Assembly: GCF_000745975.1 (NCBI RefSeq)
Contig: NZ_JQKJ01000002.1
Span: 62,001 to 126,000 of the forward strand
Source: Desulfobacter vibrioformis DSM 8776
GTDB lineage: Bacteria > Desulfobacterota > Desulfobacteria > Desulfobacterales > Desulfobacteraceae
DNA length: 64,000 bases
Direction: 5' to 3'
Positions 1-64,000 of this stretch are shown here, one piece after another; the stretch's first letter is position 1, and each line of letters begins with the position of its first letter. Under the pieces are notes generated by a model, which was not told the DNA's origin, searched no databases, and saw only the letters and a program-made list of their open reading frames with translations. The position numbers and the translations under genes are program-made.

Positions 1-881
1 CCCGGCCAGGCAAAAACGGTTTCCGTCAACACCGAGCCTTCAAGCAGGGTGCCGAAACCAAGGGCAATAACGGTAATCAATGGGATGGCACAATTGCCCA
101 GGGCATGCCCCCATATCACCTTCCACTCCTTGACGCCCTTTACCCGGGCAGTCAGAATATACTCCTGGCCAAGCTGCTCAATCATGAAGGACCGGGTCAT
201 TCTTGACAGATATGCCATGGAATAATACCCGAGAAGGGAGGCCGGCAGAATCAGATGATACACGGCGTTTCTGAAAATTTCCCACTCCCCGGCAATCATA
301 CTGTCCAGGGTCAAAAAGCCGGTGACAGGCGTCACAATGCCCTCATAAAAGACATCCACACGGCCGGGCCCCGGCAGCAGGTCAAGCCGGGCATAGAAAA
401 ACATCAACCCCATCAGCCCGAGCCAGAAAATGGGCAGGGAATATCCGAACAGGCCGATGACACGTGTGACATGGTCCAGAAAGCTGTCTCTTTTTACCGC
501 CGAGAATATGCCAAGGGGAATGCCCGCCAGAACGCCGATGACCGTAGCCGTGATGGCCAGTTCAAAGGTGGCCGGAAAAACCCTTAAAATGTCGTCAATC
601 ACAGGATTGGCCGTGAGCACGGATGTGCCGAAATCGCCGGTGAGCACATTTGAGATATAAATAAAAAACTGTTTCCACAGCGGCAGGTCCAGTCCCATGG
701 CAATGCGGGCTTTTTCATAAACCTGGGGCAAGGCTTTGTCGCCGACCACAGCCAGGACCGGGTCAATGGGAACAACCCGGCCAATGAGAAAGGTGATCAG
801 CAAAAGGCCCAGAAAGGTGGTTGACAGCATCACCAGTATCCGGACCGGCTGTTTTAGAGCCTGTTTGGTCATTAGGCCCAT
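1..881 (-). CDS. Dipeptide/oligopeptide ABC transporter permease, DppB type (3' end cut by window edge)
   Basis: Inner-membrane permease of a peptide-type ABC importer. The reading frame starts at the ATG at 881 (a second in-frame ATG lies at 872) and runs off the left edge without a stop. The translation begins MGLMTKQALKQPVRIL, followed by a first membrane helix and then the periplasmic loop with the GRVVPIDPVLAVVGD stretch typical of the DppB/OppB first permease. Further in are the segments around LFGYSLPIFWLGL and the cytoplasmic EAA-type loop near EYILTARVKGVKEWKVIWGH, which contacts the ATPase. It begins 7 bases after the stop of the binding-protein gene, so the two are one operon. The second permease and the ATPases would lie beyond the window. 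Substrate (peptide, nickel or other) cannot be decided. Confidence 0.85.
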   Translation of the reverse strand, partial: MGLMTKQALKQPVRILVMLSTTFLGLLLITFLIGRVVPIDPVLAVVGDKALPQVYEKARIAMGLDLPLWKQFFIYISNVLTGDFGTSVLTANPVIDDILRVFPATFELAITATVIGVLAGIPLGIFSAVKRDSFLDHVTRVIGLFGYSLPIFWLGLMGLMFFYARLDLLPGPGRVDVFYEGIVTPVTGFLTLDSMIAGEWEIFRNAVYHLILPASLLGYYSMAYLSRMTRSFMIEQLGQEYILTARVKGVKEWKVIWGHALGNCAIPLITVIALGFGTLLEGSVLTETVFAWP

Positions 882-888
882 GGTCAAA

Positions 889-2469
889 TTATTTGGTTAT
901 GTACTGGTAAAAATTACTGTCAAAATTTGGCCCCAGAATGAAATGGTTAACATTGGCCTTTTCAGCCACCACTTCAATCTTCTGGAACATGATCACAAAG
1001 GGAGAGCACTGCTGGTGTTCCCGCTGGAGATCCAGGTACATCCGGGCGCGTCTGGCCGTATCCCGTTCCAGGAGAGCGGCGTCGGCTTTTTGGGTCATCT
1101 CCGGGATATCCCAGGCATTTCTCCAGGCAAGGGATCTGGATTTCGCATCATCGGCGTTGTCCGGGTTGTGTGCAAAGGCGTTTGCATTGGTGTGCGGATC
1201 CATATAGTCCGGTCCCCAGTCTCCGATATAGATGTCGTGCCGGCGGGCCCGGTATTTGGTCAGGGTCTGCTTGCCGTCCCCGGGAATAATCTCAAGTTTT
1301 ATGCCGGCTTTGGCAAAGGTGGACTGGATGGAAAGGGCCATGGAGGTGAGCGGTTCGAAATTTCTTGTGTCCATGGTGACGGAGAATCCGTTCCCAAGGC
1401 CGGCTTTTTTTAAAAGTGTTTTTGCTTTTTCAATATCAAGGGAAAAAGGCGTTTCTTCCAGGGCGCCCGGAAATCCCTTTGGCAAAAAGGCCTGGTGCAA
1501 GGTGGCCTGGCCGTTCAGGATGGTCTGTTCCATGCCTTTGTAATCAATGAGATACTTAAGTGCCTGGCGCACCTCGGGTATCTTGAGATACTGGTTTTTC
1601 TGGTTCAGCCCCAGGTAATAGACCTTACCTTTGGCCCTTTTCTGAAGCGTTATCTCTGTATTGTTTTCCAGACTTTTCAGATCATCCGCAGTCAGGTTTC
1701 TTGCCATATCAATGTCGCCTTTTTCGAGCAGCATGCGCTGGCTGGAAGATTCGGTGATATGCCGGATGATGATGCGTTTCAATTTCGGCGCATCTCCCCA
1801 GTAATGTTTGTTGGCATCAAGCATCATGATTTCCGATGCTTTCCAGGTTCTTAATGTATAGGGCCCGGAACCGGCATATCCGGTCCTAAGCCAGCCATAG
1901 CCAAGATCACCGTCCTGTTCATGTGCCATGACCTCTTTTTTATCCACAACAGACCCGGCTGTTGAGGTCAGGCAGTAAAGCAGAAAGGTGGGGGCATAGG
2001 CTTTATCCACAACGATCTTTACCGTGTAATCATCCACCTTGGTTATGGTTTTTTCCACGTTGTCAGGCGTAAATCCAAACCGGGCCAGGATAAAGGCCGG
2101 CGACTTGTCAAGCAGGATAACACGGCGAAGGGAAAAGACGACATCGTCTGCTGACAGCGTGTTACCCGAGGCAAAGATCACCCCTTTCCTGATTTTAAAT
2201 ACATAAGTCAACCCATCATCTGAGATCTCCCAGGTTTGAGCAATACCCGGATAGATTTCACTGACATGATCAACATTATATTTAATCAGGCGGTCGTATG
2301 CGTTTGCGGCATATTCAGCACCGGAAAGTTCAAAAATTTCCGCCGGATCCAGTGAAATAATATCATCTATTTTAAACGCCATGACAAGGGTGTCTTTTGG
2401 GGGGGAGGCCTGGGCTGTCTGTACCGCAGATAAACACAGGGCAAAGGCAAGCAAAAACAGCTTCTTCAT
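889..2469 (-). CDS. ABC transporter substrate-binding protein, family 5
   Basis: Periplasmic solute-binding protein of the peptide/nickel (SBP_bac_5) family, 526 residues, the usual length. Residues 1-21 form a signal peptide ending in an A-x-A-type site (TAQA/SPPKD). There is no lipobox Cys, so it is probably soluble. The family-typical early motif around SLDPAEIFELSGAEYAANAYD is followed by LTYVFKIRKGVIFASG, the conserved ligand-domain strand. It delivers its ligand to the permease encoded immediately downstream. The start ATG at 2469 is preceded by a GAGGAGAAGAG-like purine stretch. Ligand specificity cannot be read from sequence; oligopeptide binding is the default for the family. Confidence 0.88.
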   Translation of the reverse strand: MKKLFLLAFALCLSAVQTAQASPPKDTLVMAFKIDDIISLDPAEIFELSGAEYAANAYDRLIKYNVDHVSEIYPGIAQTWEISDDGLTYVFKIRKGVIFASGNTLSADDVVFSLRRVILLDKSPAFILARFGFTPDNVEKTITKVDDYTVKIVVDKAYAPTFLLYCLTSTAGSVVDKKEVMAHEQDGDLGYGWLRTGYAGSGPYTLRTWKASEIMMLDANKHYWGDAPKLKRIIIRHITESSSQRMLLEKGDIDMARNLTADDLKSLENNTEITLQKRAKGKVYYLGLNQKNQYLKIPEVRQALKYLIDYKGMEQTILNGQATLHQAFLPKGFPGALEETPFSLDIEKAKTLLKKAGLGNGFSVTMDTRNFEPLTSMALSIQSTFAKAGIKLEIIPGDGKQTLTKYRARRHDIYIGDWGPDYMDPHTNANAFAHNPDNADDAKSRSLAWRNAWDIPEMTQKADAALLERDTARRARMYLDLQREHQQCSPFVIMFQKIEVVAEKANVNHFILGPNFDSNFYQYITK

Positions 2470-2483
2470 TCTCTTCTCCTCTT

Positions 2484-2542
2484 AAAAAAACAAACCAAAG
2501 CAACACGACCCAAGAAACATGCCTTTTGTCGCTTTGCTTTGG
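2484..2542 (-). terminator. Intrinsic terminator after the aldolase gene
   Basis: Read on the minus strand, the 9-bp perfect stem CCAAAGCAA / TTGCTTTGG (2542-2534 with 2503-2495) carries an inner CGAC/GTCG pairing and is followed by TTTGTTTTTTT. It lies 22 bases past the aldolase stop and ends just before the binding-protein gene, so it separates the two minus-strand transcription units. Confidence 0.8.
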
Positions 2543-2564
2543 AATCGGGAATCAGGGACGGCAA

Positions 2565-3596
2565 TCAGATGTTTTTTCCAAGGGAAGTGCCTTCAGATCT
2601 TAAGTCCCGGCAGGCCTGCATAATGCGGTCAGCCATGCCCCGCTCAGCTTTTTTGCCCCAGGAGCGGGGATCGTACACCTTTTTGTTGCCCACTTCCCCT
2701 TCAATTTTGAGCACACCATCATAATTTTTCATCATATGGTCTGCCACGGGCCGGGTATAGGCGTACTGGGTGTCTGTGTCCACGTTCATTTTAACCACCC
2801 CGTAATCAAGGGCCTCGTGGATGTCCTTTAATTCAGAACCGGATCCGCCGTGGAATACCAGGTCCAGCCGGGTGTCCGCGCCAAGCGCCTTGGCCACGGC
2901 GTCCTGGCCGTCTTTTAAAATTGTGGGTTTGAGCACCACATTACCCGGCTTGTACACCCCATGCACATTGCCGAAGGTCGCGGCCAGAAGAAAGCGTCCC
3001 ATGGCACCCAGTTCCGTTGCAGCCAGCACCATGTCCCGGGGTGTTGTATACAGTTTTTCTTTTTTCACATCCGAGGTATCATGCCCGTCTTCCTCGCCGC
3101 CAACCACGCCGATTTCAATTTCCAGAATCAGGTCATTGGCCATACAGTCCGCCATAATCTTTTTGGCGGCGGCAATATTTTCAGCCATGGGCAGGGCTGA
3201 GCCGTCATACATGTGGGAACTGAACAGGTTGGGCAGTCCCTTGGCACGGCGCTTTGCCGTCTCTTGAATCAGGGGCATTAAAAAAGGGTCCACATATTCA
3301 GGGTGGCAGTGATCCGTATGAAGGGCAATATTGACATCATAACAGGCTGCCATGGAATGGGCAAATTCAGCCAGGGCAATGGCGCCTTTATAGGATTGCC
3401 CCACGCCCAGGCCCGAGGCAAAGCTGCCCCCGCCTGTGGAAACCTGGATAATTCCGTCGCTGTTGGCCTCTTTGAATGCTAAAAGTGCGGCATTAATGGT
3501 TTCGCTTGAGGTGGTGTTAATGGCCGGGTATGCAAACTTGTTCTGTTTGGCATTATCCAGCATCCGGCAATATTGCTGATGGTTGACGATTGGCAT
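2565..3596 (-). CDS. fba: Class II fructose-bisphosphate aldolase
   Basis: Zinc-dependent aldolase that interconverts fructose-1,6-bisphosphate with glyceraldehyde-3-phosphate and dihydroxyacetone phosphate; cytoplasmic; glycolysis/gluconeogenesis. 343 residues, close to the E. coli FbaA length. Visible signatures: HTDHC at 93-97 (catalytic Asp and zinc His), EIEIGVVGGEEDG (metal-binding Glu and the glycine loop), NVHGVYKPGN (zinc His and phosphate loop) and FHGGSGS (third zinc His), followed by KMNVDTDTQYA. The start ATG at 3596 has AGGAG 7 bases upstream. It is a single-gene unit ended by the terminator at 2484-2542, upstream of and opposite to the metal-efflux operon. Confidence 0.93.
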   Translation of the reverse strand: MPIVNHQQYCRMLDNAKQNKFAYPAINTTSSETINAALLAFKEANSDGIIQVSTGGGSFASGLGVGQSYKGAIALAEFAHSMAACYDVNIALHTDHCHPEYVDPFLMPLIQETAKRRAKGLPNLFSSHMYDGSALPMAENIAAAKKIMADCMANDLILEIEIGVVGGEEDGHDTSDVKKEKLYTTPRDMVLAATELGAMGRFLLAATFGNVHGVYKPGNVVLKPTILKDGQDAVAKALGADTRLDLVFHGGSGSELKDIHEALDYGVVKMNVDTDTQYAYTRPVADHMMKNYDGVLKIEGEVGNKKVYDPRSWGKKAERGMADRIMQACRDLRSEGTSLGKNI

Positions 3597-3981
3597 GAGA
3601 TATCTCCTAAATGAAATTCAAATGTTCAACAATACCCTATCCAAAGGAATTTGAAAATCATAAAAAATCCTGTTGGTAAACGGGTATTGAAACCAAAGTT
3701 GAATTCATATACGCCATGCTAGCTTGGTGGAAAGTTATCCAAGCTATCTTGATCGGATGATTTTTCATGGCGATTGCCCTGCGAAAAGATGAATTTGCTA
3801 TTGAGTTCAGATCTCAAAAACCATATATTAATCAGCAATCATCTAAAAACGTCACCTTACTCTTTGATTCGTTTTTTTTTTACCGGAAGCTGCTGTGTCA
3901 GATTAATCCGCATATAGTTATCCGACTGGCTCAAGCAGCGGTTACATTGATTTTAACCTAATCAAACCAAAAGGAATGTCA
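3597..3981. other. Divergent intergenic region with an 8-bp palindrome
   Basis: About 385 bases without a gene between the aldolase (minus) and the metal-efflux operon (plus), so it must hold both promoters. A perfect inverted repeat TAGCTTGG / CCAAGCTA lies at 3720-3727 and 3739-3746 with an 11-base spacer. That is the size of a repressor or activator half-site pair. No regulator gene is adjacent, and I do not see convincing -35/-10 hexamers. Confidence 0.4.
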
Positions 3982-5334
3982 ATGGGACGATCACTTCTTT
4001 TAACCCTGCTTTTGGGATTATGGGGCCTGGTATTTCTGCCTGTCCAGGCACTGGCACTGGAAGACGGACCCAGCCTTCCTGAAATTGAAGCCAGACTGGC
4101 AGACACCCTTGAACTCAGGGACCTGCTCACCTATGCCTATGAGTCAAATCCCTCCATTACCGCATCCCGGGCATCATGGAATGCCTTTATCGAGAACTAC
4201 AGGATCGGTAAAAGCTACCCGGATCCCCAGCTGATGACCACCTATTTCCCCAAGCCCATTGAGACAAGGCTGGGGCCCCAGGACTGGAACCTGACCCTGT
4301 CCCAGGCCATTCCTTTTCCCGGAACCCTCTCCCAGAAAGGCAAGGTGCTGGAAGCAGATGCGAAAATTGCCAGGTTGAAACTGGATAAAACCGTCAGGGA
4401 TATCATTACATCCGTTTCCAGGTCCTATTACGAACTGGTCTATATCCAGAAGGCCATTGAGGTGGCCGGGGCAAATCTTGATATCAACAAACAGCTGACT
4501 GCTATAAGCGAAAATGCCTATGCCGGGGATAAGGCTCTTTTTTATGATGTGTCCAAGGCCCAGGCCCAGACTGCCCAGATCCGTTACGACATTATCCTGC
4601 TCCAGGAACTTGCACAGACCGAAAAGACAAACCTTAACGCCCTGCTCAACAGACCTCCCGAAGCCCCTCTCGGCCAGGCCGTGTCCCTGCCGGCCAGAAA
4701 GGTGGTCTACGCCCTTGAGCAGATCTACGAACTGGCCTCGCTTTACCAGGAAGACATCCTCATCGCAGACCAGGAGGTGGAAAAATCCGGAGAAGCTGTC
4801 CGGCTTGCCCGGTACGAAAACCTTCCCACCTTTAAACTGGGGCTTTTTTACGCCGGAATCGGAGAACCGGATGTGGCGACCCCGCCCAAGGATGCCGAAG
4901 ACGATGCACTGGGGATACAGGCGGGTCTCAGCCTGCCCCTGTGGTTTGGGAAAAACATCAGCCGCACGGCAAAGGCCCGGGCCCTTGAAATTCAAGCCCG
5001 GGCTCAGAAACAGGTCTCCATAAACACCATTCGGTCCAAGATCAGCCAGATATGGTTCAAACTTCAGAACTCGGACCGTTTGATCACCCTGTATAAAACA
5101 CATTTGCTGCCCAATGCCATGGCCTCCCTCGGTACTGCTGAAACCTGGTTTCGTGAGGGTAAGGGAAGCTTCAGCGATTATCTGGAAATCCAGGCCACGG
5201 CTTATAATTTTCAGCTTTCCCTTGAACGGGCCCGGGCCGACTATGCGAAAAACCTTGCCCGGCTGGAGCAGCTGGCCGGGGTCATCCTGGACCTCAAGCG
5301 GCCAGAACCGGATAAAGGAGATAAAGACCAATGA
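3982..5334 (+). CDS. TolC-family outer membrane efflux protein (CusC-like)
   Basis: Outer membrane channel for the tripartite RND efflux system downstream. The protein has a signal peptide (GRSLLLTLLLGLWGLVFLPV, cleavage near QALA) and then long amphipathic helical repeats typical of TolC. Each half contains the pattern seen around SVSRSYYELVYIQKAIEVA and the NALLNRPPEAPLG loop. Two ATGs are available, at 3976 and 3982. AAGGA at 3971-3975 abuts the first and is 6 bases from the second, so 3982 is preferred (450 residues). Its stop overlaps the next start in an ATGA, which indicates translational coupling. It is the first gene of a five-gene operon. Confidence 0.85.
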   Translation: MGRSLLLTLLLGLWGLVFLPVQALALEDGPSLPEIEARLADTLELRDLLTYAYESNPSITASRASWNAFIENYRIGKSYPDPQLMTTYFPKPIETRLGPQDWNLTLSQAIPFPGTLSQKGKVLEADAKIARLKLDKTVRDIITSVSRSYYELVYIQKAIEVAGANLDINKQLTAISENAYAGDKALFYDVSKAQAQTAQIRYDIILLQELAQTEKTNLNALLNRPPEAPLGQAVSLPARKVVYALEQIYELASLYQEDILIADQEVEKSGEAVRLARYENLPTFKLGLFYAGIGEPDVATPPKDAEDDALGIQAGLSLPLWFGKNISRTAKARALEIQARAQKQVSINTIRSKISQIWFKLQNSDRLITLYKTHLLPNAMASLGTAETWFREGKGSFSDYLEIQATAYNFQLSLERARADYAKNLARLEQLAGVILDLKRPEPDKGDKDQ

Positions 5335-6854
5335 AACCTCTGATATGGATGATCACAGTTCTTGCTCTTTTTTCATCTTCTTCTGTGTCTGGGAGCTATC
5401 GCCAGATGAAAAAAGAACTGAACACCTACCAGCCGCCGGCAATTTTTAGCATACCCGAAGCAGCACCGTCCGCCACAGTAAAAGAAGATTTCCAGGACAA
5501 AGGGACGACCGGGCCGGACGCTTTTGCATCTGTCAAGCCCGGGTTTGAGAGGGACCTGGCCACCATGGTACAAAACAGGGTCGATCCGGATACCTATTCG
5601 CACATCAAGAAAATTGCCGGGGACGAAACAGCCCTGATCCGCCTTCTGGGGCAGCGGGTGAAGCCCGAGGAAATCAAGGCCATTGCCCTTTTGAGGAATC
5701 CGGAAATCCGGGCCGCAGGAGAAAAAATCCTGGCCGAAATTCAGTCCTTTGACCAGGTGATGAATCTGGACGACCAGCTGCGCCGGTACAGCACATTCAC
5801 CGCAGCTGTCAACAACAAGGTCGGACCGGTAAAGGCAAAGGATTCGGTTAAAATGGCCTTCCCCTCCCCGGGCCTGACCGCACTGAAGGGAAAGATCGTT
5901 GAGAACACGGTCTCACAACAGATGGAAAAGGCGGCTGTGACCATTAAGACCGTTATAAGAGATGTTGAAACCGTGTTCCGGGATCTTGACTTCATCACCC
6001 GGTCCATCAGGATTACCCGGGACACCATTGCGGCCTTTGATCGACTCAAAGATGTGGCAACAATTCTCTACAGAAGCGGAAAGACAAGCTTTCAGGATGT
6101 GATCAAAATCAATATCAAACTGGAAGAACTCAAGGAAAGCCTTGTGACCTTGGCCTCTGAGAAAAAGACGGTGTCCATCCGGTTATGTGAACTCCTGGAT
6201 CTTCCCTGGTTTGAAGTCGGCAAACTTGAATCTGCCCCCTTGCCTGGAAACCTCCCGGCAGAGGCGGGTCTGTATGTCCAGGCCCGGGCTCACCGCCAGG
6301 AACTTGCGGCACTCAGATTCCAGGTTGATAAAGTGGCGGGAATGGTGGAAATGGCCGAGACCATGACCCAGGCCCGGACAACGCTGGGGTTCTCTTTCAA
6401 TGATGCCGGCCTGGTGAACACCACAGGCACCGATGCCCCAAAAGAAGCCTTTGCCACCCAAACCATGGCAGCCATGGGAAACAACAGCCCGGTCCGGGCC
6501 TGGTACGGTGTCAGTGAACCCTGGCTCGAACAGACCCGGAAAACCCTTTCCAGCCTGAAAAACACCCTTGAGGCCCAGGAAAATGCAACGGACAGAATGG
6601 TCAGGCAAACCTGGTTCAAGGCGGATAAAAACCACAGGGAACACCTTTTATACCGGGATAAGATCCTGCCCATGGCCAAATCGGCCCTGGATGTGACCAC
6701 ACGGGAATACGAGACCGGGTCCATTCCATTTTCCCAGGCCATCGACTCCTATACTTACTGGCTGAAGGTGCAACTGACCATTGCCAGGAAAAATTCGGAC
6801 TACGGCATCTCCTTTGCAGAACTGGAGTACGTTATCGGAAAACCGCTCAGATAA
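5331..6854 (+). CDS. Second TolC-like outer membrane efflux family protein
   Basis: 507 residues, starting inside the ATGA overlap with the preceding channel gene. A short hydrophobic N-terminus (LIWMITVLALFSSSSVSGS) is followed by a roughly 90-residue low-conservation stretch. After that come long alpha-helical segments with TolC-like periodicity, for example residues 180-300 around DVETVFRDLDFITRSIRITR and the terminal part ending in the SFAELEYVIGKPLR loop typical of OEP family C-termini. It is diverged from the first channel gene, so the two are not a recent duplication. It could be a second channel, or an accessory periplasmic partner of the same pump. It is placed between channel and adaptor genes. 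Confidence 0.7.
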   Translation: MKPLIWMITVLALFSSSSVSGSYRQMKKELNTYQPPAIFSIPEAAPSATVKEDFQDKGTTGPDAFASVKPGFERDLATMVQNRVDPDTYSHIKKIAGDETALIRLLGQRVKPEEIKAIALLRNPEIRAAGEKILAEIQSFDQVMNLDDQLRRYSTFTAAVNNKVGPVKAKDSVKMAFPSPGLTALKGKIVENTVSQQMEKAAVTIKTVIRDVETVFRDLDFITRSIRITRDTIAAFDRLKDVATILYRSGKTSFQDVIKINIKLEELKESLVTLASEKKTVSIRLCELLDLPWFEVGKLESAPLPGNLPAEAGLYVQARAHRQELAALRFQVDKVAGMVEMAETMTQARTTLGFSFNDAGLVNTTGTDAPKEAFATQTMAAMGNNSPVRAWYGVSEPWLEQTRKTLSSLKNTLEAQENATDRMVRQTWFKADKNHREHLLYRDKILPMAKSALDVTTREYETGSIPFSQAIDSYTYWLKVQLTIARKNSDYGISFAELEYVIGKPLR

Positions 6855-6871
6855 TTATCGGGAATACCACT

Positions 6872-8383
6872 ATGAAAAAAAAGAATACAGTCATCATCGT
6901 CATCCTCACGGCATTGATAACAGGTTGCATTGTCTACCTGGCCCTGACCTTTTTGCAGCCAACCGGGGGAAATGGTACAGATACCGCTGGGTCAGCCACC
7001 GGGAATACGGCGTCAAAGGAAAGGAAAATCATCTACTGGAAAGCCCCCATGGACCCCACCGAGATCTATGATGAACCCGGAAAAAGTAAAATGGGCATGG
7101 ATCTGGTTCCTGTATACGAGGATGAGGTTGCAGACACCGGCAGTGAAACAGATGAACGCAAAATCGCTTACTGGAAAGCGCCCATGGATCCCGCCGAAAT
7201 CTACGAAGCCCCCGGGAAAAGCAAAATGGGCATGGACCTTGTCCCCGTGTACGAAGATGAACTGGTGGGCGGTGTGGATATCAAGATTAATCCGGTTGTT
7301 GAACAGAATATGGGCCTCAGGGTGGCCAAGGTGGAAAAAGGGGTGCTGAACCACACCATCAAAACCTATGGCCATGTAACCTTTGACGAGACCCGCACCG
7401 GTATCGTCAGTCTGAAGGCCGGCGGATGGATTGAGAAGCTGTATGCCGACTACACCGGTTTTGTGGTGGAAAAAGGAGCGCCCCTTTATGAAATCTATTC
7501 ACCTTCCCTTCTGGCATCCCAGGAGGAGTATCTTTCGGCATTTAAGAACTTCCGGCAGAATAAAAGCCTTATGAATCAGACCATTCTGGAGTCAGCCCAA
7601 AAAAGGCTTTTGTATTACGACATCGCACAAGAAGAGATCGACCAGATCGAAAAAACCGGAAAAGTCAGCAAAACCCTGACTGTGAGATCGCCGTACAGGG
7701 GCGTGGTGGTCTCAAAGAATGTCATTGAAGGCACTTATGTGAAAACCGGGGAAAGCCTGTTCACCATCGCAGATTTATCCACCGTCTGGGTGGAAGCCCA
7801 TATTTTCGAGTATGAGCAGAATCTGGTCTATGAAGGCCAGAACGTTGAAATGACGCTTTCCTATATTCCGGGCAAAACCTATATGGGAAAAATCGCTTAT
7901 ATATTCCCCTATCTTCAGCCCAAGACCCGGGATGTGGTCATCCGACTCTCCTTTGATAATGCCGATGGAAAACTCAAGCCCGACATGTTTGCCCGGATCA
8001 AGATCGACACCGCCCCGGAAAATCCGGGACAGTCAATTCCTGCAGAGGCAGTGATCCATTCCGGTGATAAAAAGATCGTATTCGTGGCCAAAGGAAATGG
8101 CCGGTTCACCCCCAGGGAGGTGACCACCGGAATGTTTCTTGACCAGGGCCGTATCCAGGTGCTCAGCGGCCTGGTCCAGGGCGACAATATCGTTGTATCC
8201 GGCCAGTTCCTCCTGGATTCAGAATCAAAGCTCAAGGAGGCCATACAGAAGATGATCGAATCCAAGTCCAAGGGTCCTGCCAAGGCCGGCAGGGAAGCGG
8301 ATGCCGGGGCTTCGGACGATTTCTTCAACGACATGGAAAAGCAACCGGACGCTGGAGATGATTTCTTTAAGGATATGGAATAA
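6872..8383 (+). CDS. RND efflux periplasmic adaptor (CusB-like) with two heavy-metal-binding domains
   Basis: Membrane-fusion protein linking the inner-membrane RND pump to the TolC channel, 503 residues. After an N-terminal anchor (residues about 7-28) come two near-identical copies of the small heavy-metal-binding domain, at about 53-85 and 97-130. Each has the core KAPMDP..IY..PGKSKMGMDLVPVYEDE, in which Met residues are likely Cu(I)/Ag(I) ligands. The barrel-sandwich hybrid and beta-barrel regions follow (LTVRSPYRGVVVSKNVIEGT; IADLSTVWVEAHIFEYEQN). The acidic tail repeats DDFFNDME / DDFFKDME. One such domain is usual for CusB relatives; two in tandem is less common and may add metal-capture capacity. 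Confidence 0.9.
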   Translation: MKKKNTVIIVILTALITGCIVYLALTFLQPTGGNGTDTAGSATGNTASKERKIIYWKAPMDPTEIYDEPGKSKMGMDLVPVYEDEVADTGSETDERKIAYWKAPMDPAEIYEAPGKSKMGMDLVPVYEDELVGGVDIKINPVVEQNMGLRVAKVEKGVLNHTIKTYGHVTFDETRTGIVSLKAGGWIEKLYADYTGFVVEKGAPLYEIYSPSLLASQEEYLSAFKNFRQNKSLMNQTILESAQKRLLYYDIAQEEIDQIEKTGKVSKTLTVRSPYRGVVVSKNVIEGTYVKTGESLFTIADLSTVWVEAHIFEYEQNLVYEGQNVEMTLSYIPGKTYMGKIAYIFPYLQPKTRDVVIRLSFDNADGKLKPDMFARIKIDTAPENPGQSIPAEAVIHSGDKKIVFVAKGNGRFTPREVTTGMFLDQGRIQVLSGLVQGDNIVVSGQFLLDSESKLKEAIQKMIESKSKGPAKAGREADAGASDDFFNDMEKQPDAGDDFFKDME

Positions 8384-8400
8384 AAAACAAGGACGCTGTA

Positions 8401-11400
8401 ATGATTAACAAGATAATCGAATGGTCCGTACACAATAAATTTATGGTGGTGCTGGCAACGTTTTTCGTCATTGTCGGCGGTATCCTGGCCATGGTCAACA
8501 CCCCCCTGGACGCCATCCCCGATCTTTCCGACGTCCAGGTCATCATTTATACGGAATACCCGGGCCAGGCTCCCCAGGTGGTGGAGGACCAGGTGACCTA
8601 TCCCTTGACCACGGCCATGCTCAGCGTGCCCTATGCCAAGGTGGTCCGGGGGTACTCCTTTTTCGGGTACTCATTTGTTTACCTGATCTTCGAAGACGGC
8701 ACCGATATATACTGGGCCAGGTCACGGGTGATGGAGTACCTCAACTTCGTCTCCGGCAGGTTGCCCGGGGGGGTGACGCCCAGCCTGGGACCGGATGCCA
8801 CGGGGGTGGGATGGGTTTACGAATACACTCTCCAGGACACCAGGGGAAATACCGACCTGCAGCAGCTTCGATCGCTTCAGGACTGGTTTCTGCGCTATGA
8901 GCTGACCTCTGTCCCGGGGGTCTCGGAAGTGGCCAGTATCGGCGGATTTGTCAAACAGTACCAGGTGGAAGTGGATCCCAACAAGCTGCTCTCTTACAAT
9001 ATCTCCATTCAGAAAATCAAGAAAGCCATCCAGCGTTCCAACGCCGATGTGGGCGGCAAACTTATTGAAATGGGAGAAACCGAATTCATGGTCAGGGGGC
9101 TGGGGTATATAAAGTCCATCAAAGATCTGGAACAGATCGCCATTTCCTTTGACGACAAGGGTACCCCCATCCTGCTGAAGGATATCGCCAATATCCAGAT
9201 CGGCCCTGAATTGCGCCGGGGAATTCTGGAGTGGAACGGCGAGGGCGAGGCTGTAGGCGGGGTCGTGATCATGCGGTACGGGGAGAATGCCCTTGAGGTG
9301 ATCAAGCGGGTCAAAGCAAAGCTTGCCGCTCTTGAAAAAGGATTGCCCGACGGCGTCAAAATCGTCACCGGCTATGATCGGTCAGCCCTGATCGAACGGG
9401 CAGTGGATACCCTGAAAGAAAAGCTGACCGAGGAGATGATCGTAGTGGCCATCATCTGCATTATCTTTCTGCTCCACTTCCGGTCGGCTTTTGTGGCCAT
9501 CTTCACCCTGCCGGTGGGAATACTTATGTCGTTTTTGATTATGTACCCCTTTGGCATTAACGCCAACATCATGAGCCTGGGGGGCATCGCCATCGCCATC
9601 GGGGTGATGGTGGATGCGTCCATCGTGATGGTGGAAAATGCCCATAAACATCTGGAGCGGGACAGAGGAAAGCTTTCCCATACCCAGATTATCATCAACT
9701 CGGCCAAAGAGGTCGGGCCGGCGCTATTTTTCAGCCTTCTGATCATAACGGTCTCCTTTTTGCCCGTATTTTCTCTCATGGAGCAGTCAGGCAGGTTGTT
9801 CCGGCCCCTGGCCTATACCAAAACAACCGCCATGGCTGCCTCCTCGGTTCTGGCCATCACCATTATCCCGGTGCTGATGACATTTTTTGTAAAAGAAAAT
9901 CCCATTAACCCCAGGTTTTCCAGATCTAAAAAGGTCAAAATATGGGTCCTGGCCATGGCAGGGCCGCCTCTGTTCGTGCTGGCATTGGGTGTGGCCGGGG
10001 TCAGGCTGCCGGATCTGAGCCTGGTGCTTGCCCTTATGCTGTCTCTGTTTATGGGAATCTGCCTTTCTCCCCAGAAGATTATTCCAGAAGGGAAAAATCC
10101 CTTGAACCGGTTCCTGATCAGGATATATCTGCCCATGATCGAACTGGTATTAAAACGGCGGAAGGTTACGGTGCTCATTGCCCTGGCAGCAATTGCGGTG
10201 ACCTGGTATCCCATGACCCGTCTCGGCACTGAATTCATGCCGCCGTTGAACGAAGGGGATCTTCTGTACATGCCCACCACGCTTCCGGGGATCTCCATTA
10301 CCAAAGCCAAGGAGCTGCTGCAGCAAACCGACAAGATCATCCAGCGGTTTCCCGAGGTCAAAAGCACCCTGGGGAAAATCGGACGGGCGGAAACCTCCAC
10401 AGACCCGGCACCTTTGTCCATGATCGAGACCGTGATCATGCTGCGGCCTGAAGTCGAGTATGAGATGATCTCCAAGGATCGGTTCTTCTCCTCCTGGCCG
10501 GTGTGGCTGAAAAAACCCTTGGCATGGATATGGCCGGAACAGGTCAAAGGAGAGGTGATCCACGAGTGGCGCAAAAAGAACATTGACCGGTTTTTCTCCG
10601 GGTGGCCGACCCTGATCAAGGCGCCTTTTGCCTGGTTGCTGCCTGAAGAACGGTATATCACCATCCAGGAACTGGCTGACGACCTGGAGCAGGCGGTTAA
10701 GTTCCCCGGGCTGACCAATGCCTGGACCATGCCCATCAAGACCCGTATCGACATGCTTTCCACCGGGATTAAGACCCCCGTGGGCATCAAGATCAACGGG
10801 CCCGACCTTGGGGTACTCGCCGACATCGGCGAAAAGATTGAAGCCATGCTCAGGAATAAGAAAGGGACTTTGTCTGTATTTGCAGAACGGGTAACCGGCG
10901 GCAATTACCTGGATTTCAATATCCGGCGTGGGGAGATCGCCCGGTACGGCCTTCAGATCGCCGATGTTCAGGATATTATCAAGACGGCCATCGGTGGTAT
11001 GAACGTGACCTATACCGTTGAGGGGCTGGAGCGGTATCCGGTAAACCTGCGGTACAACCGGAAGTTCAGGGACAATCTTGAAGAACTGCGCCGGGTAATG
11101 GTGCCCACACCGTCCGGTGCCCAGATTCCGCTAACCCAGCTTGCCGACATCAGCATCAAAAAGGGGCCTGCCGGCATCAAGAGTGAAAATTCAAAGCGGA
11201 GCGCCTGGGTTTTTGTGGATATCAGGGACATGGATATCGGCACCTACGTAAAACAGGCCAGGGCCCTGGTGGATGAAAACGTTGATCTGCCTGCCGGGTA
11301 TTCCCTGGTTTGGTCCGGCCAGTATGAATATATGGAAAAGGCCAGAAAGACCCTCAATATAATCATTCCGGCCACCCTGCTGGTAATTTTCCTCCTCCTC

Positions 11401-11880
11401 TATATCCATTTTGGCAACCTCATTGAGGTGGTCATCGTCATGGCAAGTCTTCCCTTTGCCCTTCTGGGCGGCTTTTGGCTGATCTATCTCCTGGGGTACA
11501 ACCTGTCCGTGGCAGTGGGGGTGGGCTTCATCGCCCTGGCAGGCCTGGCCACGGAAACCGGCATCGTTATGCTGGTTTATCTTGACGAAGTCTTCAAACG
11601 AAAATCGAACGAGAATCAGATGAATACCCCGTCCGACCTCCACGAAGGCATTGTTGAAGGGGCCGTGGACAGGGTCCGGCCCAAAATCATGACCGTTGCC
11701 ACCACCCTGATCGGGCTTCTGCCGGTTATGTACGGCAGCGGCGCAGGATCCCAGATTATGAAGCGCATTGCCGCCCCCATGGTGGGGGGGCTGGTCTCCT
11801 CTACCATCATGACATTGATTATCATCCCGGTGCTCTACGATCTGTGGAAAAACTGGGAATTAAATAAAAACCCCAAATAA
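8401..11880 (+). CDS. CusA/CzcA-family heavy-metal RND efflux pump
   Basis: Proton-driven inner-membrane pump subunit, 1159 residues, longer than E. coli CusA (about 1047). The extra length lies in a hydrophobic insert near residues 505-555 and a charged insert near 690-750 that contains two similar FFS.WP motifs. The family motif in TM4 is present (GVMVDASIVMVENAHKH). Met residues occupy positions like those of the CusA relay (LLYMPTTLPG; WTMPIKTRIDML), favouring Cu(I)/Ag(I) over Zn/Co/Cd. It starts 17 bases after the adaptor gene, with AAGGACGCTGTA upstream. Metal preference is an inference from the Met residues and from the adaptor's Met-containing domains. Confidence 0.92.
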   Translation: MINKIIEWSVHNKFMVVLATFFVIVGGILAMVNTPLDAIPDLSDVQVIIYTEYPGQAPQVVEDQVTYPLTTAMLSVPYAKVVRGYSFFGYSFVYLIFEDGTDIYWARSRVMEYLNFVSGRLPGGVTPSLGPDATGVGWVYEYTLQDTRGNTDLQQLRSLQDWFLRYELTSVPGVSEVASIGGFVKQYQVEVDPNKLLSYNISIQKIKKAIQRSNADVGGKLIEMGETEFMVRGLGYIKSIKDLEQIAISFDDKGTPILLKDIANIQIGPELRRGILEWNGEGEAVGGVVIMRYGENALEVIKRVKAKLAALEKGLPDGVKIVTGYDRSALIERAVDTLKEKLTEEMIVVAIICIIFLLHFRSAFVAIFTLPVGILMSFLIMYPFGINANIMSLGGIAIAIGVMVDASIVMVENAHKHLERDRGKLSHTQIIINSAKEVGPALFFSLLIITVSFLPVFSLMEQSGRLFRPLAYTKTTAMAASSVLAITIIPVLMTFFVKENPINPRFSRSKKVKIWVLAMAGPPLFVLALGVAGVRLPDLSLVLALMLSLFMGICLSPQKIIPEGKNPLNRFLIRIYLPMIELVLKRRKVTVLIALAAIAVTWYPMTRLGTEFMPPLNEGDLLYMPTTLPGISITKAKELLQQTDKIIQRFPEVKSTLGKIGRAETSTDPAPLSMIETVIMLRPEVEYEMISKDRFFSSWPVWLKKPLAWIWPEQVKGEVIHEWRKKNIDRFFSGWPTLIKAPFAWLLPEERYITIQELADDLEQAVKFPGLTNAWTMPIKTRIDMLSTGIKTPVGIKINGPDLGVLADIGEKIEAMLRNKKGTLSVFAERVTGGNYLDFNIRRGEIARYGLQIADVQDIIKTAIGGMNVTYTVEGLERYPVNLRYNRKFRDNLEELRRVMVPTPSGAQIPLTQLADISIKKGPAGIKSENSKRSAWVFVDIRDMDIGTYVKQARALVDENVDLPAGYSLVWSGQYEYMEKARKTLNIIIPATLLVIFLLLYIHFGNLIEVVIVMASLPFALLGGFWLIYLLGYNLSVAVGVGFIALAGLATETGIVMLVYLDEVFKRKSNENQMNTPSDLHEGIVEGAVDRVRPKIMTVATTLIGLLPVMYGSGAGSQIMKRIAAPMVGGLVSSTIMTLIIIPVLYDLWKNWELNKNPK

Positions 11881-11896
11881 TGAAAGGAACGTTTCC

Positions 11897-12334
11897 ATGA
11901 AAAAAATTTTAATTCCACTTTTGACCCTGATGCTTGCCGCCCTTATAATAACCGGCACCACCTTCAGCATGGAAAAACACGAGACGGACGAGTCGGAAAA
12001 AATAGGCGAACTATTCCACACGTCCACAGTAGACGGGTACATGCTTTCTTACTACCTGATGGACCTGCGGGAACAGCAAAAAAAGGATATGGACAAACCC
12101 CATCACATCATGGTCTATATCATGGATAAAGACCATCAGAAGGTTCTGGAAGGCAAAGTCGGTTTCATGATTAAAGACAGTGACGGCAATACCCAAAAAG
12201 CCATGGCCATGCTCATGGGTGAGGGGTTCGGCATCACGGCGGACATGAAGAAGGAAGGCATTTATACCATCACCACCAAGGCAGTGCTCGGTGATGTTAA
12301 TCTCATGGATAAATTTACTTACGAGACCAAGTAG
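11897..12334 (+). CDS. Small periplasmic protein at the end of the metal-efflux operon
   Basis: 145 residues with a signal peptide (residues 1-22) ending near TTFS, then a single beta-rich domain. His and Met residues are frequent (MEKHETDESEK, KPHHIMVYIMDKDHQK, AMAMLMGEGFG), compatible with a soft-metal chaperone or sensor. I do not recognise a named family with certainty; proteins of this type accompany CusBA-like operons. It starts 16 bases after the pump gene with GAAAGGAAC upstream, so it belongs to the operon. A CusF-like metallochaperone role is plausible but unproven, since the CusF fold signature is not evident. Confidence 0.65.
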   Translation: MKKILIPLLTLMLAALIITGTTFSMEKHETDESEKIGELFHTSTVDGYMLSYYLMDLREQQKKDMDKPHHIMVYIMDKDHQKVLEGKVGFMIKDSDGNTQKAMAMLMGEGFGITADMKKEGIYTITTKAVLGDVNLMDKFTYETK

Positions 12335-12585
12335 AGGCTCTGTGAGCTTGCCGGCGATGGATGGGTGCTGGACAACATCCCATCCATTGCCATGCCCGGG
12401 CTTGGTTCTAATTTCGCCCACCCATATCTAAGCAGCGGTGGTCCCATCTTGCAAAGTTCATCCAAATCCAATATGTATTTACGTAATGCCGCGCCTGCGC
12501 CAGAAGGAAAATGGCACGAACAAAGCAATTTTTTCGGCCTGTAACCGTTTATACTGAATCAGGATAAAGAAATTAAGGACAGAAC

Positions 12586-13005
12586 ATGATCTGGAAAAAA
12601 GAGTTCACGGTTGGTGATATGAATCTGCTCGGGGCAAATACACTGGTAAGTCTCCTGGATATTACTTTTATAGAAAAAGGAGAGGACTTTTTGACCGCAT
12701 CCATGCCCGTGGACAGCCGCACCCATCAGCCCATGGGCATCCTCCACGGCGGTGCCTCGGTGGTCCTGGCCGAAACCCTTGGCAGTTGCGCCTCCCACAT
12801 GACCCTTGACGACGGGCATTACAGCGTGGGCCTTGAAATCAAAGCCAATCACATTAAAAGTATATCCCAGGGCCGGGTCACGGGCCGGACCACCCCCTTA
12901 CACCTGGGAAGGACCACCCAGGTATGGGACATTGACATTAAAACCGATACCGGGGAGCTGATCTGCGTGTCCCGCCTGACCATGGCGGTGTTAAAACACC
13001 GTTAA
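12586..13005 (+). CDS. Hotdog-fold acyl-CoA thioesterase, PaaI/YdiI (MenI) type
   Basis: 139 residues, the usual length for this family of CoA-thioester hydrolases. The signature MGILHGGASVVLAETLGSCA (about residues 50-69) carries the His-Gly-Gly turn and the catalytic Glu of the YdiI/MenI subgroup. Substrates in that subgroup include 1,4-dihydroxy-2-naphthoyl-CoA and other aromatic or medium-chain acyl-CoAs. The start ATG at 12586 follows AAGGACAGAAC. It is preceded by about 250 bases holding only a hairpin (12354-12390), and followed by a methyltransferase gene after 67 bases. Which acyl-CoA it hydrolyses cannot be told from sequence. Confidence 0.85.
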   Translation: MIWKKEFTVGDMNLLGANTLVSLLDITFIEKGEDFLTASMPVDSRTHQPMGILHGGASVVLAETLGSCASHMTLDDGHYSVGLEIKANHIKSISQGRVTGRTTPLHLGRTTQVWDIDIKTDTGELICVSRLTMAVLKHR

Positions 13006-13072
13006 GGACTTTTGCAATTTTCACAGCAAGGGTGTATACAAAATATTTGAAACTCAACTGGAAAAAAGGGTC

Positions 13073-13666
13073 ATGGGCTCATATAAAGCAAGAATGATGA
13101 TCAAGGCGGCAAAGGAAGAGGCAAAGCGCCGATTTCGCCGCCACCGGAATAAAAACCGCCTGGCCACTCCGGGCATTCACAAATGCATCATTGTTCTGGA
13201 CGGCCTGAAACCCACCTTTAACATCGGCAAGATATTCAGAAGCTCGGAAGCCTTTGGCTGCCATGAGGTTCACCTGATCGGCACGGATTTCTTTGACCCG
13301 GCACCTGCTATGGGCGCATTCAAATATGTGCCGGCAAAGTTCCACAGCCGCTTCATCTCCTGCTACGCCCAACTTCTTGAAAGGGAATACACCCCTTTTA
13401 TACTTGAACCGGGCCAGGGCGATCCGGTGATGGATGTGGACCTGCCTGAAAAAAGCGCCTTTGTGTTCGGCCATGAAGAGTTCGGCCTCAGCTTTGAACC
13501 GGACCTGTTCCCGGAAGTCAAACAGCTGACCATCCCCCAGTACGGGCGCTCCCAGAGTCTGAACGTCAGCGTGGCCGCCTCCATCATGCTGTACGAATAC
13601 GCCCGGCAGTTTGCCTGCCGGGATTTGGAAACCCAAGCAACCCATCCATGCAAGGAACGCATATGA
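13073..13666 (+). CDS. SpoU/TrmH-family RNA 2'-O-methyltransferase
   Basis: 197-residue SPOUT enzyme that transfers a methyl group from S-adenosylmethionine to a ribose 2'-OH in tRNA or rRNA. All three SpoU motifs are present: motif 1 in KPTFNIGKIFRSSEAFG (Asn and Arg), motif 2 in FVFGHEEFGLS, and motif 3 in IPQYGRSQSLNVSVAASIML, which forms the knotted cofactor site. A basic N-terminus (about residues 5-30, rich in Arg and Lys) probably contacts RNA. Its stop overlaps the NadE start. The RNA target is not predictable here; TrmH-like tRNA Gm18 and 23S rRNA enzymes share this layout. Confidence 0.85.
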   Translation: MGSYKARMMIKAAKEEAKRRFRRHRNKNRLATPGIHKCIIVLDGLKPTFNIGKIFRSSEAFGCHEVHLIGTDFFDPAPAMGAFKYVPAKFHSRFISCYAQLLEREYTPFILEPGQGDPVMDVDLPEKSAFVFGHEEFGLSFEPDLFPEVKQLTIPQYGRSQSLNVSVAASIMLYEYARQFACRDLETQATHPCKERI

Positions 13667-14442
13667 ATGCAGAAAAAGTGGCTGCCCACATCATCAACTG
13701 GCTGAAAGACTATGTCGGCGCATCCGGATTAAAGGGATTCACCGTCGGCGTATCCGGCGGGATTGATTCCGCTGTCACATCAACTTTATGCGCAAGGACA
13801 GGTTACCCTGTAATCGCCCTGAATATGCCCATCCACCAGGCATCGGACCAGATCTCCCGGTCCAGTGCGCACATTTCCTGGCTGTGCGAAACCTATGACA
13901 ATGTCACAGGCCATGATGTCAACCTGACCCCGGTCTTTGAACAGGTAAAAACAACCTTGCCGCCGGACATCCAGGATGGCCTGACCATGGCCAATACCCG
14001 GTCCAGGCTTCGCATGATCACCCTGTACGCCTTTGCCTCCCACCATCGCATGCTCGTGACCGGCACCGGGAACAAAGTGGAGGATTTCGGCGTGGGATTT
14101 TACACCAAATACGGGGACGGCGGCGTGGACATATCCCCCATTGCAGACCTGATGAAAACCGACGTATATGCCCTGGGCCGGTACCTTGGCGTCAGCCGGG
14201 ATATACTGTCAGCCCGGCCCACCGACGGGCTTTGGGAAGACAACCGTACAGACGAAAGCCAGATCGGGGCCTCCTATGAGGAGCTGGAATGGGCCATGGC
14301 CTATGAAGCCGGAGACAAAAGCCAGGATATAACAGATCATCAGAAAGATGTTCTGGACGTATACAAAAAATTCAACCGGGCCAACCGGCATAAAATGGAA
14401 CCCATTCCGGTGTGTACCATCCCCGGAGCGCTGAAATTGTAA
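13663..14442 (+). CDS. nadE: NH3-dependent NAD(+) synthetase
   Basis: Amidates nicotinic acid adenine dinucleotide to NAD+ with ATP and ammonia, the last step of NAD biosynthesis. 259 residues from the ATG at 13663, which overlaps the previous stop (ATGA) and has AAGGA 7 bases upstream. An earlier in-frame start at 13648 lacks this spacing. The PP-loop motif SGGIDSA is near residue 30, and the adenylation-site block VTGTGNKVEDFGVGFYTKYG is diagnostic of NadE. No glutaminase domain is present, so it should use free ammonia or a separate glutaminase. Confidence 0.92.
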   Translation: MNAEKVAAHIINWLKDYVGASGLKGFTVGVSGGIDSAVTSTLCARTGYPVIALNMPIHQASDQISRSSAHISWLCETYDNVTGHDVNLTPVFEQVKTTLPPDIQDGLTMANTRSRLRMITLYAFASHHRMLVTGTGNKVEDFGVGFYTKYGDGGVDISPIADLMKTDVYALGRYLGVSRDILSARPTDGLWEDNRTDESQIGASYEELEWAMAYEAGDKSQDITDHQKDVLDVYKKFNRANRHKMEPIPVCTIPGALKL

Positions 14443-14462
14443 ATTTTAGACACCGCATGTTT

Positions 14463-15380
14463 TCACCCCATGCTCAGCCATATCCCGTAAGTAAGCCCGG
14501 ACAGAAGCGTGGAAATTGAGATGGCGGCCACGGCAAGATCCGGATCACCGCCGATCTGTGCTGCCATGATATAGACCAGGGTAGCCGAGGGCGCAGCAAG
14601 GATAATCAGCCCCGGAATAAAATCCTGGGCAGATATCCCAAACAATTTAAACAAAACAAATCCCATGGCGGGCATCACCAGAAGCTTTAACACCGACGTC
14701 ATCACCACAGAAGAAAAGACCAGCCTGATCTTTCCAAAGGAGAGAGAAGCCCCGATCAGCAGCAGTGCCATGGGCAGCGCCATTCCCTTAAGGATGGTAA
14801 GCGACCGGTCCAGAATCACCGGCAGGGGCAGCCCCAAAAGGGAATAAACAATGCCGGCCAGGGCAGACAGGATCACCGGGTTGGTCATGGCAGAACCCAG
14901 GGCTGAGGTCAGGTTTGTACTGCGGCCGGCATCCCGGCTGTAAAACTGGAGCACTGCCACAGCCAGAATATTTTGCAGAATCATGACAAAGCCTGCAATA
15001 ATGGCTGCCTTGACAAGGCCCGCGTGGCCCAGGTAATAAAAGGCCACGGCCAGGCCGATATACCCCAGATTGCCATGAAAGGCACAATGAATAAAGGATC
15101 CCTTTGATGATTGTGCAACGTTTGCGGTGTGTGCCGTCAGCCAGGCTGCCGGCACAATAAGACACACAGTTGCAAGCGTAACCAGGATCACCCCCGGATG
15201 AAATTGGGTTTTCAAAGAAGATTGGGCAATGGCGCTGAAAATCATGGCAGGGATGGCAATGTAATAAACAAGGCGATTGGCCTGGTGTAAAAAATCCCGG
15301 GAGAAAAAGCCTCTATACCGGGCAAACATACCCAGAAAGATGATAATGAATATCGGTATGATGGTTGAAATAATGTTCAT
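14463..15380 (-). CDS. AEC family transporter (auxin efflux carrier-like permease)
   Basis: 305-residue polytopic inner-membrane carrier with about ten hydrophobic segments in two inverted five-helix halves. It begins MNIISTIIPIFIIIFLG, and conserved elements include YIGLAVAFYYLGHAG and the C-terminal SATLVYIMAAQIGGDPDLA stretch. The start is taken at 15380; a longer frame reaching 15452 would add a soluble tail overlapping the upstream gene. It directly follows the 2-hydroxyacid dehydrogenase genes. AEC carriers of this kind move organic anions such as malate or lactate, so import of the substrate oxidised by its neighbours is a reasonable guess. Confidence 0.82.
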   Translation of the reverse strand: MNIISTIIPIFIIIFLGMFARYRGFFSRDFLHQANRLVYYIAIPAMIFSAIAQSSLKTQFHPGVILVTLATVCLIVPAAWLTAHTANVAQSSKGSFIHCAFHGNLGYIGLAVAFYYLGHAGLVKAAIIAGFVMILQNILAVAVLQFYSRDAGRSTNLTSALGSAMTNPVILSALAGIVYSLLGLPLPVILDRSLTILKGMALPMALLLIGASLSFGKIRLVFSSVVMTSVLKLLVMPAMGFVLFKLFGISAQDFIPGLIILAAPSATLVYIMAAQIGGDPDLAVAAISISTLLSGLTYGIWLSMG

Positions 15381-15394
15381 GCGACCGCCACCAG

Positions 15395-16678
15395 TTAATT
15401 GAATTGTCTTGTTCTGCCCTTCAGATCCGGCAGGAATCGGGCGGCGACACACGCCGGATGCACCACGGTTAAGCCTGCGGATTCATCAAGATATCCGCCC
15501 AGGTTGATCCGGCATACCGGACAGTCCGTCACCCAGAAATCCGCGCCTGTGGCTTTGGCATTGGCGACCTTTTTCTTTGCGATGCCCCTGGACACCTCAG
15601 GATACTCGTAGAAAAAAGTCCCTCCCCCGCCGCAGCAGGATGACATATCCAGGGCCTGGGTATATTCAACACCCTTTAGTGCATTCAAAAGTGCCTGGGC
15701 ACTTCCCGGGGTGGGCATATGGTTTCGCTGATGGCAGGGCTGGTGGTAGGTGACGCGGATCATCTCATCGTTTTGAGGGAAGTTTTCGGGGCTTTCATGG
15801 GCCATGATAAAGGAACTGATATCCACCACTTTTCCTGCAACCCGATTTGCCGCATCCTGATCCAGACCAAACTCTTTTGCAAGCGCAGGATAGTCATTTT
15901 TCAATGCAGCGCCGCAGGTGGGGCAGTCCACAATCACAGCATCAATGCCCTGGGCATCCAGGCAGGCCAGGTTGTTATTCACATTGCTTTTTACCTTTTC
16001 CCGGCCGCCGTGGAAAAGCATGGGAGTGCCGCAGCAGGTCTGGGTTTCGGGAATGATCACCTCAACCCCCATGTGGCGCAGAATGTTCAGGACAGAAAAG
16101 CCGGTGTCATCAAAAAGGTAATTGGTGGCACAGCCGGTGAAATAAGCCACTCGTCCGTATTTCAGTCCTGATGCAGCTTTTGATTTGTGCCCGGGCTTGT
16201 GCGTCATCGCGTCCCGGGCCGCTGCCCTGAACGGGACTTTATTCAAAACAGGAAACTGTTTTAACGCGATGCTGCCCAGCCGGTATTTTTCGGCAAACAC
16301 CTGGGGTACAATTTTCCGGGCTATTTTCGCGGCCCCTGCCGCCATCCTGATTCTGGATTCCTTTGCCAGAAGATAGACCAGGCTTTTGATCCCGGGCATG
16401 TCCCCGTGATCGCGAATCATCTTTTCGCGCATGCGTACATAACGCTCGGGATGGTTGATGCCCGAAGGGCAGATGCTGGCACAGTTACCGCACATCAGGC
16501 ATTTGGAGATGATCTCCTTGAGCTTTTCAGACGAACCGACCCTATGGTCTGAAAAAAAATCAATGAGCTGTATCCGGGCTCTCGGGGAAGCATCCTCGGT
16601 GCCCTGGGCCAGGTATGTCGGGCACACAGACAGACAGAATCCGCACCGGTTGCAATTTTGTCCGTATGAATCAGCCAT
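15395..16678 (-). CDS. Iron-sulfur (CCG-domain) subunit of a glycolate/lactate-type dehydrogenase, GlcF/LldE-like
   Basis: 427 residues. The N-terminus carries two ferredoxin-like 4Fe-4S motifs (CNRCGFCLSVCPTY and CLMCGNCASICPSG). The rest has two cysteine-rich CCG domains (around CCGTPMLFHGG and CCGGGGTFF) that bind a further cluster, as in heterodisulfide reductase B and GlcF. It takes electrons from the FAD subunit encoded just upstream and passes them to the membrane pool. The ATG at 16678 has GGAAG 8 bases upstream and starts 1 base before the last codon base of the FAD gene region, implying coupling. A TTG at 16687 is a less likely start. Confidence 0.88.
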   Translation of the reverse strand: MADSYGQNCNRCGFCLSVCPTYLAQGTEDASPRARIQLIDFFSDHRVGSSEKLKEIISKCLMCGNCASICPSGINHPERYVRMREKMIRDHGDMPGIKSLVYLLAKESRIRMAAGAAKIARKIVPQVFAEKYRLGSIALKQFPVLNKVPFRAAARDAMTHKPGHKSKAASGLKYGRVAYFTGCATNYLFDDTGFSVLNILRHMGVEVIIPETQTCCGTPMLFHGGREKVKSNVNNNLACLDAQGIDAVIVDCPTCGAALKNDYPALAKEFGLDQDAANRVAGKVVDISSFIMAHESPENFPQNDEMIRVTYHQPCHQRNHMPTPGSAQALLNALKGVEYTQALDMSSCCGGGGTFFYEYPEVSRGIAKKKVANAKATGADFWVTDCPVCRINLGGYLDESAGLTVVHPACVAARFLPDLKGRTRQFN

Positions 16679-16679
16679 G

Positions 16680-18053
16680 TTACACAAACTTCCCGGGATT
16701 CAGGATGCCGTCCGGATCCACTGCTTTTTTAATGACACCCATGAACGCAATGGCATCTTCGCTCATGACCAAAGGCAGATATTCGGCCTTGGCAAGGCCG
16801 ATGCCGTGCTCGCCGGACAGGGTGCCGTTCAGGGAAGCGGCTGCCGCCATAATCTCGTCAAAGGCTTTTTTCACCCTGCCCCACTCTTCTTTATCGGTTT
16901 TGTCCGCCGGAATCATGGGGTGTATGTTTCCGTCGCCGGCATGGGCCATCACCCCCACGATGAGCTTGTATTTATCTGCGATATCCACGATCATACGGGT
17001 CATTTCCGGAATTTTACTGGCAGGCACCACAATATCTTCCGTGTACAGACTCGGTGAAAGCTTGGCAAAGACACCATAGGCCGAACGTCTTGCCTGCCAG
17101 AGTTTATCACGTTCCTCATCTGTCTTGGCAATCTCTATGCTCACAGCCCCGTTGGCCCCAAGCTTTTCGGTAATTTTTTTTATCTCTTTTTCACACGCTT
17201 CCTTTGCCCCGTCCACTTCGATAAGCAGTGTGCCTTCGGCATCCACGGGCAGTCCGATATGGGCCTTGGCTTCAATGGTCCGGATGGTGGTCCTGTCCAT
17301 CAGCTCCAATGCCACCGGCAAAATACCGGCACCAATGATATCGGCCACGGCTTTTGCCGTATTATCCAGGTCATCAAAGGTGACAAGCAGCGTGGACACG
17401 CTTTCAGGCAGGGGCAGCACCTTGAGGATGACGGAAGTAACCATGCCCAAAGTTCCTTCGGACCCGCAGAACAGGCTGGAAAGCCGGTACCCGGTGACAT
17501 CCTTGACATTGCGGCTGCCGAAGCGCACCACCTTTCCCGAAGCCAGCACCACCTCCATGCCCAGGATATAATCAACGGTTACACCGTACTTCAGACACCG
17601 GGGCCCCCCGGCATTCTGGGCCACGTTGCCGCCAATGGTGGACACGGCCATGGAGCCGGGATCCGGGGGATAAAAGAACCCGAACGGAGCCAGGGCCTTT
17701 TGAAGATCAGCATTGACCACGCCGGGTTCCACAATCACGTACCGGTCTTTGGTGTTGATCTCAAGAATCCGGTTCATTTTTGAAAAGCACAGGACCACAC
17801 CGCCTCTGGCCGGGATACTTGCCCCGCACACCGAAGTTCCCGCGCCCCGGGCCGTCACCGGGATCTTATGGGCAGAACATATTTTTAAAATACCGGACAC
17901 CTCATCCCGGGTGCAGGGAAACAGGACCAGGTCGGGCATGGCCTCTTCAAAATAGGCATCATAACAATAACAGGCCAGTTGCTCGGGGGAATCATAACAT
18001 CTGTCCTTGCCCACAATTTCTTTGAGGCGGTTTATGGCTTCTGGGTCGATCAT
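16680..18053 (-). CDS. FAD-binding oxidoreductase, GlcD/D-lactate dehydrogenase family
   Basis: 457 residues with the vanillyl-alcohol-oxidase/PCMH FAD fold. The FAD pyrophosphate loop is in TARGAGTSVCGASIPARGG, with PPDPGSMAVSTIGGNVAQN downstream and a C-terminal FAD-oxidase_C domain containing GVMAHAGDGNIHPMI and NGTLSGEHGIGLAK. It oxidises a D-2-hydroxyacid (glycolate, D-lactate or similar) to the 2-oxoacid. It overlaps the iron-sulfur subunit gene and shares its operon with an AEC carrier. In sulfate reducers such pairs commonly serve lactate oxidation; substrate is inferred only from family. Confidence 0.88.
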   Translation of the reverse strand: MIDPEAINRLKEIVGKDRCYDSPEQLACYCYDAYFEEAMPDLVLFPCTRDEVSGILKICSAHKIPVTARGAGTSVCGASIPARGGVVLCFSKMNRILEINTKDRYVIVEPGVVNADLQKALAPFGFFYPPDPGSMAVSTIGGNVAQNAGGPRCLKYGVTVDYILGMEVVLASGKVVRFGSRNVKDVTGYRLSSLFCGSEGTLGMVTSVILKVLPLPESVSTLLVTFDDLDNTAKAVADIIGAGILPVALELMDRTTIRTIEAKAHIGLPVDAEGTLLIEVDGAKEACEKEIKKITEKLGANGAVSIEIAKTDEERDKLWQARRSAYGVFAKLSPSLYTEDIVVPASKIPEMTRMIVDIADKYKLIVGVMAHAGDGNIHPMIPADKTDKEEWGRVKKAFDEIMAAAASLNGTLSGEHGIGLAKAEYLPLVMSEDAIAFMGVIKKAVDPDGILNPGKFV

Positions 18054-18104
18054 TTTTGCATCATCCTAATGACAGTGTTCAAACAGCCCACATGCGTTGG
18101 GCAT

Positions 18105-18791
18105 CTATCTATAATTCGCACCATTGTTCAAGTCAATAACTTCACCGTTTATGGTTGCAGGTGCATCTGTTGCGAGCCAGCAGACTGTCTCTGCCACTTC
18201 TTCCGATGAACAGAATTGTTGAGTGATCGTTGCGGCTTTTAAGCGGTCCTTTCTATCCTGGGGAATGCGCTTCATCATTTCAGTTTCCACAGGACCCGGT
18301 GCGACTGAGCTTGTAACTACGCCCCGGGGCCCGAATGTTCTGGCGAGTGAACGCATGGTATTCATGATTCCAGCCTTAGAAATGCCGTACCAAATATCAG
18401 GATGGCCTATTTCGCCGGCGATTGAACCCGTGCTGACGATCCGGCCGCCGCCATTATTGGCCATTTTCTCAGCCAAGTGGACGCTAAGCCGCACGGATGT
18501 AACCAGATTTACGTTGAGTATGTGAAGAATCTCATCGTAGCAGTAATCACCTGCTGTCTTGGTATTCATGATTCCGGCATTATTGATCAGCACGTCCACA
18601 TGGCCGATCTTGTCAACAATTTGGAGCGTCTGTTCGTAATCTGAAAGATCCGCTGTCCAGGAAATGACTCCATCCGGCGGGGAGTCGATTCCCGATCTTG
18701 ATAAAACATGAACTTCAAACCCCCTGCCCAAAAGTCTTTTTGATATTTCCAACCCGATGCCTCGATTACCGCCTGTTATAATAGCTTTCAT
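18105..18791 (-). CDS. Short-chain dehydrogenase/reductase
   Basis: 228 residues from the ATG at 18791, which has AAGGAAAG just upstream. A longer frame to 18878 would extend into the methylase remnant and lacks this site. The nucleotide-binding motif TGGNRGIGLEI is at the N-terminus, NNAGIMNTK forms the second motif, and the catalytic Ser, Tyr and Lys are in VSTGSIAG and WYGISKAG. It resembles 3-oxoacyl-ACP reductase-like SDRs (FabG group) without diagnostic substrate residues. It is 51 bases upstream of the FAD oxidoreductase gene on the same strand, so it may be co-transcribed. Substrate is unknown. Confidence 0.8.
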   Translation of the reverse strand: MKAIITGGNRGIGLEISKRLLGRGFEVHVLSRSGIDSPPDGVISWTADLSDYEQTLQIVDKIGHVDVLINNAGIMNTKTAGDYCYDEILHILNVNLVTSVRLSVHLAEKMANNGGGRIVSTGSIAGEIGHPDIWYGISKAGIMNTMRSLARTFGPRGVVTSSVAPGPVETEMMKRIPQDRKDRLKAATITQQFCSSEEVAETVCWLATDAPATINGEVIDLNNGANYR

Positions 18792-18810
18792 GTCTTTCCT
18801 TAACGTGTGA

Positions 18811-19017
18811 TCAATATATGCGATGCCCAACCCCAAGATCACCGGTTTTATCCGGTGCATTTTTAAACATTTTTCCAAGATGATAAGTGAATGCCAAAGG
18901 AGAGCCCGGTTTCAATGCTGTGGACATTCTCTGAAAAACCTTGGATATGCCCTGTATGAAATGATCAAGCCCCCGGCCCATGTCTATATTGCCTGTTAGC
19001 TCATCTGGTGATCGCAA
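18811..19017 (-). pseudogene. Fragment of a DNA methyltransferase-like (DUF1156-type) gene
   Basis: A 68-codon open stretch encodes GRGLDHFIQGISKVFQRM, then STALKPGSPLAFTYH, before running into unrelated sequence and a stop. In spacing and wording this matches the internal segment of large site-specific DNA adenine methylases (DUF1156-like) around the catalytic domain. The family identification comes from memory of the pattern. Nothing upstream or downstream completes the protein, which in intact members is far longer. It looks like a decayed remnant left in the divergent space between the SDR and the pseudouridine synthase. Confidence 0.45.
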
Positions 19018-19208
19018 CGAAGCAAGTCAGAAATCTCCAGGAAAATCCAAAGGTCAAATAATCGGATCAATTTATCATATTCCCGATAAAAATGTAACCG
19101 TATTCCATTAGTCCGGCACCGTGCCCGGCCCCACCTGAAATTCCGCAGTTGCCCCTGCCCTTGATTGCCTTTTGCCCCCCGGCCAGGAATGGGATAGGAT
19201 GGGCTGCC

Positions 19209-19895
19209 ATGAAAGAAAAAATAAAAATCATAGAACAGGGACAAGGCTGGATCTGCGCGGAAAAGCCCGGGGGCATCAGTGTTCATAACGATCCGGGCAG
19301 GGATATGATATCCGGACTCCAAAAAAGACTGGGCCCCGGCAGCACGGAAATACTCCAGCCCGTACACCGCCTGGATAAGGAAACCTCGGGACTCCTCCTT
19401 GTGGCCACGGCCCGGGACACCCTGGCCGGCCTCTCGGACCTTTTTGCAGGGGGGAAGGTGACAAAACGCTATAAAGCCCTGGTTCACGGCCATTTTGACC
19501 ATCCCGGCCAGGCCCGGGGCACCTGGGATACCCCCCTGACCCACGCCGCCGGCGGCAGAGCCGATCCCCGGGGCCGGGGAAAACGGATCAAGGCCCTGAC
19601 CTGCTACAGGGTTCTGGACCAGTCCCTCCATTACACCCTTCTGGACATTGAATTGTTCACCGGCCGCAAGCACCAGATCCGGCGCCACGCCAAACTGGCA
19701 GGGCATCCGGTCGTGGGCGATCCCCGGTACGGCTCCCCCAGGGCCCTTGATTTCTTAAAAACCCAAAAGCAGTTCAACGCCATGGGCCTGCATGCCTGTT
19801 TCCTCAAATTCAGGGACAAGGACAGGACCGTCACCCTGGAGCTTCCGGATCTGCCCCGGGAAGTTGCGCGACTGTTCGAAGAGGACAAAGCATGA
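19209..19895 (+). CDS. RluA-family RNA pseudouridine synthase
   Basis: 228 residues from the ATG at 19209. A frame opening at 19149 would add 20 residues without similarity to the family. The catalytic motif is HRLDKETSGLLL (about residues 55-66), whose Asp attacks the target uridine. Upstream EKPGGISVHND and downstream TGRKHQIRRHAKLAGHPVVG complete the RluA pattern. There is no S4 domain, as in RluA and TruC-type members. It isomerises uridine to pseudouridine in rRNA or tRNA; the exact site is not predictable. The gene stands alone, 53 bases before an acetyltransferase gene. Confidence 0.87.
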   Translation: MKEKIKIIEQGQGWICAEKPGGISVHNDPGRDMISGLQKRLGPGSTEILQPVHRLDKETSGLLLVATARDTLAGLSDLFAGGKVTKRYKALVHGHFDHPGQARGTWDTPLTHAAGGRADPRGRGKRIKALTCYRVLDQSLHYTLLDIELFTGRKHQIRRHAKLAGHPVVGDPRYGSPRALDFLKTQKQFNAMGLHACFLKFRDKDRTVTLELPDLPREVARLFEEDKA

Positions 19896-19948
19896 ACCCA
19901 TCAAATACAATTCAACCCTATTATGCTGTTATATTTTAAAAAGGCACC

Positions 19949-20389
19949 ATGAAGATTCAAGGAGCAACAAAAGAAAATTACCAGGAATTAATCAGTGTAT
20001 GGGAAAGTTCTGTCAGAGCAACCCATGACTTTTTGCCCGAAAAAAAAATTGCTGAGCTAAAAACTGTAATTTTGGAGCAGTATTTTGATTCTGTCGATTT
20101 GTTCTGCCTTAAAAACAGTAACGAAAAGATATTAGGATTTATTGGGGTTGCTGATTCCAAGATTGAAATGTTATTTGTAGCTCCAGATTATATTGGCCAG
20201 AAATTTGGTCAAACGCTTACTGAATACGCCATTAATAACCTTGCTGCATCCAAAGTTGATGTCAACGAACAAAATCCTAATGCAATAGGCTTTTATCACC
20301 GGATGGGCTTTATTCAAGCCGGTCGATCTGCATTTGATGGAATGGGAAATCCGTTCCCTTTAATACACATGAAATTAAATTTAATATAA
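19949..20389 (+). CDS. GNAT family N-acetyltransferase
   Basis: 146 residues, one GNAT fold. The acetyl-CoA pyrophosphate loop is degenerate but in place (LFVAPDYIGQKFGQTL; the classic is Q/R-x-x-G-x-G/A), preceded by FIGVADSKIEML and followed by VNEQNPNAIGFYHRMGFIQ, the YjaB-like C-terminal beta strand. The gene is clearly more A/T-rich than its neighbours and sits beside the mobile-element relic at 20.4-20.9 kb, so it may have been acquired. It most resembles the small YjaB/putative acetyltransferase group; substrate is unknown. Confidence 0.75.
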   Translation: MKIQGATKENYQELISVWESSVRATHDFLPEKKIAELKTVILEQYFDSVDLFCLKNSNEKILGFIGVADSKIEMLFVAPDYIGQKFGQTLTEYAINNLAASKVDVNEQNPNAIGFYHRMGFIQAGRSAFDGMGNPFPLIHMKLNLI

Positions 20390-20394
20390 TCGGG

Positions 20395-20930
20395 ACAGGA
20401 CTCCCCATCACTGAGGAGCCCTCCCGCAACACCCGGCATACGGATCACGTACCAAGGCGGTTCAGCTGGTATTAATAGAATCGGCTTGTAGGTTATCCCA
20501 TCGATTTTACCGGGTTTTAGGCAGAGACATGCCATGGGAATTTCGGCCACTGCCGCATTACTCCCATAAATGCCGCCCACTTACTCACCACCACCATTCA
20601 CTCGGTCCATTCGGCCCGGGCACTGTCCAGGCCTTCATCGGGGTGAAGCCTCTCCACTTTTATGAAGCTCCTTTCCACCGACTACGATGCCGTCTGCTGA
20701 CTTCTCCCATGCGGTCAGAGCCGGTTGCCCGACCCTCAGCCATTTGGCACATGGGGGATCTCCCGGGGTAAACACGTGTCTTTCGGTACGTGAATGCCGG
20801 ATTTACGGACATACCCTGCAATGGATAGGGGATGAACACAACGTGGCCGAAATTATGATCAAGCCCGTTTTTTTACATGGCGATTGCCCGATCCACGGCA
20901 TCCCTTGTTGTTGATCCAAGGATTTGATAT
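20395..20930 (-). mobile_element. Non-coding mobile-element relic, possibly from a group II intron
   Basis: About 540 bases between two real genes hold only mutually overlapping short frames with no protein-like composition. Read on the minus strand the block contains CCGTATGCCGGGTGTTGCGG and, further 5', GGGAGAAGTCAGCAGACGGC and GAAAGGAGCTTCATAAAAG. These remind me of the RNA portions flanking intron-encoded reverse transcriptases. No reverse transcriptase or transposase frame survives here. The assignment to group II introns is a memory-based guess; that it is not a normal gene or short spacer is clear. Confidence 0.35.
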
Positions 20931-20969
20931 ACCAGCACCGGAGAATAACAATGGCGGAGCCAAGATTAA

Positions 20970-23669
20970 TTGACGGACAAAACTAAAAAACAACCCGTTG
21001 TTTCAGTCATGCCGGACCAGGCCCTGGTGCTTGAATGGGAAACGGTTAAAGATACGTTTTCCCCGGACCAGGTACAATACCTGCAGGAAATTGCCCAAAG
21101 CGCTCAAACCCCGGGGAGCGACTGGCTATACACCCTGGGGTTCAAACAATTCCCTTTGGATTTTTCAACCTCCCTGGACTATTTCCTGCGGTTTTCCCGC
21201 TGTTTTGTCCGGGAGCTGTTAAAGACAGCCGAACTTGAGACCCTGGGGCAGGACGCTGTCATCAGCCTGCCGCCGGGACTTGTCAACGATTTTATTTCAG
21301 CCTGTCCCATGATGGCCGGGGCCGAATACGTAACCGCCGGTATGCTGGAGGCGCTGTGGCAGGGGTTTAATGAGGCATTTGCCCGTGACATCAAAGCATT
21401 CAAAGGCCGGGTCAGCGACTATTTCCGTGAAAAGAACCCCGATCTTCACCCGGCGGGCCGGGTGTTTTTCCATCTGGTGGAAAATAAAAATCCAGGCCTG
21501 CCCTTTGCCTTTATGGCGACCTATTCCGCAGGCATGGGAGCCAATGGAAAACCCAAGCACCTGCCCCTGAAACATGCCATTGAAACCCATGATGACGACG
21601 ACCTTCTGACCCTTTTATCCACGGTGTACAAAGCCGCGGAAAAAAGCCGGATAATAGCGGATCTCATTGACTCCGGCGAGTTGTTCCATCCCCTGGCCTG
21701 GGACGGGGATGAGGCGTTCAGCTTTCTGAAAGAAATTCCGGATTACGAGGCCTGCGGTGTGCTCTGCCGGATTCCGGACTGGTGGAAGCAAAGTGCAGCC
21801 ACCCCCCGGGTGACCATCTCCATGGGGGACAGTAAACCAACCATGGCCGGGCTGAATGCGCTGCTTGATTTCAACGTCAGTGTGGAATTAGGCGGTCTGG
21901 CCTTATCCAGGCAGGAGGTTGAAGCCATCCTGGAACAGGCCGAAGGCCTGGCGTTCATCAAAAACAAATGGGTGGCCGTGGACCCGGAAAAACTCAAACA
22001 GGCCCTGAAAGCCTGGGACCGGATTGAAAACCTGGCCGCCCAGGGCATGACCCTGGGAACAGCCATGCGGGCCCGGTTGTCCCCGGAAAAGATGCTTGGC
22101 CGGGGCAATGACGGTCAGGTGGAAGTCTGTGTCTCCAACGGAACATGGCTGACATCTGTGCTGGAAAAAATGACCCACCCGGAACAGGTTGATCCGGTGG
22201 CTCCGGGCAAAGGCTTTAAAGCAAAATTGCGGCCCTACCAGTCAAAGGGCGTAAACTGGCTGAACTTTTTGACTGCTTACGGGTTCGGGGCCTGCCTGGC
22301 CGATGATATGGGCCTGGGAAAAACCGTCCAGATCCTGGCATGGCTGAGTACCTTTCCTGAAACCGGCAAACGCCCGGCAAGCCTTCTGGTGGTGCCGGCC
22401 TCTTTGATTTCAAACTGGCAGGGGGAAATCAGCCGGTTTCTGCCCGGCCTTAAAACCTGTGTGGCCCACCCCGGTTTTACCGCGTCGGATTCACAGCCAA
22501 TCAAGACAGAGAAGACCAAGGCGATTACGCTGGCCAAGGCTCAACTGGACCGCCTGGACCTGGTCATCACCAGCTACGCCCTGGTGAAAAAATACGCCTG
22601 GCTTGCCAAGTATTCCTGGCACTGCCTGATCCTGGACGAGGCCCAGGCCATTAAAAATCCCGCCACTCAGCAGACCCGGTCCGTCAAAGCCCTGCCGGCG
22701 GCCCACCGGATCGTCATGACCGGCACGCCCGTGGAAAACCGGCTGTCAGACCTGTGGTCCTTGTTTGATTTTTTAAATCCCGGGCTTTTGGGCAACAGGA
22801 CTGAGTTCTCCAGGTTTGCCAAAACCCTGAAAGACAATCCAAACGGATATGCCAGGCTGCGGCAGATGATTTTTCCCTATATCCTGCGCCGCCTGAAAAC
22901 CGATAAAACCGTGATATCCGACCTTCCGGACAAGGTGGAGATGAAGGTATTTGCCGATTTAAGCCCCAAACAGGTGGTTCTGTACAAAAAATCGATCAAG
23001 GATTTGAAACAGGCCATTGAAACATCCGCGGGCATCCAGAGAAAAGGCCTGGTCCTCTCCTTTCTTCTCCGGTTCAAACAATTGTGCAACCACCCGGACC
23101 AGCTCACAGGGTCCGGGGATTTCCAGGCGGCCCACAGCGGAAAATTCATGCGCCTTTGCAGCATCTGTGAAACCGTTTATGAAAAACGGGAACGGATTCT
23201 CGTGTTTACCCAGTTCAAGGAGATGACAGAGCCTTTGCGGGCCTTTCTTGAAAACATCTTCCATCACCCGGGACTCGTACTCCACGGATCTGTGCCTGTT
23301 GCAAAACGCAAGAAACTGATACAAACCTTCCAGGACAATGCCTATTGCCCCTTTATGGTGCTTTCGTTAAAGGCCGGGGGCGTGGGCCTGAACCTGACCC
23401 GGGCCAGCCATGTGGTCCATTTTGACCGGTGGTGGAACCCGGCCGTGGAAAACCAGGCCACAGACAGGGCGTTTCGCATCGGGCAGACCCAAAAGGTCCT
23501 GGTGCATAAATTTGTCACCCGGGGCACCATTGAAGAAAAGATTGATATGATGATCAGCGAAAAACAGGCCCTGGCCGACCAGGTGGTCACCCCGTCCGCC
23601 CAGGGACTGATCACGGAAATGGATGATAAAGACCTGCTGGATCTGTTCCGGCTCACCCTGCCGGAATAA
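20970..23669 (+). CDS. SNF2-family DEAD/DEAH-like helicase/ATPase
   Basis: 899-residue Swi2/Snf2 ATPase. The C-terminal half holds the two RecA-like lobes: Walker A in DDMGLGKTVQIL, motif II as ILDEAQAIKNP, motif III in MTGTPVENRLSDLWSLFDF, and motif VI in QATDRAFRIGQTQKV. The first 400 residues are a family-specific N-terminal region. The only possible start is the TTG at 20970: an in-frame TAA lies immediately before it, and GGAG is 11 bases upstream. It is followed after 36 bases by a SWIM zinc-finger protein gene. This is the same pairing as Bacillus ywqA-ywqB, suggesting one DNA-remodelling or repair module. Precise function is unknown. Confidence 0.9.
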   Translation: MTDKTKKQPVVSVMPDQALVLEWETVKDTFSPDQVQYLQEIAQSAQTPGSDWLYTLGFKQFPLDFSTSLDYFLRFSRCFVRELLKTAELETLGQDAVISLPPGLVNDFISACPMMAGAEYVTAGMLEALWQGFNEAFARDIKAFKGRVSDYFREKNPDLHPAGRVFFHLVENKNPGLPFAFMATYSAGMGANGKPKHLPLKHAIETHDDDDLLTLLSTVYKAAEKSRIIADLIDSGELFHPLAWDGDEAFSFLKEIPDYEACGVLCRIPDWWKQSAATPRVTISMGDSKPTMAGLNALLDFNVSVELGGLALSRQEVEAILEQAEGLAFIKNKWVAVDPEKLKQALKAWDRIENLAAQGMTLGTAMRARLSPEKMLGRGNDGQVEVCVSNGTWLTSVLEKMTHPEQVDPVAPGKGFKAKLRPYQSKGVNWLNFLTAYGFGACLADDMGLGKTVQILAWLSTFPETGKRPASLLVVPASLISNWQGEISRFLPGLKTCVAHPGFTASDSQPIKTEKTKAITLAKAQLDRLDLVITSYALVKKYAWLAKYSWHCLILDEAQAIKNPATQQTRSVKALPAAHRIVMTGTPVENRLSDLWSLFDFLNPGLLGNRTEFSRFAKTLKDNPNGYARLRQMIFPYILRRLKTDKTVISDLPDKVEMKVFADLSPKQVVLYKKSIKDLKQAIETSAGIQRKGLVLSFLLRFKQLCNHPDQLTGSGDFQAAHSGKFMRLCSICETVYEKRERILVFTQFKEMTEPLRAFLENIFHHPGLVLHGSVPVAKRKKLIQTFQDNAYCPFMVLSLKAGGVGLNLTRASHVVHFDRWWNPAVENQATDRAFRIGQTQKVLVHKFVTRGTIEEKIDMMISEKQALADQVVTPSAQGLITEMDDKDLLDLFRLTLPE

Positions 23670-23705
23670 GGCACCAGATAACGTTTTAACGGTAAAAGGA
23701 ATCCA

Positions 23706-24878
23706 ATGAGGTATTACGACGGGTATCCCAAATACGTAACCGTGGCAGAAAAGCGGGCAAAGGCTGAAAAAAAGCTTGCGGCCTTAAAAAAGAAAAACCC
23801 CGGCATTCAGCCCGTGGCCATTGAGGGCCGGACCCTTGCAAAAACCTGGTGGGGCAAAGCCTGGAACAAAAACCTGGAACGGTACGCGGATTATGCCAAC
23901 CGGATTGAGCGGGGCCGCAGCTATGTCCGGCACGGAACGGTTCTGGACCTCCAGATCCGGCCGGGCAAGGTCTCAGGCCTGGTCATGGGAGGCGAGGCCG
24001 CCCCCTACCGGATCACCATCGCCATCAAGCCCATTCCCCCAAAACAATGGCAGCAGATCAAAGACCAGTGCAAGGGGAAAATGGAGAGCATTAAACAACT
24101 GATGGCCGGCAAATTCCCCAAGGCTCTTGAAGAGCTGTTCACCCAGAAAGACAAGGGCCTTTTCCCCTCCCCCAAAGAGATTGAACTCAATTGCTCCTGC
24201 CCGGACCGGGCAGTGATGTGCAAACATGTGGCAGCCGTGCTGTACGGGATCGGTGCCCGCCTGGACCAGGACCCGGGCCTGTTCTTCGTGTTAAGAAATG
24301 CAAAGGTCAACGATCTGGTCTCCGAAACCGTCAAAGAGACAAAGAAGGATCTTCTGGTCCGGTCCGGGAAGAGATCCCCGAAAATCATTGATGAAGAAAG
24401 CCGGAACCTGTCCGATATGTTCGGCATTGACCTTGATATGGGCGGAGATATGGACGGATCAACACCCTTACCGCCAGCCGTACCTGAATCACCCGGTAAA
24501 GCATCCCCCAAACCCGGGAAACCAAGGGCTGAAAAAACAACCGCTGTAAAATCAAAACCCGGACGGACAAAGGCCGAAAAAGCTGAAAAAAAGCCCCCCC
24601 GCGCCGCCGGTACCGGCAGGAACCCCCCTTCCGTCAAACCCGCGGCACCCAAAGCCGTTTCGACGCCGGCCGCCTTCCCGAAAATCAAAGACGCAGCCGG
24701 CATTGAAACCCTGTTCAGGCGACGGACAAAACGCCCTGTAACGGCTGCCGAAGTCATTGAAAAATCAGACATGGATCCGCAAAAGGTCAGAAATATCCTG
24801 TCCGGCCTTATAAAAAAGGGCAAACTGGAACGGGTATCAAGGGGCGTTTACAAATGGGTCAGGCCGGAACCGCGGTAG
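23706..24878 (+). CDS. SWIM zinc-finger protein, partner of the SNF2 helicase
   Basis: 390 residues. The SWIM motif (CxCx(n)CxH) is visible as NCSCPDRAVMCKHVAAVLYG at about 162-181. The N-terminal part has the conserved AKTWWGKAWNKNLERYADY stretch of the YwqB-like family. A Lys/Pro/Ala-rich linker (about 240-320) connects to a C-terminal winged-helix-like segment (about 338-387: RRTKRPVTAAEVIEKSDMDP, then a second helix and YKWV). That layout suggests DNA or protein binding at both ends. It is co-directional with the SNF2 gene, 36 bases after it. The linker and extra C-terminal domain make it longer than compact YwqB proteins. Confidence 0.83.
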   Translation: MRYYDGYPKYVTVAEKRAKAEKKLAALKKKNPGIQPVAIEGRTLAKTWWGKAWNKNLERYADYANRIERGRSYVRHGTVLDLQIRPGKVSGLVMGGEAAPYRITIAIKPIPPKQWQQIKDQCKGKMESIKQLMAGKFPKALEELFTQKDKGLFPSPKEIELNCSCPDRAVMCKHVAAVLYGIGARLDQDPGLFFVLRNAKVNDLVSETVKETKKDLLVRSGKRSPKIIDEESRNLSDMFGIDLDMGGDMDGSTPLPPAVPESPGKASPKPGKPRAEKTTAVKSKPGRTKAEKAEKKPPRAAGTGRNPPSVKPAAPKAVSTPAAFPKIKDAAGIETLFRRRTKRPVTAAEVIEKSDMDPQKVRNILSGLIKKGKLERVSRGVYKWVRPEPR

Positions 24879-24910
24879 GCACCGGTGTCGACCCAAGGCC
24901 GGGGGCAGTA

Positions 24911-25369
24911 ATGAATTTTGTTCTGACCGTTAAAAAAATCAAATATCTGTACTTTTATGTTTTATTTTTTCTCGTTGTGTTGGGCAATCCAGATACAAAT
25001 GCAGGTAATGAAAAAATAAAAATAATTGTCGCGGACAACCCATTGCTGGTGGAAATTGCCGATAGCAGGGCAGAGCGGATAACCGGTCTTCAGTTTCGGG
25101 AGAATCTGCCCCAGGAGGAAGGTATCTTATTTGTATATGACTGTAATTTGGTTTTGAGATTCTGGATGAAAAATACGTCCATTCCTCTTGATTTGGCATA
25201 TCTTGACGAAAATGGACAGATCAAAGATATTTTTGAATTAGACCCTTTCGATGAAACGATCATAGCTTCCACAGAGCCGGTGAGGTATGCTCTTGAAGTC
25301 AACCGCGGGTGGTTTAAAAAGCATGGTGTGAGCATAGGCGATAACATCGATGCTTTACCTGTCCTGTAA
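24911..25369 (+). CDS. DUF192 family exported protein
   Basis: 152 residues from the ATG at 24911. An earlier start at 24854 would sit inside the SWIM gene. Residues 1-30 are hydrophobic (signal peptide or anchor), followed by the DUF192 domain: ERITGLQFRENLPQEEGILF, then FWMKNTSIPLDLAYLDENG and a C-terminal ALEVNRGWFKKHGVSIGD. The family forms small beta-barrels of unknown activity, usually periplasmic or extracellular. The start overlaps none of its neighbours, but the gene begins only 32 bases after the SWIM gene stop. Confidence 0.82.
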   Translation: MNFVLTVKKIKYLYFYVLFFLVVLGNPDTNAGNEKIKIIVADNPLLVEIADSRAERITGLQFRENLPQEEGILFVYDCNLVLRFWMKNTSIPLDLAYLDENGQIKDIFELDPFDETIIASTEPVRYALEVNRGWFKKHGVSIGDNIDALPVL

Positions 25370-25518
25370 TAAAAAAATCAGTCCGGCATTGCCCTGCTGA
25401 ATCCCAAAATCCATGTTACCAGGTTTTTTTGATTTCTCAGATCCGGCGCACGCCCTATACATCAATCCTTCAGGCTAGAGCGGCAACGTTCCAGACCTTC
25501 ATTTTTAAGGAGTTCTGC

Positions 25519-26439
25519 TTGACACGAAAAACGCTGAAAGAAACGGTGAAACAAAAACTTGAATCCCCGGGTTGGCAAAAAATCCTGCGAATTTCAAGCC
25601 AGCAGTTGGCCATTACCCTGGGTGCGGTGCTAAACGCCTTTGCCTATGTATTGTTTCAAATGCCGTACAACCTGGCTGCAGGCGGAGTAGCCGGATTGGG
25701 CATTGTTGTGAATACCCTGACCGGATTTTCCCCGGGTCTGTTTTATTTTACGGCAAATATTCCATTGTTCATCCTTGGCTTTTTCACCCTGGGTAAATGG
25801 CGGTTTTTGTTTAACTCCACCCTGGCTGTGCTGGTATTTTCCGGTGCCACAGAATTTTTTATTGTCAACATGCCAACGGTTTTCACCCGGTTTCCCATCA
25901 CTTCGAACAAACTTCTGGCAACCATCTACTGCGGACTGCTCGTTGGTATTGGCTCGGGTATTATCTACCGTTTTGGCGGTACCATCGGCGGCACCTCGAT
26001 CATTACCCGGATCATTTACAATAAAACGGGGTTTCCCATGTCCCAGTCCGGCCTGTACGTGGATGTGGTCATTATTATCGCTGCCGGCTTTGTGTTCGGC
26101 TGGGAAACATCTTTACTGGCCTTTCTGGCGCTTCTGATCGCAGGCATGAGCGCAGATTTTGCCCTGGAAGGGGCCAGCCAGATGCGCACCCTGATGATTA
26201 TTACCAAAGATCCAGAACCCCTGCGGTATGCCATTATCAACGAATTGAAACGCGGCGTGACCATGTGGCAGGTCAAAGGCGGGTATTCCGGGGAAGAGCG
26301 CAGCCTTTTATATCTCACCGTGCTGCGCTCCCGGGTGTATGATGTAAAGTTCATCATTAACCGGATCGACCCCAATGCATTCATGGTGGTCGGGGTATCC
26401 CAGCAGACCTGGGGCGGGTATTCCCTGAAAAAAAACTAA
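25519..26439 (+). CDS. YitT family membrane protein (DUF161/DUF2179)
   Basis: 306 residues if started at the TTG at 25519, which has a perfect AAGGAG 6 bases upstream. The frame is open back to 25429, but that extension has no ribosome site and reads as low-complexity. Five to six membrane helices (about residues 25-195) carry the YitT motifs FQMPYNLAAGGVAGLGIVVN and YRFGGTIGGTSIITRIIYN. They are followed by the cytoplasmic C-terminal DUF2179 domain (about 215-300) ending in MVVGVSQQTWGGYS. Biochemical function is unknown for the family. Standalone gene. Confidence 0.85.
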   Translation: MTRKTLKETVKQKLESPGWQKILRISSQQLAITLGAVLNAFAYVLFQMPYNLAAGGVAGLGIVVNTLTGFSPGLFYFTANIPLFILGFFTLGKWRFLFNSTLAVLVFSGATEFFIVNMPTVFTRFPITSNKLLATIYCGLLVGIGSGIIYRFGGTIGGTSIITRIIYNKTGFPMSQSGLYVDVVIIIAAGFVFGWETSLLAFLALLIAGMSADFALEGASQMRTLMIITKDPEPLRYAIINELKRGVTMWQVKGGYSGEERSLLYLTVLRSRVYDVKFIINRIDPNAFMVVGVSQQTWGGYSLKKN

Positions 26440-26470
26440 GCCAATGACGACAGACCTTGATGCCTGCATC

Positions 26471-26506
26471 TAAGGCGGCAGAGCCGCAGAAACTAGAGAC
26501 TGGAAA
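26471..26506. repeat. 36-bp interspersed repeat, copy 1
   Basis: This 36-base sequence begins TAAGGCGGCAGAGCCGCAGA, with a GCGGC-AGA-GCCGC hairpin near its start. It recurs in inverted orientation at 45557-45592 with a single mismatch, 19 kb away and also intergenic. It is probably an end of a mobile or REP-like element. Confidence 0.7.
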
Positions 26507-26591
26507 TCTGCGTTGTGAATCAGATAAGAATCCCTGTTGTGATTCCATTGAGTTAAGAATGCCGTCCTTACCTTTGAATTAGAATTACGGG

Positions 26592-27398
26592 TTATTTTTC
26601 TGCCATGACCCCCTTGGCTTTATGGCGAAACAGGATGAAAAGGTTGACCAATGCAGCAAATCCGCCGATGAGGAGGTACAAGAAAAATTGGAGAGGCAAA
26701 GAAGCATTGTGGGCATTGTACCTGAAAATACAGTATATGGCCCAAAATCCGTCCTTGAGGCCTATTTTTTTACCCTCTTCATAAGTTCGGCCCTTGTATG
26801 AAATTCCCATCTCGTAGATGCGCAGTCGCATGTGGGCAATTTTAGCAACCAGTTCCGGTTCGACGCCGAACCTTGATTCCTGGATATTAATATTTTGAAT
26901 GACCTCTCTTTTAAAAACTTTGTAGCAGGTTTCCATATCTGTAAGATTGAGATCAGTGAACATGTTGGAAAGAAAGGTCAGGAACTTGTTTCCCATGGAA
27001 TGCCAGAAGTACAACACCCGTCTGGGTTCGGTGGATAAAAACCTTGATCCCAGAACGACATCAGCATAACCGTCGGCCAGGGGGGCAACCAGTTTTTTTA
27101 GTTCCATGGGGTCATATTCAAGATCAGCATCCTGGACCGCAACAAAATCTCCGCTGGCTTGTTTGAAACCGGTTCTCAAAGCTGCCCCCTTCCCCTGGTT
27201 TTTACTGTGGGACAGCACATGGATCTGGGGATACTTTTTTTCCAACCGCCTGGCGATGCCAAGGCTTCCATCGGTTGACGCATCGTCAACAATGATGATT
27301 TCAAAATTAAAATCAGGCACTTGCATTACACGCCGAATGCATGTTTCAAGGGTTCTTTCTTCGTTAAAGCAGGGAATAACGAGACTGATTTGATTCAT
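26592..27398 (-). CDS. GT2 family glycosyltransferase (dolichyl-phosphate-mannose synthase-like) with truncated GtrA tail
   Basis: 268 residues. The GT-A domain starts LVIPCFNEERTLETCIRRV and contains EIIIVDDASTDGS and AVQDADLEYDP (the DxD-type sugar-nucleotide/metal site). This places it with polyprenyl-phosphate glycosyltransferases (DPM1-like). The last 35 residues (LQFFLYLLIGGFAALVNL) match the first helix of a GtrA flippase-like domain but stop after one helix, so the usual fused GtrA domain is missing three helices. It transfers a hexose to a lipid carrier on the cytoplasmic face. It sits 46 bases before (on the minus strand, upstream of none) and beside a large membrane protein gene that could use the lipid-linked sugar. 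Confidence 0.83.
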   Translation of the reverse strand: MNQISLVIPCFNEERTLETCIRRVMQVPDFNFEIIIVDDASTDGSLGIARRLEKKYPQIHVLSHSKNQGKGAALRTGFKQASGDFVAVQDADLEYDPMELKKLVAPLADGYADVVLGSRFLSTEPRRVLYFWHSMGNKFLTFLSNMFTDLNLTDMETCYKVFKREVIQNINIQESRFGVEPELVAKIAHMRLRIYEMGISYKGRTYEEGKKIGLKDGFWAIYCIFRYNAHNASLPLQFFLYLLIGGFAALVNLFILFRHKAKGVMAEK

Positions 27399-27443
27399 GA
27401 ATCAATACGTTGCATATTAAACGGTTATCTTTGAGCATGCGCG

Positions 27444-29183
27444 TTATGGAAGCAGGCAATATATATCTATCCGGGACGAATCATCAACAAATACCAGCTT
27501 GAGGTCAACACCGGTAACCGCTTTTTTTCGTGTGGTTTGAGCAAATATGGAGTCTTTTTTTACGACACAGTAATTTACGCCAATCTCCCGCAGGCGTGAT
27601 AGCGTTTCCATGGCGGGGAAAGTTGCCATATGAAATTTCAGTTCTAGGTATTCCGGCGGGAAATAGCCGGAATATCCGTTTACCATTTGACGGCGGTGAA
27701 AGGTCTGCCAGTACATCCATTGGGCTTCCTGTTCATATCCTGCCGCATCCGGCCTGAAAGGAAATGGGATACAGGCGATGACACTGTCTTCGGGCGTTTG
27801 TGCAGCCAGATAGTTCACCCAGGACGGGGTCAATGAATAATCCACTGGCCGGTACAAGGGTTGGGCAGGAGGAAGAATTTCCACCACAGCAGCCACGCCC
27901 AGACATACAACCAGAACTGAGATCCACCCGTGCATCCGGGTTTGACGGATATGCACGCGGACAGCGGTAAGAATTTCCTGCAGACCTGCCATGGCCAGAA
28001 GAACAACCATCAGGTGAACCAGAATGGAGAACCTGAAGACGTTACGGGCCTGACCGAATCCAGGCAGATGATTCACCAGCAGCATATATGGCTGCCACCC
28101 CCATATCCTTAACCACGGTCCCAGTGAAAGTGCAAAGGCCGTACACATCAGGGTCAGGCAAAAAAGTGTCCACCGCCTGTTTTTCCGGTTCACCAGGCCC
28201 AGCCCAATACCTGCTGCTGCCAGTGCCAGCTTCAAAAACCCCGGACAAAGTCTGAAGCCGTCGAAATTTACATCAGCGCCATCTGATACCTGCCTTACCC
28301 CAGACCAGTGGGGCCATGGAGGAACCAGATAATCCCCGGCCAATGCAGAAAAACCAGCCAGGTATTTCTGGGGTAAAGGCGCATGAAGGCGCTGTGTCTG
28401 AGCCTGGTGCAGGGCAAAGGGCGAACAGATGACGCCTGCGGTGATCAGGCCCAATCCTAAGGACCGCCACGTACGCCACTCCCAAAGACGGTTTCCAATC
28501 ATCCAGACCAATGACAGGGATAGTGGAATCACAAGAAACAGACCGTAATAGGCACACATAAGATAGGTCAGGCTAAAAGCGCCCCCAAGAACAATTCCCC
28601 TAATTGCCGTGGGCCGTTGAATGAATGTGAGAGCCGCTGAAATGGTCCAGAGAATACCGAAAACCGGGACCAGTTGAATCACCCCGACCCAGGAATGGAT
28701 CAAGGGCAGCAGGGTCATCATGGCTCCGCCCGTCCACTGGATTGGCTGATAAACATTTAAACGCTTTAACAGGCAGAAAGCTGACCACCCGTTCAGGCAA
28801 AGACAAAGGATAAGTAAAAAATTGTAGGCAAGGATGCGGTTGCCTGTGATCCATATAACCGGTGCTGCAACACTGCTCAGCGGCATGGGTTCGGAAAAGG
28901 CAAAGGTCCCGTTCCGGGGGTAAAAGATGGGGGCATCCCAATACCCGGAATACCCTTTGGCCGCGTTCTGGACGTTCCACCAGACGGTCCAGACGTTGAA
29001 CAGGGGAACCGTTGGACTTGTCTCTGTGCCCATGGGCAGACTGCGCCCAGGTGCCGTGACAAGGGGCCAGGTGGAAACCAGTGACAGCAGGAGTAAAACG
29101 GCCGGCACGGCCAGAAGCCGCGCCGGCCGCCCCAGGTTATTGAATTTCAAAGGTGCAGGTCGCAAGGAAACTTTCCACATCAC
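27444..29183 (-). CDS. Polytopic membrane protein, possible GT-C-type glycosyltransferase
   Basis: 579 residues with about 11-12 hydrophobic helices spread over residues 20-460 and a soluble C-terminal domain of about 110 residues. The first periplasmic loop (STWPLVTAPGRSLPMGTETS) resembles that of YfhO/GT-C proteins that use polyprenyl-phosphate sugars, but no family-defining motif is certain. It is transcribed just before a GT2 synthase of lipid-linked sugars, which supports a GT-C role. The ATG at 29183 lies inside the end of the DUF4198 gene (47-base overlap); an internal start such as the TTG at 29150 is possible. Function is unassigned. Confidence 0.6.
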   Translation of the reverse strand: MMWKVSLRPAPLKFNNLGRPARLLAVPAVLLLLSLVSTWPLVTAPGRSLPMGTETSPTVPLFNVWTVWWNVQNAAKGYSGYWDAPIFYPRNGTFAFSEPMPLSSVAAPVIWITGNRILAYNFLLILCLCLNGWSAFCLLKRLNVYQPIQWTGGAMMTLLPLIHSWVGVIQLVPVFGILWTISAALTFIQRPTAIRGIVLGGAFSLTYLMCAYYGLFLVIPLSLSLVWMIGNRLWEWRTWRSLGLGLITAGVICSPFALHQAQTQRLHAPLPQKYLAGFSALAGDYLVPPWPHWSGVRQVSDGADVNFDGFRLCPGFLKLALAAAGIGLGLVNRKNRRWTLFCLTLMCTAFALSLGPWLRIWGWQPYMLLVNHLPGFGQARNVFRFSILVHLMVVLLAMAGLQEILTAVRVHIRQTRMHGWISVLVVCLGVAAVVEILPPAQPLYRPVDYSLTPSWVNYLAAQTPEDSVIACIPFPFRPDAAGYEQEAQWMYWQTFHRRQMVNGYSGYFPPEYLELKFHMATFPAMETLSRLREIGVNYCVVKKDSIFAQTTRKKAVTGVDLKLVFVDDSSRIDIYCLLP

Positions 29184-29925
29184 ACATTTCAGGGTCTTTG
29201 TAGGGCTCTTTGTAATTCACTTTAATGAGCCACACCCCGGAAGCCAGGATGCGGATTTTTCCCATTCCGTGTTTATCTGTACTGGCCGCATAGGCATAAA
29301 CACCATTCTCTGTTGAGAATCCGCCGTAGGTTGCCAGAAATTCAGTTTTAAAAGGCTTGCCTCTGAAGAGTACCTTGATGGGCAGATCATCACCGGGGCG
29401 CAGGGCCAGGGGATTGACCAGGGGCAAAATTTCCAGGTCATGGCCCACCACGGTATCCACCTTGCCACCGGCCTCGCCCACATTGGCAACGGCCTTCATG
29501 TATGAGTGGTAATACCCTGAACTGATCACGTTCTTCAATCCCTTTTTGGGCTGGCGTTTATATCCATCAGTGGTTTTGGTGAAAAAAGTGCTTTTGCGTT
29601 TCGCTGCCAGGACGTAGCCGCCTTCTTTTTTCAAGGGGCTTGGGGAGGTGAATTCGATTCCGGAAAGTGCCGTGACAACGGTCTTGTCTTCTGCACCCGG
29701 CCCCAGAATAACCGCTTCCTCCAGCTCTTCTCCATTCATGAAGCCGGACAGGGGAAAGCGGTGCCCGTAGCCGATGACCCATTTCAAGGGCTTGTTCGCG
29801 GATATGGCCCCGTCCTCCAGAAGCAGCCAGGGGAAATGTGCCTGAACCGGTGTACAGGTAAAAAATGAGAGGGCCAGTGCGGCAAGAGCCACCATCCAGA
29901 TGCGATTTTTTTGATTTGTTTTCAT
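29137..29925 (-). CDS. DUF4198 (NikK-like) periplasmic protein
   Basis: 262 residues with a signal peptide (about 1-29) cleaved before HFPWLLLEDG. The N-terminal His after cleavage is typical of DUF4198 proteins, in which it can act as a metal ligand. The remainder is beta-rich, with the family's conserved end region around GVWLIKVNYKEPY. DUF4198 proteins accompany nickel or cobalt uptake systems and TonB receptors. Here it follows a TonB-dependent receptor gene after 35 bases, and a NikL-like gene precedes both. It is probably the periplasmic partner of an outer-membrane metal uptake route. Confidence 0.8.
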   Translation of the reverse strand: MKTNQKNRIWMVALAALALSFFTCTPVQAHFPWLLLEDGAISANKPLKWVIGYGHRFPLSGFMNGEELEEAVILGPGAEDKTVVTALSGIEFTSPSPLKKEGGYVLAAKRKSTFFTKTTDGYKRQPKKGLKNVISSGYYHSYMKAVANVGEAGGKVDTVVGHDLEILPLVNPLALRPGDDLPIKVLFRGKPFKTEFLATYGGFSTENGVYAYAASTDKHGMGKIRILASGVWLIKVNYKEPYKDPEMCDVESFLATCTFEIQ

Positions 29926-29960
29926 TTGTCTTCTCCTTGCTTAAAAAATTATGTCTCTTG

Positions 29961-31916
29961 TTAAAATGACATGTCCAGGCAGAGTGTTATGGTTCTGCCA
30001 GTACGCTGATAACGGTCGTCTCCCTTGTCCGAATCAAAAATATTATCCACTTCCAGCGTGAGTTTGGACACCTTGCCTACCCGTTTGAACACTTTACCGT
30101 CAACGACCACATGTGCCTTTTGCACACGTGTGTTGTCGCTGTCTGTGTATTGATCCGAGTTGTATTCGACAATGCCGCTGACGCCCAATCCCCAGGGAAT
30201 GTATTCATAGGCAGGGGTGATGGAGAATGAATGGTCCGGGGTATAGGTCAGATCGTTTCCTGTGGATTCGTCTTCGGAATCGGTATAGGTGTAACCAAAC
30301 AAGACTGAACAATTGTCATTCAGATAGTATTGTGCTGTTACTTCTATGCCCTGGGTCATGGCCTTATCTATATTTTCGTAGATATAAAGGTCTGCACCCT
30401 CATAGGTCTGGCCGGTCCGGTCTGTCACCACCATGTTGTCTACGTCGTTTCTAAAATAGGCCAGCCCGACGATTAACTTGTCATCCAAGAGCGACTGTTC
30501 GATGCTCAATGAATACCCAATGGACTCCTCCGGCTCCAGGTCCGGGTTAGAGGAGACCCAGAACGGTGAGTGGTAATATGGGACATCGTAGTACAATTGG
30601 CGGATGGTCGGGGATTTGAACGATTTGCCCACCGAGGCCCGCAAGGTGGTACTTTCCCTGAAGCGGTACATGGCACTCAATTTGGGATTAAACGAATCCC
30701 CAAAGGTGGAGTGGTTGTCATACCGGATGCCGGGGACCAGCATCAGCTTTTCAAAAAGGGTCCACTCATCTTGCAGGAATATGCTGAAGGTATCAACGTC
30801 TTCCAGCACCGTGGTCCGGGTCGTGGTTCCGCTGCTGCTGTTGTCCATGAAATAATCGATGGTCTGGCGCTGAAATTCGATTCCGGAGGTAACAACGTGG
30901 TTGGCCGGCGCATACCAGGTATACATCAGTTCACCCTGGTCAAAGCCGATGTCGCCGGATCGCGTGGAAGTGCTGAAATCATCCAGGTAGTGATAGCCCT
31001 TCAACATGAACTGGTGGTTCTGTGAAAGCTTGAAGTCAAAACCTGCTGAAATGCGGTAGCTGTCTTCTTCTGTGGTGCTTGTGGTCTCCCTTGTGAAGTT
31101 GCTGAGTTCACCCTTTATCCAGCCGTTTGCCGTATCTGTGAAATCAACATCCAGTTTCCCCATCACTGCATCCCGGTCGTTTTCATAGGGGCTTAAACTG
31201 GTCCCGTCTGAATCCTCATGGGAATAGTGGAGCAAAAAGCCCATATCTTCGTTGATTTTGCTTCCAGTATACGCGTAGGCGGTTCGTGTGTAGCGGTTCT
31301 CTCCATAATCTGTGGGGGTGGTTACGGCATCCGTGTAATAATCCTTGCCCTGGGAAACCTTATACCAGCCATATTTAACACCGGCCCCGGCCATGGTTTT
31401 CCGGGGAACCTTTTTGGTGATAATGTTGATCACTCCGGCCATGGCATCGCTACCGTAGAGAACTGAGGACGGTCCTTTGACAATTTCGATCCGCTCGATC
31501 ATGGAGACGGGGATCTGGTTCAGACCTACGGCATATTCACCATGGGCACCGCTCTGACTGCTTCCGTGCATTCTCTGGCCGTCAATGAGGATCAGGCCGT
31601 AGCCGTCGTTGAAACTTAAGCCCCGCAACCTGGCGCGGGAGGATGAGCCGCCAAAAATATCATCGTTTCCTCCCACCGAGAACCCGGGGACTGTTTTGAC
31701 AAGGTCGCTTACGGTCTGGGCATTGCTCTGTTCAATATCCTTGCGGGTGATCAAAACGGTTTCTACAGGTGAGTCCTTAACCGCATGGGGGGTGCGTGTA
31801 CCGATGACCACGATCTCGTCAAGCTTGGTGGTTGACTCGTTTTCTCCGGCCCAAAGCACACCTTGAAAAAGCATCAGTGCCAGGATGAGCATCAATCCTG
31901 CTTGTGTTTTGTGCAT
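29961..31916 (-). CDS. TonB-dependent outer membrane receptor
   Basis: 651 residues: signal peptide (about 1-22), a TonB-box-like DEIVVIGTR near 32-40, the plug domain (about 45-160, with VLYGSDAMAGVINIITKK) and a 22-strand barrel ending in the aromatic C-terminus LCLDMSF. It resembles the CirA/BtuB/FecA-type receptors. It imports a metal complex or cofactor across the outer membrane using TonB energy. Neighbouring DUF4198 and NikL-like genes suggest nickel or cobalt rather than iron, but this rests on context only. No TonB/ExbBD genes are in the window. Confidence 0.92.
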   Translation of the reverse strand: MHKTQAGLMLILALMLFQGVLWAGENESTTKLDEIVVIGTRTPHAVKDSPVETVLITRKDIEQSNAQTVSDLVKTVPGFSVGGNDDIFGGSSSRARLRGLSFNDGYGLILIDGQRMHGSSQSGAHGEYAVGLNQIPVSMIERIEIVKGPSSVLYGSDAMAGVINIITKKVPRKTMAGAGVKYGWYKVSQGKDYYTDAVTTPTDYGENRYTRTAYAYTGSKINEDMGFLLHYSHEDSDGTSLSPYENDRDAVMGKLDVDFTDTANGWIKGELSNFTRETTSTTEEDSYRISAGFDFKLSQNHQFMLKGYHYLDDFSTSTRSGDIGFDQGELMYTWYAPANHVVTSGIEFQRQTIDYFMDNSSSGTTTRTTVLEDVDTFSIFLQDEWTLFEKLMLVPGIRYDNHSTFGDSFNPKLSAMYRFRESTTLRASVGKSFKSPTIRQLYYDVPYYHSPFWVSSNPDLEPEESIGYSLSIEQSLLDDKLIVGLAYFRNDVDNMVVTDRTGQTYEGADLYIYENIDKAMTQGIEVTAQYYLNDNCSVLFGYTYTDSEDESTGNDLTYTPDHSFSITPAYEYIPWGLGVSGIVEYNSDQYTDSDNTRVQKAHVVVDGKVFKRVGKVSKLTLEVDNIFDSDKGDDRYQRTGRTITLCLDMSF

Positions 31917-31989
31917 ACGTTCTCCTTTTCTCCTTGTTGAACAAATTGTTGAACAAATTTATTGTTTTACTGCAATATCATGGAACCTG

Positions 31990-32484
31990 TTATCCCCGGG
32001 TCCTGGACCGCCGGGCTTTCCAACCAAAGAGAAATCCCCAGAGCCCGAAAATCAGAGACACCCCACAGATGATCTTCAAACGGCGATTTGTTCCATAGGG
32101 TAAGGTAGAAACAATCTCTTTGTCCGGCAATTGGCTGCTTTGGGAGGCGGACACCGGGGAGGATTTGTCCGATACAACCTGGAAATCCAATGTCAGACGG
32201 TGTCCCATACCGTCGCTGACCGCAATGTTCCATGTGCCGGGGGTGTCTGCGTTGACCATGAAACTGCCGTTTCGATCCGTACGACCGCTTTGAAAAGGAA
32301 GACTTGTTTCAGGTGCCATGATCTCAACTTTTGCGTAGCTCATCGGCTCACCATCGTCATACATGGCAGAGATGCAATAGGCCTTGATTTCGCTTACGGT
32401 TCCCATAACACCATGACACCACCCCAGGGAACCGGTGAATAAAACAACAAACAATCCTGCTGTTAACATTGTAACCGGTTTCAT
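31990..32484 (-). CDS. NikL-like periplasmic/membrane protein
   Basis: 164 residues. A signal peptide ends near GSLGWC, followed by a CHGV start and a carboxypeptidase-regulatory-like beta domain (about 30-105, containing GRTDRNGSFMVNADTPGTW). Next come a Ser-rich linker and a single C-terminal transmembrane helix (about 135-155) with a basic tail. This matches auxiliary proteins of nickel/cobalt ECF transporters (NikL type), though the transporter core genes are not here. It is first in an operon with the TonB receptor and DUF4198 protein, downstream of the structured leader and terminator at 32551-32800. CAGGAG lies 13 bases before the ATG. Confidence 0.6.
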   Translation of the reverse strand: MKPVTMLTAGLFVVLFTGSLGWCHGVMGTVSEIKAYCISAMYDDGEPMSYAKVEIMAPETSLPFQSGRTDRNGSFMVNADTPGTWNIAVSDGMGHRLTLDFQVVSDKSSPVSASQSSQLPDKEIVSTLPYGTNRRLKIICGVSLIFGLWGFLFGWKARRSRTRG

Positions 32485-32550
32485 TTTGTTTTTTTTGCTC
32501 CTGTTTCAAGTATTAAAATTCGGCATCATTTTTTATTTTTTTTCTTACGT

Positions 32551-32598
32551 AAAAAAAAAAGCCATAAAAGATAGGCAATCTGCCTGAACCTTCATGGC
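32551..32598 (-). terminator. Leader terminator upstream of the NikL-like/TonB operon
   Basis: Read on the minus strand, GCCATGAA pairs with TTTTATGGC around an inner AGGCAGATTGCCT hairpin and is followed by ten T residues. It points towards the NikL-like gene, whose ATG is 67 bases further on. The position between a long leader and the first gene is that of an attenuator. Confidence 0.75.
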
Positions 32599-32800
32599 TT
32601 TATTAACGATCAACGTTATGTCGCGTTAAACGACACTTTATGTATGTATAAGCAGTCCCTTCATCCCGATTTTAAACCCTGGGAAAAGGCTTCAGCCTTC
32701 GTTTTTATACACCTTTAGCATTTCTGTAAGGTGTGGTGAAAGAGATGCTTTTATCTATCCAAATTTCTCATGCTGCGAGGTCATGAACAGGCTCCTTTTA
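32599..32800 (-). promoter_or_regulatory. Hairpin-rich leader, candidate riboswitch
   Basis: On the minus strand at least four small stems can be drawn before the terminator: ACACCTT/AAGGTGT, AAGGC-TGAA-GCCTT, TGTCG/CGACA and TAACG/CGTTA. None matches a riboswitch consensus I know; cobalamin, Moco, NiCo, fluoride and TPP were considered. The stretch encodes no protein. A metal-responsive attenuator is a reasonable hypothesis given the operon downstream. Confidence 0.4.
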
Positions 32801-33059
32801 TATCTTCAAAGTAAAAAAAGTCAACCCCGTTTTTCATTTGCAGCAAATAGGGTTAATAAAAAGTTTAGACTTTTCATAAAATTGAGAAATAGACAGCAAA
32901 AAAAGCCTTTTTGAAATCCAGATGCTCTCAGCACTGCCGGATCGACGGAATACCCTGTAAAAAATCAAATTCTCACTTGCCATCCAGGTAGCAGCCAGTT
33001 AGGATATTTTCCAAAAGTCGATTTCGGACATCCTTAAATTGAAGAAAGAAAGAGTTCAC

Positions 33060-33839
33060 ATGAATTTGCAACTTCAGAACAAAGTGGTTTTAATAACCGG
33101 GGGTACATCAGGCATCGGTTTATCAAGTGCAGAAACTTTTTTGCAAGAAGGCGCACATGTGATGATCAATGGCCGTAATTCAGAACGTGGCCATCAAACG
33201 ATACAAAATATAGTGAGCACACAGCCCGAAGCCAGAAAACGGATACAATATGTATCAGGTGATGTGGCTGTTGTAAGTGATTGCAGGCGAGTAGTCACGC
33301 ACACCTTGAAACAATTTGGAGGCCTCGACATAGTGGTGAACTCCGCTGGCATCACTTTTAATCACCAAATTGATGACATCGATGAAACCCAATTTGATCT
33401 TCTGATGAATACCAATGTCAAAGGCAGCTATTTTATCTGCAAATATGCTGTTGAGCAATTCCGGGTCCAGGGATACGGCAGCATTGTTAATGTGTCTTCT
33501 GATGCAGGTCTTCAAGGAAATAAAGGCTTGTCTCTTTATTGTGCGACTAAAGGTGCTATCAATATCATGAGCAAAGCATTAGCCGTTGATCTGGCACCTC
33601 ACAACATTCGGGTTAACTGCGTGTGCCCTGGCGATATTCATACACCAATGCTTGACGCTGACCTGCAAAAGGAAAATGACCCTGAGGCATATCTAAAAAG
33701 CCTAATCGAACCTTACCCCATCGGACGCCTCGGGCGCGCAGAAGAAGTCGCTCGAGTCATTGTGTTTCTTGCCAGCGAAGCCTCTCCATTTACGACGGGG
33801 GCCTCATGGTCAGTAGATGGAGGTATTACGGCCTATTAA
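33060..33839 (+). CDS. Short-chain dehydrogenase/reductase
   Basis: 259 residues from the ATG at 33060. The upstream TTG at 33039 would add seven residues, but a GAAAGAAAGAG stretch precedes the ATG. Signatures: ITGGTSGIGLSSAE (cofactor loop), NSAGITFNH, VSSDAGLQGNKGLSLYCATKG (catalytic Ser, Tyr, Lys), and the C-terminal FTTGASWSVDGG that ends most FabG-like SDRs. It is followed by 450 bases with an inverted-repeat element. The gene is more A/T-rich than the window's left half. Substrate is unknown; no partner genes help. Confidence 0.82.
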   Translation: MNLQLQNKVVLITGGTSGIGLSSAETFLQEGAHVMINGRNSERGHQTIQNIVSTQPEARKRIQYVSGDVAVVSDCRRVVTHTLKQFGGLDIVVNSAGITFNHQIDDIDETQFDLLMNTNVKGSYFICKYAVEQFRVQGYGSIVNVSSDAGLQGNKGLSLYCATKGAINIMSKALAVDLAPHNIRVNCVCPGDIHTPMLDADLQKENDPEAYLKSLIEPYPIGRLGRAEEVARVIVFLASEASPFTTGASWSVDGGITAY

Positions 33840-34038
33840 CTCCTATTACAAAATAGTGAGCGCAGACTCGCAAATTGATGGATTGATGGTCAACAAAGAT
33901 GAGGGACGCGTTGCGCTCATTGGTCGTATTTTTTAAGACATAAGTGGGAAGGGTTTAAATAAAGTAAAAAGAAGGGGAAGAAGCGGCAATTAGATCCGGT
34001 TTCAGCCAATAATTTTTTCTGCTTTCAATAAAGTCCTC

Positions 34039-34198
34039 GTCTGGGGTGTCTAAATCTGCCTTTTTCGATTGCTCATTTTTTGGCCCTCTTTTGTGTCGTT
34101 GAAAAGCCTATCAGATAAGGCGTTTCAGCCGATTATAGCAGGCCCAAAAACCGAGCTAAAAAGGAGGGCTAAAAAGCGGGTTTTTAGACACCCCAGAC
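34039..34198. repeat. 160-bp inverted-repeat element (MITE-like)
   Basis: The 16-bp sequence GTCTGGGGTGTCTAAA at 34039-34054 is matched by its perfect reverse complement at 34183-34198. The interior (128 bases) also pairs in part: GGCCCTC with GAGGGCT, and A/T tracts facing each other. No frame inside encodes a protein, and I see no clear target-site duplication. It lies in the 456-base gap between an SDR and a toxin gene, the rest of which holds nothing recognisable. Confidence 0.65.
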
Positions 34199-34295
34199 TT
34201 ACATCCACCGGGTAACAATATCGAGTTTCATCCTCCTATTCAATGGAATTCCAACGATTCGGATTTATCTGGGCACGACCAGCGTTTTGTTCGCT

Positions 34296-34553
34296 TTATT
34301 TGTAGATGCTTTTACGGCGCCCGACCTTAACTACCCAAATTGAAAGCTCATTGTCTTGGATTGAATAAATAATCCTGTATCTGCCATGCCGGAGCCTATA
34401 ACGCTCCTGAGTGCTTAACTTTTTACATCCTGGTTGACGATGGTCTTTGCCAAGAGATTCAATACAGGCTAAAATCTTGGTTAAATCCTTATCCGGTATT
34501 GACTTAAAATCTTTCCATACCGAATCTTTGAAAAAAATTTTATAAACGGCCAT
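34296..34553 (-). CDS. RelE/ParE-family toxin
   Basis: 85-residue type II toxin of the RelE superfamily, likely an mRNA interferase. Visible pattern: YKIFFKDSVWKDFKSIP at the N-terminus, the central LRHGRYRIIYSI strands with conserved Arg residues, and the C-terminal VVKVGRRKSIYK, where RelE-type toxins carry catalytic or RNA-contacting basic residues. The gene begins 14 bases inside the antitoxin gene, the usual coupled arrangement with the antitoxin first. The pair sits next to the 160-bp inverted repeat in an accessory-looking stretch. Confidence 0.85.
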   Translation of the reverse strand: MAVYKIFFKDSVWKDFKSIPDKDLTKILACIESLGKDHRQPGCKKLSTQERYRLRHGRYRIIYSIQDNELSIWVVKVGRRKSIYK

Positions 34554-34773
34554 CTTTTTTTAATCTCTTGACCATTTGTTCATAACTTATCAAAGGTTCG
34601 TTCGCTCTTTCATCAAAGGCCGCAAGATCCTCTGCATCCTCAGATAATGCTTCCCTTAAAACTTCATTGATTATTTCAGACATTGATCGTGAAGTTTCAA
34701 TCGATTTGAGCCTCAACGCCTGATGAAGAAAGGGGTCCAAGTATATGGTTGATCTTTTTGATAATGTGGACAT
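34540..34773 (-). CDS. Ribbon-helix-helix-type antitoxin
   Basis: 77 residues. The N-terminal 45 residues fit a ribbon-helix-helix DNA-binding domain (STIYLDPFLHQALRLKSIE, then SMSEIINEVLREAL). An acidic linker (SEDAEDLAAFDERANEP) leads to the C-terminal toxin-wrapping segment. It neutralises the adjacent RelE-like toxin and probably represses the pair by binding its own promoter in the 186-base gap upstream (34774-34959). It overlaps the toxin start by 14 bases. Confidence 0.83.
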   Translation of the reverse strand: MSTLSKRSTIYLDPFLHQALRLKSIETSRSMSEIINEVLREALSEDAEDLAAFDERANEPLISYEQMVKRLKKDGRL

Positions 34774-34959
34774 GTTTCACCTCCAGAAGTTATTTTTAAA
34801 CATCATAACATCAGGATGTCATAGCGTCAATGGTTGTTGAAAGCGAACGGCCGAGCTGAGCAGACTCTGTCTAATTTCGGATCGAGCTTCTTCTTCAGGA
34901 TAATTCAGGACCTCACCAAAAGATAACGATTTTTTTCATGGCACGTCTCCTTCCTTTGA

Positions 34960-35709
34960 CTAAACGATTCCACCGTTTACATAGATAGTTTGACCATTCA
35001 CCCACCCGGCATCTTTACCGACAAGAAACGCTACGGCATTGGCAATATCTTCAGGCTGCCCAAGCCGCTCCAACGGCGGCATTTGAGCCAGGTGTTGAAT
35101 CTGTTCGTTCGTTTTGTTTTTCAAAAAAAGATCAGTTGCAGTTGGTCCGGGAGCCACGGCGTTTACGGTGATGTTCCTGCCGCGCAATTCCTTGGCAAAA
35201 ATATTTGTCAGCGTCTCAACTGCAGATTTGGTGGCGGAATATATAGTGTAGCCTGGCGTGGCGAGCTTGCGAACACTGGAAGAGAAGTTGACGATTCTCC
35301 CGTTGTCACACAGTTTTCCGGCTGCAATCCGAAGCGTATTGAATGTCCCTTTGAGATTAACGGCCACAATTTTGTCGAACAATGCATCATCCGTATCGGA
35401 CAGAGAGATCAGACCCGGCTGCATGATTCCGGCATTATTGATGAGAATATCGACCCCGCCGTAAAGCGTGATGGCCTGGTCAAACATGGCGGCTACCTGC
35501 GCAGGCACGGAAACATCGGCCTGGATTGCGGTGGCTCGGCCCCCCTTGCCCTTGATGGCTTCCACCACGGCGTTGGCTGAATCGGCATTGCTCGCAAAAT
35601 TCACCAGAACGGCAATGCCATCGGCGGCCAGGCGTTTGGCAACGGCTGCACCGATTCCGCGTGATGCTCCTGTAACGATAGCCACTTTGGTTTCTTTGGA
35701 TGTATTCAT
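34960..35709 (-). CDS. Short-chain dehydrogenase, 3-oxoacyl-reductase-like
   Basis: 249 residues, the classical SDR length. TGASRGIGAAVAKRLAADG is the NADP-type cofactor loop, with NNAGIMQPG and the catalytic set in NFSSSVRKLATPGYTIYSATK. The C-terminus VNGQTIYVNGGIV is FabG-like. GGAGG lies 8 bases upstream of the ATG at 35709. The gene is divergent from a LysR regulator starting 108 bases away, an arrangement in which the regulator usually controls the SDR. Substrate is unknown. Confidence 0.85.
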   Translation of the reverse strand: MNTSKETKVAIVTGASRGIGAAVAKRLAADGIAVLVNFASNADSANAVVEAIKGKGGRATAIQADVSVPAQVAAMFDQAITLYGGVDILINNAGIMQPGLISLSDTDDALFDKIVAVNLKGTFNTLRIAAGKLCDNGRIVNFSSSVRKLATPGYTIYSATKSAVETLTNIFAKELRGRNITVNAVAPGPTATDLFLKNKTNEQIQHLAQMPPLERLGQPEDIANAVAFLVGKDAGWVNGQTIYVNGGIV

Positions 35710-35817
35710 TGCAACCTCCTTTGGTTTGGATGTTTATTTCTTGCTCAACCAACAATATGTTACAGCCTGGAATTTTTGGTAGACGCATAAGCAGAATATC
35801 GATTATACTGATTATGT

Positions 35818-36741
35818 ATGACAGTATTCGACGATTTATCCCTGCTGCGCGCTTTCGTCTGTATTGTGGAAAGTGGCAATATTTCTGTGGCGGCCCGCAA
35901 ACTCCAGGTGACGCAACCGACGCTGAGCCGTTATTTGCAGACCCTGGAAGATCGCTGCGGAGCCGTATTGCTATTCAGAGATACGCACCGGATGCGCCTG
36001 TCTTCGACAGGAAACCAGTTTTTACGGGAAGCCCAATCCCTTCTATCCGCGGCGGAAGAAGCCGAACTGCGACTTCAGGACGACCAGGCAACCCTACGAG
36101 GTCATATCCGTCTGTTCTCGACAATCGATTTCGGCCAGAGTGTCGTCAGTCGACTTGCCGCAAGTTTCATTCAAGCCAATCCTGCAGTGACAATTAACCT
36201 TGCTTATTCCAATCGCCCAATGCATATGCTTGAAGAAGGTTGCGAGATAGGCATCATCGCCGGTACCGTTACGGATGATACGATCATCGCGCACCCACTC
36301 CCGGCCATTAAGCGATACCTTGTCGCTTCCCCTGTACTTCTAAAGAAGCATAAAGCCACCGTCTCCAAACCAATCGAACTTCAATCCTGGCCGTGGCTGG
36401 CGCTTTCCGGCTTTCAATTTGGTGAGGAAAAGGAAGTCATCATTTATTCGGCTGAACAGAAAAAACAGAGGTTGGAGATAACGCCTGTCCTGACATCCGA
36501 AGGTGTCACCAGCCAGCGTGAAGCGGCTCGAATGGGACTTGGAATTGCTGTTTTACCGGAGTGGCTGATCGCCGAAGATATTGTTTCCGAGCGGTTGATA
36601 AGGATTTTACCGGAGTGGCACGCCCAAGATTTACCGGCTCACATCGTATACCCGGTACAGAGACGCCTGCCATTGCGCGTGAGTAATTTCATTGATTTTG
36701 CAAGTACTTATATGACAAAACTTTTAAAGTCTGGAAAATAA
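35818..36741 (+). CDS. LysR-family transcriptional regulator
   Basis: 307 residues. The N-terminal winged helix-turn-helix is explicit (FVCIVESGNISVAARKLQVT, then QPTLSRYLQTLEDRCGAVLL), followed by the linker helix and a periplasmic-binding-protein-like effector domain (about 90-300). It most resembles the single-SDR or quinone-related LysR subgroup (AaeR/YhjC-like lengths). It is divergent from the SDR gene at 34960-35709, so the 108-base gap likely holds its operator. The following 283 bases to the ABC gene (36742-37024) show nothing recognisable. Confidence 0.88.
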   Translation: MTVFDDLSLLRAFVCIVESGNISVAARKLQVTQPTLSRYLQTLEDRCGAVLLFRDTHRMRLSSTGNQFLREAQSLLSAAEEAELRLQDDQATLRGHIRLFSTIDFGQSVVSRLAASFIQANPAVTINLAYSNRPMHMLEEGCEIGIIAGTVTDDTIIAHPLPAIKRYLVASPVLLKKHKATVSKPIELQSWPWLALSGFQFGEEKEVIIYSAEQKKQRLEITPVLTSEGVTSQREAARMGLGIAVLPEWLIAEDIVSERLIRILPEWHAQDLPAHIVYPVQRRLPLRVSNFIDFASTYMTKLLKSGK

Positions 36742-37024
36742 TTCAAGATTTATCAATGGAGGAGATCGGCTCCTTGAGCACGCTTGCAAAGCTCGAATAG
36801 TTATCGATAGCTAATAATTCATTTCAGATACTATACAAAACCGATCAAATAAAGTGTCTTGAACCATATTTAAGTTGACACTTATTCAATCAACGGGAGA
36901 CGGACTTTGATTGTGTCTACCCGGAAACGCCACCAGCAAATTTTATAGATTATAAAATTAATTTTCTGAAAGTCTGAAAAATCAAGGATATTGGAAATTA
37001 TCTTTCCCCAATTTAGAATTGCTG

Positions 37025-39931
37025 CTACAGCAACTGACGTTCTGCAAGTCTTTTGAACAACCCGTCCCGGGCCATCAATGAATCAAAGGTGCCGCTTTCC
37101 CGGATTTCGCCTTTGTCCATGACGTATATTTTGTCGGCATCTTTGATGGTGGACAAACGGTGGGCCACTATGATACGGGTGGACTTGAGTCTGCTTAAGC
37201 TGTCACTGACCACAGCCTGGGTCCGGTTATCCAGGGCGCTGGTGGCTTCGTCAAATATGAGAATTGCAGGCCGGTTTACAATGGCCCTTGCAATCATGAG
37301 GCGCTGGCGCTGGCCCCCGGAAAGGGTGGACGCCCCTTCCATGATCATGGTGTGCATGCCCATGGGCATTTTTTCGATATCTTCATCAAGGCCCACCATT
37401 CTTGCCGCTTCCCAGGCATCTTCCAGGGTCAAAGGGTGGCTGCCGATGATATTGGTGAAGAGATCTCCGGCCATGATATTTCCTGCCTGGATCACCACTC
37501 CCATATTCTTTCTGACCTGACGGAGATTCAGGTCGTTCAAGTCGTTGTCATCATAAAAAATCGTGCCGGATTCAGGTGTTTCAAAGCCCAGTAAAAGACG
37601 GATCAGGGTTGATTTTCCGGACCCTGATCCGCCCACGATGGCCACAAAAGAACCCGGTGTTATGTCAAGGGAAACGTCTTTGAGCACCATGGGGGTGTCC
37701 GGCGTGTATCTGAAATAGATGTGGCACAGTTCAATTTTACCACTCAGTGAACCCGGATCTGTCTTTTGCCGGTCTGTTTCCGGACAAGTCTGTAAAATGG
37801 GCGCTATTCGTTCGTAATAGGGAATGGCCGCCACAACGCCGGTGAGCGCCATAATCATCTGCACCATGGCTGCGTTCAAACCGGCAAAGGCGGCATTGAA
37901 AGCGATATAATCTCCTGTTTCCAATCCGGTTGCCCCTTCTTTGAAAACCATCCAGGAAAAAAGGACCATCAGGGCCAGGAGCAGAAAGTTATTAATAAAG
38001 GTGGCCGTGATGTTCTGGATGACTTCTGCTTTGAAGGCAAGTTTTTTCTGACGGCTAAAATGCCGGGCCCAGATCGCAAACGCGTTGTCCTCGGCCCCGC
38101 TGACCCGAAGCTTGGTCACGGCACTTAAAAACTGCATGACCAGGCTGGAAATTTTTCCCTCTATAACCGACCTGGTGCGCACGTAGCGAAGCTGCCACAA
38201 ACAAAGACAGGAAATCACCGCACCTGCGGCAGCAATAAGTCCGGTACCGACCCAGGCCAGTCTTTGATGGTAGTAAAAGATCAAAAACAGATTAAAGCCG
38301 GAGAAAAAACTGCTGATCATCACCGTGATCACAGGGCCGGAAATTAATTGGCGAATCATGCTCATGCCCATGGCCCGCGTTGTGAGGTCACCGGTTTCAT
38401 ACTGCCGGAAAAACGGGGTGGACAAACGGATCAGTCTATCCCACAACGCCGCATCCAATGCGTAGTACAGGCGGTTTTCAACCCTGAGCAAGCTGATGTT
38501 CCGGCAGGTTTCAAACAAAATCGTGGTCACGGCAAACCCCGTAATAATAGCCAGGATTCCCCATATCTGCGCCCGGTCGGCATTGGGTATAATGTGGTTA
38601 AATATCTGTGCTGTGGTCAAAGGAACAATAAGGCCTAAAAGACCGATGGCCGATGCCAGCACCAGAACATACTTCAGGTCCTTGCCGCAGCCTTTAAGGC
38701 CGAACCTGACAAGGTCCCAGCCGTTCAGGGGGGTGTCCGGAAAGGGGCGGTAAAAGGTATATGCTTTTGGCCCAATGGCCGCCGCTGTCCCGGCGGTTAC
38801 CCGGGATCTTTCCTGTGTGCCCGGCTCCACAGTCTCGTATCGGGTTGCAGACACGGGAATCAGGGCTTGGGGGGTATGATCTTTGGCGGAAAATCCCAGC
38901 AACGGGCCCAGATCCTTGCGCCACCAACCATCGGGAAGCATGACCTGGCGAACGTTGAACCCGGAACTTGCCGCAATATCCTGGACGGTCAGTTTCCGTG
39001 TCACGGCTTCTTCCGCCGGGGGCGGCGGCATTGTAATGTCAAGGCCCAAAGCTTCGGCAACGCTGCTGCAGGCGGCTGAAAGGGGATCGCTGAATTCATG
39101 GGTTGCATGATATGCACAGGCCTTGTCCATGACCGAGGCCAGCCGGATCAACCCCTGTTTTTTTGCCTTGAGACCCTGGGCTGTTTTTTCCCTCATCAGG
39201 TTATAAATATCCACGGCCTTCAGCGCGCTGTTCATGAGCATGGCCTGGAAAATCAGGGCATAAAAGGCATCAAGGGATGACCAGAGCCGACCGGTGACCA
39301 GCGCATCCGTTGTAGATATCAAACGGATCCGGCTCCCTTTGAAGGCCAGCAGCCAGCTATTTGGTGACAACGGCAGAAGACTGCCGCCGGCAAGGACGTC
39401 CTCGGTGCTGATGTACAGTCCGGTTCCTTCCAGATATTCCAGCCAGCCCCCATGGCTTTCGGGACAGGCGATCCTGTCCCGTTCCAAAGATTCTTCCGGG
39501 CCTGCAGAAAGAAGCAGGTCAGGCCGGGGCTTTGGTATAATGTCCTTGGTCATCCCCCGGGACAATCCCGCCGTCCATTGGTCAACAGCGCGGATAATGT
39601 CCTCCCGGTATTCCGGGGATTGCCCCAGGGCCATCAGTTGATTCATAGAAAGGTGCGCGGCCTTTGTACCCGGATATCCAACCGCCTGGAAGCCCTGGCC
39701 CATGGCGTATTCGGTCAGGTTCATGCCGAACAGCAGTGCGTGGGGACCTGCGCTGAGAAAATGATCTTTGGGGCCTGAAATTTTCCCGTCCCTGAGCTGA
39801 ACGGCAAACACTTCCACCCGGCCTTCCAGGATATACCAGACCGATTGGCCCTCCAGGAGAATTGGCGTATTTGCGCTGGTTTCCACCAACGTCCCCTGTG
39901 TTTGAAAAAAATTTGCAAGATCCCGGGTCAT
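37025..39931 (-). CDS. NHLM-type bacteriocin export ABC transporter, permease/ATPase subunit without C39 peptidase
   Basis: 968 residues: an N-terminal region (about 1-130) like a cyclic-nucleotide-binding fold (ILLEGQSVWYILEGRVEVFA), a long linker, a six-helix transmembrane domain (about 410-690) and a C-terminal ATPase. The ATPase has Walker A GGSGSGKSTLIRLLLG, signature LSGGQRQRLMIARAI and Walker B ILIFDEATSAL. This layout is that of the second ABC subunit of NHLP-leader (nitrile hydratase-like leader peptide) RiPP systems. It starts 2 bases after the peptidase-containing ABC gene. The two probably form a heterodimeric exporter for the peptides encoded nearby. Confidence 0.9.
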   Translation of the reverse strand: MTRDLANFFQTQGTLVETSANTPILLEGQSVWYILEGRVEVFAVQLRDGKISGPKDHFLSAGPHALLFGMNLTEYAMGQGFQAVGYPGTKAAHLSMNQLMALGQSPEYREDIIRAVDQWTAGLSRGMTKDIIPKPRPDLLLSAGPEESLERDRIACPESHGGWLEYLEGTGLYISTEDVLAGGSLLPLSPNSWLLAFKGSRIRLISTTDALVTGRLWSSLDAFYALIFQAMLMNSALKAVDIYNLMREKTAQGLKAKKQGLIRLASVMDKACAYHATHEFSDPLSAACSSVAEALGLDITMPPPPAEEAVTRKLTVQDIAASSGFNVRQVMLPDGWWRKDLGPLLGFSAKDHTPQALIPVSATRYETVEPGTQERSRVTAGTAAAIGPKAYTFYRPFPDTPLNGWDLVRFGLKGCGKDLKYVLVLASAIGLLGLIVPLTTAQIFNHIIPNADRAQIWGILAIITGFAVTTILFETCRNISLLRVENRLYYALDAALWDRLIRLSTPFFRQYETGDLTTRAMGMSMIRQLISGPVITVMISSFFSGFNLFLIFYYHQRLAWVGTGLIAAAGAVISCLCLWQLRYVRTRSVIEGKISSLVMQFLSAVTKLRVSGAEDNAFAIWARHFSRQKKLAFKAEVIQNITATFINNFLLLALMVLFSWMVFKEGATGLETGDYIAFNAAFAGLNAAMVQMIMALTGVVAAIPYYERIAPILQTCPETDRQKTDPGSLSGKIELCHIYFRYTPDTPMVLKDVSLDITPGSFVAIVGGSGSGKSTLIRLLLGFETPESGTIFYDDNDLNDLNLRQVRKNMGVVIQAGNIMAGDLFTNIIGSHPLTLEDAWEAARMVGLDEDIEKMPMGMHTMIMEGASTLSGGQRQRLMIARAIVNRPAILIFDEATSALDNRTQAVVSDSLSRLKSTRIIVAHRLSTIKDADKIYVMDKGEIRESGTFDSLMARDGLFKRLAERQLL

Positions 39932-39933
39932 GG

Positions 39934-42141
39934 TCAGTTCTCAATCAGCCTTCGATAGGGTCCGTCCTGAAGCTTAAGTTCATTGTGTATCCCCCGCTGA
40001 ATCACCTTGCCCTGGTCCAATACGATAATTTCGTCACAGTCCCGGATGGTGGAAAGGCGGTGGGCCACAATCAGACAGGTGCAGCCCCGCCGTCTCAGGG
40101 CAATATCGATCTTTTTTTCAGTTTCCGGGTCCAGGGCCGAGGTTGCCTCGTCCAGAATCAGCACACTGGGATTGGTGACCAGGGCCTTGGCAATTTCCAG
40201 CCGCTGCCGCTGTCCGCCTGAAAAATTTTGCCCTCCCTCGGCCACTTCACCGTCATAGGCGCCGGCACGAACAGAGATATCCTCATGTATGGCCGCATCC
40301 TTTGCCGCCCGGACAATGTCGGCATTGGCCAGGGCCGTATTCCACATGTTCAGGTTTTCCCGGACAGAACCGGAAAACAAAAAAATATCCTGGTCAACAT
40401 AGGACAGGGAGTTGAGCATGACCGCTTTGGGAATGTTGTGGCGGGGGCTGCCGTCAAACAGGACATCGCCTTGCCAGGGCTGGTAAAGGCCGCAGATAAT
40501 TTTTGCGATGGTGGATTTGCCGGACCCGGATGTGCCCACAATGGCCACCCGGGCGCCGGGCGTAACCCTGAGATTAAAATTCTCGATCAAAGGCGGCTCC
40601 AACGGACTGTACCCAAAGGTCAAATCTTTGATGGTCAGTTCGCCGGTCAGCTTCACCTGATTTTTATCCTGCAGGGCCTGGCTGTCTGCCTGCTGGTATT
40701 GGCTGTCCTGGGCGTAGGACATAACGTCGTCCAAACGGTTCATATCTCCGACAGCCTCCTGGAACTGGCCGCCCAGGGTTACCATCTGCTGGACCGGTGC
40801 CATAAAGCAGTTCATCAGGCTCTGGAACGCCACCAGGGTCCCCATGGTCATGCCGCCGTCCATAACCCGGAGCGCACCGACCCCTAAAATGGCCGCGGTA
40901 TTGATTGAGGAGAGCAGGACCGGCACCGGAGTTAACAGGTTGGTCCACCAGAGAAGCGCCTGGTGGGCGTTGAACGCTTTGGCCTGGTATCCGGCCCAGC
41001 GATTGAAAAAATCAGATTCAGATCCCGTTGCCTTGATGGACTCAATCAGGCTGATACCGTTCATGGCCGTGCCCATAAGTTTGCCCCGCTCCTGGAGCAC
41101 ACGCTGGTTCAAATCGCTGCGCTTTCTTGACACCCAGGATAAGAACAAAAAGTTCAAACCGGCAACGGACACGCCGATACCGGTGAGGGTGATATCATAA
41201 TATGCCATCAGCACCACATAAAAAACCATATTAATCAGGCTTAAGCCGGCCGTGGCCATGTCTCCGGACAACAATACTGCCACCCGGTCATTGAGCTGGA
41301 CCCGGGTGGAAATTTCTCCTGCGTATCGCTGGTTGAAAAAGGCAATGGGCAGCCTTAAAACGTGGTGGAAAAACTGTGAAGATGTGGCCACGGCCAGCTT
41401 GATCTGCTGGCGCAAAAGCGCTGTTTCCTTGAGCCAGTTCAGCACTATCTGCAGCACCAGGCACACACCCATACCCAGAAGCATCGGCTTGAACCAATAG
41501 GTTTTTTGGGCCACCAGAATATCATCCACAAACACCTTGGAAAAAGTGGGGATAATAAATCCCGGAACCACCAGGCCAAGACCGGCCAGGACTGCAAATG
41601 CAACGCCTTGCTTCACATACCCCAGCCGCCCTTTTAGTGCACGGAGCATCCCGGGTTTATTTCCGCCTTTGCTGAATTGGGGGCCGGGTTCCAGGGACAA
41701 GACAACCCCGGTAAAGGATTTATCCAATTCCTCCAATGATATGGTTTTAGGGCCGGCTGCCGGGTCATTGATAAAAACCTTTTTGCCTTTCATCCCTTCC
41801 AAAACGATAAAATGGTTGAAATTCCAGAACAGAATCATGGGCAGGGCAAGGGTTTCCAATCCCTTGGGCTCCTTGCGGAATCCCTTGGCCACCATACCGT
41901 ATTTGCGGGCAGCCTTGAGGATGTTCACGGCTTTGGAGCCGTCACGGGACACCCCGCACTCTTCGCGCAGTTTTTCCAGGGGGACAAATCTGCCAAAATA
42001 GCCCAATACAATGCCAAGGCAGGCAGCACCACACTCCAAAGCCTCCATTTGAATAACCGTGGGGGTCCGGACCCGTTTGCGGTGCCAAAGGATGGCTGGT
42101 TTATTTTTCTTCAAACCCCACCTGCGCGTCTCCAATACCAA
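39934..42141 (-). CDS. NHLM-type peptidase-containing ABC exporter (C39 peptidase)
   Basis: 735 residues. The N-terminal C39 protease domain (about 20-150) has its Cys in MEALECGAACLGIVLGYFG and the His and Asp in FNHFIVLEG and NDPAAGP. It should cut leaders after the Gly-Gly seen in both local precursors. Transmembrane domain about 165-440; ATPase about 490-730 with GTSGSGKSTIAKIICG and FSGGQRQRLEIAKAL. The frame can open at the TTG at 42141 or at a TTG near 42114; both overlap the end of the HlyD gene, so the start is uncertain. It pairs with the peptidase-less ABC gene downstream. Confidence 0.92.
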   Translation of the reverse strand: MVLETRRWGLKKNKPAILWHRKRVRTPTVIQMEALECGAACLGIVLGYFGRFVPLEKLREECGVSRDGSKAVNILKAARKYGMVAKGFRKEPKGLETLALPMILFWNFNHFIVLEGMKGKKVFINDPAAGPKTISLEELDKSFTGVVLSLEPGPQFSKGGNKPGMLRALKGRLGYVKQGVAFAVLAGLGLVVPGFIIPTFSKVFVDDILVAQKTYWFKPMLLGMGVCLVLQIVLNWLKETALLRQQIKLAVATSSQFFHHVLRLPIAFFNQRYAGEISTRVQLNDRVAVLLSGDMATAGLSLINMVFYVVLMAYYDITLTGIGVSVAGLNFLFLSWVSRKRSDLNQRVLQERGKLMGTAMNGISLIESIKATGSESDFFNRWAGYQAKAFNAHQALLWWTNLLTPVPVLLSSINTAAILGVGALRVMDGGMTMGTLVAFQSLMNCFMAPVQQMVTLGGQFQEAVGDMNRLDDVMSYAQDSQYQQADSQALQDKNQVKLTGELTIKDLTFGYSPLEPPLIENFNLRVTPGARVAIVGTSGSGKSTIAKIICGLYQPWQGDVLFDGSPRHNIPKAVMLNSLSYVDQDIFLFSGSVRENLNMWNTALANADIVRAAKDAAIHEDISVRAGAYDGEVAEGGQNFSGGQRQRLEIAKALVTNPSVLILDEATSALDPETEKKIDIALRRRGCTCLIVAHRLSTIRDCDEIIVLDQGKVIQRGIHNELKLQDGPYRRLIEN

Positions 42142-43393
42142 AAAGTTTTTTCCTTAGAAAGGGCAGCGCCAATTCTATTGGGGGCTGGCTGCTGACAACA
42201 ACATCGGCCATGCACAATGTGCCGCTGTCAATGGTTGTATCAGGACCGCTTCCCGAGGACCACTTGTACCTGCCGGCAGTTGCACCGTCCGCCAGCAGGC
42301 CGGCGGTAACGGATATGGGGGCGCCCCCTGCAAAGAGACGGTTCACAAGGTCCTGGTTCTGGAGCACCCGGAGCATGCCTTTCTGGGAAGCCGGGAATCT
42401 GGACACCTGACGAATTTTGCCGATCATATATCCATATTCTTCTGTTTTAACGTTGGATGGACTGATCCTGGCGCTCATTCCCTCGCGCACCTTTTTGCCT
42501 TCCCCGGGTGAAAAATAAAGAAAGGCGGAAAGACATTCATGGCTTTCGCCTTCCACCTCAACACTGATGAGGGGTTCACCGGTATGAATGACCTTGCCGC
42601 TGTTGGTGTAAATTTCAAGGACCCGGCCGGTGCGGGTGCTGACAACCCGGCTTTCCAAATCCCTGGTGGCCTGGATTTCCCTGATTTTAAGCTGAACCTG
42701 GGAGATTTTGTGCTCTATGGCAAACCGTTCTTTGCGAATGGTGGCGGAAAGGTCCATTTCCTTGGCAGAAATATCGTTGAGCTGGCTCTGGTAGTCCATG
42801 ATTTCCTTCAGGACTTTCTGGTACCGGTTTTTCACATCCTGGATCACACTGCGGGTGGTGAGTTTTTTTTTATAATACGCCTGCTGGCTGGCCAGTTCCT
42901 TCTCGATATAGGCCAGGTTATCTCTGGCCCCGGCAATGGCCTTTTCAATGGTTTTGCGCTGGTTGGCCAGCGTTTTGCGCTTGAGCAGGGTGGTCTTGTC
43001 CCCAAGGGTTAAAATCATTTTTTTTTCCGACTCAAGATTTGCAAGCTGCTCACGCTCCTGCCTGAGCTGTTGATCCTGGCCGGGCAAAGACAGAGTTGCA
43101 ATCACCTGGCCTTTGGTCACAGCATCATCCACAGATACCATGATCTTTTTGACCTGGCCTGTGCCCAAAGAGACCACGTCATATATGGCGCCCTCCCTGA
43201 GCAAAATTCCCTGCCCCTGAACAGTGGTATGAATATTTCCTTTGATTCCCCAAAGAAAGGCAATGGCAATCAGTATAAAACAGCCTGCCAGGGCCATCCA
43301 CCCCATGGGACGGGTGACCGTCATCACCCGGTCCAATTGTTCCGGCGAGGAAAGCGTGTCTAATGTTTTTTTTCTGAATATCGACTGTTCCAA
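42101..43393 (-). CDS. HlyD-family secretion adaptor of the RiPP export system
   Basis: 430 residues: short cytoplasmic N-terminus, one transmembrane helix (about 30-50), lipoyl-like half-domains flanking a long coiled coil (about 105-235, rich in Gln, Glu and Lys), and a beta-barrel with ALPFLRKKLFGIGDAQVGFE at its end. This is the NHLP bacteriocin-system adaptor type, linking the ABC exporters to a TolC channel. The likely start is the TTG at 43393 with AAGGA 10 bases upstream. A decayed second copy of its N-terminal part lies at 45399-45490. Confidence 0.87.
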   Translation of the reverse strand: MEQSIFRKKTLDTLSSPEQLDRVMTVTRPMGWMALAGCFILIAIAFLWGIKGNIHTTVQGQGILLREGAIYDVVSLGTGQVKKIMVSVDDAVTKGQVIATLSLPGQDQQLRQEREQLANLESEKKMILTLGDKTTLLKRKTLANQRKTIEKAIAGARDNLAYIEKELASQQAYYKKKLTTRSVIQDVKNRYQKVLKEIMDYQSQLNDISAKEMDLSATIRKERFAIEHKISQVQLKIREIQATRDLESRVVSTRTGRVLEIYTNSGKVIHTGEPLISVEVEGESHECLSAFLYFSPGEGKKVREGMSARISPSNVKTEEYGYMIGKIRQVSRFPASQKGMLRVLQNQDLVNRLFAGGAPISVTAGLLADGATAGRYKWSSGSGPDTTIDSGTLCMADVVVSSQPPIELALPFLRKKLFGIGDAQVGFEEK

Positions 43394-43554
43394 AATTTTG
43401 GATTCCTTGGTGAACGGGGCTTAGCTGATATAAAAACGATAAAGGTTTTAATCTGGAAAAAATCAAGGCAGTGACCCTCAAAGGCTGAGCAGATATACTT
43501 GAGGCAAAAAAGGCATGGGCAATCTCCCCGGATCAGATCCGATTATGAAAAGGG

Positions 43555-43914
43555 TCAACCAAACAATTCAACACAAATTCTAAAACAAGAATCAATCTCC
43601 CAGCCCGTGTCCAGGCAGAAGCCACCGGCGACATCACCCAACTGCTGGTCAGTCAGTTCAACCGATTCCATACGTTTATCGAATTCTTCTTTGGTAATTT
43701 CATTGTTCAGGTGTTTATAAATCAAAGATTTCAGTTCATTATTGGACGTTGATTCGGCCTTTAACCGTAAAAGATCTTCATTGGTAAAATGAAGATTTTC
43801 AGACTCAACAAACGCTTTTCTGGATTCTTTGTCTTTACATGCAGCCACCTTATCCCGAAAGATTTTATCATTTTGTATTCTTTCCATAAATTCCCGGGCA
43901 GATTCCATGGACAT
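43555..43914 (-). CDS. RiPP precursor peptide with Nif11-type leader
   Basis: 119 residues. The leader (1-98) follows the Nif11 pattern (MESAREFMERIQNDKIFRDK, then FTNEDLLRLK) and ends in SVELTDQQLGDVAGG, a classic double-glycine site for C39 peptidases. The predicted core is 21 residues, starting FCLDTGWEIDSC and ending RICVELFG, with Cys at core positions 2, 12 and 16, Thr5, Ser11 and several acidic residues. AAGGAGAG precedes the ATG at 43914. It lies 69 bases after the radical SAM gene and before the exporter genes, so that maturase is the likely modifier. Nif11 leaders also serve LanM enzymes, so LanM cannot be excluded. Confidence 0.88.
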   Translation of the reverse strand: MSMESAREFMERIQNDKIFRDKVAACKDKESRKAFVESENLHFTNEDLLRLKAESTSNNELKSLIYKHLNNEITKEEFDKRMESVELTDQQLGDVAGGFCLDTGWEIDSCFRICVELFG

Positions 43915-43983
43915 GTCTCTCTCCTTTATGTTGATATATACTGTGTTTACGCCGGATTTTACATACGGATTATTCGTAATTTA

Positions 43984-45375
43984 CTAAAAATCCAGCATAC
44001 AAGGTTTGGGCGGTAGAACATCCTCATTAATCAACCAGGCTTTATCGCTTTCGTCAAGGCAGCTGACAACATATGCTGCCAGCTCTAATTCCCGGCGTTT
44101 GACTTGGCAGATATCTTCGGCGGGTTGGAAAACAGATTCCCACTTGCTCACGTTATCATATTTACAACCGCCGGCACAATAATACCGGGCAAAACAATCT
44201 TGGCAAAATTCATTACAAGTCACGTTTTTTTTATATTCTTCCCGATCCAGTTCTTTGTTAAACACCGTACCGATTTTATATTTTTTTTGACCTACAAATC
44301 TATGACACAAATAAATATCACCGTTGATGGAGACGCTGGCCATGCCCAAACCGGCGCCACAGGCGTAAAATTTTTTCCTGTTGTGAAAAAGGGCTAAAAT
44401 TGCAGGGTAAATCAAACTATTTGATTGGGCATTATATAACCCTTTTTTACGCCTTTCACGGATATGAATAAGCCAATTATCCGCATCTTGCTCCATTGAA
44501 CTGATGATTGGCCGCATATTTTTGTTATTGTTTTTAAAATTTTTATTCATATCAGATAACGGATCAGACGCCGTGACAATACTGATACTCTGAAATCCTA
44601 ATTGTGACAAGGCGGTTTTAATAATCCCCGGATCATTGTCGTCCATAAGTACGGCATGTACATGGGTTTGGGGCATGACCTTCAATAATTTTCTGCAATT
44701 GCGCGCAACATCTTCATAGGAGCCTTTTCCGCTTGCATAGGGACGCTGTAAGTCCTGGATATTCCGGGGGCCGTCCAGGCTCACCATGACATCCATATCA
44801 TGGGCTTTCATAAAGGCAATGCGTTCATCAGTCAAAAGTGTCGCATTGGTGGTGACCTTAAATAAAACTTGTTTGGATTTTTCTTCGGATTTTTTTTTGG
44901 CAGATGCGACGACCGTTTTCATCAGCGGGAAGTTTAGAAACGGTTCGCCGCCAAAAAATCCAATGCTGATCTGTTTCTTTTTTTCAGATTGATCCAATAA
45001 CCAGTCTATGGCCTGTAAGGCAGTGGTTTCGTCCATGTGGCCCTTTTTGCCGTATTCCCCGCCGTTACCATAACAATAAATGCATCGCAAATTGCAGGAC
45101 TGGGTCAAAAATAGAGCCACGTTCGTGATGAAAAATCCGTCCTTTAGGGGACTTGTTTTACAGGTCCCGGCTTTGCCACAGGAGAGGAGATTGAAAGATT
45201 TGAGCATCTGCTTATGTGAAAAAATGGCGTCAGGGGCGGGATTTGCCGATAGTTGGCTAAGTATGCCGGCCGTCTGTTTATCAACGGATGCGGCCTGCAT
45301 GTTGTTAATATTGATCACTAGTGATATATCTTTGTGGTTGAATTGATAAAACGGTTTCAGCGTGTATTCTGTCAC
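43984..45375 (-). CDS. Radical SAM/SPASM peptide maturase
   Basis: 463 residues from a GTG at 45375 with AAGGGG upstream. The CxxxCxxC of the radical SAM cluster is CNLRCIYC (Cys94, 98, 101). SAM-binding GGEPF follows. The C-terminal SPASM domain has CGAGLGMASVSINGDIYLC, CNEFCQDCFARYYCAGGC and a final Cys near residue 428, enough for two auxiliary 4Fe-4S clusters. Residues 1-80 fit a peptide-recognition (RRE-like) N-terminus. SPASM maturases install thioether or carbon-carbon crosslinks on RiPPs. The adjacent Nif11 precursor with three Cys and nearby Asp/Glu is the probable substrate, suggesting sactipeptide- or ranthipeptide-type chemistry. Confidence 0.9.
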   Translation of the reverse strand: MTEYTLKPFYQFNHKDISLVININNMQAASVDKQTAGILSQLSANPAPDAIFSHKQMLKSFNLLSCGKAGTCKTSPLKDGFFITNVALFLTQSCNLRCIYCYGNGGEYGKKGHMDETTALQAIDWLLDQSEKKKQISIGFFGGEPFLNFPLMKTVVASAKKKSEEKSKQVLFKVTTNATLLTDERIAFMKAHDMDVMVSLDGPRNIQDLQRPYASGKGSYEDVARNCRKLLKVMPQTHVHAVLMDDNDPGIIKTALSQLGFQSISIVTASDPLSDMNKNFKNNNKNMRPIISSMEQDADNWLIHIRERRKKGLYNAQSNSLIYPAILALFHNRKKFYACGAGLGMASVSINGDIYLCHRFVGQKKYKIGTVFNKELDREEYKKNVTCNEFCQDCFARYYCAGGCKYDNVSKWESVFQPAEDICQVKRRELELAAYVVSCLDESDKAWLINEDVLPPKPCMLDF

Positions 45376-45398
45376 AATTACGCCCCTTTGATATTGTT

Positions 45399-45490
45399 TA
45401 TGTGAGCAAAGGCCGTCCGCAACATACCATAACCGTTTTTATTTGACCCGTGCCCAAAGAAACCGCGTCATATATATGACGCCCTCCCTT
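45399..45490 (-). pseudogene. Decayed fragment of a second HlyD-type adaptor gene
   Basis: On the minus strand this stretch reads IYDAVSLGTGQIKTVMV, almost the same as IYDVVSLGTGQVKKIMV inside the intact adaptor (coding bases about 43147-43200). Upstream it continues as REGV before an AT-repeat expansion (ATATATAT) shifts the frame; downstream it runs into a stop. The DNA similarity over about 45 bases is also direct. It is a relic of a lost or recombined adaptor copy in the 332-base gap between the radical SAM and TolC genes, which otherwise holds the 36-bp repeat and their promoters. Confidence 0.75.
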
Positions 45491-45556
45491 TTTAGCTGCC
45501 TTACTCCTGAGCTTCTGTCACAGAAAACAAGAAATTGTTAACCTCCTTTCTTCTTG

Positions 45557-45592
45557 TTTCCAGTCTATAGTTTCTGCGGCTCTGCCGCCTTA
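45557..45592. repeat. 36-bp interspersed repeat, copy 2 (inverted)
   Basis: Reverse complement of the element at 26471-26506 with one mismatch (CTATAG here, CTAGAG there). It contains the same GCGGC/GCCGC hairpin. It lies next to the HlyD relic, at the divergence point of the RiPP locus. Confidence 0.7.
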
Positions 45593-45707
45593 GCTGCCCT
45601 TCATGCCAAAAAAAATCTTTGTTTGTCAACACGAAATGTATCAAAACCCTTTTGCTCAGTTTAATATTATTGTACCAATAGCGTGTCATTAAAAATAAAG
45701 AAAACCA

Positions 45708-47024
45708 ATGGAGAACCATGTGAAGAACGCTTCCGTGTGGCAACTGCTGTTGCTGTTTTTGTCAATGTCCTTGCCCCCCCGGGTTACAGCCGGGCCAACA
45801 CTGTCTTTGGGAGATATGTGCCGCATGGCGGACCGGAGCGCAGAGATTATTCTCAGTGCAAAAGATGATTGCGGGATCGCCATTGAGGACCGGAAAAGGG
45901 CTTTGGCCAATCTTCTCCCCTGGATTCAGGCGTCCGGTCAGCAGGTCAGCTACAGGAACAATGATGCCTCCTCCCCCAACACCAGGACCCTGGGCATAAA
46001 TATAGGCCAGTCCTATACCCTGAATGGCCGGGAGTTCACCTACCTTGCCATGGCCGGAAAAAAAGTGGAACTGACCGGGTACGCCCTTGAGTCTGTCAGG
46101 TCTGATTTCCTTTACAATGTTGCCAACGCCTTTGTTTCCATTCTTAAAGCCAAACAGCGCGAACAGATTGCCCTGGCCGAGATCAACCGCCTGAAAATTC
46201 ATCTTTCCCATGTTCAAGAGCAGCTTGCTGCAGGAGACGTAACCCGGACCGATCTTCACAGGGCCATTGCCGAGCTGGCCAAGGCCCGTACAAGTCAGGT
46301 GTCCGCCCATACCCAAAAAGCGCAGAACCGGGCGGACCTGGTTCGCATGACCGGGGTGGACCGGGCCTTCAGCCTTGATGAACGGGGCCTGGCCGATATA
46401 AACCGGAAAAGGTTTGATCCGGAGGAGATCAAGGCAGATGCCCTCAAAACCCGGGCAGATATACGCCAGGCAAAAAAGGCGCTGGCAATCGCCCTGGATC
46501 AGATTGATTATGAAAAGGGTAACTTCTGGCCCGCTTTAAGCGTTGAAACCGGATACAGGGAAACAGATGTTTCATATTCTCTGACGGCGGGGCGAAACTA
46601 TTCCTACGATACGGAGGAGGCGTATATCTGTGCGGATCTGTCTTTTAACATTTATGCGGGCGGCTATCACAGGGCTGCCCGGCAAAAGGCCTTGCTTGAG
46701 TACAAAAAGGCCCGGCAGGACCTTCAGGTTCTGGAAAAACAGGTGATATATGAGGCTGAAGCGGCATTCTTAAATTTCACAGCTAAAAAGGCAATTCTTG
46801 TTAACCTTGAACAGGAACTTGCAGCAGCCGGGGAAAACTTTAATGCCGTTGAGGAACAATTCAGATTCGGCATGAAGGACAGCATGGATATCATGGACGC
46901 CAACACCCTTCTGGTCCAGGCCGAGCAGAACATGGCGGACGCAGGTTATGATCTGTCCCTTTCCGTTCTGGCAATCCTTTATGCAAAAGGTCGGCTGACC
47001 GCCTGTTTGCTGGTTTTGCCTTGA
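45708..47024 (+). CDS. TolC-family outer membrane channel of the RiPP export system
   Basis: 438 residues with a signal peptide (about 1-28, cleavage near VTAG). Two TolC-like halves follow: helices around NVANAFVSILKAKQREQIAL and a beta-strand pair near SYTLNGREFTYLAMAGKKVE in the first half; the second half includes AEAAFLNFTAKKAILVNLEQ and the ending LSLSVLAILYAKGRLT. It is distinct from the two efflux channels at 4-6.8 kb. It is the first gene of the plus-strand arm, 202 bases before the NHLP precursor, and completes an inner-membrane ABC, adaptor, outer-membrane channel chain. Confidence 0.85.
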   Translation: MENHVKNASVWQLLLLFLSMSLPPRVTAGPTLSLGDMCRMADRSAEIILSAKDDCGIAIEDRKRALANLLPWIQASGQQVSYRNNDASSPNTRTLGINIGQSYTLNGREFTYLAMAGKKVELTGYALESVRSDFLYNVANAFVSILKAKQREQIALAEINRLKIHLSHVQEQLAAGDVTRTDLHRAIAELAKARTSQVSAHTQKAQNRADLVRMTGVDRAFSLDERGLADINRKRFDPEEIKADALKTRADIRQAKKALAIALDQIDYEKGNFWPALSVETGYRETDVSYSLTAGRNYSYDTEEAYICADLSFNIYAGGYHRAARQKALLEYKKARQDLQVLEKQVIYEAEAAFLNFTAKKAILVNLEQELAAAGENFNAVEEQFRFGMKDSMDIMDANTLLVQAEQNMADAGYDLSLSVLAILYAKGRLTACLLVLP

Positions 47025-47183
47025 CCCGGGAGGTACATATTGGAAACCTGTTCCCCATTTCGAGTACTTGATACTCTTTTTTTTCTCTGCTATATCTCGA
47101 TTGAACAAAAAGAACGTACTATCCTGATGCAAGCGGTATCTTGCTCCCGGGCTGTGCTGACAGCTTAAAAAACTGCCAGGGTA

Positions 47184-47201
47184 GTGTTAACCACCTAACA
47201 C
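47184..47201. promoter_or_regulatory. Palindrome upstream of the NHLP precursor gene
   Basis: GTGTTA-ACCACC-TAACAC, a perfect 6-bp inverted repeat with a 6-base spacer, ends 15 bases before the AAGGAG ribosome site at 47217-47222. It could be an operator or an mRNA hairpin. It sits in the 202-base gap between the TolC and precursor genes; no clear sigma-70 hexamers were found there. Confidence 0.4.
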
Positions 47202-47226
47202 GAATTCAACTTCATAAGGAGTCGTA

Positions 47227-47601
47227 ATGATTAAAAATGAGATGATGGAAAAAATCATTCGAAAAGCCTGGGATGATGATGATTTCAGGCAGCAATTGTT
47301 GAATGATCCCAAACAGGCTCTGAAGCTGGCATTTGGTGTTGATATTCCTGATTTTGTAAATATTACCATCCATGAGAGCAAACCGTGTGATTTGCATTTT
47401 ATCCTTCCGGAGAACCCTGAAAAAATGATCAATGGCGAATTATCTGACGAGGAGCTGGAAATGGTTGCCGGCGGCAAAAGTGCGCAGCGTCAGGAATGCT
47501 TCCAGGAGAATATCACTGATAACGGACCGGTGGGAGGATTCGTCAATACCATTTTGGTTGCGGTGGGCAATACCTGGGCCTACCAGGCAATGAATGATTA
47601 A
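47227..47601 (+). CDS. RiPP precursor peptide with NHLP-type leader
   Basis: 124 residues. The 83-residue leader has the nitrile-hydratase-alpha-like pattern (KIIRKAWDDDDFRQQLLNDP, then ALKLAFGVDIPDFVNITIHE) and ends GELSDEELEMVAGG. The 41-residue core begins KSAQRQECFQENITDNG and ends NTWAYQAMND. It has one Cys (core 8), one Ser (2), three Thr (14, 25, 33), one Lys (1) and one Arg (5). With LanM in the same operon, at most one thioether ring can form from this Cys, plus dehydrated Ser/Thr. AAGGAG is 4 bases before the ATG. Its stop overlaps the ketosynthase start by 8 bases. Confidence 0.9.
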   Translation: MIKNEMMEKIIRKAWDDDDFRQQLLNDPKQALKLAFGVDIPDFVNITIHESKPCDLHFILPENPEKMINGELSDEELEMVAGGKSAQRQECFQENITDNGPVGGFVNTILVAVGNTWAYQAMND

Positions 47602-48850
47602 TACTAAAAGAGTCGTCATCACAGGCACAGGCATTATATCTCCCATCGGCAATACCCTATCGGAATTCAGAAAAAATTTGCTTAATGGGAAATCGGGTAT
47701 CAAAGAACGTAAAATACCTTTTCTGGGAAGTATTCCGGCGGGTGCCTGTGACTATGATCCATTAAAATATCAAAACAGAAAAGAACTGAGAAGAGGAACA
47801 AGAGCAGGGTCCATAGCGATATATTGTGCCCGGGAAGCGCTTCTTGACGCCGGATTGGATATCTGCCGGACCGACACGTCACGGCTGGGCGTCTACATAG
47901 GGATTACCGAGCATGGCATGGTGGAGACGACGGACACGTTTCGTAAAATTGCGGAAAACGATTATGATCTGCAATTTTTGTCCCATCATTTAAATTCCCG
48001 GATTGTATCCAATAATCCTGCCGGAGAAGTATCCTTGAACCTGAAAATAAAAGGGCCTCATTACTGCGTGGGGGGGGCCTGTGCCGCCGGGAATCTGGGG
48101 GTTATCCAGGGGTACCAGATGATTCTTTTGGGGGATGTTGATATTGCTGTCGCCGGAGGCGTGTCGGAAAGTATCCATTCTTTTATTATCTTTTCAGCGT
48201 TTAAAAACCAGATGGCACTGGGTTCCCATAAGGATCCCGAAAAGGTGAGCAGACCTTTTGATAAAAACAGGAACGGGATTGTCATTTCAGAAGGAGGAAC
48301 CCTTTTTGTGCTGGAGACATTGGAAAATGCACAAAAAAGGGGGGCTGAGAAAATCTATGGCGAAATTATCGGATGCGCCGTCTGCTCAGACGCTTCTGAT
48401 CCGGTCGTACCCAGTGCAAAAGGCCAGGCCGCCTGTATGCAGCTGGCCCTTGAACGGGCCGGATTGAAATCCGCGGATATTGATATTATTAATACCCATG
48501 CGACGTCAACGCCTGTGGGCGATATTCAGGAGATAAACGCCATCAAAAAAGTTTTTCCCGATCTGAAAACGACCTTTATTAATAATACCAAAGGGTGCAC
48601 CGGACATACAATGGGAGCGGCGGGTGCCATGGAGCTTGCGGGCAATCTGCCCTCTTTTAGCGACGGGATGGTTCATCCCGCCATAAATATTGATACGCTG
48701 GATCCTGAATGCGCCATGGAAAATCTGATAGCGAATAAAAAAGCGCCTAAAAAACATATCCGTTATATTTTAAATAACAGTTTCGGTATGTTAGGGATTA
48801 ACGCCTCTGTTGTTGTAAAAAAGATTGATTCCGGAGAGGATGCCCCATGA
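47594..48850 (+). CDS. Dedicated beta-ketoacyl-ACP synthase (KAS II/FabF-like)
   Basis: 418 residues. The active-site Cys163 is in GGACAAGN, with His302 (NTHATSTPVGD) and His338 (NTKGCTGHTMGA) completing the Cys-His-His triad, so this is an active condensing enzyme and not a chain-length factor. It condenses malonyl-ACP with an acyl primer. It overlaps the NHLP precursor gene and the ACP gene, placing acyl-chain assembly in the peptide operon. The nucleophile loop (ACAAGN) differs from the usual primary FabF pattern (ACATGAH-like), fitting a specialised enzyme. No acyltransferase gene is present, so malonyl loading presumably uses the cell's FabD. Confidence 0.9.
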   Translation: MINTKRVVITGTGIISPIGNTLSEFRKNLLNGKSGIKERKIPFLGSIPAGACDYDPLKYQNRKELRRGTRAGSIAIYCAREALLDAGLDICRTDTSRLGVYIGITEHGMVETTDTFRKIAENDYDLQFLSHHLNSRIVSNNPAGEVSLNLKIKGPHYCVGGACAAGNLGVIQGYQMILLGDVDIAVAGGVSESIHSFIIFSAFKNQMALGSHKDPEKVSRPFDKNRNGIVISEGGTLFVLETLENAQKRGAEKIYGEIIGCAVCSDASDPVVPSAKGQAACMQLALERAGLKSADIDIINTHATSTPVGDIQEINAIKKVFPDLKTTFINNTKGCTGHTMGAAGAMELAGNLPSFSDGMVHPAINIDTLDPECAMENLIANKKAPKKHIRYILNNSFGMLGINASVVVKKIDSGEDAP

Positions 48851-49095
48851 AAAAAGAGGAAATCAGAAACTTATTGATTGAGATCTTTAAAGAGATCGCA
48901 CCGGATGAAGACTTTTCCGGCCTTGACGACGCGGTCAGCATAAAGGACCAGATTAATTTTGATTCAATGGATTTTCTGGATATCATCATGTCCCTTCGCC
49001 GGGAATGCGCCATAAAGATCCCGGAAGAGGACTATCCCAACTTTGTAACTGTGGAAAGCTCAGTCCAGTATATTGAGTCCAGGTTGAACACTTAA
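48847..49095 (+). CDS. Dedicated acyl carrier protein
   Basis: 82 residues, acidic, four-helix ACP pattern. The phosphopantetheine attachment Ser40 is in NFDSMDFLDIIMSL (family form DSLD/DSMD). The start overlaps the ketosynthase stop by 4 bases (ATGA), and the next gene begins 1 base after its stop. It would carry the growing acyl chain for the ketosynthase, reductase and dehydratase alongside and present it to the GNAT. No phosphopantetheinyl transferase gene is in the window. Confidence 0.9.
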   Translation: MKKEEIRNLLIEIFKEIAPDEDFSGLDDAVSIKDQINFDSMDFLDIIMSLRRECAIKIPEEDYPNFVTVESSVQYIESRLNT

Positions 49096-49096
49096 T

Positions 49097-49840
49097 ATGA
49101 AGTTAGATTTTGATTTCAACAAAAAACTGGTAATGGTTACCGGCGGCACAAAAGGAATCGGCAGAGCGGTTGCCGAATTATTTTTAAGACACGGCGCAAG
49201 GGTCATTGCCACCTATTCAAAAGACCATGGGGCCGCTCAAAAAATGAGGGAAGAAAGTCGTCATCAAGATCTATGCATTGTTAAATGTGATGTTGCCTCT
49301 TACCGGGATGTGGAAGCTTTCTACGGGGAACTGGATACAAGGGATGATGCCTTATCCGTACTGGTGAATAACGCGGGAACCAGGAAAGATTGCGTTCTTG
49401 GGATGATGAAGCCCCGGGACTGGCAATCCGTAATTGATGTGAACCTTACCGGCGTTTACAACATGAGCAAATTCGCCGTTTTAAACATGATGCGCCATCG
49501 GTATGGAAGAATTATTTCCATCACATCTGCCGGCAGGCATTTGGGTTTTCCCGGCCAGACCAATTATGCTGCTTCAAAAGCGGGAATGGTTGCCTTTACC
49601 AAGTGTCTTGCCAGAGAAACAGCCAAACGCAATATTACGGTAAATTGTGTTTCGCCGGGATTTATTGACACCGGGTTTATTGAAGACCTGCCCGCGGATC
49701 TAAAAAAAGAGTATCGCAAAAGGATCGCAATGGGACGGTTTGGCCTTATGGATGAGGTGGCTTTCGTTGTTTTATTCCTGGCCTCCGAATATGCTTCCTA
49801 TATTACGGGATCCGTTTATGATGTGGACGGGGGGCTTTAA
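49097..49840 (+). CDS. 3-oxoacyl-ACP reductase (FabG-like SDR)
   Basis: 247 residues. Cofactor loop VTGGTKGIGRAVAELF, NNAGTRKD, and catalytic Ser144, Tyr157 and Lys161 in SITSAGRHLGFPG and TNYAASKAG. The ending YITGSVYDVDGGL is typical of FabG. It reduces the 3-oxoacyl-ACP made by the ketosynthase to the 3-hydroxyacyl form. It sits between the ACP and dehydratase genes with gaps of 1 and 5 bases, so it is surely part of the dedicated acyl-chain module. Confidence 0.9.
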   Translation: MKLDFDFNKKLVMVTGGTKGIGRAVAELFLRHGARVIATYSKDHGAAQKMREESRHQDLCIVKCDVASYRDVEAFYGELDTRDDALSVLVNNAGTRKDCVLGMMKPRDWQSVIDVNLTGVYNMSKFAVLNMMRHRYGRIISITSAGRHLGFPGQTNYAASKAGMVAFTKCLARETAKRNITVNCVSPGFIDTGFIEDLPADLKKEYRKRIAMGRFGLMDEVAFVVLFLASEYASYITGSVYDVDGGL

Positions 49841-49845
49841 ATAAC

Positions 49846-50277
49846 ATGGGGGATACAATCAATTATCTGCCCCAGAGAGCGCCTTTCCTTTTTATTGATT
49901 CGATCCTTTATCTGGGCAAGGACAGGGTGACAGCCACCTATCGCGTAAAGACGAATGAATATTTTTTTAAGGGGCATTTTCCGGATAAGCCGGTTATGCC
50001 CGGCGTGATACTATTGGAAATGATGTTCCAGGCCGGGGCTGTCTATGTTTCCCGGTTCAACCGCCTTGGGAATGGTGACATTCCAGTCATCGCCAGGGTT
50101 GAGAATGCCAAATTTAAAAAAATGGTAAAACCGGGAGAAAGCCTGTTGATTGAAGTGAGTTTCATGGAAAAAATGAACAATGCCTTTTTTTTCAAAGGAA
50201 AAATACAAGCCTGCGGACAAGTGGTCGCCTCTTGTGATTTTAGAACGGCTGTTGTTCCCGGGATTGATGCCCGATAG
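49846..50277 (+). CDS. FabZ-like 3-hydroxyacyl-ACP dehydratase
   Basis: 143 residues, single hotdog fold. The catalytic His44 and Glu58 are in FKGHFPDKPVMPGVILLEMM, the FabZ/FabA-type motif, preceded by LPQRAPFLFIDSILYLG. It would dehydrate 3-hydroxyacyl-ACP to the trans-2-enoyl form. No enoyl reductase gene accompanies it, so the final chain may remain unsaturated or hydroxylated, or use the cell's own enoyl reductase. It starts 5 bases after the reductase gene. Confidence 0.88.
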   Translation: MGDTINYLPQRAPFLFIDSILYLGKDRVTATYRVKTNEYFFKGHFPDKPVMPGVILLEMMFQAGAVYVSRFNRLGNGDIPVIARVENAKFKKMVKPGESLLIEVSFMEKMNNAFFFKGKIQACGQVVASCDFRTAVVPGIDAR

Positions 50278-50297
50278 CACACAAGGAATCGAACACC

Positions 50298-51200
50298 ATG
50301 TACGAGTATTGCCTTCTGAACAGGGATCTGCTGCCCCTGTTTCAAAAAATGACCTATCCGGTCTATTGGAAAATGATAAAAAATTTTCCGGACACAGATG
50401 ATATGGATGTTGTCGCCTATGGGTGCATGTGTTTTGGGGTAGCGGCAGGACTGGCAATCGCCTTTTTGAACCATGTGGAAAAAAAGGCCCGGTTGTTAAG
50501 CCTTTTTACGGATCCGGAACATAGGAACCGCGGAATCGCAGCCACATTATTATCAAAGCTTAATGAAAACCTGAAAGATAGGCATGTAAAAGAGGTGTAT
50601 ACTGTATTTGAAAGGGGTAGAAATTTTTCGGATCAGGTAGAAAATAGTTTAAAAAAATGCGGATTTTCCGATTTTAAAATCCGGGCCCATATCGGGCGCG
50701 GCCATCTGGAATTGATGCGGAAAGCGGCCTGGTGGCAAAAAGCGTTCCCCCTGACCCGTTTTTCCATTATTCCCTGGAAGGATATCAGCCGGGAAAAGAA
50801 ACAGCGGTTACGCTGCCCGGAAAATGAAACGCCCTGGTACCCCCCGAACCTTTCTCCTTTTAATGATCCCCATATACGTGAACCCCTGAATAGTTTCGGG
50901 CTGATATATCAATCAGAAATCGCAGGCTGGTCAATAACCCATCGAATTGCCCCTGATACAATCCGCTATACCTGTCTTTTTGTCCGGGAAGAGTTTCAGG
51001 CCTACGGGATCGCCATACCATTGATAGCCGCGTCAATAAAAAAACATATTGAATTCCGGGAAGAATTGGGACTGGGGAAGTTCACCTTTGTCGTATATCC
51101 TGAGAACGGCAACATGCTAAGGTTCGTAAACCGGTATTTCCGGCCCTATCTGGATCAGTTGAATGAATCCGTGGCCGCAAGAAAAGTTTTTATTCAATAA
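50298..51200 (+). CDS. Tandem-GNAT acyltransferase, probable peptide fatty-acyl transferase
   Basis: 300 residues with two GNAT units. The first has a canonical acyl-CoA/phosphopantetheine loop (LFTDPEHRNRGIAATLLSKL, about 71-90). The second is degenerate (LFVREEFQAYGIAIPLIAAS, about 229-248) and followed by FTFVVYPENGNMLRFVNRYF. It lies directly after the ACP-linked fatty-acid genes and before LanM. In selidamides and goadvionins, bimodular or related GNATs acylate a RiPP with a fatty or polyketide chain. By analogy it would move the ACP-bound acyl group to the NHLP core, whose only Lys is core residue 1. Acetylation of another target cannot be excluded. Confidence 0.8.
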   Translation: MYEYCLLNRDLLPLFQKMTYPVYWKMIKNFPDTDDMDVVAYGCMCFGVAAGLAIAFLNHVEKKARLLSLFTDPEHRNRGIAATLLSKLNENLKDRHVKEVYTVFERGRNFSDQVENSLKKCGFSDFKIRAHIGRGHLELMRKAAWWQKAFPLTRFSIIPWKDISREKKQRLRCPENETPWYPPNLSPFNDPHIREPLNSFGLIYQSEIAGWSITHRIAPDTIRYTCLFVREEFQAYGIAIPLIAASIKKHIEFREELGLGKFTFVVYPENGNMLRFVNRYFRPYLDQLNESVAARKVFIQ

Positions 51201-51217
51201 ATGCAAGGTTAAAAAAA

Positions 51218-51274
51218 ATGAATGAAAAGAATCCTGAAATGCCGGTTGGAATGGCAGGACATACGCCTTTTTAA
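51218..51274 (+). CDS. 18-codon short ORF in frame with the gene at 51293
   Basis: Encodes MNEKNPEMPVGMAGHTPF and then TAA, with AAGG just upstream of the ATG. The same frame resumes after the stop and reaches the ATG at 51293, which has its own GGAAG site. It may be a leader peptide, or the severed N-terminus of the downstream protein after a nonsense change. Coding status is unproven. Confidence 0.3.
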   Translation: MNEKNPEMPVGMAGHTPF

Positions 51275-51292
51275 GGGCTGGAAGATATCGGT

Positions 51293-52399
51293 ATGCTGAA
51301 ATGGAATCTTTCAGATACAATTCATCTTCTGGAAAATAATCATTGCTTTCATATTTTTTCAAAGGAAAATTTTCAATTATTCAATGATGGTTTTTCTCGT
51401 TTTGAATCCTTAGCCTGCTATCGCTATATTTTTGAAACCTATTTAAAACGGCAGGAAAAATTCGCTGATGTCTCACTGTGTTTTGTCCGTTCGGAAAAAA
51501 AAAGATTCATCAAGGACTATCTGGAAATGGATCGGGCATTATCATTGAAGGACAATGAGATCTGGATAATGCTGTATCATTTTTTCCGCCTGTGGAATAA
51601 AGCAAAATCCATTGAGGATGAACACATTTTAAATATCTGGCTGGAATTTGATTTTAGCCGGTTGATGAAAACAAAACTGCCGGAGCCCTGTCTGTTTTTT
51701 TATCCGTTGAAAAATTTTAACCATGGCCAAGAAAAAAAGATCAGACAGATTGAGCAGCAATACAGCCGGTTGATTACTCCGATCCTGGAGAATTTTTCAG
51801 ACAGCTATACCCGGCCTCCAATTAAAGATACGATTAAAAAATGTATCAGATATTCCTCTGCTGATGCGGCGTTTTTTCAAATTGGCGTCATGCTTGGAAG
51901 AGCAGACAGCCCCTTGAGAATTTGTCTGGAGCGGTTTTCCCCACAGGATGTTACAGCCTTATTGGAACATATGGAATGGGAAGGGGATTTTGATCAAATA
52001 GACAGCATACTGGAAATGGGCGTTGAATATATTAATCCTCATTTTGCCCTTGATATGGATGTTGGGACCCGGCTTCATAAAAAAATTGGTTTTGAGTTTT
52101 CCTTTAAGGAAAAATTCCTGAACCCCAATAAAATCGGCTCCTTTCTAAACCATCTTTGCGAAAGATCCTTGTGTACTGAGGAAAAAAAAGAGACGCTTCT
52201 AAACTGGACCGGTTATTCCTGGGAGAAAGATGGACAGGTGCTCATTGTTCGGACCATCAATCATTTTAAATTTGTGTATTCTGAAGATGATCCCATTGAA
52301 GTTAAAGCCTATCTTGGATTAACCGCCAATCCGGTCAGGGATAAATATTGGGCTGAATCCGCGAACTGCGGCGGTCTTCAGGCAGAGGCCCGGCGTTGA
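51293..52399 (+). CDS. Unrecognised LanM-adjacent protein
   Basis: 368 residues, no signal peptide or membrane helix, mixed alpha/beta and rich in aromatic and charged residues. I cannot assign it to a named family. The N-terminal 140 residues contain helix-rich stretches (SRFESLACYRYIFETYLKRQ), and the end includes YWAESANCGG. GGAAG lies 8 bases before the ATG at 51293. It overlaps the LanM start by 4 bases, so the two proteins are made together and may act together. Uncharacterised proteins of this size recur beside LanM genes in NHLP-type clusters, as far as I recall. Possible roles are leader recognition, a partner of LanM, or a further tailoring enzyme. Confidence 0.6.
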   Translation: MLKWNLSDTIHLLENNHCFHIFSKENFQLFNDGFSRFESLACYRYIFETYLKRQEKFADVSLCFVRSEKKRFIKDYLEMDRALSLKDNEIWIMLYHFFRLWNKAKSIEDEHILNIWLEFDFSRLMKTKLPEPCLFFYPLKNFNHGQEKKIRQIEQQYSRLITPILENFSDSYTRPPIKDTIKKCIRYSSADAAFFQIGVMLGRADSPLRICLERFSPQDVTALLEHMEWEGDFDQIDSILEMGVEYINPHFALDMDVGTRLHKKIGFEFSFKEKFLNPNKIGSFLNHLCERSLCTEEKKETLLNWTGYSWEKDGQVLIVRTINHFKFVYSEDDPIEVKAYLGLTANPVRDKYWAESANCGGLQAEARR

Positions 52400-55300
52400 A
52401 TTTGGACCGGAATCTGATATCAATCCTTGAACGCTGTGTTTTCCCGGATGAGTGGGAAAAATATCCCGACACTCAAATCAAAAGGGACCAAAAGGCCATA
52501 CATGAGGTTAATACCTGTATTCACCGCTGGGAAAAGATATACCGGATTTTTTCGAGCCAGGCTGTTTTTGAAGAGCGGCTGAATAAAATCGGATTAAATC
52601 GTTCCGGTTTGTCCGATTATCTATCCTTGCGTTCTCTTATGACGGATAATCTGCCAAAGTGGGCCCTTTTCTTTCTTCAGGTAATGACGCATACCAGACC
52701 TGCGAATGAAAAAACAGGCTCACCCCTTAAGTTCACTGCTGAAAGATTAGTGAAATTTTCCGGGACTGAAAAGGATCTTTACGGTGTTAATCTCAATAAA
52801 ACCCCTCTGTTTCCCCATTTTTTGAATGTTTTTATAGAAAAAGCCCTTAGCAGGCTGGCATCGGCCTATGATGTCGGCGATGGCGTCAGAGACATTTTAT
52901 CGCGTTTTTTATTATTAATGCTGTCTGATATCGTGAGAAGATCAATCGCCTATGATGTCAAGGAATGTTCCCGCAAACAATTGTTAAAAGGTGAAACCCC
53001 GCACCGGCGGTATCAGTTCTACGCAACGAAAATATTGGGGACCAATAGAGGCCGGAAAGATTTTTTTAACCGTTATCCAATGGCCGCCAGATTATTATCT
53101 GTCAGATCATTGGGGATTATCAACAGTGTGGGTGAAATGCTGGGAAGGTTTCATAAAGACAGAAAGCGGATTATCGAATCAATATTCAATAAAAAAGAGA
53201 CAGGACCATTAATCGCGATTTATCCCGGGCTTTCTGATTTTCATGGCCATAGCAGGTCGGTAATGCTGTTGGCATTTGCCTCGGGTCAGAAACTGGTTTA
53301 TAAACCCCGCGGGTTTCAAACCGATGAGATCTTCAACATTTTTGTCGGCCTGATGAATACAAACAAAGATATGTTAAGCCTGAAGCCGCCCAGGTTTCTG
53401 GACGGCAGGGCCTATGGCTGGATGGAATATATTGAAAAAAAGCCGTGCCGGCATGATGACGATATCAGCAGATTTTACCAACGGCATGGCCAGCTCCTTT
53501 TTCTTATTCATTTAACGGCGGGATATGATTTTCATCATGACAACTTTATCCCCCATGGAGAGTGTCCCGTACCCGTTGATCTTGAAGGAATTTTCCGGGA
53601 AGAGGTTTTGCGGCTGTCCCCTGAATTTCACAATTGTCCCGACGCGTTTCTCCCCCTGGAACTTGCGCCCTTGAATTCAGGGAATCTGCCTTTGTGGTAT
53701 AAAAATGAAAACGGCAGGGCGTTTGTAACCAGTGGTATCGGCGGGACCTGCAAACGAAAGATTAAAATCAGAAGGCCTGCATGGATCAATGTCGCAACGG
53801 ACCAGTTGTCACTTGATTACAAAATGACGGAGATTGAATTTACCGATAACATGCCGGAACTCGATGGTGAAAAAATTGCTGTCACCCATTATGTTAAAGA
53901 CGTAACAAGAGGTTACACAAATGCTTTTCGTTTCTTTTATGACAATAAGAAACAGATTGCGGACAGCATTAAAAGAAAAAGGGCTCTTTTCGAGTCAAAG
54001 ACCAGGAAGGTAATCCGGGATACGAAACTATATCAAAAAATTCTGTTCTGGGCCCACAGCCCGGATCTTTTAAGTTCCGGAAGCGCTTTTTATGTGGCCC
54101 TGGAGAGGATCTGCCAATTCAATTTCAGCCCGGATCTATATGAATTCCTGGATCAGGAAAAGCAACACCTCAGAAATAATGATGTCCCCGTATTTTTCCA
54201 GCAAATAAATTTTGATGCTTTTCTTAAAAGATTAGAAAGCTTAGATACCGCTCGATTGGATTGGCATGTAAAACTGGTTGGCACCGCTTTAAAGATGACA
54301 CAGATCAAACCTGGGGTTTCAGATCATTGCGGGGAAAAAGAGGCATGCTTTCTTGAAACAGCAAAACAAATAGCCGATTCAATCCTTAAAGTCTCTTTCA
54401 CTACGGAGCAGGGAAATATGTGGCTTGACCTGAAACCTTCTGCCCCTGGGTCTGACTATTTACGCTATTGTATGTCCGATTTTTCGTTGTATCGGGGCGT
54501 TACCGGTGTTGCTGTCTTTCTGGCAAACCTTTTTTTTGTCACCAAAGATCTGAAGTATAAAACCTGTGCCCTGGGTTTTTTGAAATACGCGGAAAGTGTC
54601 CTGGGTTTTACAGATAAACATAAAATTCCCGTCAGGCGGTTTTCTGTTTTTCATGGATATTTTTCATTTATATACGCCTTGACTGAATGCGGCAGGCTTT
54701 TTGGGGATACAGGTCTTGTGGACACAGCCTTGCGGTACGCCTTGATGGTCAATGAGAATGATATTGTTAAAGAAAAGCGTATAGACTTCACTGACGGCCT
54801 TTCAGGTGTTTTGCTGTCTCTTTTGAAACTGTATGGTTTGACTGCGGATAAATCATTATTGAATCTGGCTGTCCTGATGGGAAACCATATTTTAACATTT
54901 CAAAATTTGCGAAAAGGCGGATTTCATATTACCCAGGTGAATAAAGAACTGGCCGGCATGGCACACGGGTCTTCGGGGATCGCTTACGCCTTGTTGAAAT
55001 TATATGAAATCCGCCAGGATAAAATCTTTCTTAACGCCATTCAAAAAAGCCTGGAGTTTGAACGCAGTATTTTTTGCCCGTTTGAAAATGACTGGCCTGA
55101 TTTACAAACCAGGGCGGGTAAAAAGACATTCATGACCGGATGGTGTTCCGGAGCCCCGGGGATCGGGCTTGAAAGGCTGGCGCTGCTGAATATTGCCGGT
55201 GGGGATAAGAGAATAAAAGAAGATATTGACCATGCTGTTCTAGCTGCCAAAAGGAATATGAATCATGATAAGTTCCATGCCTGCTGCGGAGACATGGGAA

Positions 55301-55542
55301 ATATATATTTTCTAAATGAAGCGGGTAAAATCCTCAACAAAGAGGATTACCTCCGGTGTGCAAGACAAAGTGCCCAAAAAATCATCCGGTTTCATCAGGA
55401 GCATGGATACTGGAAACTGCTTTCCATCAATGAGGGAAATATCATACCCGGTCTGATGAATGGCGTATCCGGGCTTGGATTGACCCTGTTAAGGTTAGCA
55501 GAATTCCGGGATATCACACCATTTTTGACATTATACGGATGA
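52396..55542 (+). CDS. lanM: LanM-type class II lanthipeptide synthetase (CCG zinc site)
   Basis: 1048 residues. The N-terminal dehydratase (DUF4135, about 150-660) has a kinase-like catalytic loop in GYDFHHDNF (Asp378, His380, Asn383) and VDLEG (395-399). It phosphorylates and eliminates Ser/Thr to make dehydro-residues. The C-terminal LanC-like cyclase (about 695-1045) holds the zinc ligands Cys917 (WCSGAPG) and Cys963-Cys964 (CCGDMGN). Three Cys with a CCG motif replace the usual Cys-His, as in ProcM-like synthetases with relaxed substrate range. Start is a TTG at 52396 in a TTGA overlap, with GAGG 7 bases upstream. It probably modifies the NHLP precursor. Confidence 0.93.
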   Translation: MNLDRNLISILERCVFPDEWEKYPDTQIKRDQKAIHEVNTCIHRWEKIYRIFSSQAVFEERLNKIGLNRSGLSDYLSLRSLMTDNLPKWALFFLQVMTHTRPANEKTGSPLKFTAERLVKFSGTEKDLYGVNLNKTPLFPHFLNVFIEKALSRLASAYDVGDGVRDILSRFLLLMLSDIVRRSIAYDVKECSRKQLLKGETPHRRYQFYATKILGTNRGRKDFFNRYPMAARLLSVRSLGIINSVGEMLGRFHKDRKRIIESIFNKKETGPLIAIYPGLSDFHGHSRSVMLLAFASGQKLVYKPRGFQTDEIFNIFVGLMNTNKDMLSLKPPRFLDGRAYGWMEYIEKKPCRHDDDISRFYQRHGQLLFLIHLTAGYDFHHDNFIPHGECPVPVDLEGIFREEVLRLSPEFHNCPDAFLPLELAPLNSGNLPLWYKNENGRAFVTSGIGGTCKRKIKIRRPAWINVATDQLSLDYKMTEIEFTDNMPELDGEKIAVTHYVKDVTRGYTNAFRFFYDNKKQIADSIKRKRALFESKTRKVIRDTKLYQKILFWAHSPDLLSSGSAFYVALERICQFNFSPDLYEFLDQEKQHLRNNDVPVFFQQINFDAFLKRLESLDTARLDWHVKLVGTALKMTQIKPGVSDHCGEKEACFLETAKQIADSILKVSFTTEQGNMWLDLKPSAPGSDYLRYCMSDFSLYRGVTGVAVFLANLFFVTKDLKYKTCALGFLKYAESVLGFTDKHKIPVRRFSVFHGYFSFIYALTECGRLFGDTGLVDTALRYALMVNENDIVKEKRIDFTDGLSGVLLSLLKLYGLTADKSLLNLAVLMGNHILTFQNLRKGGFHITQVNKELAGMAHGSSGIAYALLKLYEIRQDKIFLNAIQKSLEFERSIFCPFENDWPDLQTRAGKKTFMTGWCSGAPGIGLERLALLNIAGGDKRIKEDIDHAVLAAKRNMNHDKFHACCGDMGNIYFLNEAGKILNKEDYLRCARQSAQKIIRFHQEHGYWKLLSINEGNIIPGLMNGVSGLGLTLLRLAEFRDITPFLTLYG

Positions 55543-55664
55543 AACAGACAATTATGCGCCGGCATCGGCGGCCTTGTTGGACAATTGATATTGCCGAAAA
55601 GAAATTGTATAACTCTGGTCGATGAAATTATAATGTATTTTAACAATGATAAGGGAAATACATA

Positions 55665-56010
55665 TTGAATGATATATTTTACAACCACCACCCAGATGAC
55701 ATGCGGGTGGTCTCGAATTTCAAAAGGTTGATCCAACGGTACAAAGGAGACCCCGGATTCCGTAAAGCCGCGATAGAATCGCCCTCTAAACGATCGATTG
55801 CAACTGCTCAACGGCTTGCAGATTAACCTTGATTGTTTTGAAAACGCGGATCTGTGGCGACATATTATGGATGAGCGTCATTTTCTGGAATTGATGACCT
55901 GGACGGCATGGAAGAAAGGGTTTCATCGTCACCGGGAGCGATTGAAAGATGCGTGGATATGCCCCGGCAACCCGGGCCTGACGGCCTGACGCAAGCGGCA
56001 CACCCAATGA
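55665..56010 (+). pseudogene. Frameshifted short gene after LanM
   Basis: A TTG at 55665 with AAGGG 8 bases upstream opens a frame encoding DDMRVVSNFKRLIQRYKG and SIATAQRL before a stop at 55824. The next frame continues the sense as QINLDCFENADLWRHIMDE, then WKKGFHRHRERLKDAW and GNPGLTA. A TGA where TGG (Trp) would fit is followed by RKRHTQ. A one-base shift near 55818 therefore splits a protein of about 110 residues. The helical, leader-like pattern reminds me of small proteins beside radical SAM RiPP enzymes, but I cannot name the family. It sits in the 679-base gap downstream of LanM. Confidence 0.5.
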
Positions 56011-56065
56011 TCTGGCATATAAATGAGCAGTGATTCTGTTATGATATGCTATCACAACAAAGCAT

Positions 56066-56164
56066 ATGATGTCGAAAAAGCCTGTAACAACGAAAAGCAA
56101 AAAAGAAAAGCGAGGGGGGAGAAGACCCAAAGGTTCAAAAAAACAAGAACAACCGCAATGTTGA
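56066..56164 (+). CDS. Short basic ORF with AT-hook-like motif
   Basis: 32 codons encoding a Lys/Arg-rich peptide that contains KRGGRRPKGSKKQEQ, similar to an AT-hook. A frame shifted by one base then reads VELYAEMTQVQIMLQKLEEN up to the AEC start, so the pair may be one gene broken by a frameshift. No ribosome site is convincing. It could be a remnant of a mobile-element protein. Confidence 0.3.
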   Translation: MMSKKPVTTKSKKEKRGGRRPKGSKKQEQPQC

Positions 56165-56221
56165 ACTCTATGCGGAAATGACGCAGGTGCAGATCATGCT
56201 GCAAAAACTTGAGGAAAACGT

Positions 56222-57127
56222 ATGTCCAACATAATACTGCTGATCGTTTGCCTGCTGGCCGGAACCATGCTTCGCAAAATTTCTCAATGCCCGGCAAATA
56301 CACCAGACGCCCTTAACGGGTTCATTATTTATATCTCGTTACCATCCCTTGCATTATATCACATTCATACCTTGGCCATAACCCGTGAATTGATTTACAC
56401 AGGGCTTATGGCCTGGATATTATTCGGTTTGGGTGCGGTTTTTTTCTATTTTGCAGGCAAAAAATTAAAATTCTCCCGGTCCACCATTGGTGCCCTTGTC
56501 CTGGTCGGGGGGCTTGGGAACACTTCTTTTGTGGGCCTTCCGATGATCCAGGCATACTATGGCAGCCAATGGCTGGGCGTGGGTGTTGTGGCAGATTTGG
56601 CAGGTTCTTTTTTTGTGTTGTCTACCTTGGGTATTTTTGCAGCGAGTCTGAGTTCTTCCGGTGCAGTGAACATTCGTAACATCTTTAACAAAATATTAAC
56701 TTTTCCACCATTTCTGGCCTTGGTTGCCGCATTGCTCCTAAAACAGGTTCAATTTCCTGAGTGGTTTAATTTCACCCTGGTTCAGTTAGGCGGAACCCTC
56801 ACGCCACTGGCTCTGGTGTCCGTAGGATTTCAATTACAGCTGGGCCTATTGAAAGGAGAGACCGCCCCCCTGGCCCTTGGGCTCTTCTATAAGTTGATTA
56901 TGGGGCCAGCCATAATGACCTTGCTCTATGTGGGCATTTTAAAAAACAGCGGTACGGTTATACAGGTAACCATTTTTGAAGCTGCCATGGCACCCATGAT
57001 TTCAGCCGGAATCGTGGCGTCTAATTACAAATTAAATCCTCCCTTGATCAGCCTGATGCTTGGAATCGGGATTCCTCTTTCTTTTCTGACGCTACCGGTT
57101 TGGTATTGGCTGTTGAAAGGAATTTAG
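56222..57127 (+). CDS. AEC family transporter
   Basis: 301 residues with about ten hydrophobic segments, the second AEC carrier in the window and only distantly similar to the first. It begins SNIILLIVCLLAGTMLRKIS. Conserved positions include GLGNTSFVGLPMIQAYYG in the first half and EAAMAPMISAGIVASNYKL near the end, as in malonate/malate-type carriers. No metabolic genes adjoin it; it faces the FklB gene across 163 bases. The substrate is not predictable. Confidence 0.82.
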   Translation: MSNIILLIVCLLAGTMLRKISQCPANTPDALNGFIIYISLPSLALYHIHTLAITRELIYTGLMAWILFGLGAVFFYFAGKKLKFSRSTIGALVLVGGLGNTSFVGLPMIQAYYGSQWLGVGVVADLAGSFFVLSTLGIFAASLSSSGAVNIRNIFNKILTFPPFLALVAALLLKQVQFPEWFNFTLVQLGGTLTPLALVSVGFQLQLGLLKGETAPLALGLFYKLIMGPAIMTLLYVGILKNSGTVIQVTIFEAAMAPMISAGIVASNYKLNPPLISLMLGIGIPLSFLTLPVWYWLLKGI

Positions 57128-57289
57128 AAAGAAAGCCCGGGGTTGATTTTAACATCGGCCAGCAAAAGGTGGCTATTGGCTCAGTATCCATAATTTTTGA
57201 TGTAATATTAAATGGTTATCCCTGCGTCAACCGTTGTCCATAAAGCCGTGGCAGAAGTTAAAACCAAACCCTTTGTTTCCGATAAATCT

Positions 57290-57904
57290 CTATTTTATTG
57301 CAACAAGTTCAACCGTGAAAATCAATGTCGAATACGGTTCAATCGTTCCCCCACTGCCGGCTGATCCATAAGCAAGCTCAGACGGAATATACAGTTCATA
57401 TGTTGATCCCTCAGCCATAAGCTGAAGCGCTTCCGTCCACCCTTTTATGACGCCATTGAGTGGAAAAGTTGTTGTTTGCCCACGTTTGTATGAACTGTCG
57501 AAGATTTTACCTTCAAGGGTCTTACCTTCATAATGCGTTTCAACGGTATCGGTAGCAGCGGGCTTTTTTCCGCTGCCTTCAATGATCACTTTATACTGAA
57601 GTCCGCTTTCAGTGGTTTTAACCCCTTCTTTTTTACTATTTTCTTCGAGAAATTTTTCTCCGGCTTCAATATTCTTTTTACCTGATTCCATCTGTTTTGC
57701 CTGTTTTTGGTCCTCCATTGCTCTTTGAAAATTTTGCATAATGTGCCGCATTTCACCAACAGGCATTGCCGATTCCTTACCGTTAAACGCCTCAATAAAT
57801 GAATCTGCAAAAATTTTAGGATCAATTTCAAATCCCTGTCTTTTAAAATCGCCACCAACACTTTGTCCAAGAACATAACTAACCTTGTCTAAATCAACTT
57901 TCAT
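57290..57904 (-). CDS. FKBP-type peptidyl-prolyl cis-trans isomerase (FklB-like)
   Basis: 204 residues, no signal peptide. Residues 1-90 form the helical dimerisation domain of Mip/FkpA/FklB (SYVLGQSVGGDFKRQGFEID, then a charged helix). Residues 100-204 form the FKBP catalytic domain, with VETHYEGKTLEGKIFDSSYK, GVIKGWTEALQLM and IPSELAYGSAG. Lack of an export signal and the length match cytoplasmic FklB. AAGGA lies 6-7 bases before the ATG at 57904. It catalyses prolyl bond isomerisation as a folding helper. Confidence 0.88.
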   Translation of the reverse strand: MKVDLDKVSYVLGQSVGGDFKRQGFEIDPKIFADSFIEAFNGKESAMPVGEMRHIMQNFQRAMEDQKQAKQMESGKKNIEAGEKFLEENSKKEGVKTTESGLQYKVIIEGSGKKPAATDTVETHYEGKTLEGKIFDSSYKRGQTTTFPLNGVIKGWTEALQLMAEGSTYELYIPSELAYGSAGSGGTIEPYSTLIFTVELVAIK

Positions 57905-57976
57905 TTTAATTCCTTATAGATTCTTTTTGATAAAAATTCGATTATATATACACAAAAAGCGACCAGGTTGCATTAA

Positions 57977-58168
57977 GTAAAAATTCTGCCCTGCGTCTCG
58001 GCAGGGCTCGCCCGGGATATACAGGGGCTCAACACCCTGAATACCGGAAAAAGGGAAGATCGGAAAAACCTCTTTGGCCTGGGAAAAAAGATATTGAAAA
58101 AAGGCGCGGTTCTGACCACCGAGGATATTCCGGCCATCAAAACCATGCTTGGAAGCTGCGGACAGTAG
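57977..58168 (+). pseudogene. Orphan 3' gene fragment
   Basis: From an in-frame stop at 57974 the frame is open for 63 codons on the plus strand, reading PCVSAGLARDIQGLNTLN, then KREDRKNLFGLGKKILKK, and ending in IKTMLGSCGQ before TAG. No start codon or ribosome site precedes it, and the composition is that of a real protein end. It is probably the tail of a gene whose 5' part was lost. Family not recognised. It fills the 290-base gap between the FklB and M42 peptidase genes. Confidence 0.4.
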
Positions 58169-58194
58169 AGTCATACCCCCAAAAGGCAACATAA

Positions 58195-59322
58195 TCAGGT
58201 TTCAATATTAATGGGATCACGGGTGGGCTGGTGGGGAAAACCGGTAATTGAGCCCATTTCATCTTTATCCCGGTTAAAGGTGGGAGCGCTCTGAACATAA
58301 GCAAGAATGAGGCTTTCAACCTGTTTCAGACTGCTGATATGGGTGCGTTCGTACCCGTGGGAAGCATCCACGCCAAACCCCACCAAAGCAGTTCTGATGT
58401 CACTGCCTGCTTCAATGGCCGAGGCGGCATCTGACCGGTAAAATTCAAACAGGTCTTTATTAAATGATATGTCGTTTTTCCGGCATAGATCGGCAAGTTT
58501 TCGGTTCAGATGGTAGTCAAAGGGGCCGGACTGATCCATCATCACCAGGGTGGCATCATACTCGGTGGAGTTCTGCCCGGGCGCGGTCATGGCTGAATCA
58601 ATGACGATCATTTCCGTGATATCGTTATGCAGTACTTCCGTGGCCCCCAGGCCCACCTCCTCATTAATGGTGAACAATAGATGGCAATCCACGGGCAGCA
58701 CAATACCGGACCCGCAAATGGTCCGGGCCACGGATAACAGCACGGCGGCCCCGGCCTTGTCATCCAGGTGGCGGGCATTGATATAGCCTTCCTGGTCATC
58801 AATTTCCGGACAAGGGTCCACGGCAATGAAGTCGCCCGGGCAAAAGCCTTTGGCTTCAAGGTCTGCTTTGTTATGGCACCGGGCATCCACCCGGACCTCA
58901 ATCTGGTCCCACGAGACCGGCTGGGTGTCCACGGCATCCCCGTACACATGGCCGGAAGCCTTTAAGGGAAGCACCCGGCCTCTATATTCCCGGCCTTCGG
59001 TGAACACGGTCACGCGCGCCCCTTCGGCAAACCGGCTGGACCATGTGCCAATGGGCCGGATGGCCAGTCGGCCGTTGGACTTCAAGCGGCTGACCATGGC
59101 CCCCAGGGTGTCGAGATGGACACATACCGCCCGGTCCAGGGCACTGCCTTTGCCGGAAAGTGTGGCCCGGATGGCGCCGCGCCGGGTGACATTATACGGG
59201 ATATCCAGGGCATCAAGCTCATTGCACACATAGTGGACGATCTGGTCGGTATACCCGGACGGACTCGGGATCTGGAGCATGGAAATCAACTGATTCAACA
59301 GGTAGGCATTACTATTTTTCAT
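58195..59322 (-). CDS. M42-family metallopeptidase of the NAGGN osmoprotectant system
   Basis: 375 residues of the M42 glutamyl aminopeptidase-like family. Metal and catalytic signatures: VCVHLDTLGAM (His and Asp), NARHLDDKAGAAVLL, FTINEEVGLGATE (catalytic Glu pair), VIDSAM and DASHGYERTHIS. It is the third gene of an operon with the NAGGN synthetase and amidotransferase genes, starting 4 bases after the former. A peptidase of this subgroup regularly accompanies those genes. Its role, perhaps degrading the dipeptide osmolyte or trimming a precursor, is not established. Confidence 0.87.
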   Translation of the reverse strand: MKNSNAYLLNQLISMLQIPSPSGYTDQIVHYVCNELDALDIPYNVTRRGAIRATLSGKGSALDRAVCVHLDTLGAMVSRLKSNGRLAIRPIGTWSSRFAEGARVTVFTEGREYRGRVLPLKASGHVYGDAVDTQPVSWDQIEVRVDARCHNKADLEAKGFCPGDFIAVDPCPEIDDQEGYINARHLDDKAGAAVLLSVARTICGSGIVLPVDCHLLFTINEEVGLGATEVLHNDITEMIVIDSAMTAPGQNSTEYDATLVMMDQSGPFDYHLNRKLADLCRKNDISFNKDLFEFYRSDAASAIEAGSDIRTALVGFGVDASHGYERTHISSLKQVESLILAYVQSAPTFNRDKDEMGSITGFPHQPTRDPINIET

Positions 59323-59326
59323 GGCA

Positions 59327-61063
59327 TTATTCCGTTACAGTTTCTGGAAATAAAAAATCGATAAACCGCTGGGCCGTGGGCTGGGGTTCATGGTTGGCAA
59401 GGCCCGGACGTTCGTTGGCCTCAATAAAAGCGTAGTCGTCTCCGCTGATGTCGGGCACCATGAAATCAAGACCTGTGACCGGGATATCCAGTGCCTGGCT
59501 TACGGTCACGGCCGCCTGTTTCAAAGCAGGCGAGATCTCATCGGTCACATCATGGATGGTCCCGCCGGTATGGAGATTGGCTGTTTTGCGCACCACCACA
59601 GTGCGGCCGTTTTCAAGGACGGTTTCATAATCCAGCCCCTCTTTGTTCAGGCAACGAAGGGTTTCTGCATCATCAGGGATACAACTTTCCCCGCCGGTGG
59701 CCGCCATTCGCCGCCTGTTGTGTTTGTCGATCAGTTCACGGATGGTATGGCTGCCCGTACCGCTAATGGCCGGGGGTTTTCGCACGGCAGCTGCCACAAC
59801 ATCGTGGTTGATCACAATAATTCTTAGATCCTCCCCTTTAACATAGGTCTCAATGAGAATGTCCGAGCAAATCTCACCGGCACTTTCTATGGCAGTTTCA
59901 AGTTCATCAGGCTCACTGATATCCACACTGATACCGGCGCCCTGCTCTCCTCTGGCCGGTTTGACCACCACCCTGCCCTGCTGCTGCATAAACGTCATGG
60001 AGGTGGGCATATCTTTATGCCGGATCTGGGCCGGGGTGCGGATGCCGGCCCGGACCACAAGATTCCGGGTCAATCGCTTGTCATCGCACTTGGTCATGGC
60101 AACAGCAGATGTCATCTCAGACAAAGATTCCCGGCAGGTGATTGAACGGCTGCCCAGACTCAAATCAAAAAGGCCGTATGCCTCATCAATGACATCCACT
60201 ATAATGCCGCGCTTTTTTGCCTCGTCGGCAATGAGCCTGGCATAGGGATTCATCTGCTGCACCGCATCGTGATCCGGTACATACAAGGTCTGGTTGATGG
60301 AATTTTTACGCTTGATGCAGAACACCGGCACCCGCTGGAACCCCAGCTTTTCGTACAAAGGAATGGCGACTTGGTTATCGTGCATGACGCTGGCATCAAT
60401 AAAGGTCCGGCCTTTGGTGAAATAGTGGGACGCCAGATGACGCACCAGGCGCGTGCCCACCCCCGGGACCCCGGCCTGGGGATCCACGGCCAGGGACCAC
60501 AGGCTGCATCCGTTTTCAGGGTCATCAAACGCCGCAACATGGTCAACGCCTGTAATGGTGCCCACCACCTGGCCGCTGTCAGCCAGCTTGGCCACAAGGT
60601 AGGTACGAAGCTTTGTGGCCCGTTTATCCAGAAGGAAATCAGGGTGGGCCCCTTTCATGTGGCATTTGGCATAAATCCGGTTGACCTGGTCGGCCTCCTG
60701 CGGGGTGGACAGGCGCTGGATGGTGATTACCCGGCTGTCTTCCGTATTGTTGCAGCGGTGATCATAGTGCCATAAACGAAAGGTATGGGAAGGGTCTATA
60801 AACAGCTTATCCGGGGCCATGGAAATGATCACATGGGGATCAATGACGTACATGGCAATATCCCTTGTGTCCCGGCCGTGGGAACACATGGCAGTTACCA
60901 TGCCTTCATTATTCTCAAAGGTATGGCCGAACACCAGGCGGCCCCAACCCATTTCGGCAAAGGCATTGGGCTGCATCCTGCGGGTGGCGGGATTTTCTAT
61001 CCTTTCCCAGTTCCGTAAAGACTGGCCATATCCCTTTTTTATTCTGTGACTGTGTTTGTTCAT
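59327..61063 (-). CDS. ngg: N-acetylglutaminylglutamine synthetase (GNAT plus ATP-grasp)
   Basis: 578 residues. The N-terminal half holds a GNAT acetyltransferase domain (about 105-275; SLAVDPQAGVPGVGTRLVRH). The C-terminal half is an ATP-grasp ligase (about 320-575; VVVKPARGEQGAGISVDI and DFMVPDISGDDYAFIEANE). Together they acetylate and join glutamine units to give N-acetylglutaminylglutamine, the precursor of the osmolyte NAGGN. GGAGG is 7 bases before the ATG. It lies between the amidotransferase and M42 genes with short gaps, forming the operon known from osmotically stressed Pseudomonas and Sinorhizobium. Confidence 0.92.
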   Translation of the reverse strand: MNKHSHRIKKGYGQSLRNWERIENPATRRMQPNAFAEMGWGRLVFGHTFENNEGMVTAMCSHGRDTRDIAMYVIDPHVIISMAPDKLFIDPSHTFRLWHYDHRCNNTEDSRVITIQRLSTPQEADQVNRIYAKCHMKGAHPDFLLDKRATKLRTYLVAKLADSGQVVGTITGVDHVAAFDDPENGCSLWSLAVDPQAGVPGVGTRLVRHLASHYFTKGRTFIDASVMHDNQVAIPLYEKLGFQRVPVFCIKRKNSINQTLYVPDHDAVQQMNPYARLIADEAKKRGIIVDVIDEAYGLFDLSLGSRSITCRESLSEMTSAVAMTKCDDKRLTRNLVVRAGIRTPAQIRHKDMPTSMTFMQQQGRVVVKPARGEQGAGISVDISEPDELETAIESAGEICSDILIETYVKGEDLRIIVINHDVVAAAVRKPPAISGTGSHTIRELIDKHNRRRMAATGGESCIPDDAETLRCLNKEGLDYETVLENGRTVVVRKTANLHTGGTIHDVTDEISPALKQAAVTVSQALDIPVTGLDFMVPDISGDDYAFIEANERPGLANHEPQPTAQRFIDFLFPETVTE

Positions 61064-61083
61064 CTTTAATCCTCCAGGTCTTT

Positions 61084-62856
61084 TTAAATCTTGTGTTCCT
61101 GCAGCCAGAATTCCAAAAGCGCAACCTGCCAGAGCTTTGAGCCCCGCAACGGAGTGATGTGCGTATCAGGGGCTGACAGCAGAGAATTGATGTAGAAATC
61201 CTGGATGATTTTCCGGTTTTTGCAGGCCGGGCTTTCAACAATTTTTTTTATAAAATCATAATATTCGCCCCGGATGTATTTCAGGGCCGGCACCGGGAAA
61301 TACCCCTTGGGCCGGTCTATGACTTTAGAAGGAATGATATCCCTGGCTGCCTCTTTGAGGATATGCTTGCCCCCGTGGCTGATTTTAAACCCAGGCGGGA
61401 TTTTAGCGGCCAGTTCCACCAGTTCATGGTCCAGAAAGGGTACCCGGGCTTCCAGACTTGCGGCCATGGTCATGTTATCCACCCGTTTGACCGGGTCATC
61501 CACCAGCATGACCGTGGCATCCATACGCAGGGCCTTATCCACAGCCGTCCGGGCCCCGGGCAGGGAAAACTGCTGTTCAATGAATTCACGGCTGAAGTCT
61601 TTATCCCGAAATTCCTTATGAACAATGTCGCAAAACTCCTGGTGGGAACGGTCGCAGAATACCTTTGCATAATCAGCGGCCGGATTCCGGCTCTCCATCA
61701 TGGGCGGATACCAGTGATAGCCGCCAAATATCTCGTCTGCTCCCTGGCCGCTTTGAACCACTTTAACGTGTTTGGCCACTTCTTTGCTTAAAAGAAAAAA
61801 GCCTATGCAGTCATGGGAGACCATGGGTTCGCTCATCGCCTGGACACAGTCGGACAGATTTGGCAGTACCTGGCAGGCATCAGCCTGGATTTTGTGATGG
61901 TCAGTACCGAAATGCCGGGCAATAATATCGGAATATTCAAACTCATCACCCTTTTCCTTGCCCACAGTTTCAAATCCAATGGAAAAAGTTTTAATATCCC
62001 GTTGTCCGGCATGGGCCAGCAATCCCACAATCAGGCTTGAATCCAGCCCGCCGGACAGCAGGACCCCCACGGGCACATCTGCCACCAGACGGCGTTTGAC
62101 AGCCTTCATCAAGGTATCGGACAGCAGGCGCCTCCAGTCTTCGAAGTCATAGCGCTCTTCTTCGCTGTCCCGGCGAAAATCAAGGGACCAGTAGGGTTGC
62201 TCCACGGCTGCACCGTTGCTTTTCACCATCATGGTGGATCCGGGTCCAAGTTTGTTCACCCCCTGGATCAGGGTGTAGGGGGCAGGCACCACGGCATGGA
62301 AGTGCATGTAATAGTGCAATGCCCTGGGCGAAATCTCTTTTTTGATCCCGCCGGCTTCAAGCAGAGCCGGCAAAGAGGAGGCAAAGACAAGGCGTTGGTC
62401 TGTTTTATGGTAATACAACGGCTTAATGCCCAGCCGGTCCCTGGCCATAAATACCGTGCCGTCGCGCTGGTCATAAATGACAAACGCGAACATGCCGTTA
62501 AATTTTTCCACACAGGACTCACCCCAGCAGTGATAGGCTTTAAGGATCGTTTCCGTATCTCCTTGGGATGAAAACGTATATCCGGATTGTATCAGGCTTT
62601 CACGAAGCGCTTTGTAGTTGTAAATGGCGCCGTTGAATACCAGCACCAGGCCTAATTTTTCATCCACAAAAGGCTGGTTGGAGGCATCGGAAAGATCAAT
62701 GATCTTCAAACGCCGGTGACCCAATCCGATCCCCCCGTTTCTGTAGATAGCCCCATGCTCCGGCCCCCGCCGGGCCATTTTCTCATTCATTCTTGCGATT
62801 GTTTCATTGTTGGCGGCCATACCGTCAAACACCAATTCACCACAAATACCACACAT
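61084..62856 (-). CDS. asnO: N-acetylglutaminylglutamine amidotransferase (AsnB-like)
   Basis: 590 residues from the ATG at 62856. The upstream ATG at 62865 would bury the catalytic Cys, which must follow the initiator Met (MCGICGEL). The N-terminal class II glutaminase (about 1-190) and the asparagine-synthetase-like PP-loop domain (LLSGGLDSSLIVGLLA) are complete. It amidates the C-terminus of the acetylated dipeptide to give NAGGN, a compatible solute. It is the first gene of the osmoprotectant operon, behind the promoter at 62996-63024. Confidence 0.92.
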   Translation of the reverse strand: MCGICGELVFDGMAANNETIARMNEKMARRGPEHGAIYRNGGIGLGHRRLKIIDLSDASNQPFVDEKLGLVLVFNGAIYNYKALRESLIQSGYTFSSQGDTETILKAYHCWGESCVEKFNGMFAFVIYDQRDGTVFMARDRLGIKPLYYHKTDQRLVFASSLPALLEAGGIKKEISPRALHYYMHFHAVVPAPYTLIQGVNKLGPGSTMMVKSNGAAVEQPYWSLDFRRDSEEERYDFEDWRRLLSDTLMKAVKRRLVADVPVGVLLSGGLDSSLIVGLLAHAGQRDIKTFSIGFETVGKEKGDEFEYSDIIARHFGTDHHKIQADACQVLPNLSDCVQAMSEPMVSHDCIGFFLLSKEVAKHVKVVQSGQGADEIFGGYHWYPPMMESRNPAADYAKVFCDRSHQEFCDIVHKEFRDKDFSREFIEQQFSLPGARTAVDKALRMDATVMLVDDPVKRVDNMTMAASLEARVPFLDHELVELAAKIPPGFKISHGGKHILKEAARDIIPSKVIDRPKGYFPVPALKYIRGEYYDFIKKIVESPACKNRKIIQDFYINSLLSAPDTHITPLRGSKLWQVALLEFWLQEHKI

Positions 62857-62995
62857 AAAAATCATCCATTCATGATTGGTTTAAAATTAAAAATAAATGT
62901 CATTGGAAATATGTTGATCGTTCCCGGCCCTTATTGTCAGGCAAAGGCAGGGCGCCCTTGGAAAAAATCAAATTTGTAAAAAGAACACATCTGAG

Positions 62996-63024
62996 TTTAT
63001 ATCGTGTTCTAAGCAAAAAGTCAA
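62996..63024 (-). promoter_or_regulatory. Sigma-70-type promoter of the NAGGN operon
   Basis: On the minus strand, TTGACT (63024-63019), a 17-base spacer and TATAAA (63001-62996) make a near-consensus promoter. The predicted start near 62988 gives a leader of about 130 bases before the amidotransferase ATG. The remainder of the 330-base gap (62857-63186) is A/T-rich and holds a short tandem repeat. Confidence 0.65.
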
Positions 63025-63129
63025 TCAGGATAACTTTTATCTACTTGAAAGTATAACGAAATAAAACTCTAATAAATTTTATTCGATATATTATAGTTTG
63101 TTCTCTATATATTAAGAAGGCACGATTAT

Positions 63130-63171
63130 ACGCGATTTTTCATACGTGATTTTTCATACGTGATTTTCAAC
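63130..63171. repeat. Three tandem 14-bp repeats
   Basis: ACGCGATTTTTCAT, ACGTGATTTTTCAT and ACGTGATTTTCAAC follow one another without gaps, at 106-147 bases upstream of the -35 element of the NAGGN promoter and just after the ABC ATPase gene. They could be regulator binding sites or a slippage product. Confidence 0.6.
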
Positions 63172-63186
63172 CCGGAAAATTTGAAA

Positions 63187-63903
63187 TTAAACCGCAAAGG
63201 GTTCCTGGAAAAAATTTGTGAAAAGCTCCCGGGGTATCTGGGGATCAGCCTCTTTCACCGGGTCGGCATCCTGGCCGGACAGCCGCAGATGCCCTTTTTC
63301 CATAACCAGTATCCGGTCTCCCAGATCCCGGGCCTCCTGCAGGTCGTGGGTCACAAATAACGTGGTCAGGCAGAACTGCCGCTGGACCCGTTTAAATTCC
63401 AACCGCAGATACTGTGCAGTTTGGTAATCCAGATGAGACAAGGGCTCATCCAGGAGCAAAAGATCAGGTTTGCACGCCATGGCCCTGGCCATGGCCACCC
63501 GTTGTTTTTCGCCGCCGCTGATCTGGCCCGGATAGCTTTTTGACAGATCTGTTATCCGAAACAAGTCAAGAAGGGTATCAATTTCTTCGATAACCTGCTT
63601 TTTCTTAAGCTTTCTGGCCTGCATGGCGATTTTAAGATTCTCAAACACAGTCATGTGAGGGAAAAGATAGAGATCCTGGAACAGATAGCCGATCCTGCGG
63701 CGGTGGGACGGCAGGGTATGAACAGCCCTGCCGCCCAGAAAAATCTGTCCGGTATGGGGCATAAAACCTGCAAGGATATTCAGCAGCGTGGATTTTCCGG
63801 CGCCGGACGGCCCGATCAGCACCATCAGTTCGCCTTTTTTAATCCCGAGGTAGTCAACGTTGACATACCGGGACCCAAGATTATTGATAACCAGACACCC
63901 CAT
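63187..63903 (-). CDS. ABC transporter ATP-binding protein (molybdate/tungstate/sulfate importer type)
   Basis: 238 residues from the ATG at 63903, which has AGGAGG 6 bases upstream. A longer frame would run back into the permease gene. Walker A GPSGAGKSTLLNILAG, Q-loop LFQDLYLFPHMT, signature ISGGEKQRVAMARAM and Walker B LLLLDEPLSHLD are all present, with the H-loop in FVTHDLQEARDLGD. The short form without a C-terminal regulatory domain resembles TupC/ModC-like or thiamine-type ATPases. It is cotranscribed with the permease whose end is at 63920-64000. The substrate is not decided. Confidence 0.85.
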   Translation of the reverse strand: MGCLVINNLGSRYVNVDYLGIKKGELMVLIGPSGAGKSTLLNILAGFMPHTGQIFLGGRAVHTLPSHRRRIGYLFQDLYLFPHMTVFENLKIAMQARKLKKKQVIEEIDTLLDLFRITDLSKSYPGQISGGEKQRVAMARAMACKPDLLLLDEPLSHLDYQTAQYLRLEFKRVQRQFCLTTLFVTHDLQEARDLGDRILVMEKGHLRLSGQDADPVKEADPQIPRELFTNFFQEPFAV

Positions 63904-63919
63904 GCCATACCTCCTTTTT

Positions 63920-64000
63920 TTAGTATTGCCGGACTTTCTGACGCATGCCCAGCCATTTAAGCGCCATGAGCAATACAAGCCCGAGACTGATCAGAAGCCA
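63920..64000 (-). CDS. C-terminal end of an ABC transporter permease (cut by window edge)
   Basis: The last 26 codons of a minus-strand gene enter from the right edge: a hydrophobic helix LLISLGLVLLMALKWLG followed by the basic tail MRQKVRQY and a TAA. The stop lies 16 bases before the start of the ATPase gene. It is evidently the inner-membrane permease of the same importer; nothing more can be said. Confidence 0.7.
   Translation of the reverse strand, partial: WLLISLGLVLLMALKWLGMRQKVRQY

Follow-up and report, generated by a model that had tools for sequence, protein, structure and literature searches.

Acylated lanthipeptides and prenylated lanthipeptides are both known, each separately. 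In the nostolysamides, NpuN acylates the lysine at core position 1 (PMC13060382). The nostolysamide and selidamide systems (NpuA-NpuM-NpuN; phaeornamide) combine, in the published passages drawn on here, an NHLP-type leader, a class II LanM with a three-Cys zinc site, a tandem GNAT and Lys at core position 1, and the fatty acid of phaeornamide is said to derive from primary metabolism (PMC13060382, PMC9505594). Lipolanthines, goadvionins and lipoavitides also carry lipids, supplied by dedicated fatty-acid or polyketide pathways, and are described in the same passages as class III lanthipeptides with an N-terminal lipid (PMC13060382, PMC9505594). The mpp system pairs a Nif11 leader with a class II LanM, arginases, a halogenase and a prenyltransferase without a Pfam or NCBIfam match; this enzyme, MppC, is reported to geranylate Trp and to contact the leader through Phe340, and no acyl genes are listed for mpp in the excerpts cited (PMC12715784, PMC11791876). 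Literature searches found no precedent for a lanthipeptide with both acyl and prenyl groups, and no class II lanthipeptide with its own fatty-acid enzymes.

We analyzed a stretch of 64,000 nucleotides from Desulfobacter vibrioformis DSM 8776 (hereafter the window) and propose, at a probability of about 0.6 and judging from sequence and predicted structures, that the product of its plus-strand operon is a doubly lipidated class II lanthipeptide. The window shares the leader type, the LanM type, the tandem GNAT and the core Lys with the nostolysamide and selidamide systems, but it carries its own ketosynthase (KS), acyl carrier protein (ACP), ketoreductase (KR) and dehydratase (DH) genes and a prenyltransferase gene, neither of which is mentioned in the cited parts of those descriptions (PMC13060382, PMC9505594), and its core has one Cys, in contrast to the four (methyl)lanthionines of the nostolysamides (PMC13060382). 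With mpp it has in common the class II LanM, a prenyltransferase of the same family and a core Trp; the leader and the acyl genes set it apart. Neither the window nor the ORFs of 80 LanM loci yielded an arginase homologue, and arginase-made ornithine was therefore rejected for this locus.

The operon runs in the order NHLP precursor, KS, ACP, KR, DH, tandem GNAT, prenyltransferase and LanM. The KS gene starts inside the precursor gene (8-nt overlap), the KS and ACP genes overlap by 4 nt, and after the acyl genes come, in succession, those for the acyltransferase, the prenyltransferase and LanM, with a largest gap of 92 nt and a 4-nt overlap between the last two. The precursor (47227–47601, plus strand, 124 aa) matched TIGR03793 over residues 3–83 with 85.9 bits against a cut-off of 50.9, and AAGGAG sits 5' of its ATG. 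Its core, residues 84–124 after Gly-Gly (KSAQRQECFQENITDNGPVGGFVNTILVAVGNTWAYQAMND), holds a single Lys (K1), Cys (C8), Trp (W34) and Tyr (Y36), together with Ser2 and three Thr, so that one Cys, one Ser and three Thr follow the Gly-Gly as expected of a class II precursor. The core also contains a second Gly-Gly. LanM (52396–55542, plus strand, TTG start codon) scored 645.3 bits with TIGR03897 (cut-off 304), and the alignment of its residues 141–1035 to profile positions 5–930 of 932 covers both the dehydratase and the cyclase halves of a class II enzyme; the motifs WCSGAPG at 916 and CCG at 963 mark the Cys-Cys-Gly zinc-ligand type. Class III and class IV synthetase models scored far under their cut-offs (68.2 of 575 and 88 of 650), and the enzyme is a LanM, not the LanKC class III synthetase of lipolanthines and goadvionins. 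Its best relative was 29% identical; sampling of 394 further genomes of the phylum gave no match, and viral contigs held no relative of LanM or of the GNAT. The earlier note on this DNA had recognized the two leader-peptide precursors (Nif11 and NHLP), the CCG-type LanM, a SPASM radical SAM enzyme, the tandem GNAT and the three gene overlaps, all of which are borne out by the profile scores, motifs, coordinates and predicted structure given here.

The gene between the GNAT and LanM genes (51293–52399, plus strand, 368 aa), which that note had left as an unknown, is real, and its product, judged from its model and its homology, is a homologue of ABBA (PT-barrel) prenyltransferases, in the MppC family, with putative prenyl transfer activity. 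The protein has no Pfam or NCBIfam match. Its predicted fold returned 51 Foldseek matches in the PDB at E ≤ 0.001 (7e-7 to AmbP1), and the 50 of them listed are all aromatic or peptide prenyltransferases; with VIA-align, 50 of 50 listed matches were ABBA prenyltransferases (Z 17.4 to 13.3, 251–316 residues aligned). Five beta-beta-alpha-alpha repeats form the ABBA barrel in this model of moderate confidence (pLDDT only 63.8, built from three sequences). PDB sequence searches with the protein and with a family profile gave chance-level matches only, PADLOC gave one match at E 0.028, and PHROGs gave none. Annotation of a plasmid homologue as a 2OG-Fe(II) oxygenase was not transferred, since it derives from a domain near the C-terminus (residues 471–584), beyond the homologous part.

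A link to a published system came from the reported MppE core (PMC11791876, in the excerpt cited), which, used as a DNA pattern, matched in 1 of 20 genomes (reversed control, 0). The neighborhood of this match includes a LanM gene, two UPF0489 genes, a gene for a Trp halogenase and one for a prenyltransferase that, outside the input of the window-family profile, matched it at 9e-92. Because it has F340 and lacks W336 of published MppC, this enzyme is an orthologue or a variant rather than demonstrably MppC itself. The window protein is its distant homologue (23.5% identity, E 3e-22) and, among charged or His columns, retains E48, D59, E118, D120, R203, R209, D256, E268, K298, H324, K326 and K338; the loop with Phe340 is absent from it. 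Among 21 stretches in which the family member has an ORF (of 23, as L174 and L175 matched but, through ORF picking, gave no prenyltransferase ORF), 12 carry LanM, the sample being weighted toward LanM genomes, and 6 carry RiPP precursor or lasso-type genes, making 18 of 21; the other three (L169, L170 and L177) have none of the probed RiPP genes.

The minus strand holds a Nif11-leader precursor (43555–43914; TIGR03798, 45.1 bits against a cut-off of 32.3; core FCLDTGWEIDSCFRICVELFG) and a Nif11-peptide radical SAM/SPASM maturase (43984–45375; TIGR04064, 535.3 against 518.7). Further along this strand are an NHLM HlyD-type adaptor (42101–43393; TIGR03794, 344.1 against 156.2), an NHLM peptidase/permease/ATPase (ABC1, 39934–42141; TIGR03796, 1091.4 against 853.3) and an NHLM permease/ATPase (ABC2, 37025–39931; TIGR03797, 896.3 against 709.4), and a TolC-type outer-membrane channel (45708–47024; PF02321) lies on the plus strand. 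All these transport genes had been named before, but the exporters and adaptor had been placed within 43555–55542 and lie outside it, at 37025–43393. Also claimed was a single product from all genes, which the comparison does not favor. A 12-kb stretch from another genome of the order (L139) has a related radical SAM enzyme, an NHLP precursor, HlyD and two NHLM exporters, and a 17-kb stretch from a genome of the same family (L134) has an NHLP precursor and the closest-looking exporter set (HlyD, ABC1, ABC2). Since both sets stand without LanM, the Nif11 precursor and radical SAM enzyme are better read as probably a second peptide system with exporters in common with the lanthipeptide.

This second system bears on the prenyl acceptor. 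An unlikely alternative is that the NHLP peptide is modified only by the acyl genes and the GNAT, giving an acylated lanthipeptide, and that the prenyltransferase and radical SAM enzyme act on the Nif11 peptide, whose core also contains a Trp. In L176 a family prenyltransferase adjoins a Nif11 precursor and an enzyme that scored 623.7 bits with TIGR04064, and L168 and L186 have family members in the vicinity of further radical SAM and Nif11 genes. In the tree the window prenyltransferase may pair with that of L176 (weak support of 84/73, long branches), so that it could act on the Nif11 peptide. Against this, the window gene overlaps LanM within the plus-strand operon and does not lie beside the radical SAM gene, and LanM is the family's more frequent company in the LanM-biased sample. 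We keep the doubly lipidated lanthipeptide as the preferred reading.

Acyl transfer would fall to the GNAT (50298–51200, plus strand, 300 aa; PF00583). Its AlphaFold model (pLDDT 85.8) contains two GNAT domains, of which Pfam detects only the first, and the PDB structures that it matches best are tandem GNATs; as in selidamide clusters, this acyltransferase stands in a RiPP cluster, here in one operon with precursor and LanM. Homologues occur at LanM, NHLP and Nif11 loci, including the stretches around 7 of 80 LanM genes, and members of the family are also found within proteins of 664–680 aa, in whose vicinity no gene for a RiPP precursor, a LanM or a radical SAM enzyme was seen. In the precursors adjacent to the GNAT of the window and to the GNATs nearest to it, core position 1 is Lys or Arg (K in the window and L084, R in L080 and L099; a second L080 precursor, on the opposite strand with a core starting with Gly, was left out of this count), compared with only 5 of 57 precursors from LanM loci without this GNAT. 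None of 10 precursors at L054, L087 and L092, which have more distant GNATs, starts with Lys or Arg; L085 yielded no precursor. The precursor/KS overlap, the GNAT homologues at LanM loci and the core Lys1 favor the lipidated RiPP, of class II, that the earlier note had proposed. That the acyl group instead joins the N-terminus once the leader is removed, the arrangement in the class III lipolanthines and goadvionins, appears distinctly improbable: ribosomal peptides acylated at the N-terminus are reported to occur with non-modular fatty acid synthases, but the synthetase here is not a LanKC, and the GNAT is of the tandem type of LanM loci, to which NpuN, acting on the Lys1 side chain, belongs (PMC13060382, in the passages cited).

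The acyl genes encode a divergent FabF-like KS (47594–48850, 418 aa; TIGR03150, 326 bits, under the cut-off of 493.75), an ACP with its Ser in DSMDF (48847–49095; PF00550), a FabG-like KR (49097–49840; PF13561/PF00106; TIGR01830, 265.4 bits, under the cut-off of 297.75) and a FabZ-like DH (49846–50277; PF07977; NF000582, 113.5 against 113), all on the plus strand. The KS Cys, His and Lys/His, the ACP Ser, the KR Tyr-Lys, the DH His and the LanM Cys-Cys-Gly are present, and we take these residues to be catalytic. The module, previously called complete, has these four parts, but the operon contains no enoyl reductase, acyltransferase, loading KS or PPTase gene. The genome holds 14 further KS matches (best, 34% identical), so the KS is an extra paralogue and a housekeeping set is unlikely, with the KS alone compared; KS matches listed across 194 genomes of the order reach at most 40% identity. 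Conservation of the acyl genes with LanM and precursor had been set beforehand as a refutation test, and the KS, ACP, KR and DH set was found in 0 of 80 LanM loci, as was the GNAT with a prenyltransferase (0 of 80), in stretches of 4.3–23.2 kb, 46 of them at least 20 kb, so that some neighbors were out of sight. No second genome with the full combination and no close relative of the cluster were found; with no LanM relative closer than that noted above, this outcome is absence of evidence more than refutation. A role of the acyl genes in the synthesis of some unrelated lipid or polyene, with merely incidental overlaps, is highly improbable, for although they lack an enoyl reductase and loading enzymes and recur in no other LanM locus examined, the KS start lies inside the precursor gene and the modification genes follow at gaps of at most 92 nt.

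For the doubly lipidated lanthipeptide we infer the following order of steps, sites, donors and common action on the NHLP precursor. LanM would dehydrate Ser2 and/or Thr and then close one thioether ring on the sole Cys (C8). The dedicated KS, ACP, KR and DH would assemble an acyl chain on the ACP, with malonyl loading, and perhaps enoyl reduction too, borrowed from primary metabolism, and the ACP-bound chain may remain unsaturated or hydroxylated. The tandem GNAT would transfer it to the Lys1 side chain, and the ABBA prenyltransferase would prenylate Trp34 (or Tyr36). The peptidase-bearing NHLM exporter would cleave after Gly-Gly, with export through HlyD and TolC, and the Nif11/radical SAM pair would represent a second peptide using the same exporters. 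We give roughly even odds to the full statement, in which one peptide receives two unrelated lipidations, Lys1 bearing a fatty acyl group from a dedicated type II synthase and Trp34 a prenyl group, beside one lanthionine ring and with its own acyl supply.

If true, the locus would provide a genetically simple system, with a single core Lys, Cys and Trp, in which to study the order of two lipidations and a ring on one leader, and would allow a test of whether a dedicated acyl-ACP can serve a GNAT directly as its donor. It would also tie to peptide prenylation a sequence family, from LanM, radical SAM and lasso-type loci, that has no Pfam or NCBIfam match.

Domain and family profile searches recovered every gene that the earlier note had named, and the window near certainly contains a lanthipeptide cluster. 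Minus-strand genes encode two NHLM exporters, an HlyD adaptor, a Nif11 precursor and a TIGR04064 radical SAM enzyme; on the plus strand, TolC precedes an operon comprising an NHLP precursor (47227..47601), KS, ACP, KR, DH, a tandem GNAT, a gene for a 368-aa protein (51293..52399) and LanM (52396..55542). The overlaps described previously were confirmed from coordinates and sequence (8 nt for precursor/KS, 4 nt for KS/ACP and 4 nt for the 368-aa gene/LanM); the intervening gaps are 1 nt (ACP/KR), 5 nt (KR/DH), 20 nt (DH/GNAT) and 92 nt (GNAT/368-aa gene). KS, ACP, KR, DH and LanM all retain intact copies of the motifs expected of them. The GC contents of the exporters (53.5%) and TolC (52.7%) are similar to that of the remaining window (about 51%), whereas the Nif11, radical SAM and NHLP-to-LanM genes have 39–46%, which fits a later acquisition of the peptide genes. 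At 58195-62865, asparagine-synthase-like, GNAT/ATP-grasp-like and peptidase-like genes were recognized by eye; presumably they resemble the N-acetylglutaminylglutamine amide osmolyte set.

The 368-aa protein had no match in Pfam, NCBIfam or PHROGs, no sequence relative in the PDB and a match only at chance level in PADLOC. Its AlphaFold model, built from only three sequences (the window protein and those of L093 and L104, stretches from other genomes), showed five beta-beta-alpha-alpha repeats (pLDDT 63.8, pTM 0.68). Foldseek returned 51 PDB matches at E ≤ 0.001, and the 50 listed were all aromatic or peptide prenyltransferases; by VIA-align, 50 of 50 listed entries were ABBA prenyltransferases (Z 17.4 to 13.3, rmsd 3.9–4.5 Å). 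At twelve alignment columns that at least 85% of 27 family sequences conserve, the window protein has a charged residue or His; ten of these columns map to predicted barrel strands of its model. The protein very likely belongs to the prenyltransferase family.

MppC of Moorena producens is described in PMC12715784 as an ABBA-type lanthipeptide prenyltransferase that geranylates Trp82 of MppE. The MppE core, as given in PMC11791876, was used as a DNA pattern on 20 genomes with the reversed pattern as control; one genome matched, and the control gave none. In agreement with the published mpp cluster, the neighbourhood of the match contains LanM, two UPF0489 genes, a precursor with the MppE core at its end, a Trp halogenase and a gene of which one part resembles a squalene-hopene cyclase. 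The gene directly after this precursor, likewise without a Pfam or NCBIfam match, matched the family profile (9e-92) and is absent from the profile's own sequences. Its product shares 23.5% identity with the window protein over 319 columns (E 3e-22). Compared with published MppC, it has the same Phe340 but Leu instead of Trp at 336, so we regard it as an MppC orthologue or variant. The loop bearing Phe340 is missing from the window protein, whose contact with a leader would, judging from sequence, have to differ from that of MppC.

From 50 LanM loci, 47 genomes were reached (one locus's genome left out, two genomes shared); profile A1 of the family matched 17 of these, and 2 of 6 further genomes. 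An ORF of the family was recovered in 21 of 23 stretches; in this sample, biased towards genomes with LanM, 12 hold LanM, 6 hold RiPP precursors or lasso-type genes, and 3 show no RiPP gene among those probed. Four plasmid records matched, and all three examined hold LanM with Nif11 or NHLP precursors. Two members from the window's order (L010:5184-6461 and L011:9775-10896) lie inside lasso-type clusters with asparagine-synthase-like (by eye), transglutaminase-like, HPr-kinase-like, FAD oxidoreductase and nucleotidyltransferase genes, which suggests prenylated lasso peptides. On a Pseudanabaena plasmid (L012:8857-10650), close to LanM and Nif11 precursors, the family domain is followed within one fusion protein by a C-terminal 2OG-Fe(II) oxygenase (PF13640). 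The single stretch L104:2212-13048 combines a family gene, two methyltransferase-like genes, LanM and a Nif11 precursor, with TfuA- and YcaO-looking genes seen by eye only.

The window KS is FabF-like, scoring under the model cut-off. It shares at most 40% identity with the matches listed in 194 genomes of the order, and its own genome has 14 further KS matches, so we consider it an extra, divergent copy. The operon has no gene for an enoyl reductase, acyltransferase or loading KS. Elsewhere in the genome, a separate cluster (C3:222000-241500) carries three KS-like genes along with further genes of acyl type; it may resemble an aryl-polyene type locus.

The AlphaFold model of the window GNAT (8 sequences, pLDDT 85.8) contains two GNAT domains, and its top PDB matches are tandem GNATs. 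According to PMC13060382, the tandem GNAT NpuN acylates Lys1 of the nostolysamide precursor NpuA, and neither Lys3 nor Lys24 can take the place of Lys1; the window core has its single Lys at position 1. GNAT homologues occur in 7 of 80 LanM loci, the closest (33% identity) in the cyanobacterial, LanM-linked L099, with weak tree support around the window GNAT. Beside the nearest GNATs, core position 1 is K in L084 (after Gly-Ala) and R in L080 and L099, whereas LanM loci lacking such a GNAT show K/R there in 5 of 57 precursors, a comparison picked after looking; in the more distant GNAT loci L054, L087 and L092, 0 of 10 precursors start with K/R, and no precursor was found in the GNAT locus L085. 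Other homologues accompany a Nif11 precursor and two NHLM-like exporters (L008) or Nif11 and radical SAM genes (a Mesorhizobium plasmid). Of 395 genomes of the phylum, 3 had matches to the GNAT profile (E ≤ 1e-15), the two besides the window's own within 670–680-aa proteins; among 145 relatives searched less stringently, matches came from the own genome, that of L008 (G048) and, weakly, G026. Proteins of 664–680 aa with the tandem GNAT behind a second part (L192:7428-9470 and L193:9335-11347 from the window's order, and L016:7795-9789) represent an acyltransferase setting outside RiPPs; the second part is annotated TIGR03032 in L016 only, and the L192 and L193 proteins are encoded beside several look-alike proteins of about 840–930 aa. 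For the window, acylation of the lanthipeptide from a dedicated acyl supply is likely.

The earlier note had named a lack of conservation of the acyl genes with LanM and precursor in related genomes as an outcome that would refute its reading. In the phylum (395 genomes), the LanM query found only the window's own genome. Among the 80 best LanM loci (from named genomes; of 184 pattern matches, 128 were confirmed and 80 retained), none carries KS, ACP, KR and DH together, a KS lies in one of them (L100) at a distance of about 7.5 kb from LanM, and none has both GNAT and prenyltransferase. Taken literally, this is the refuting outcome, but the LanMs of the set are 25–29% identical to the window's, and the searches found no close relative by which conservation could be judged; the combination is a singleton within the genomes and loci searched.

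Nor do other genomes favour the single product proposed for all the genes. L139, from the same order, has a related radical SAM enzyme (TIGR04064, 401.8 bits, below the 518.7 cut-off), an NHLP precursor, HlyD and two NHLM exporters, and L134, from the same family, has an NHLP precursor and exporter genes closely resembling those of the window (ABC1 1203, ABC2 1217, HlyD 554 bits), both without LanM. In L176:8674-11731, a Nif11 precursor, a prenyltransferase-family gene and a TIGR04064 enzyme lie together, possibly for a prenylated radical-SAM peptide. Our reading is therefore that the window holds two peptide systems with common exporters. Its prenyltransferase might serve the Nif11 peptide, but more likely than not it acts on the NHLP lanthipeptide. 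Together with the likely dedicated acyl supply, this predicts a doubly lipidated lanthipeptide, both acylated and prenylated.
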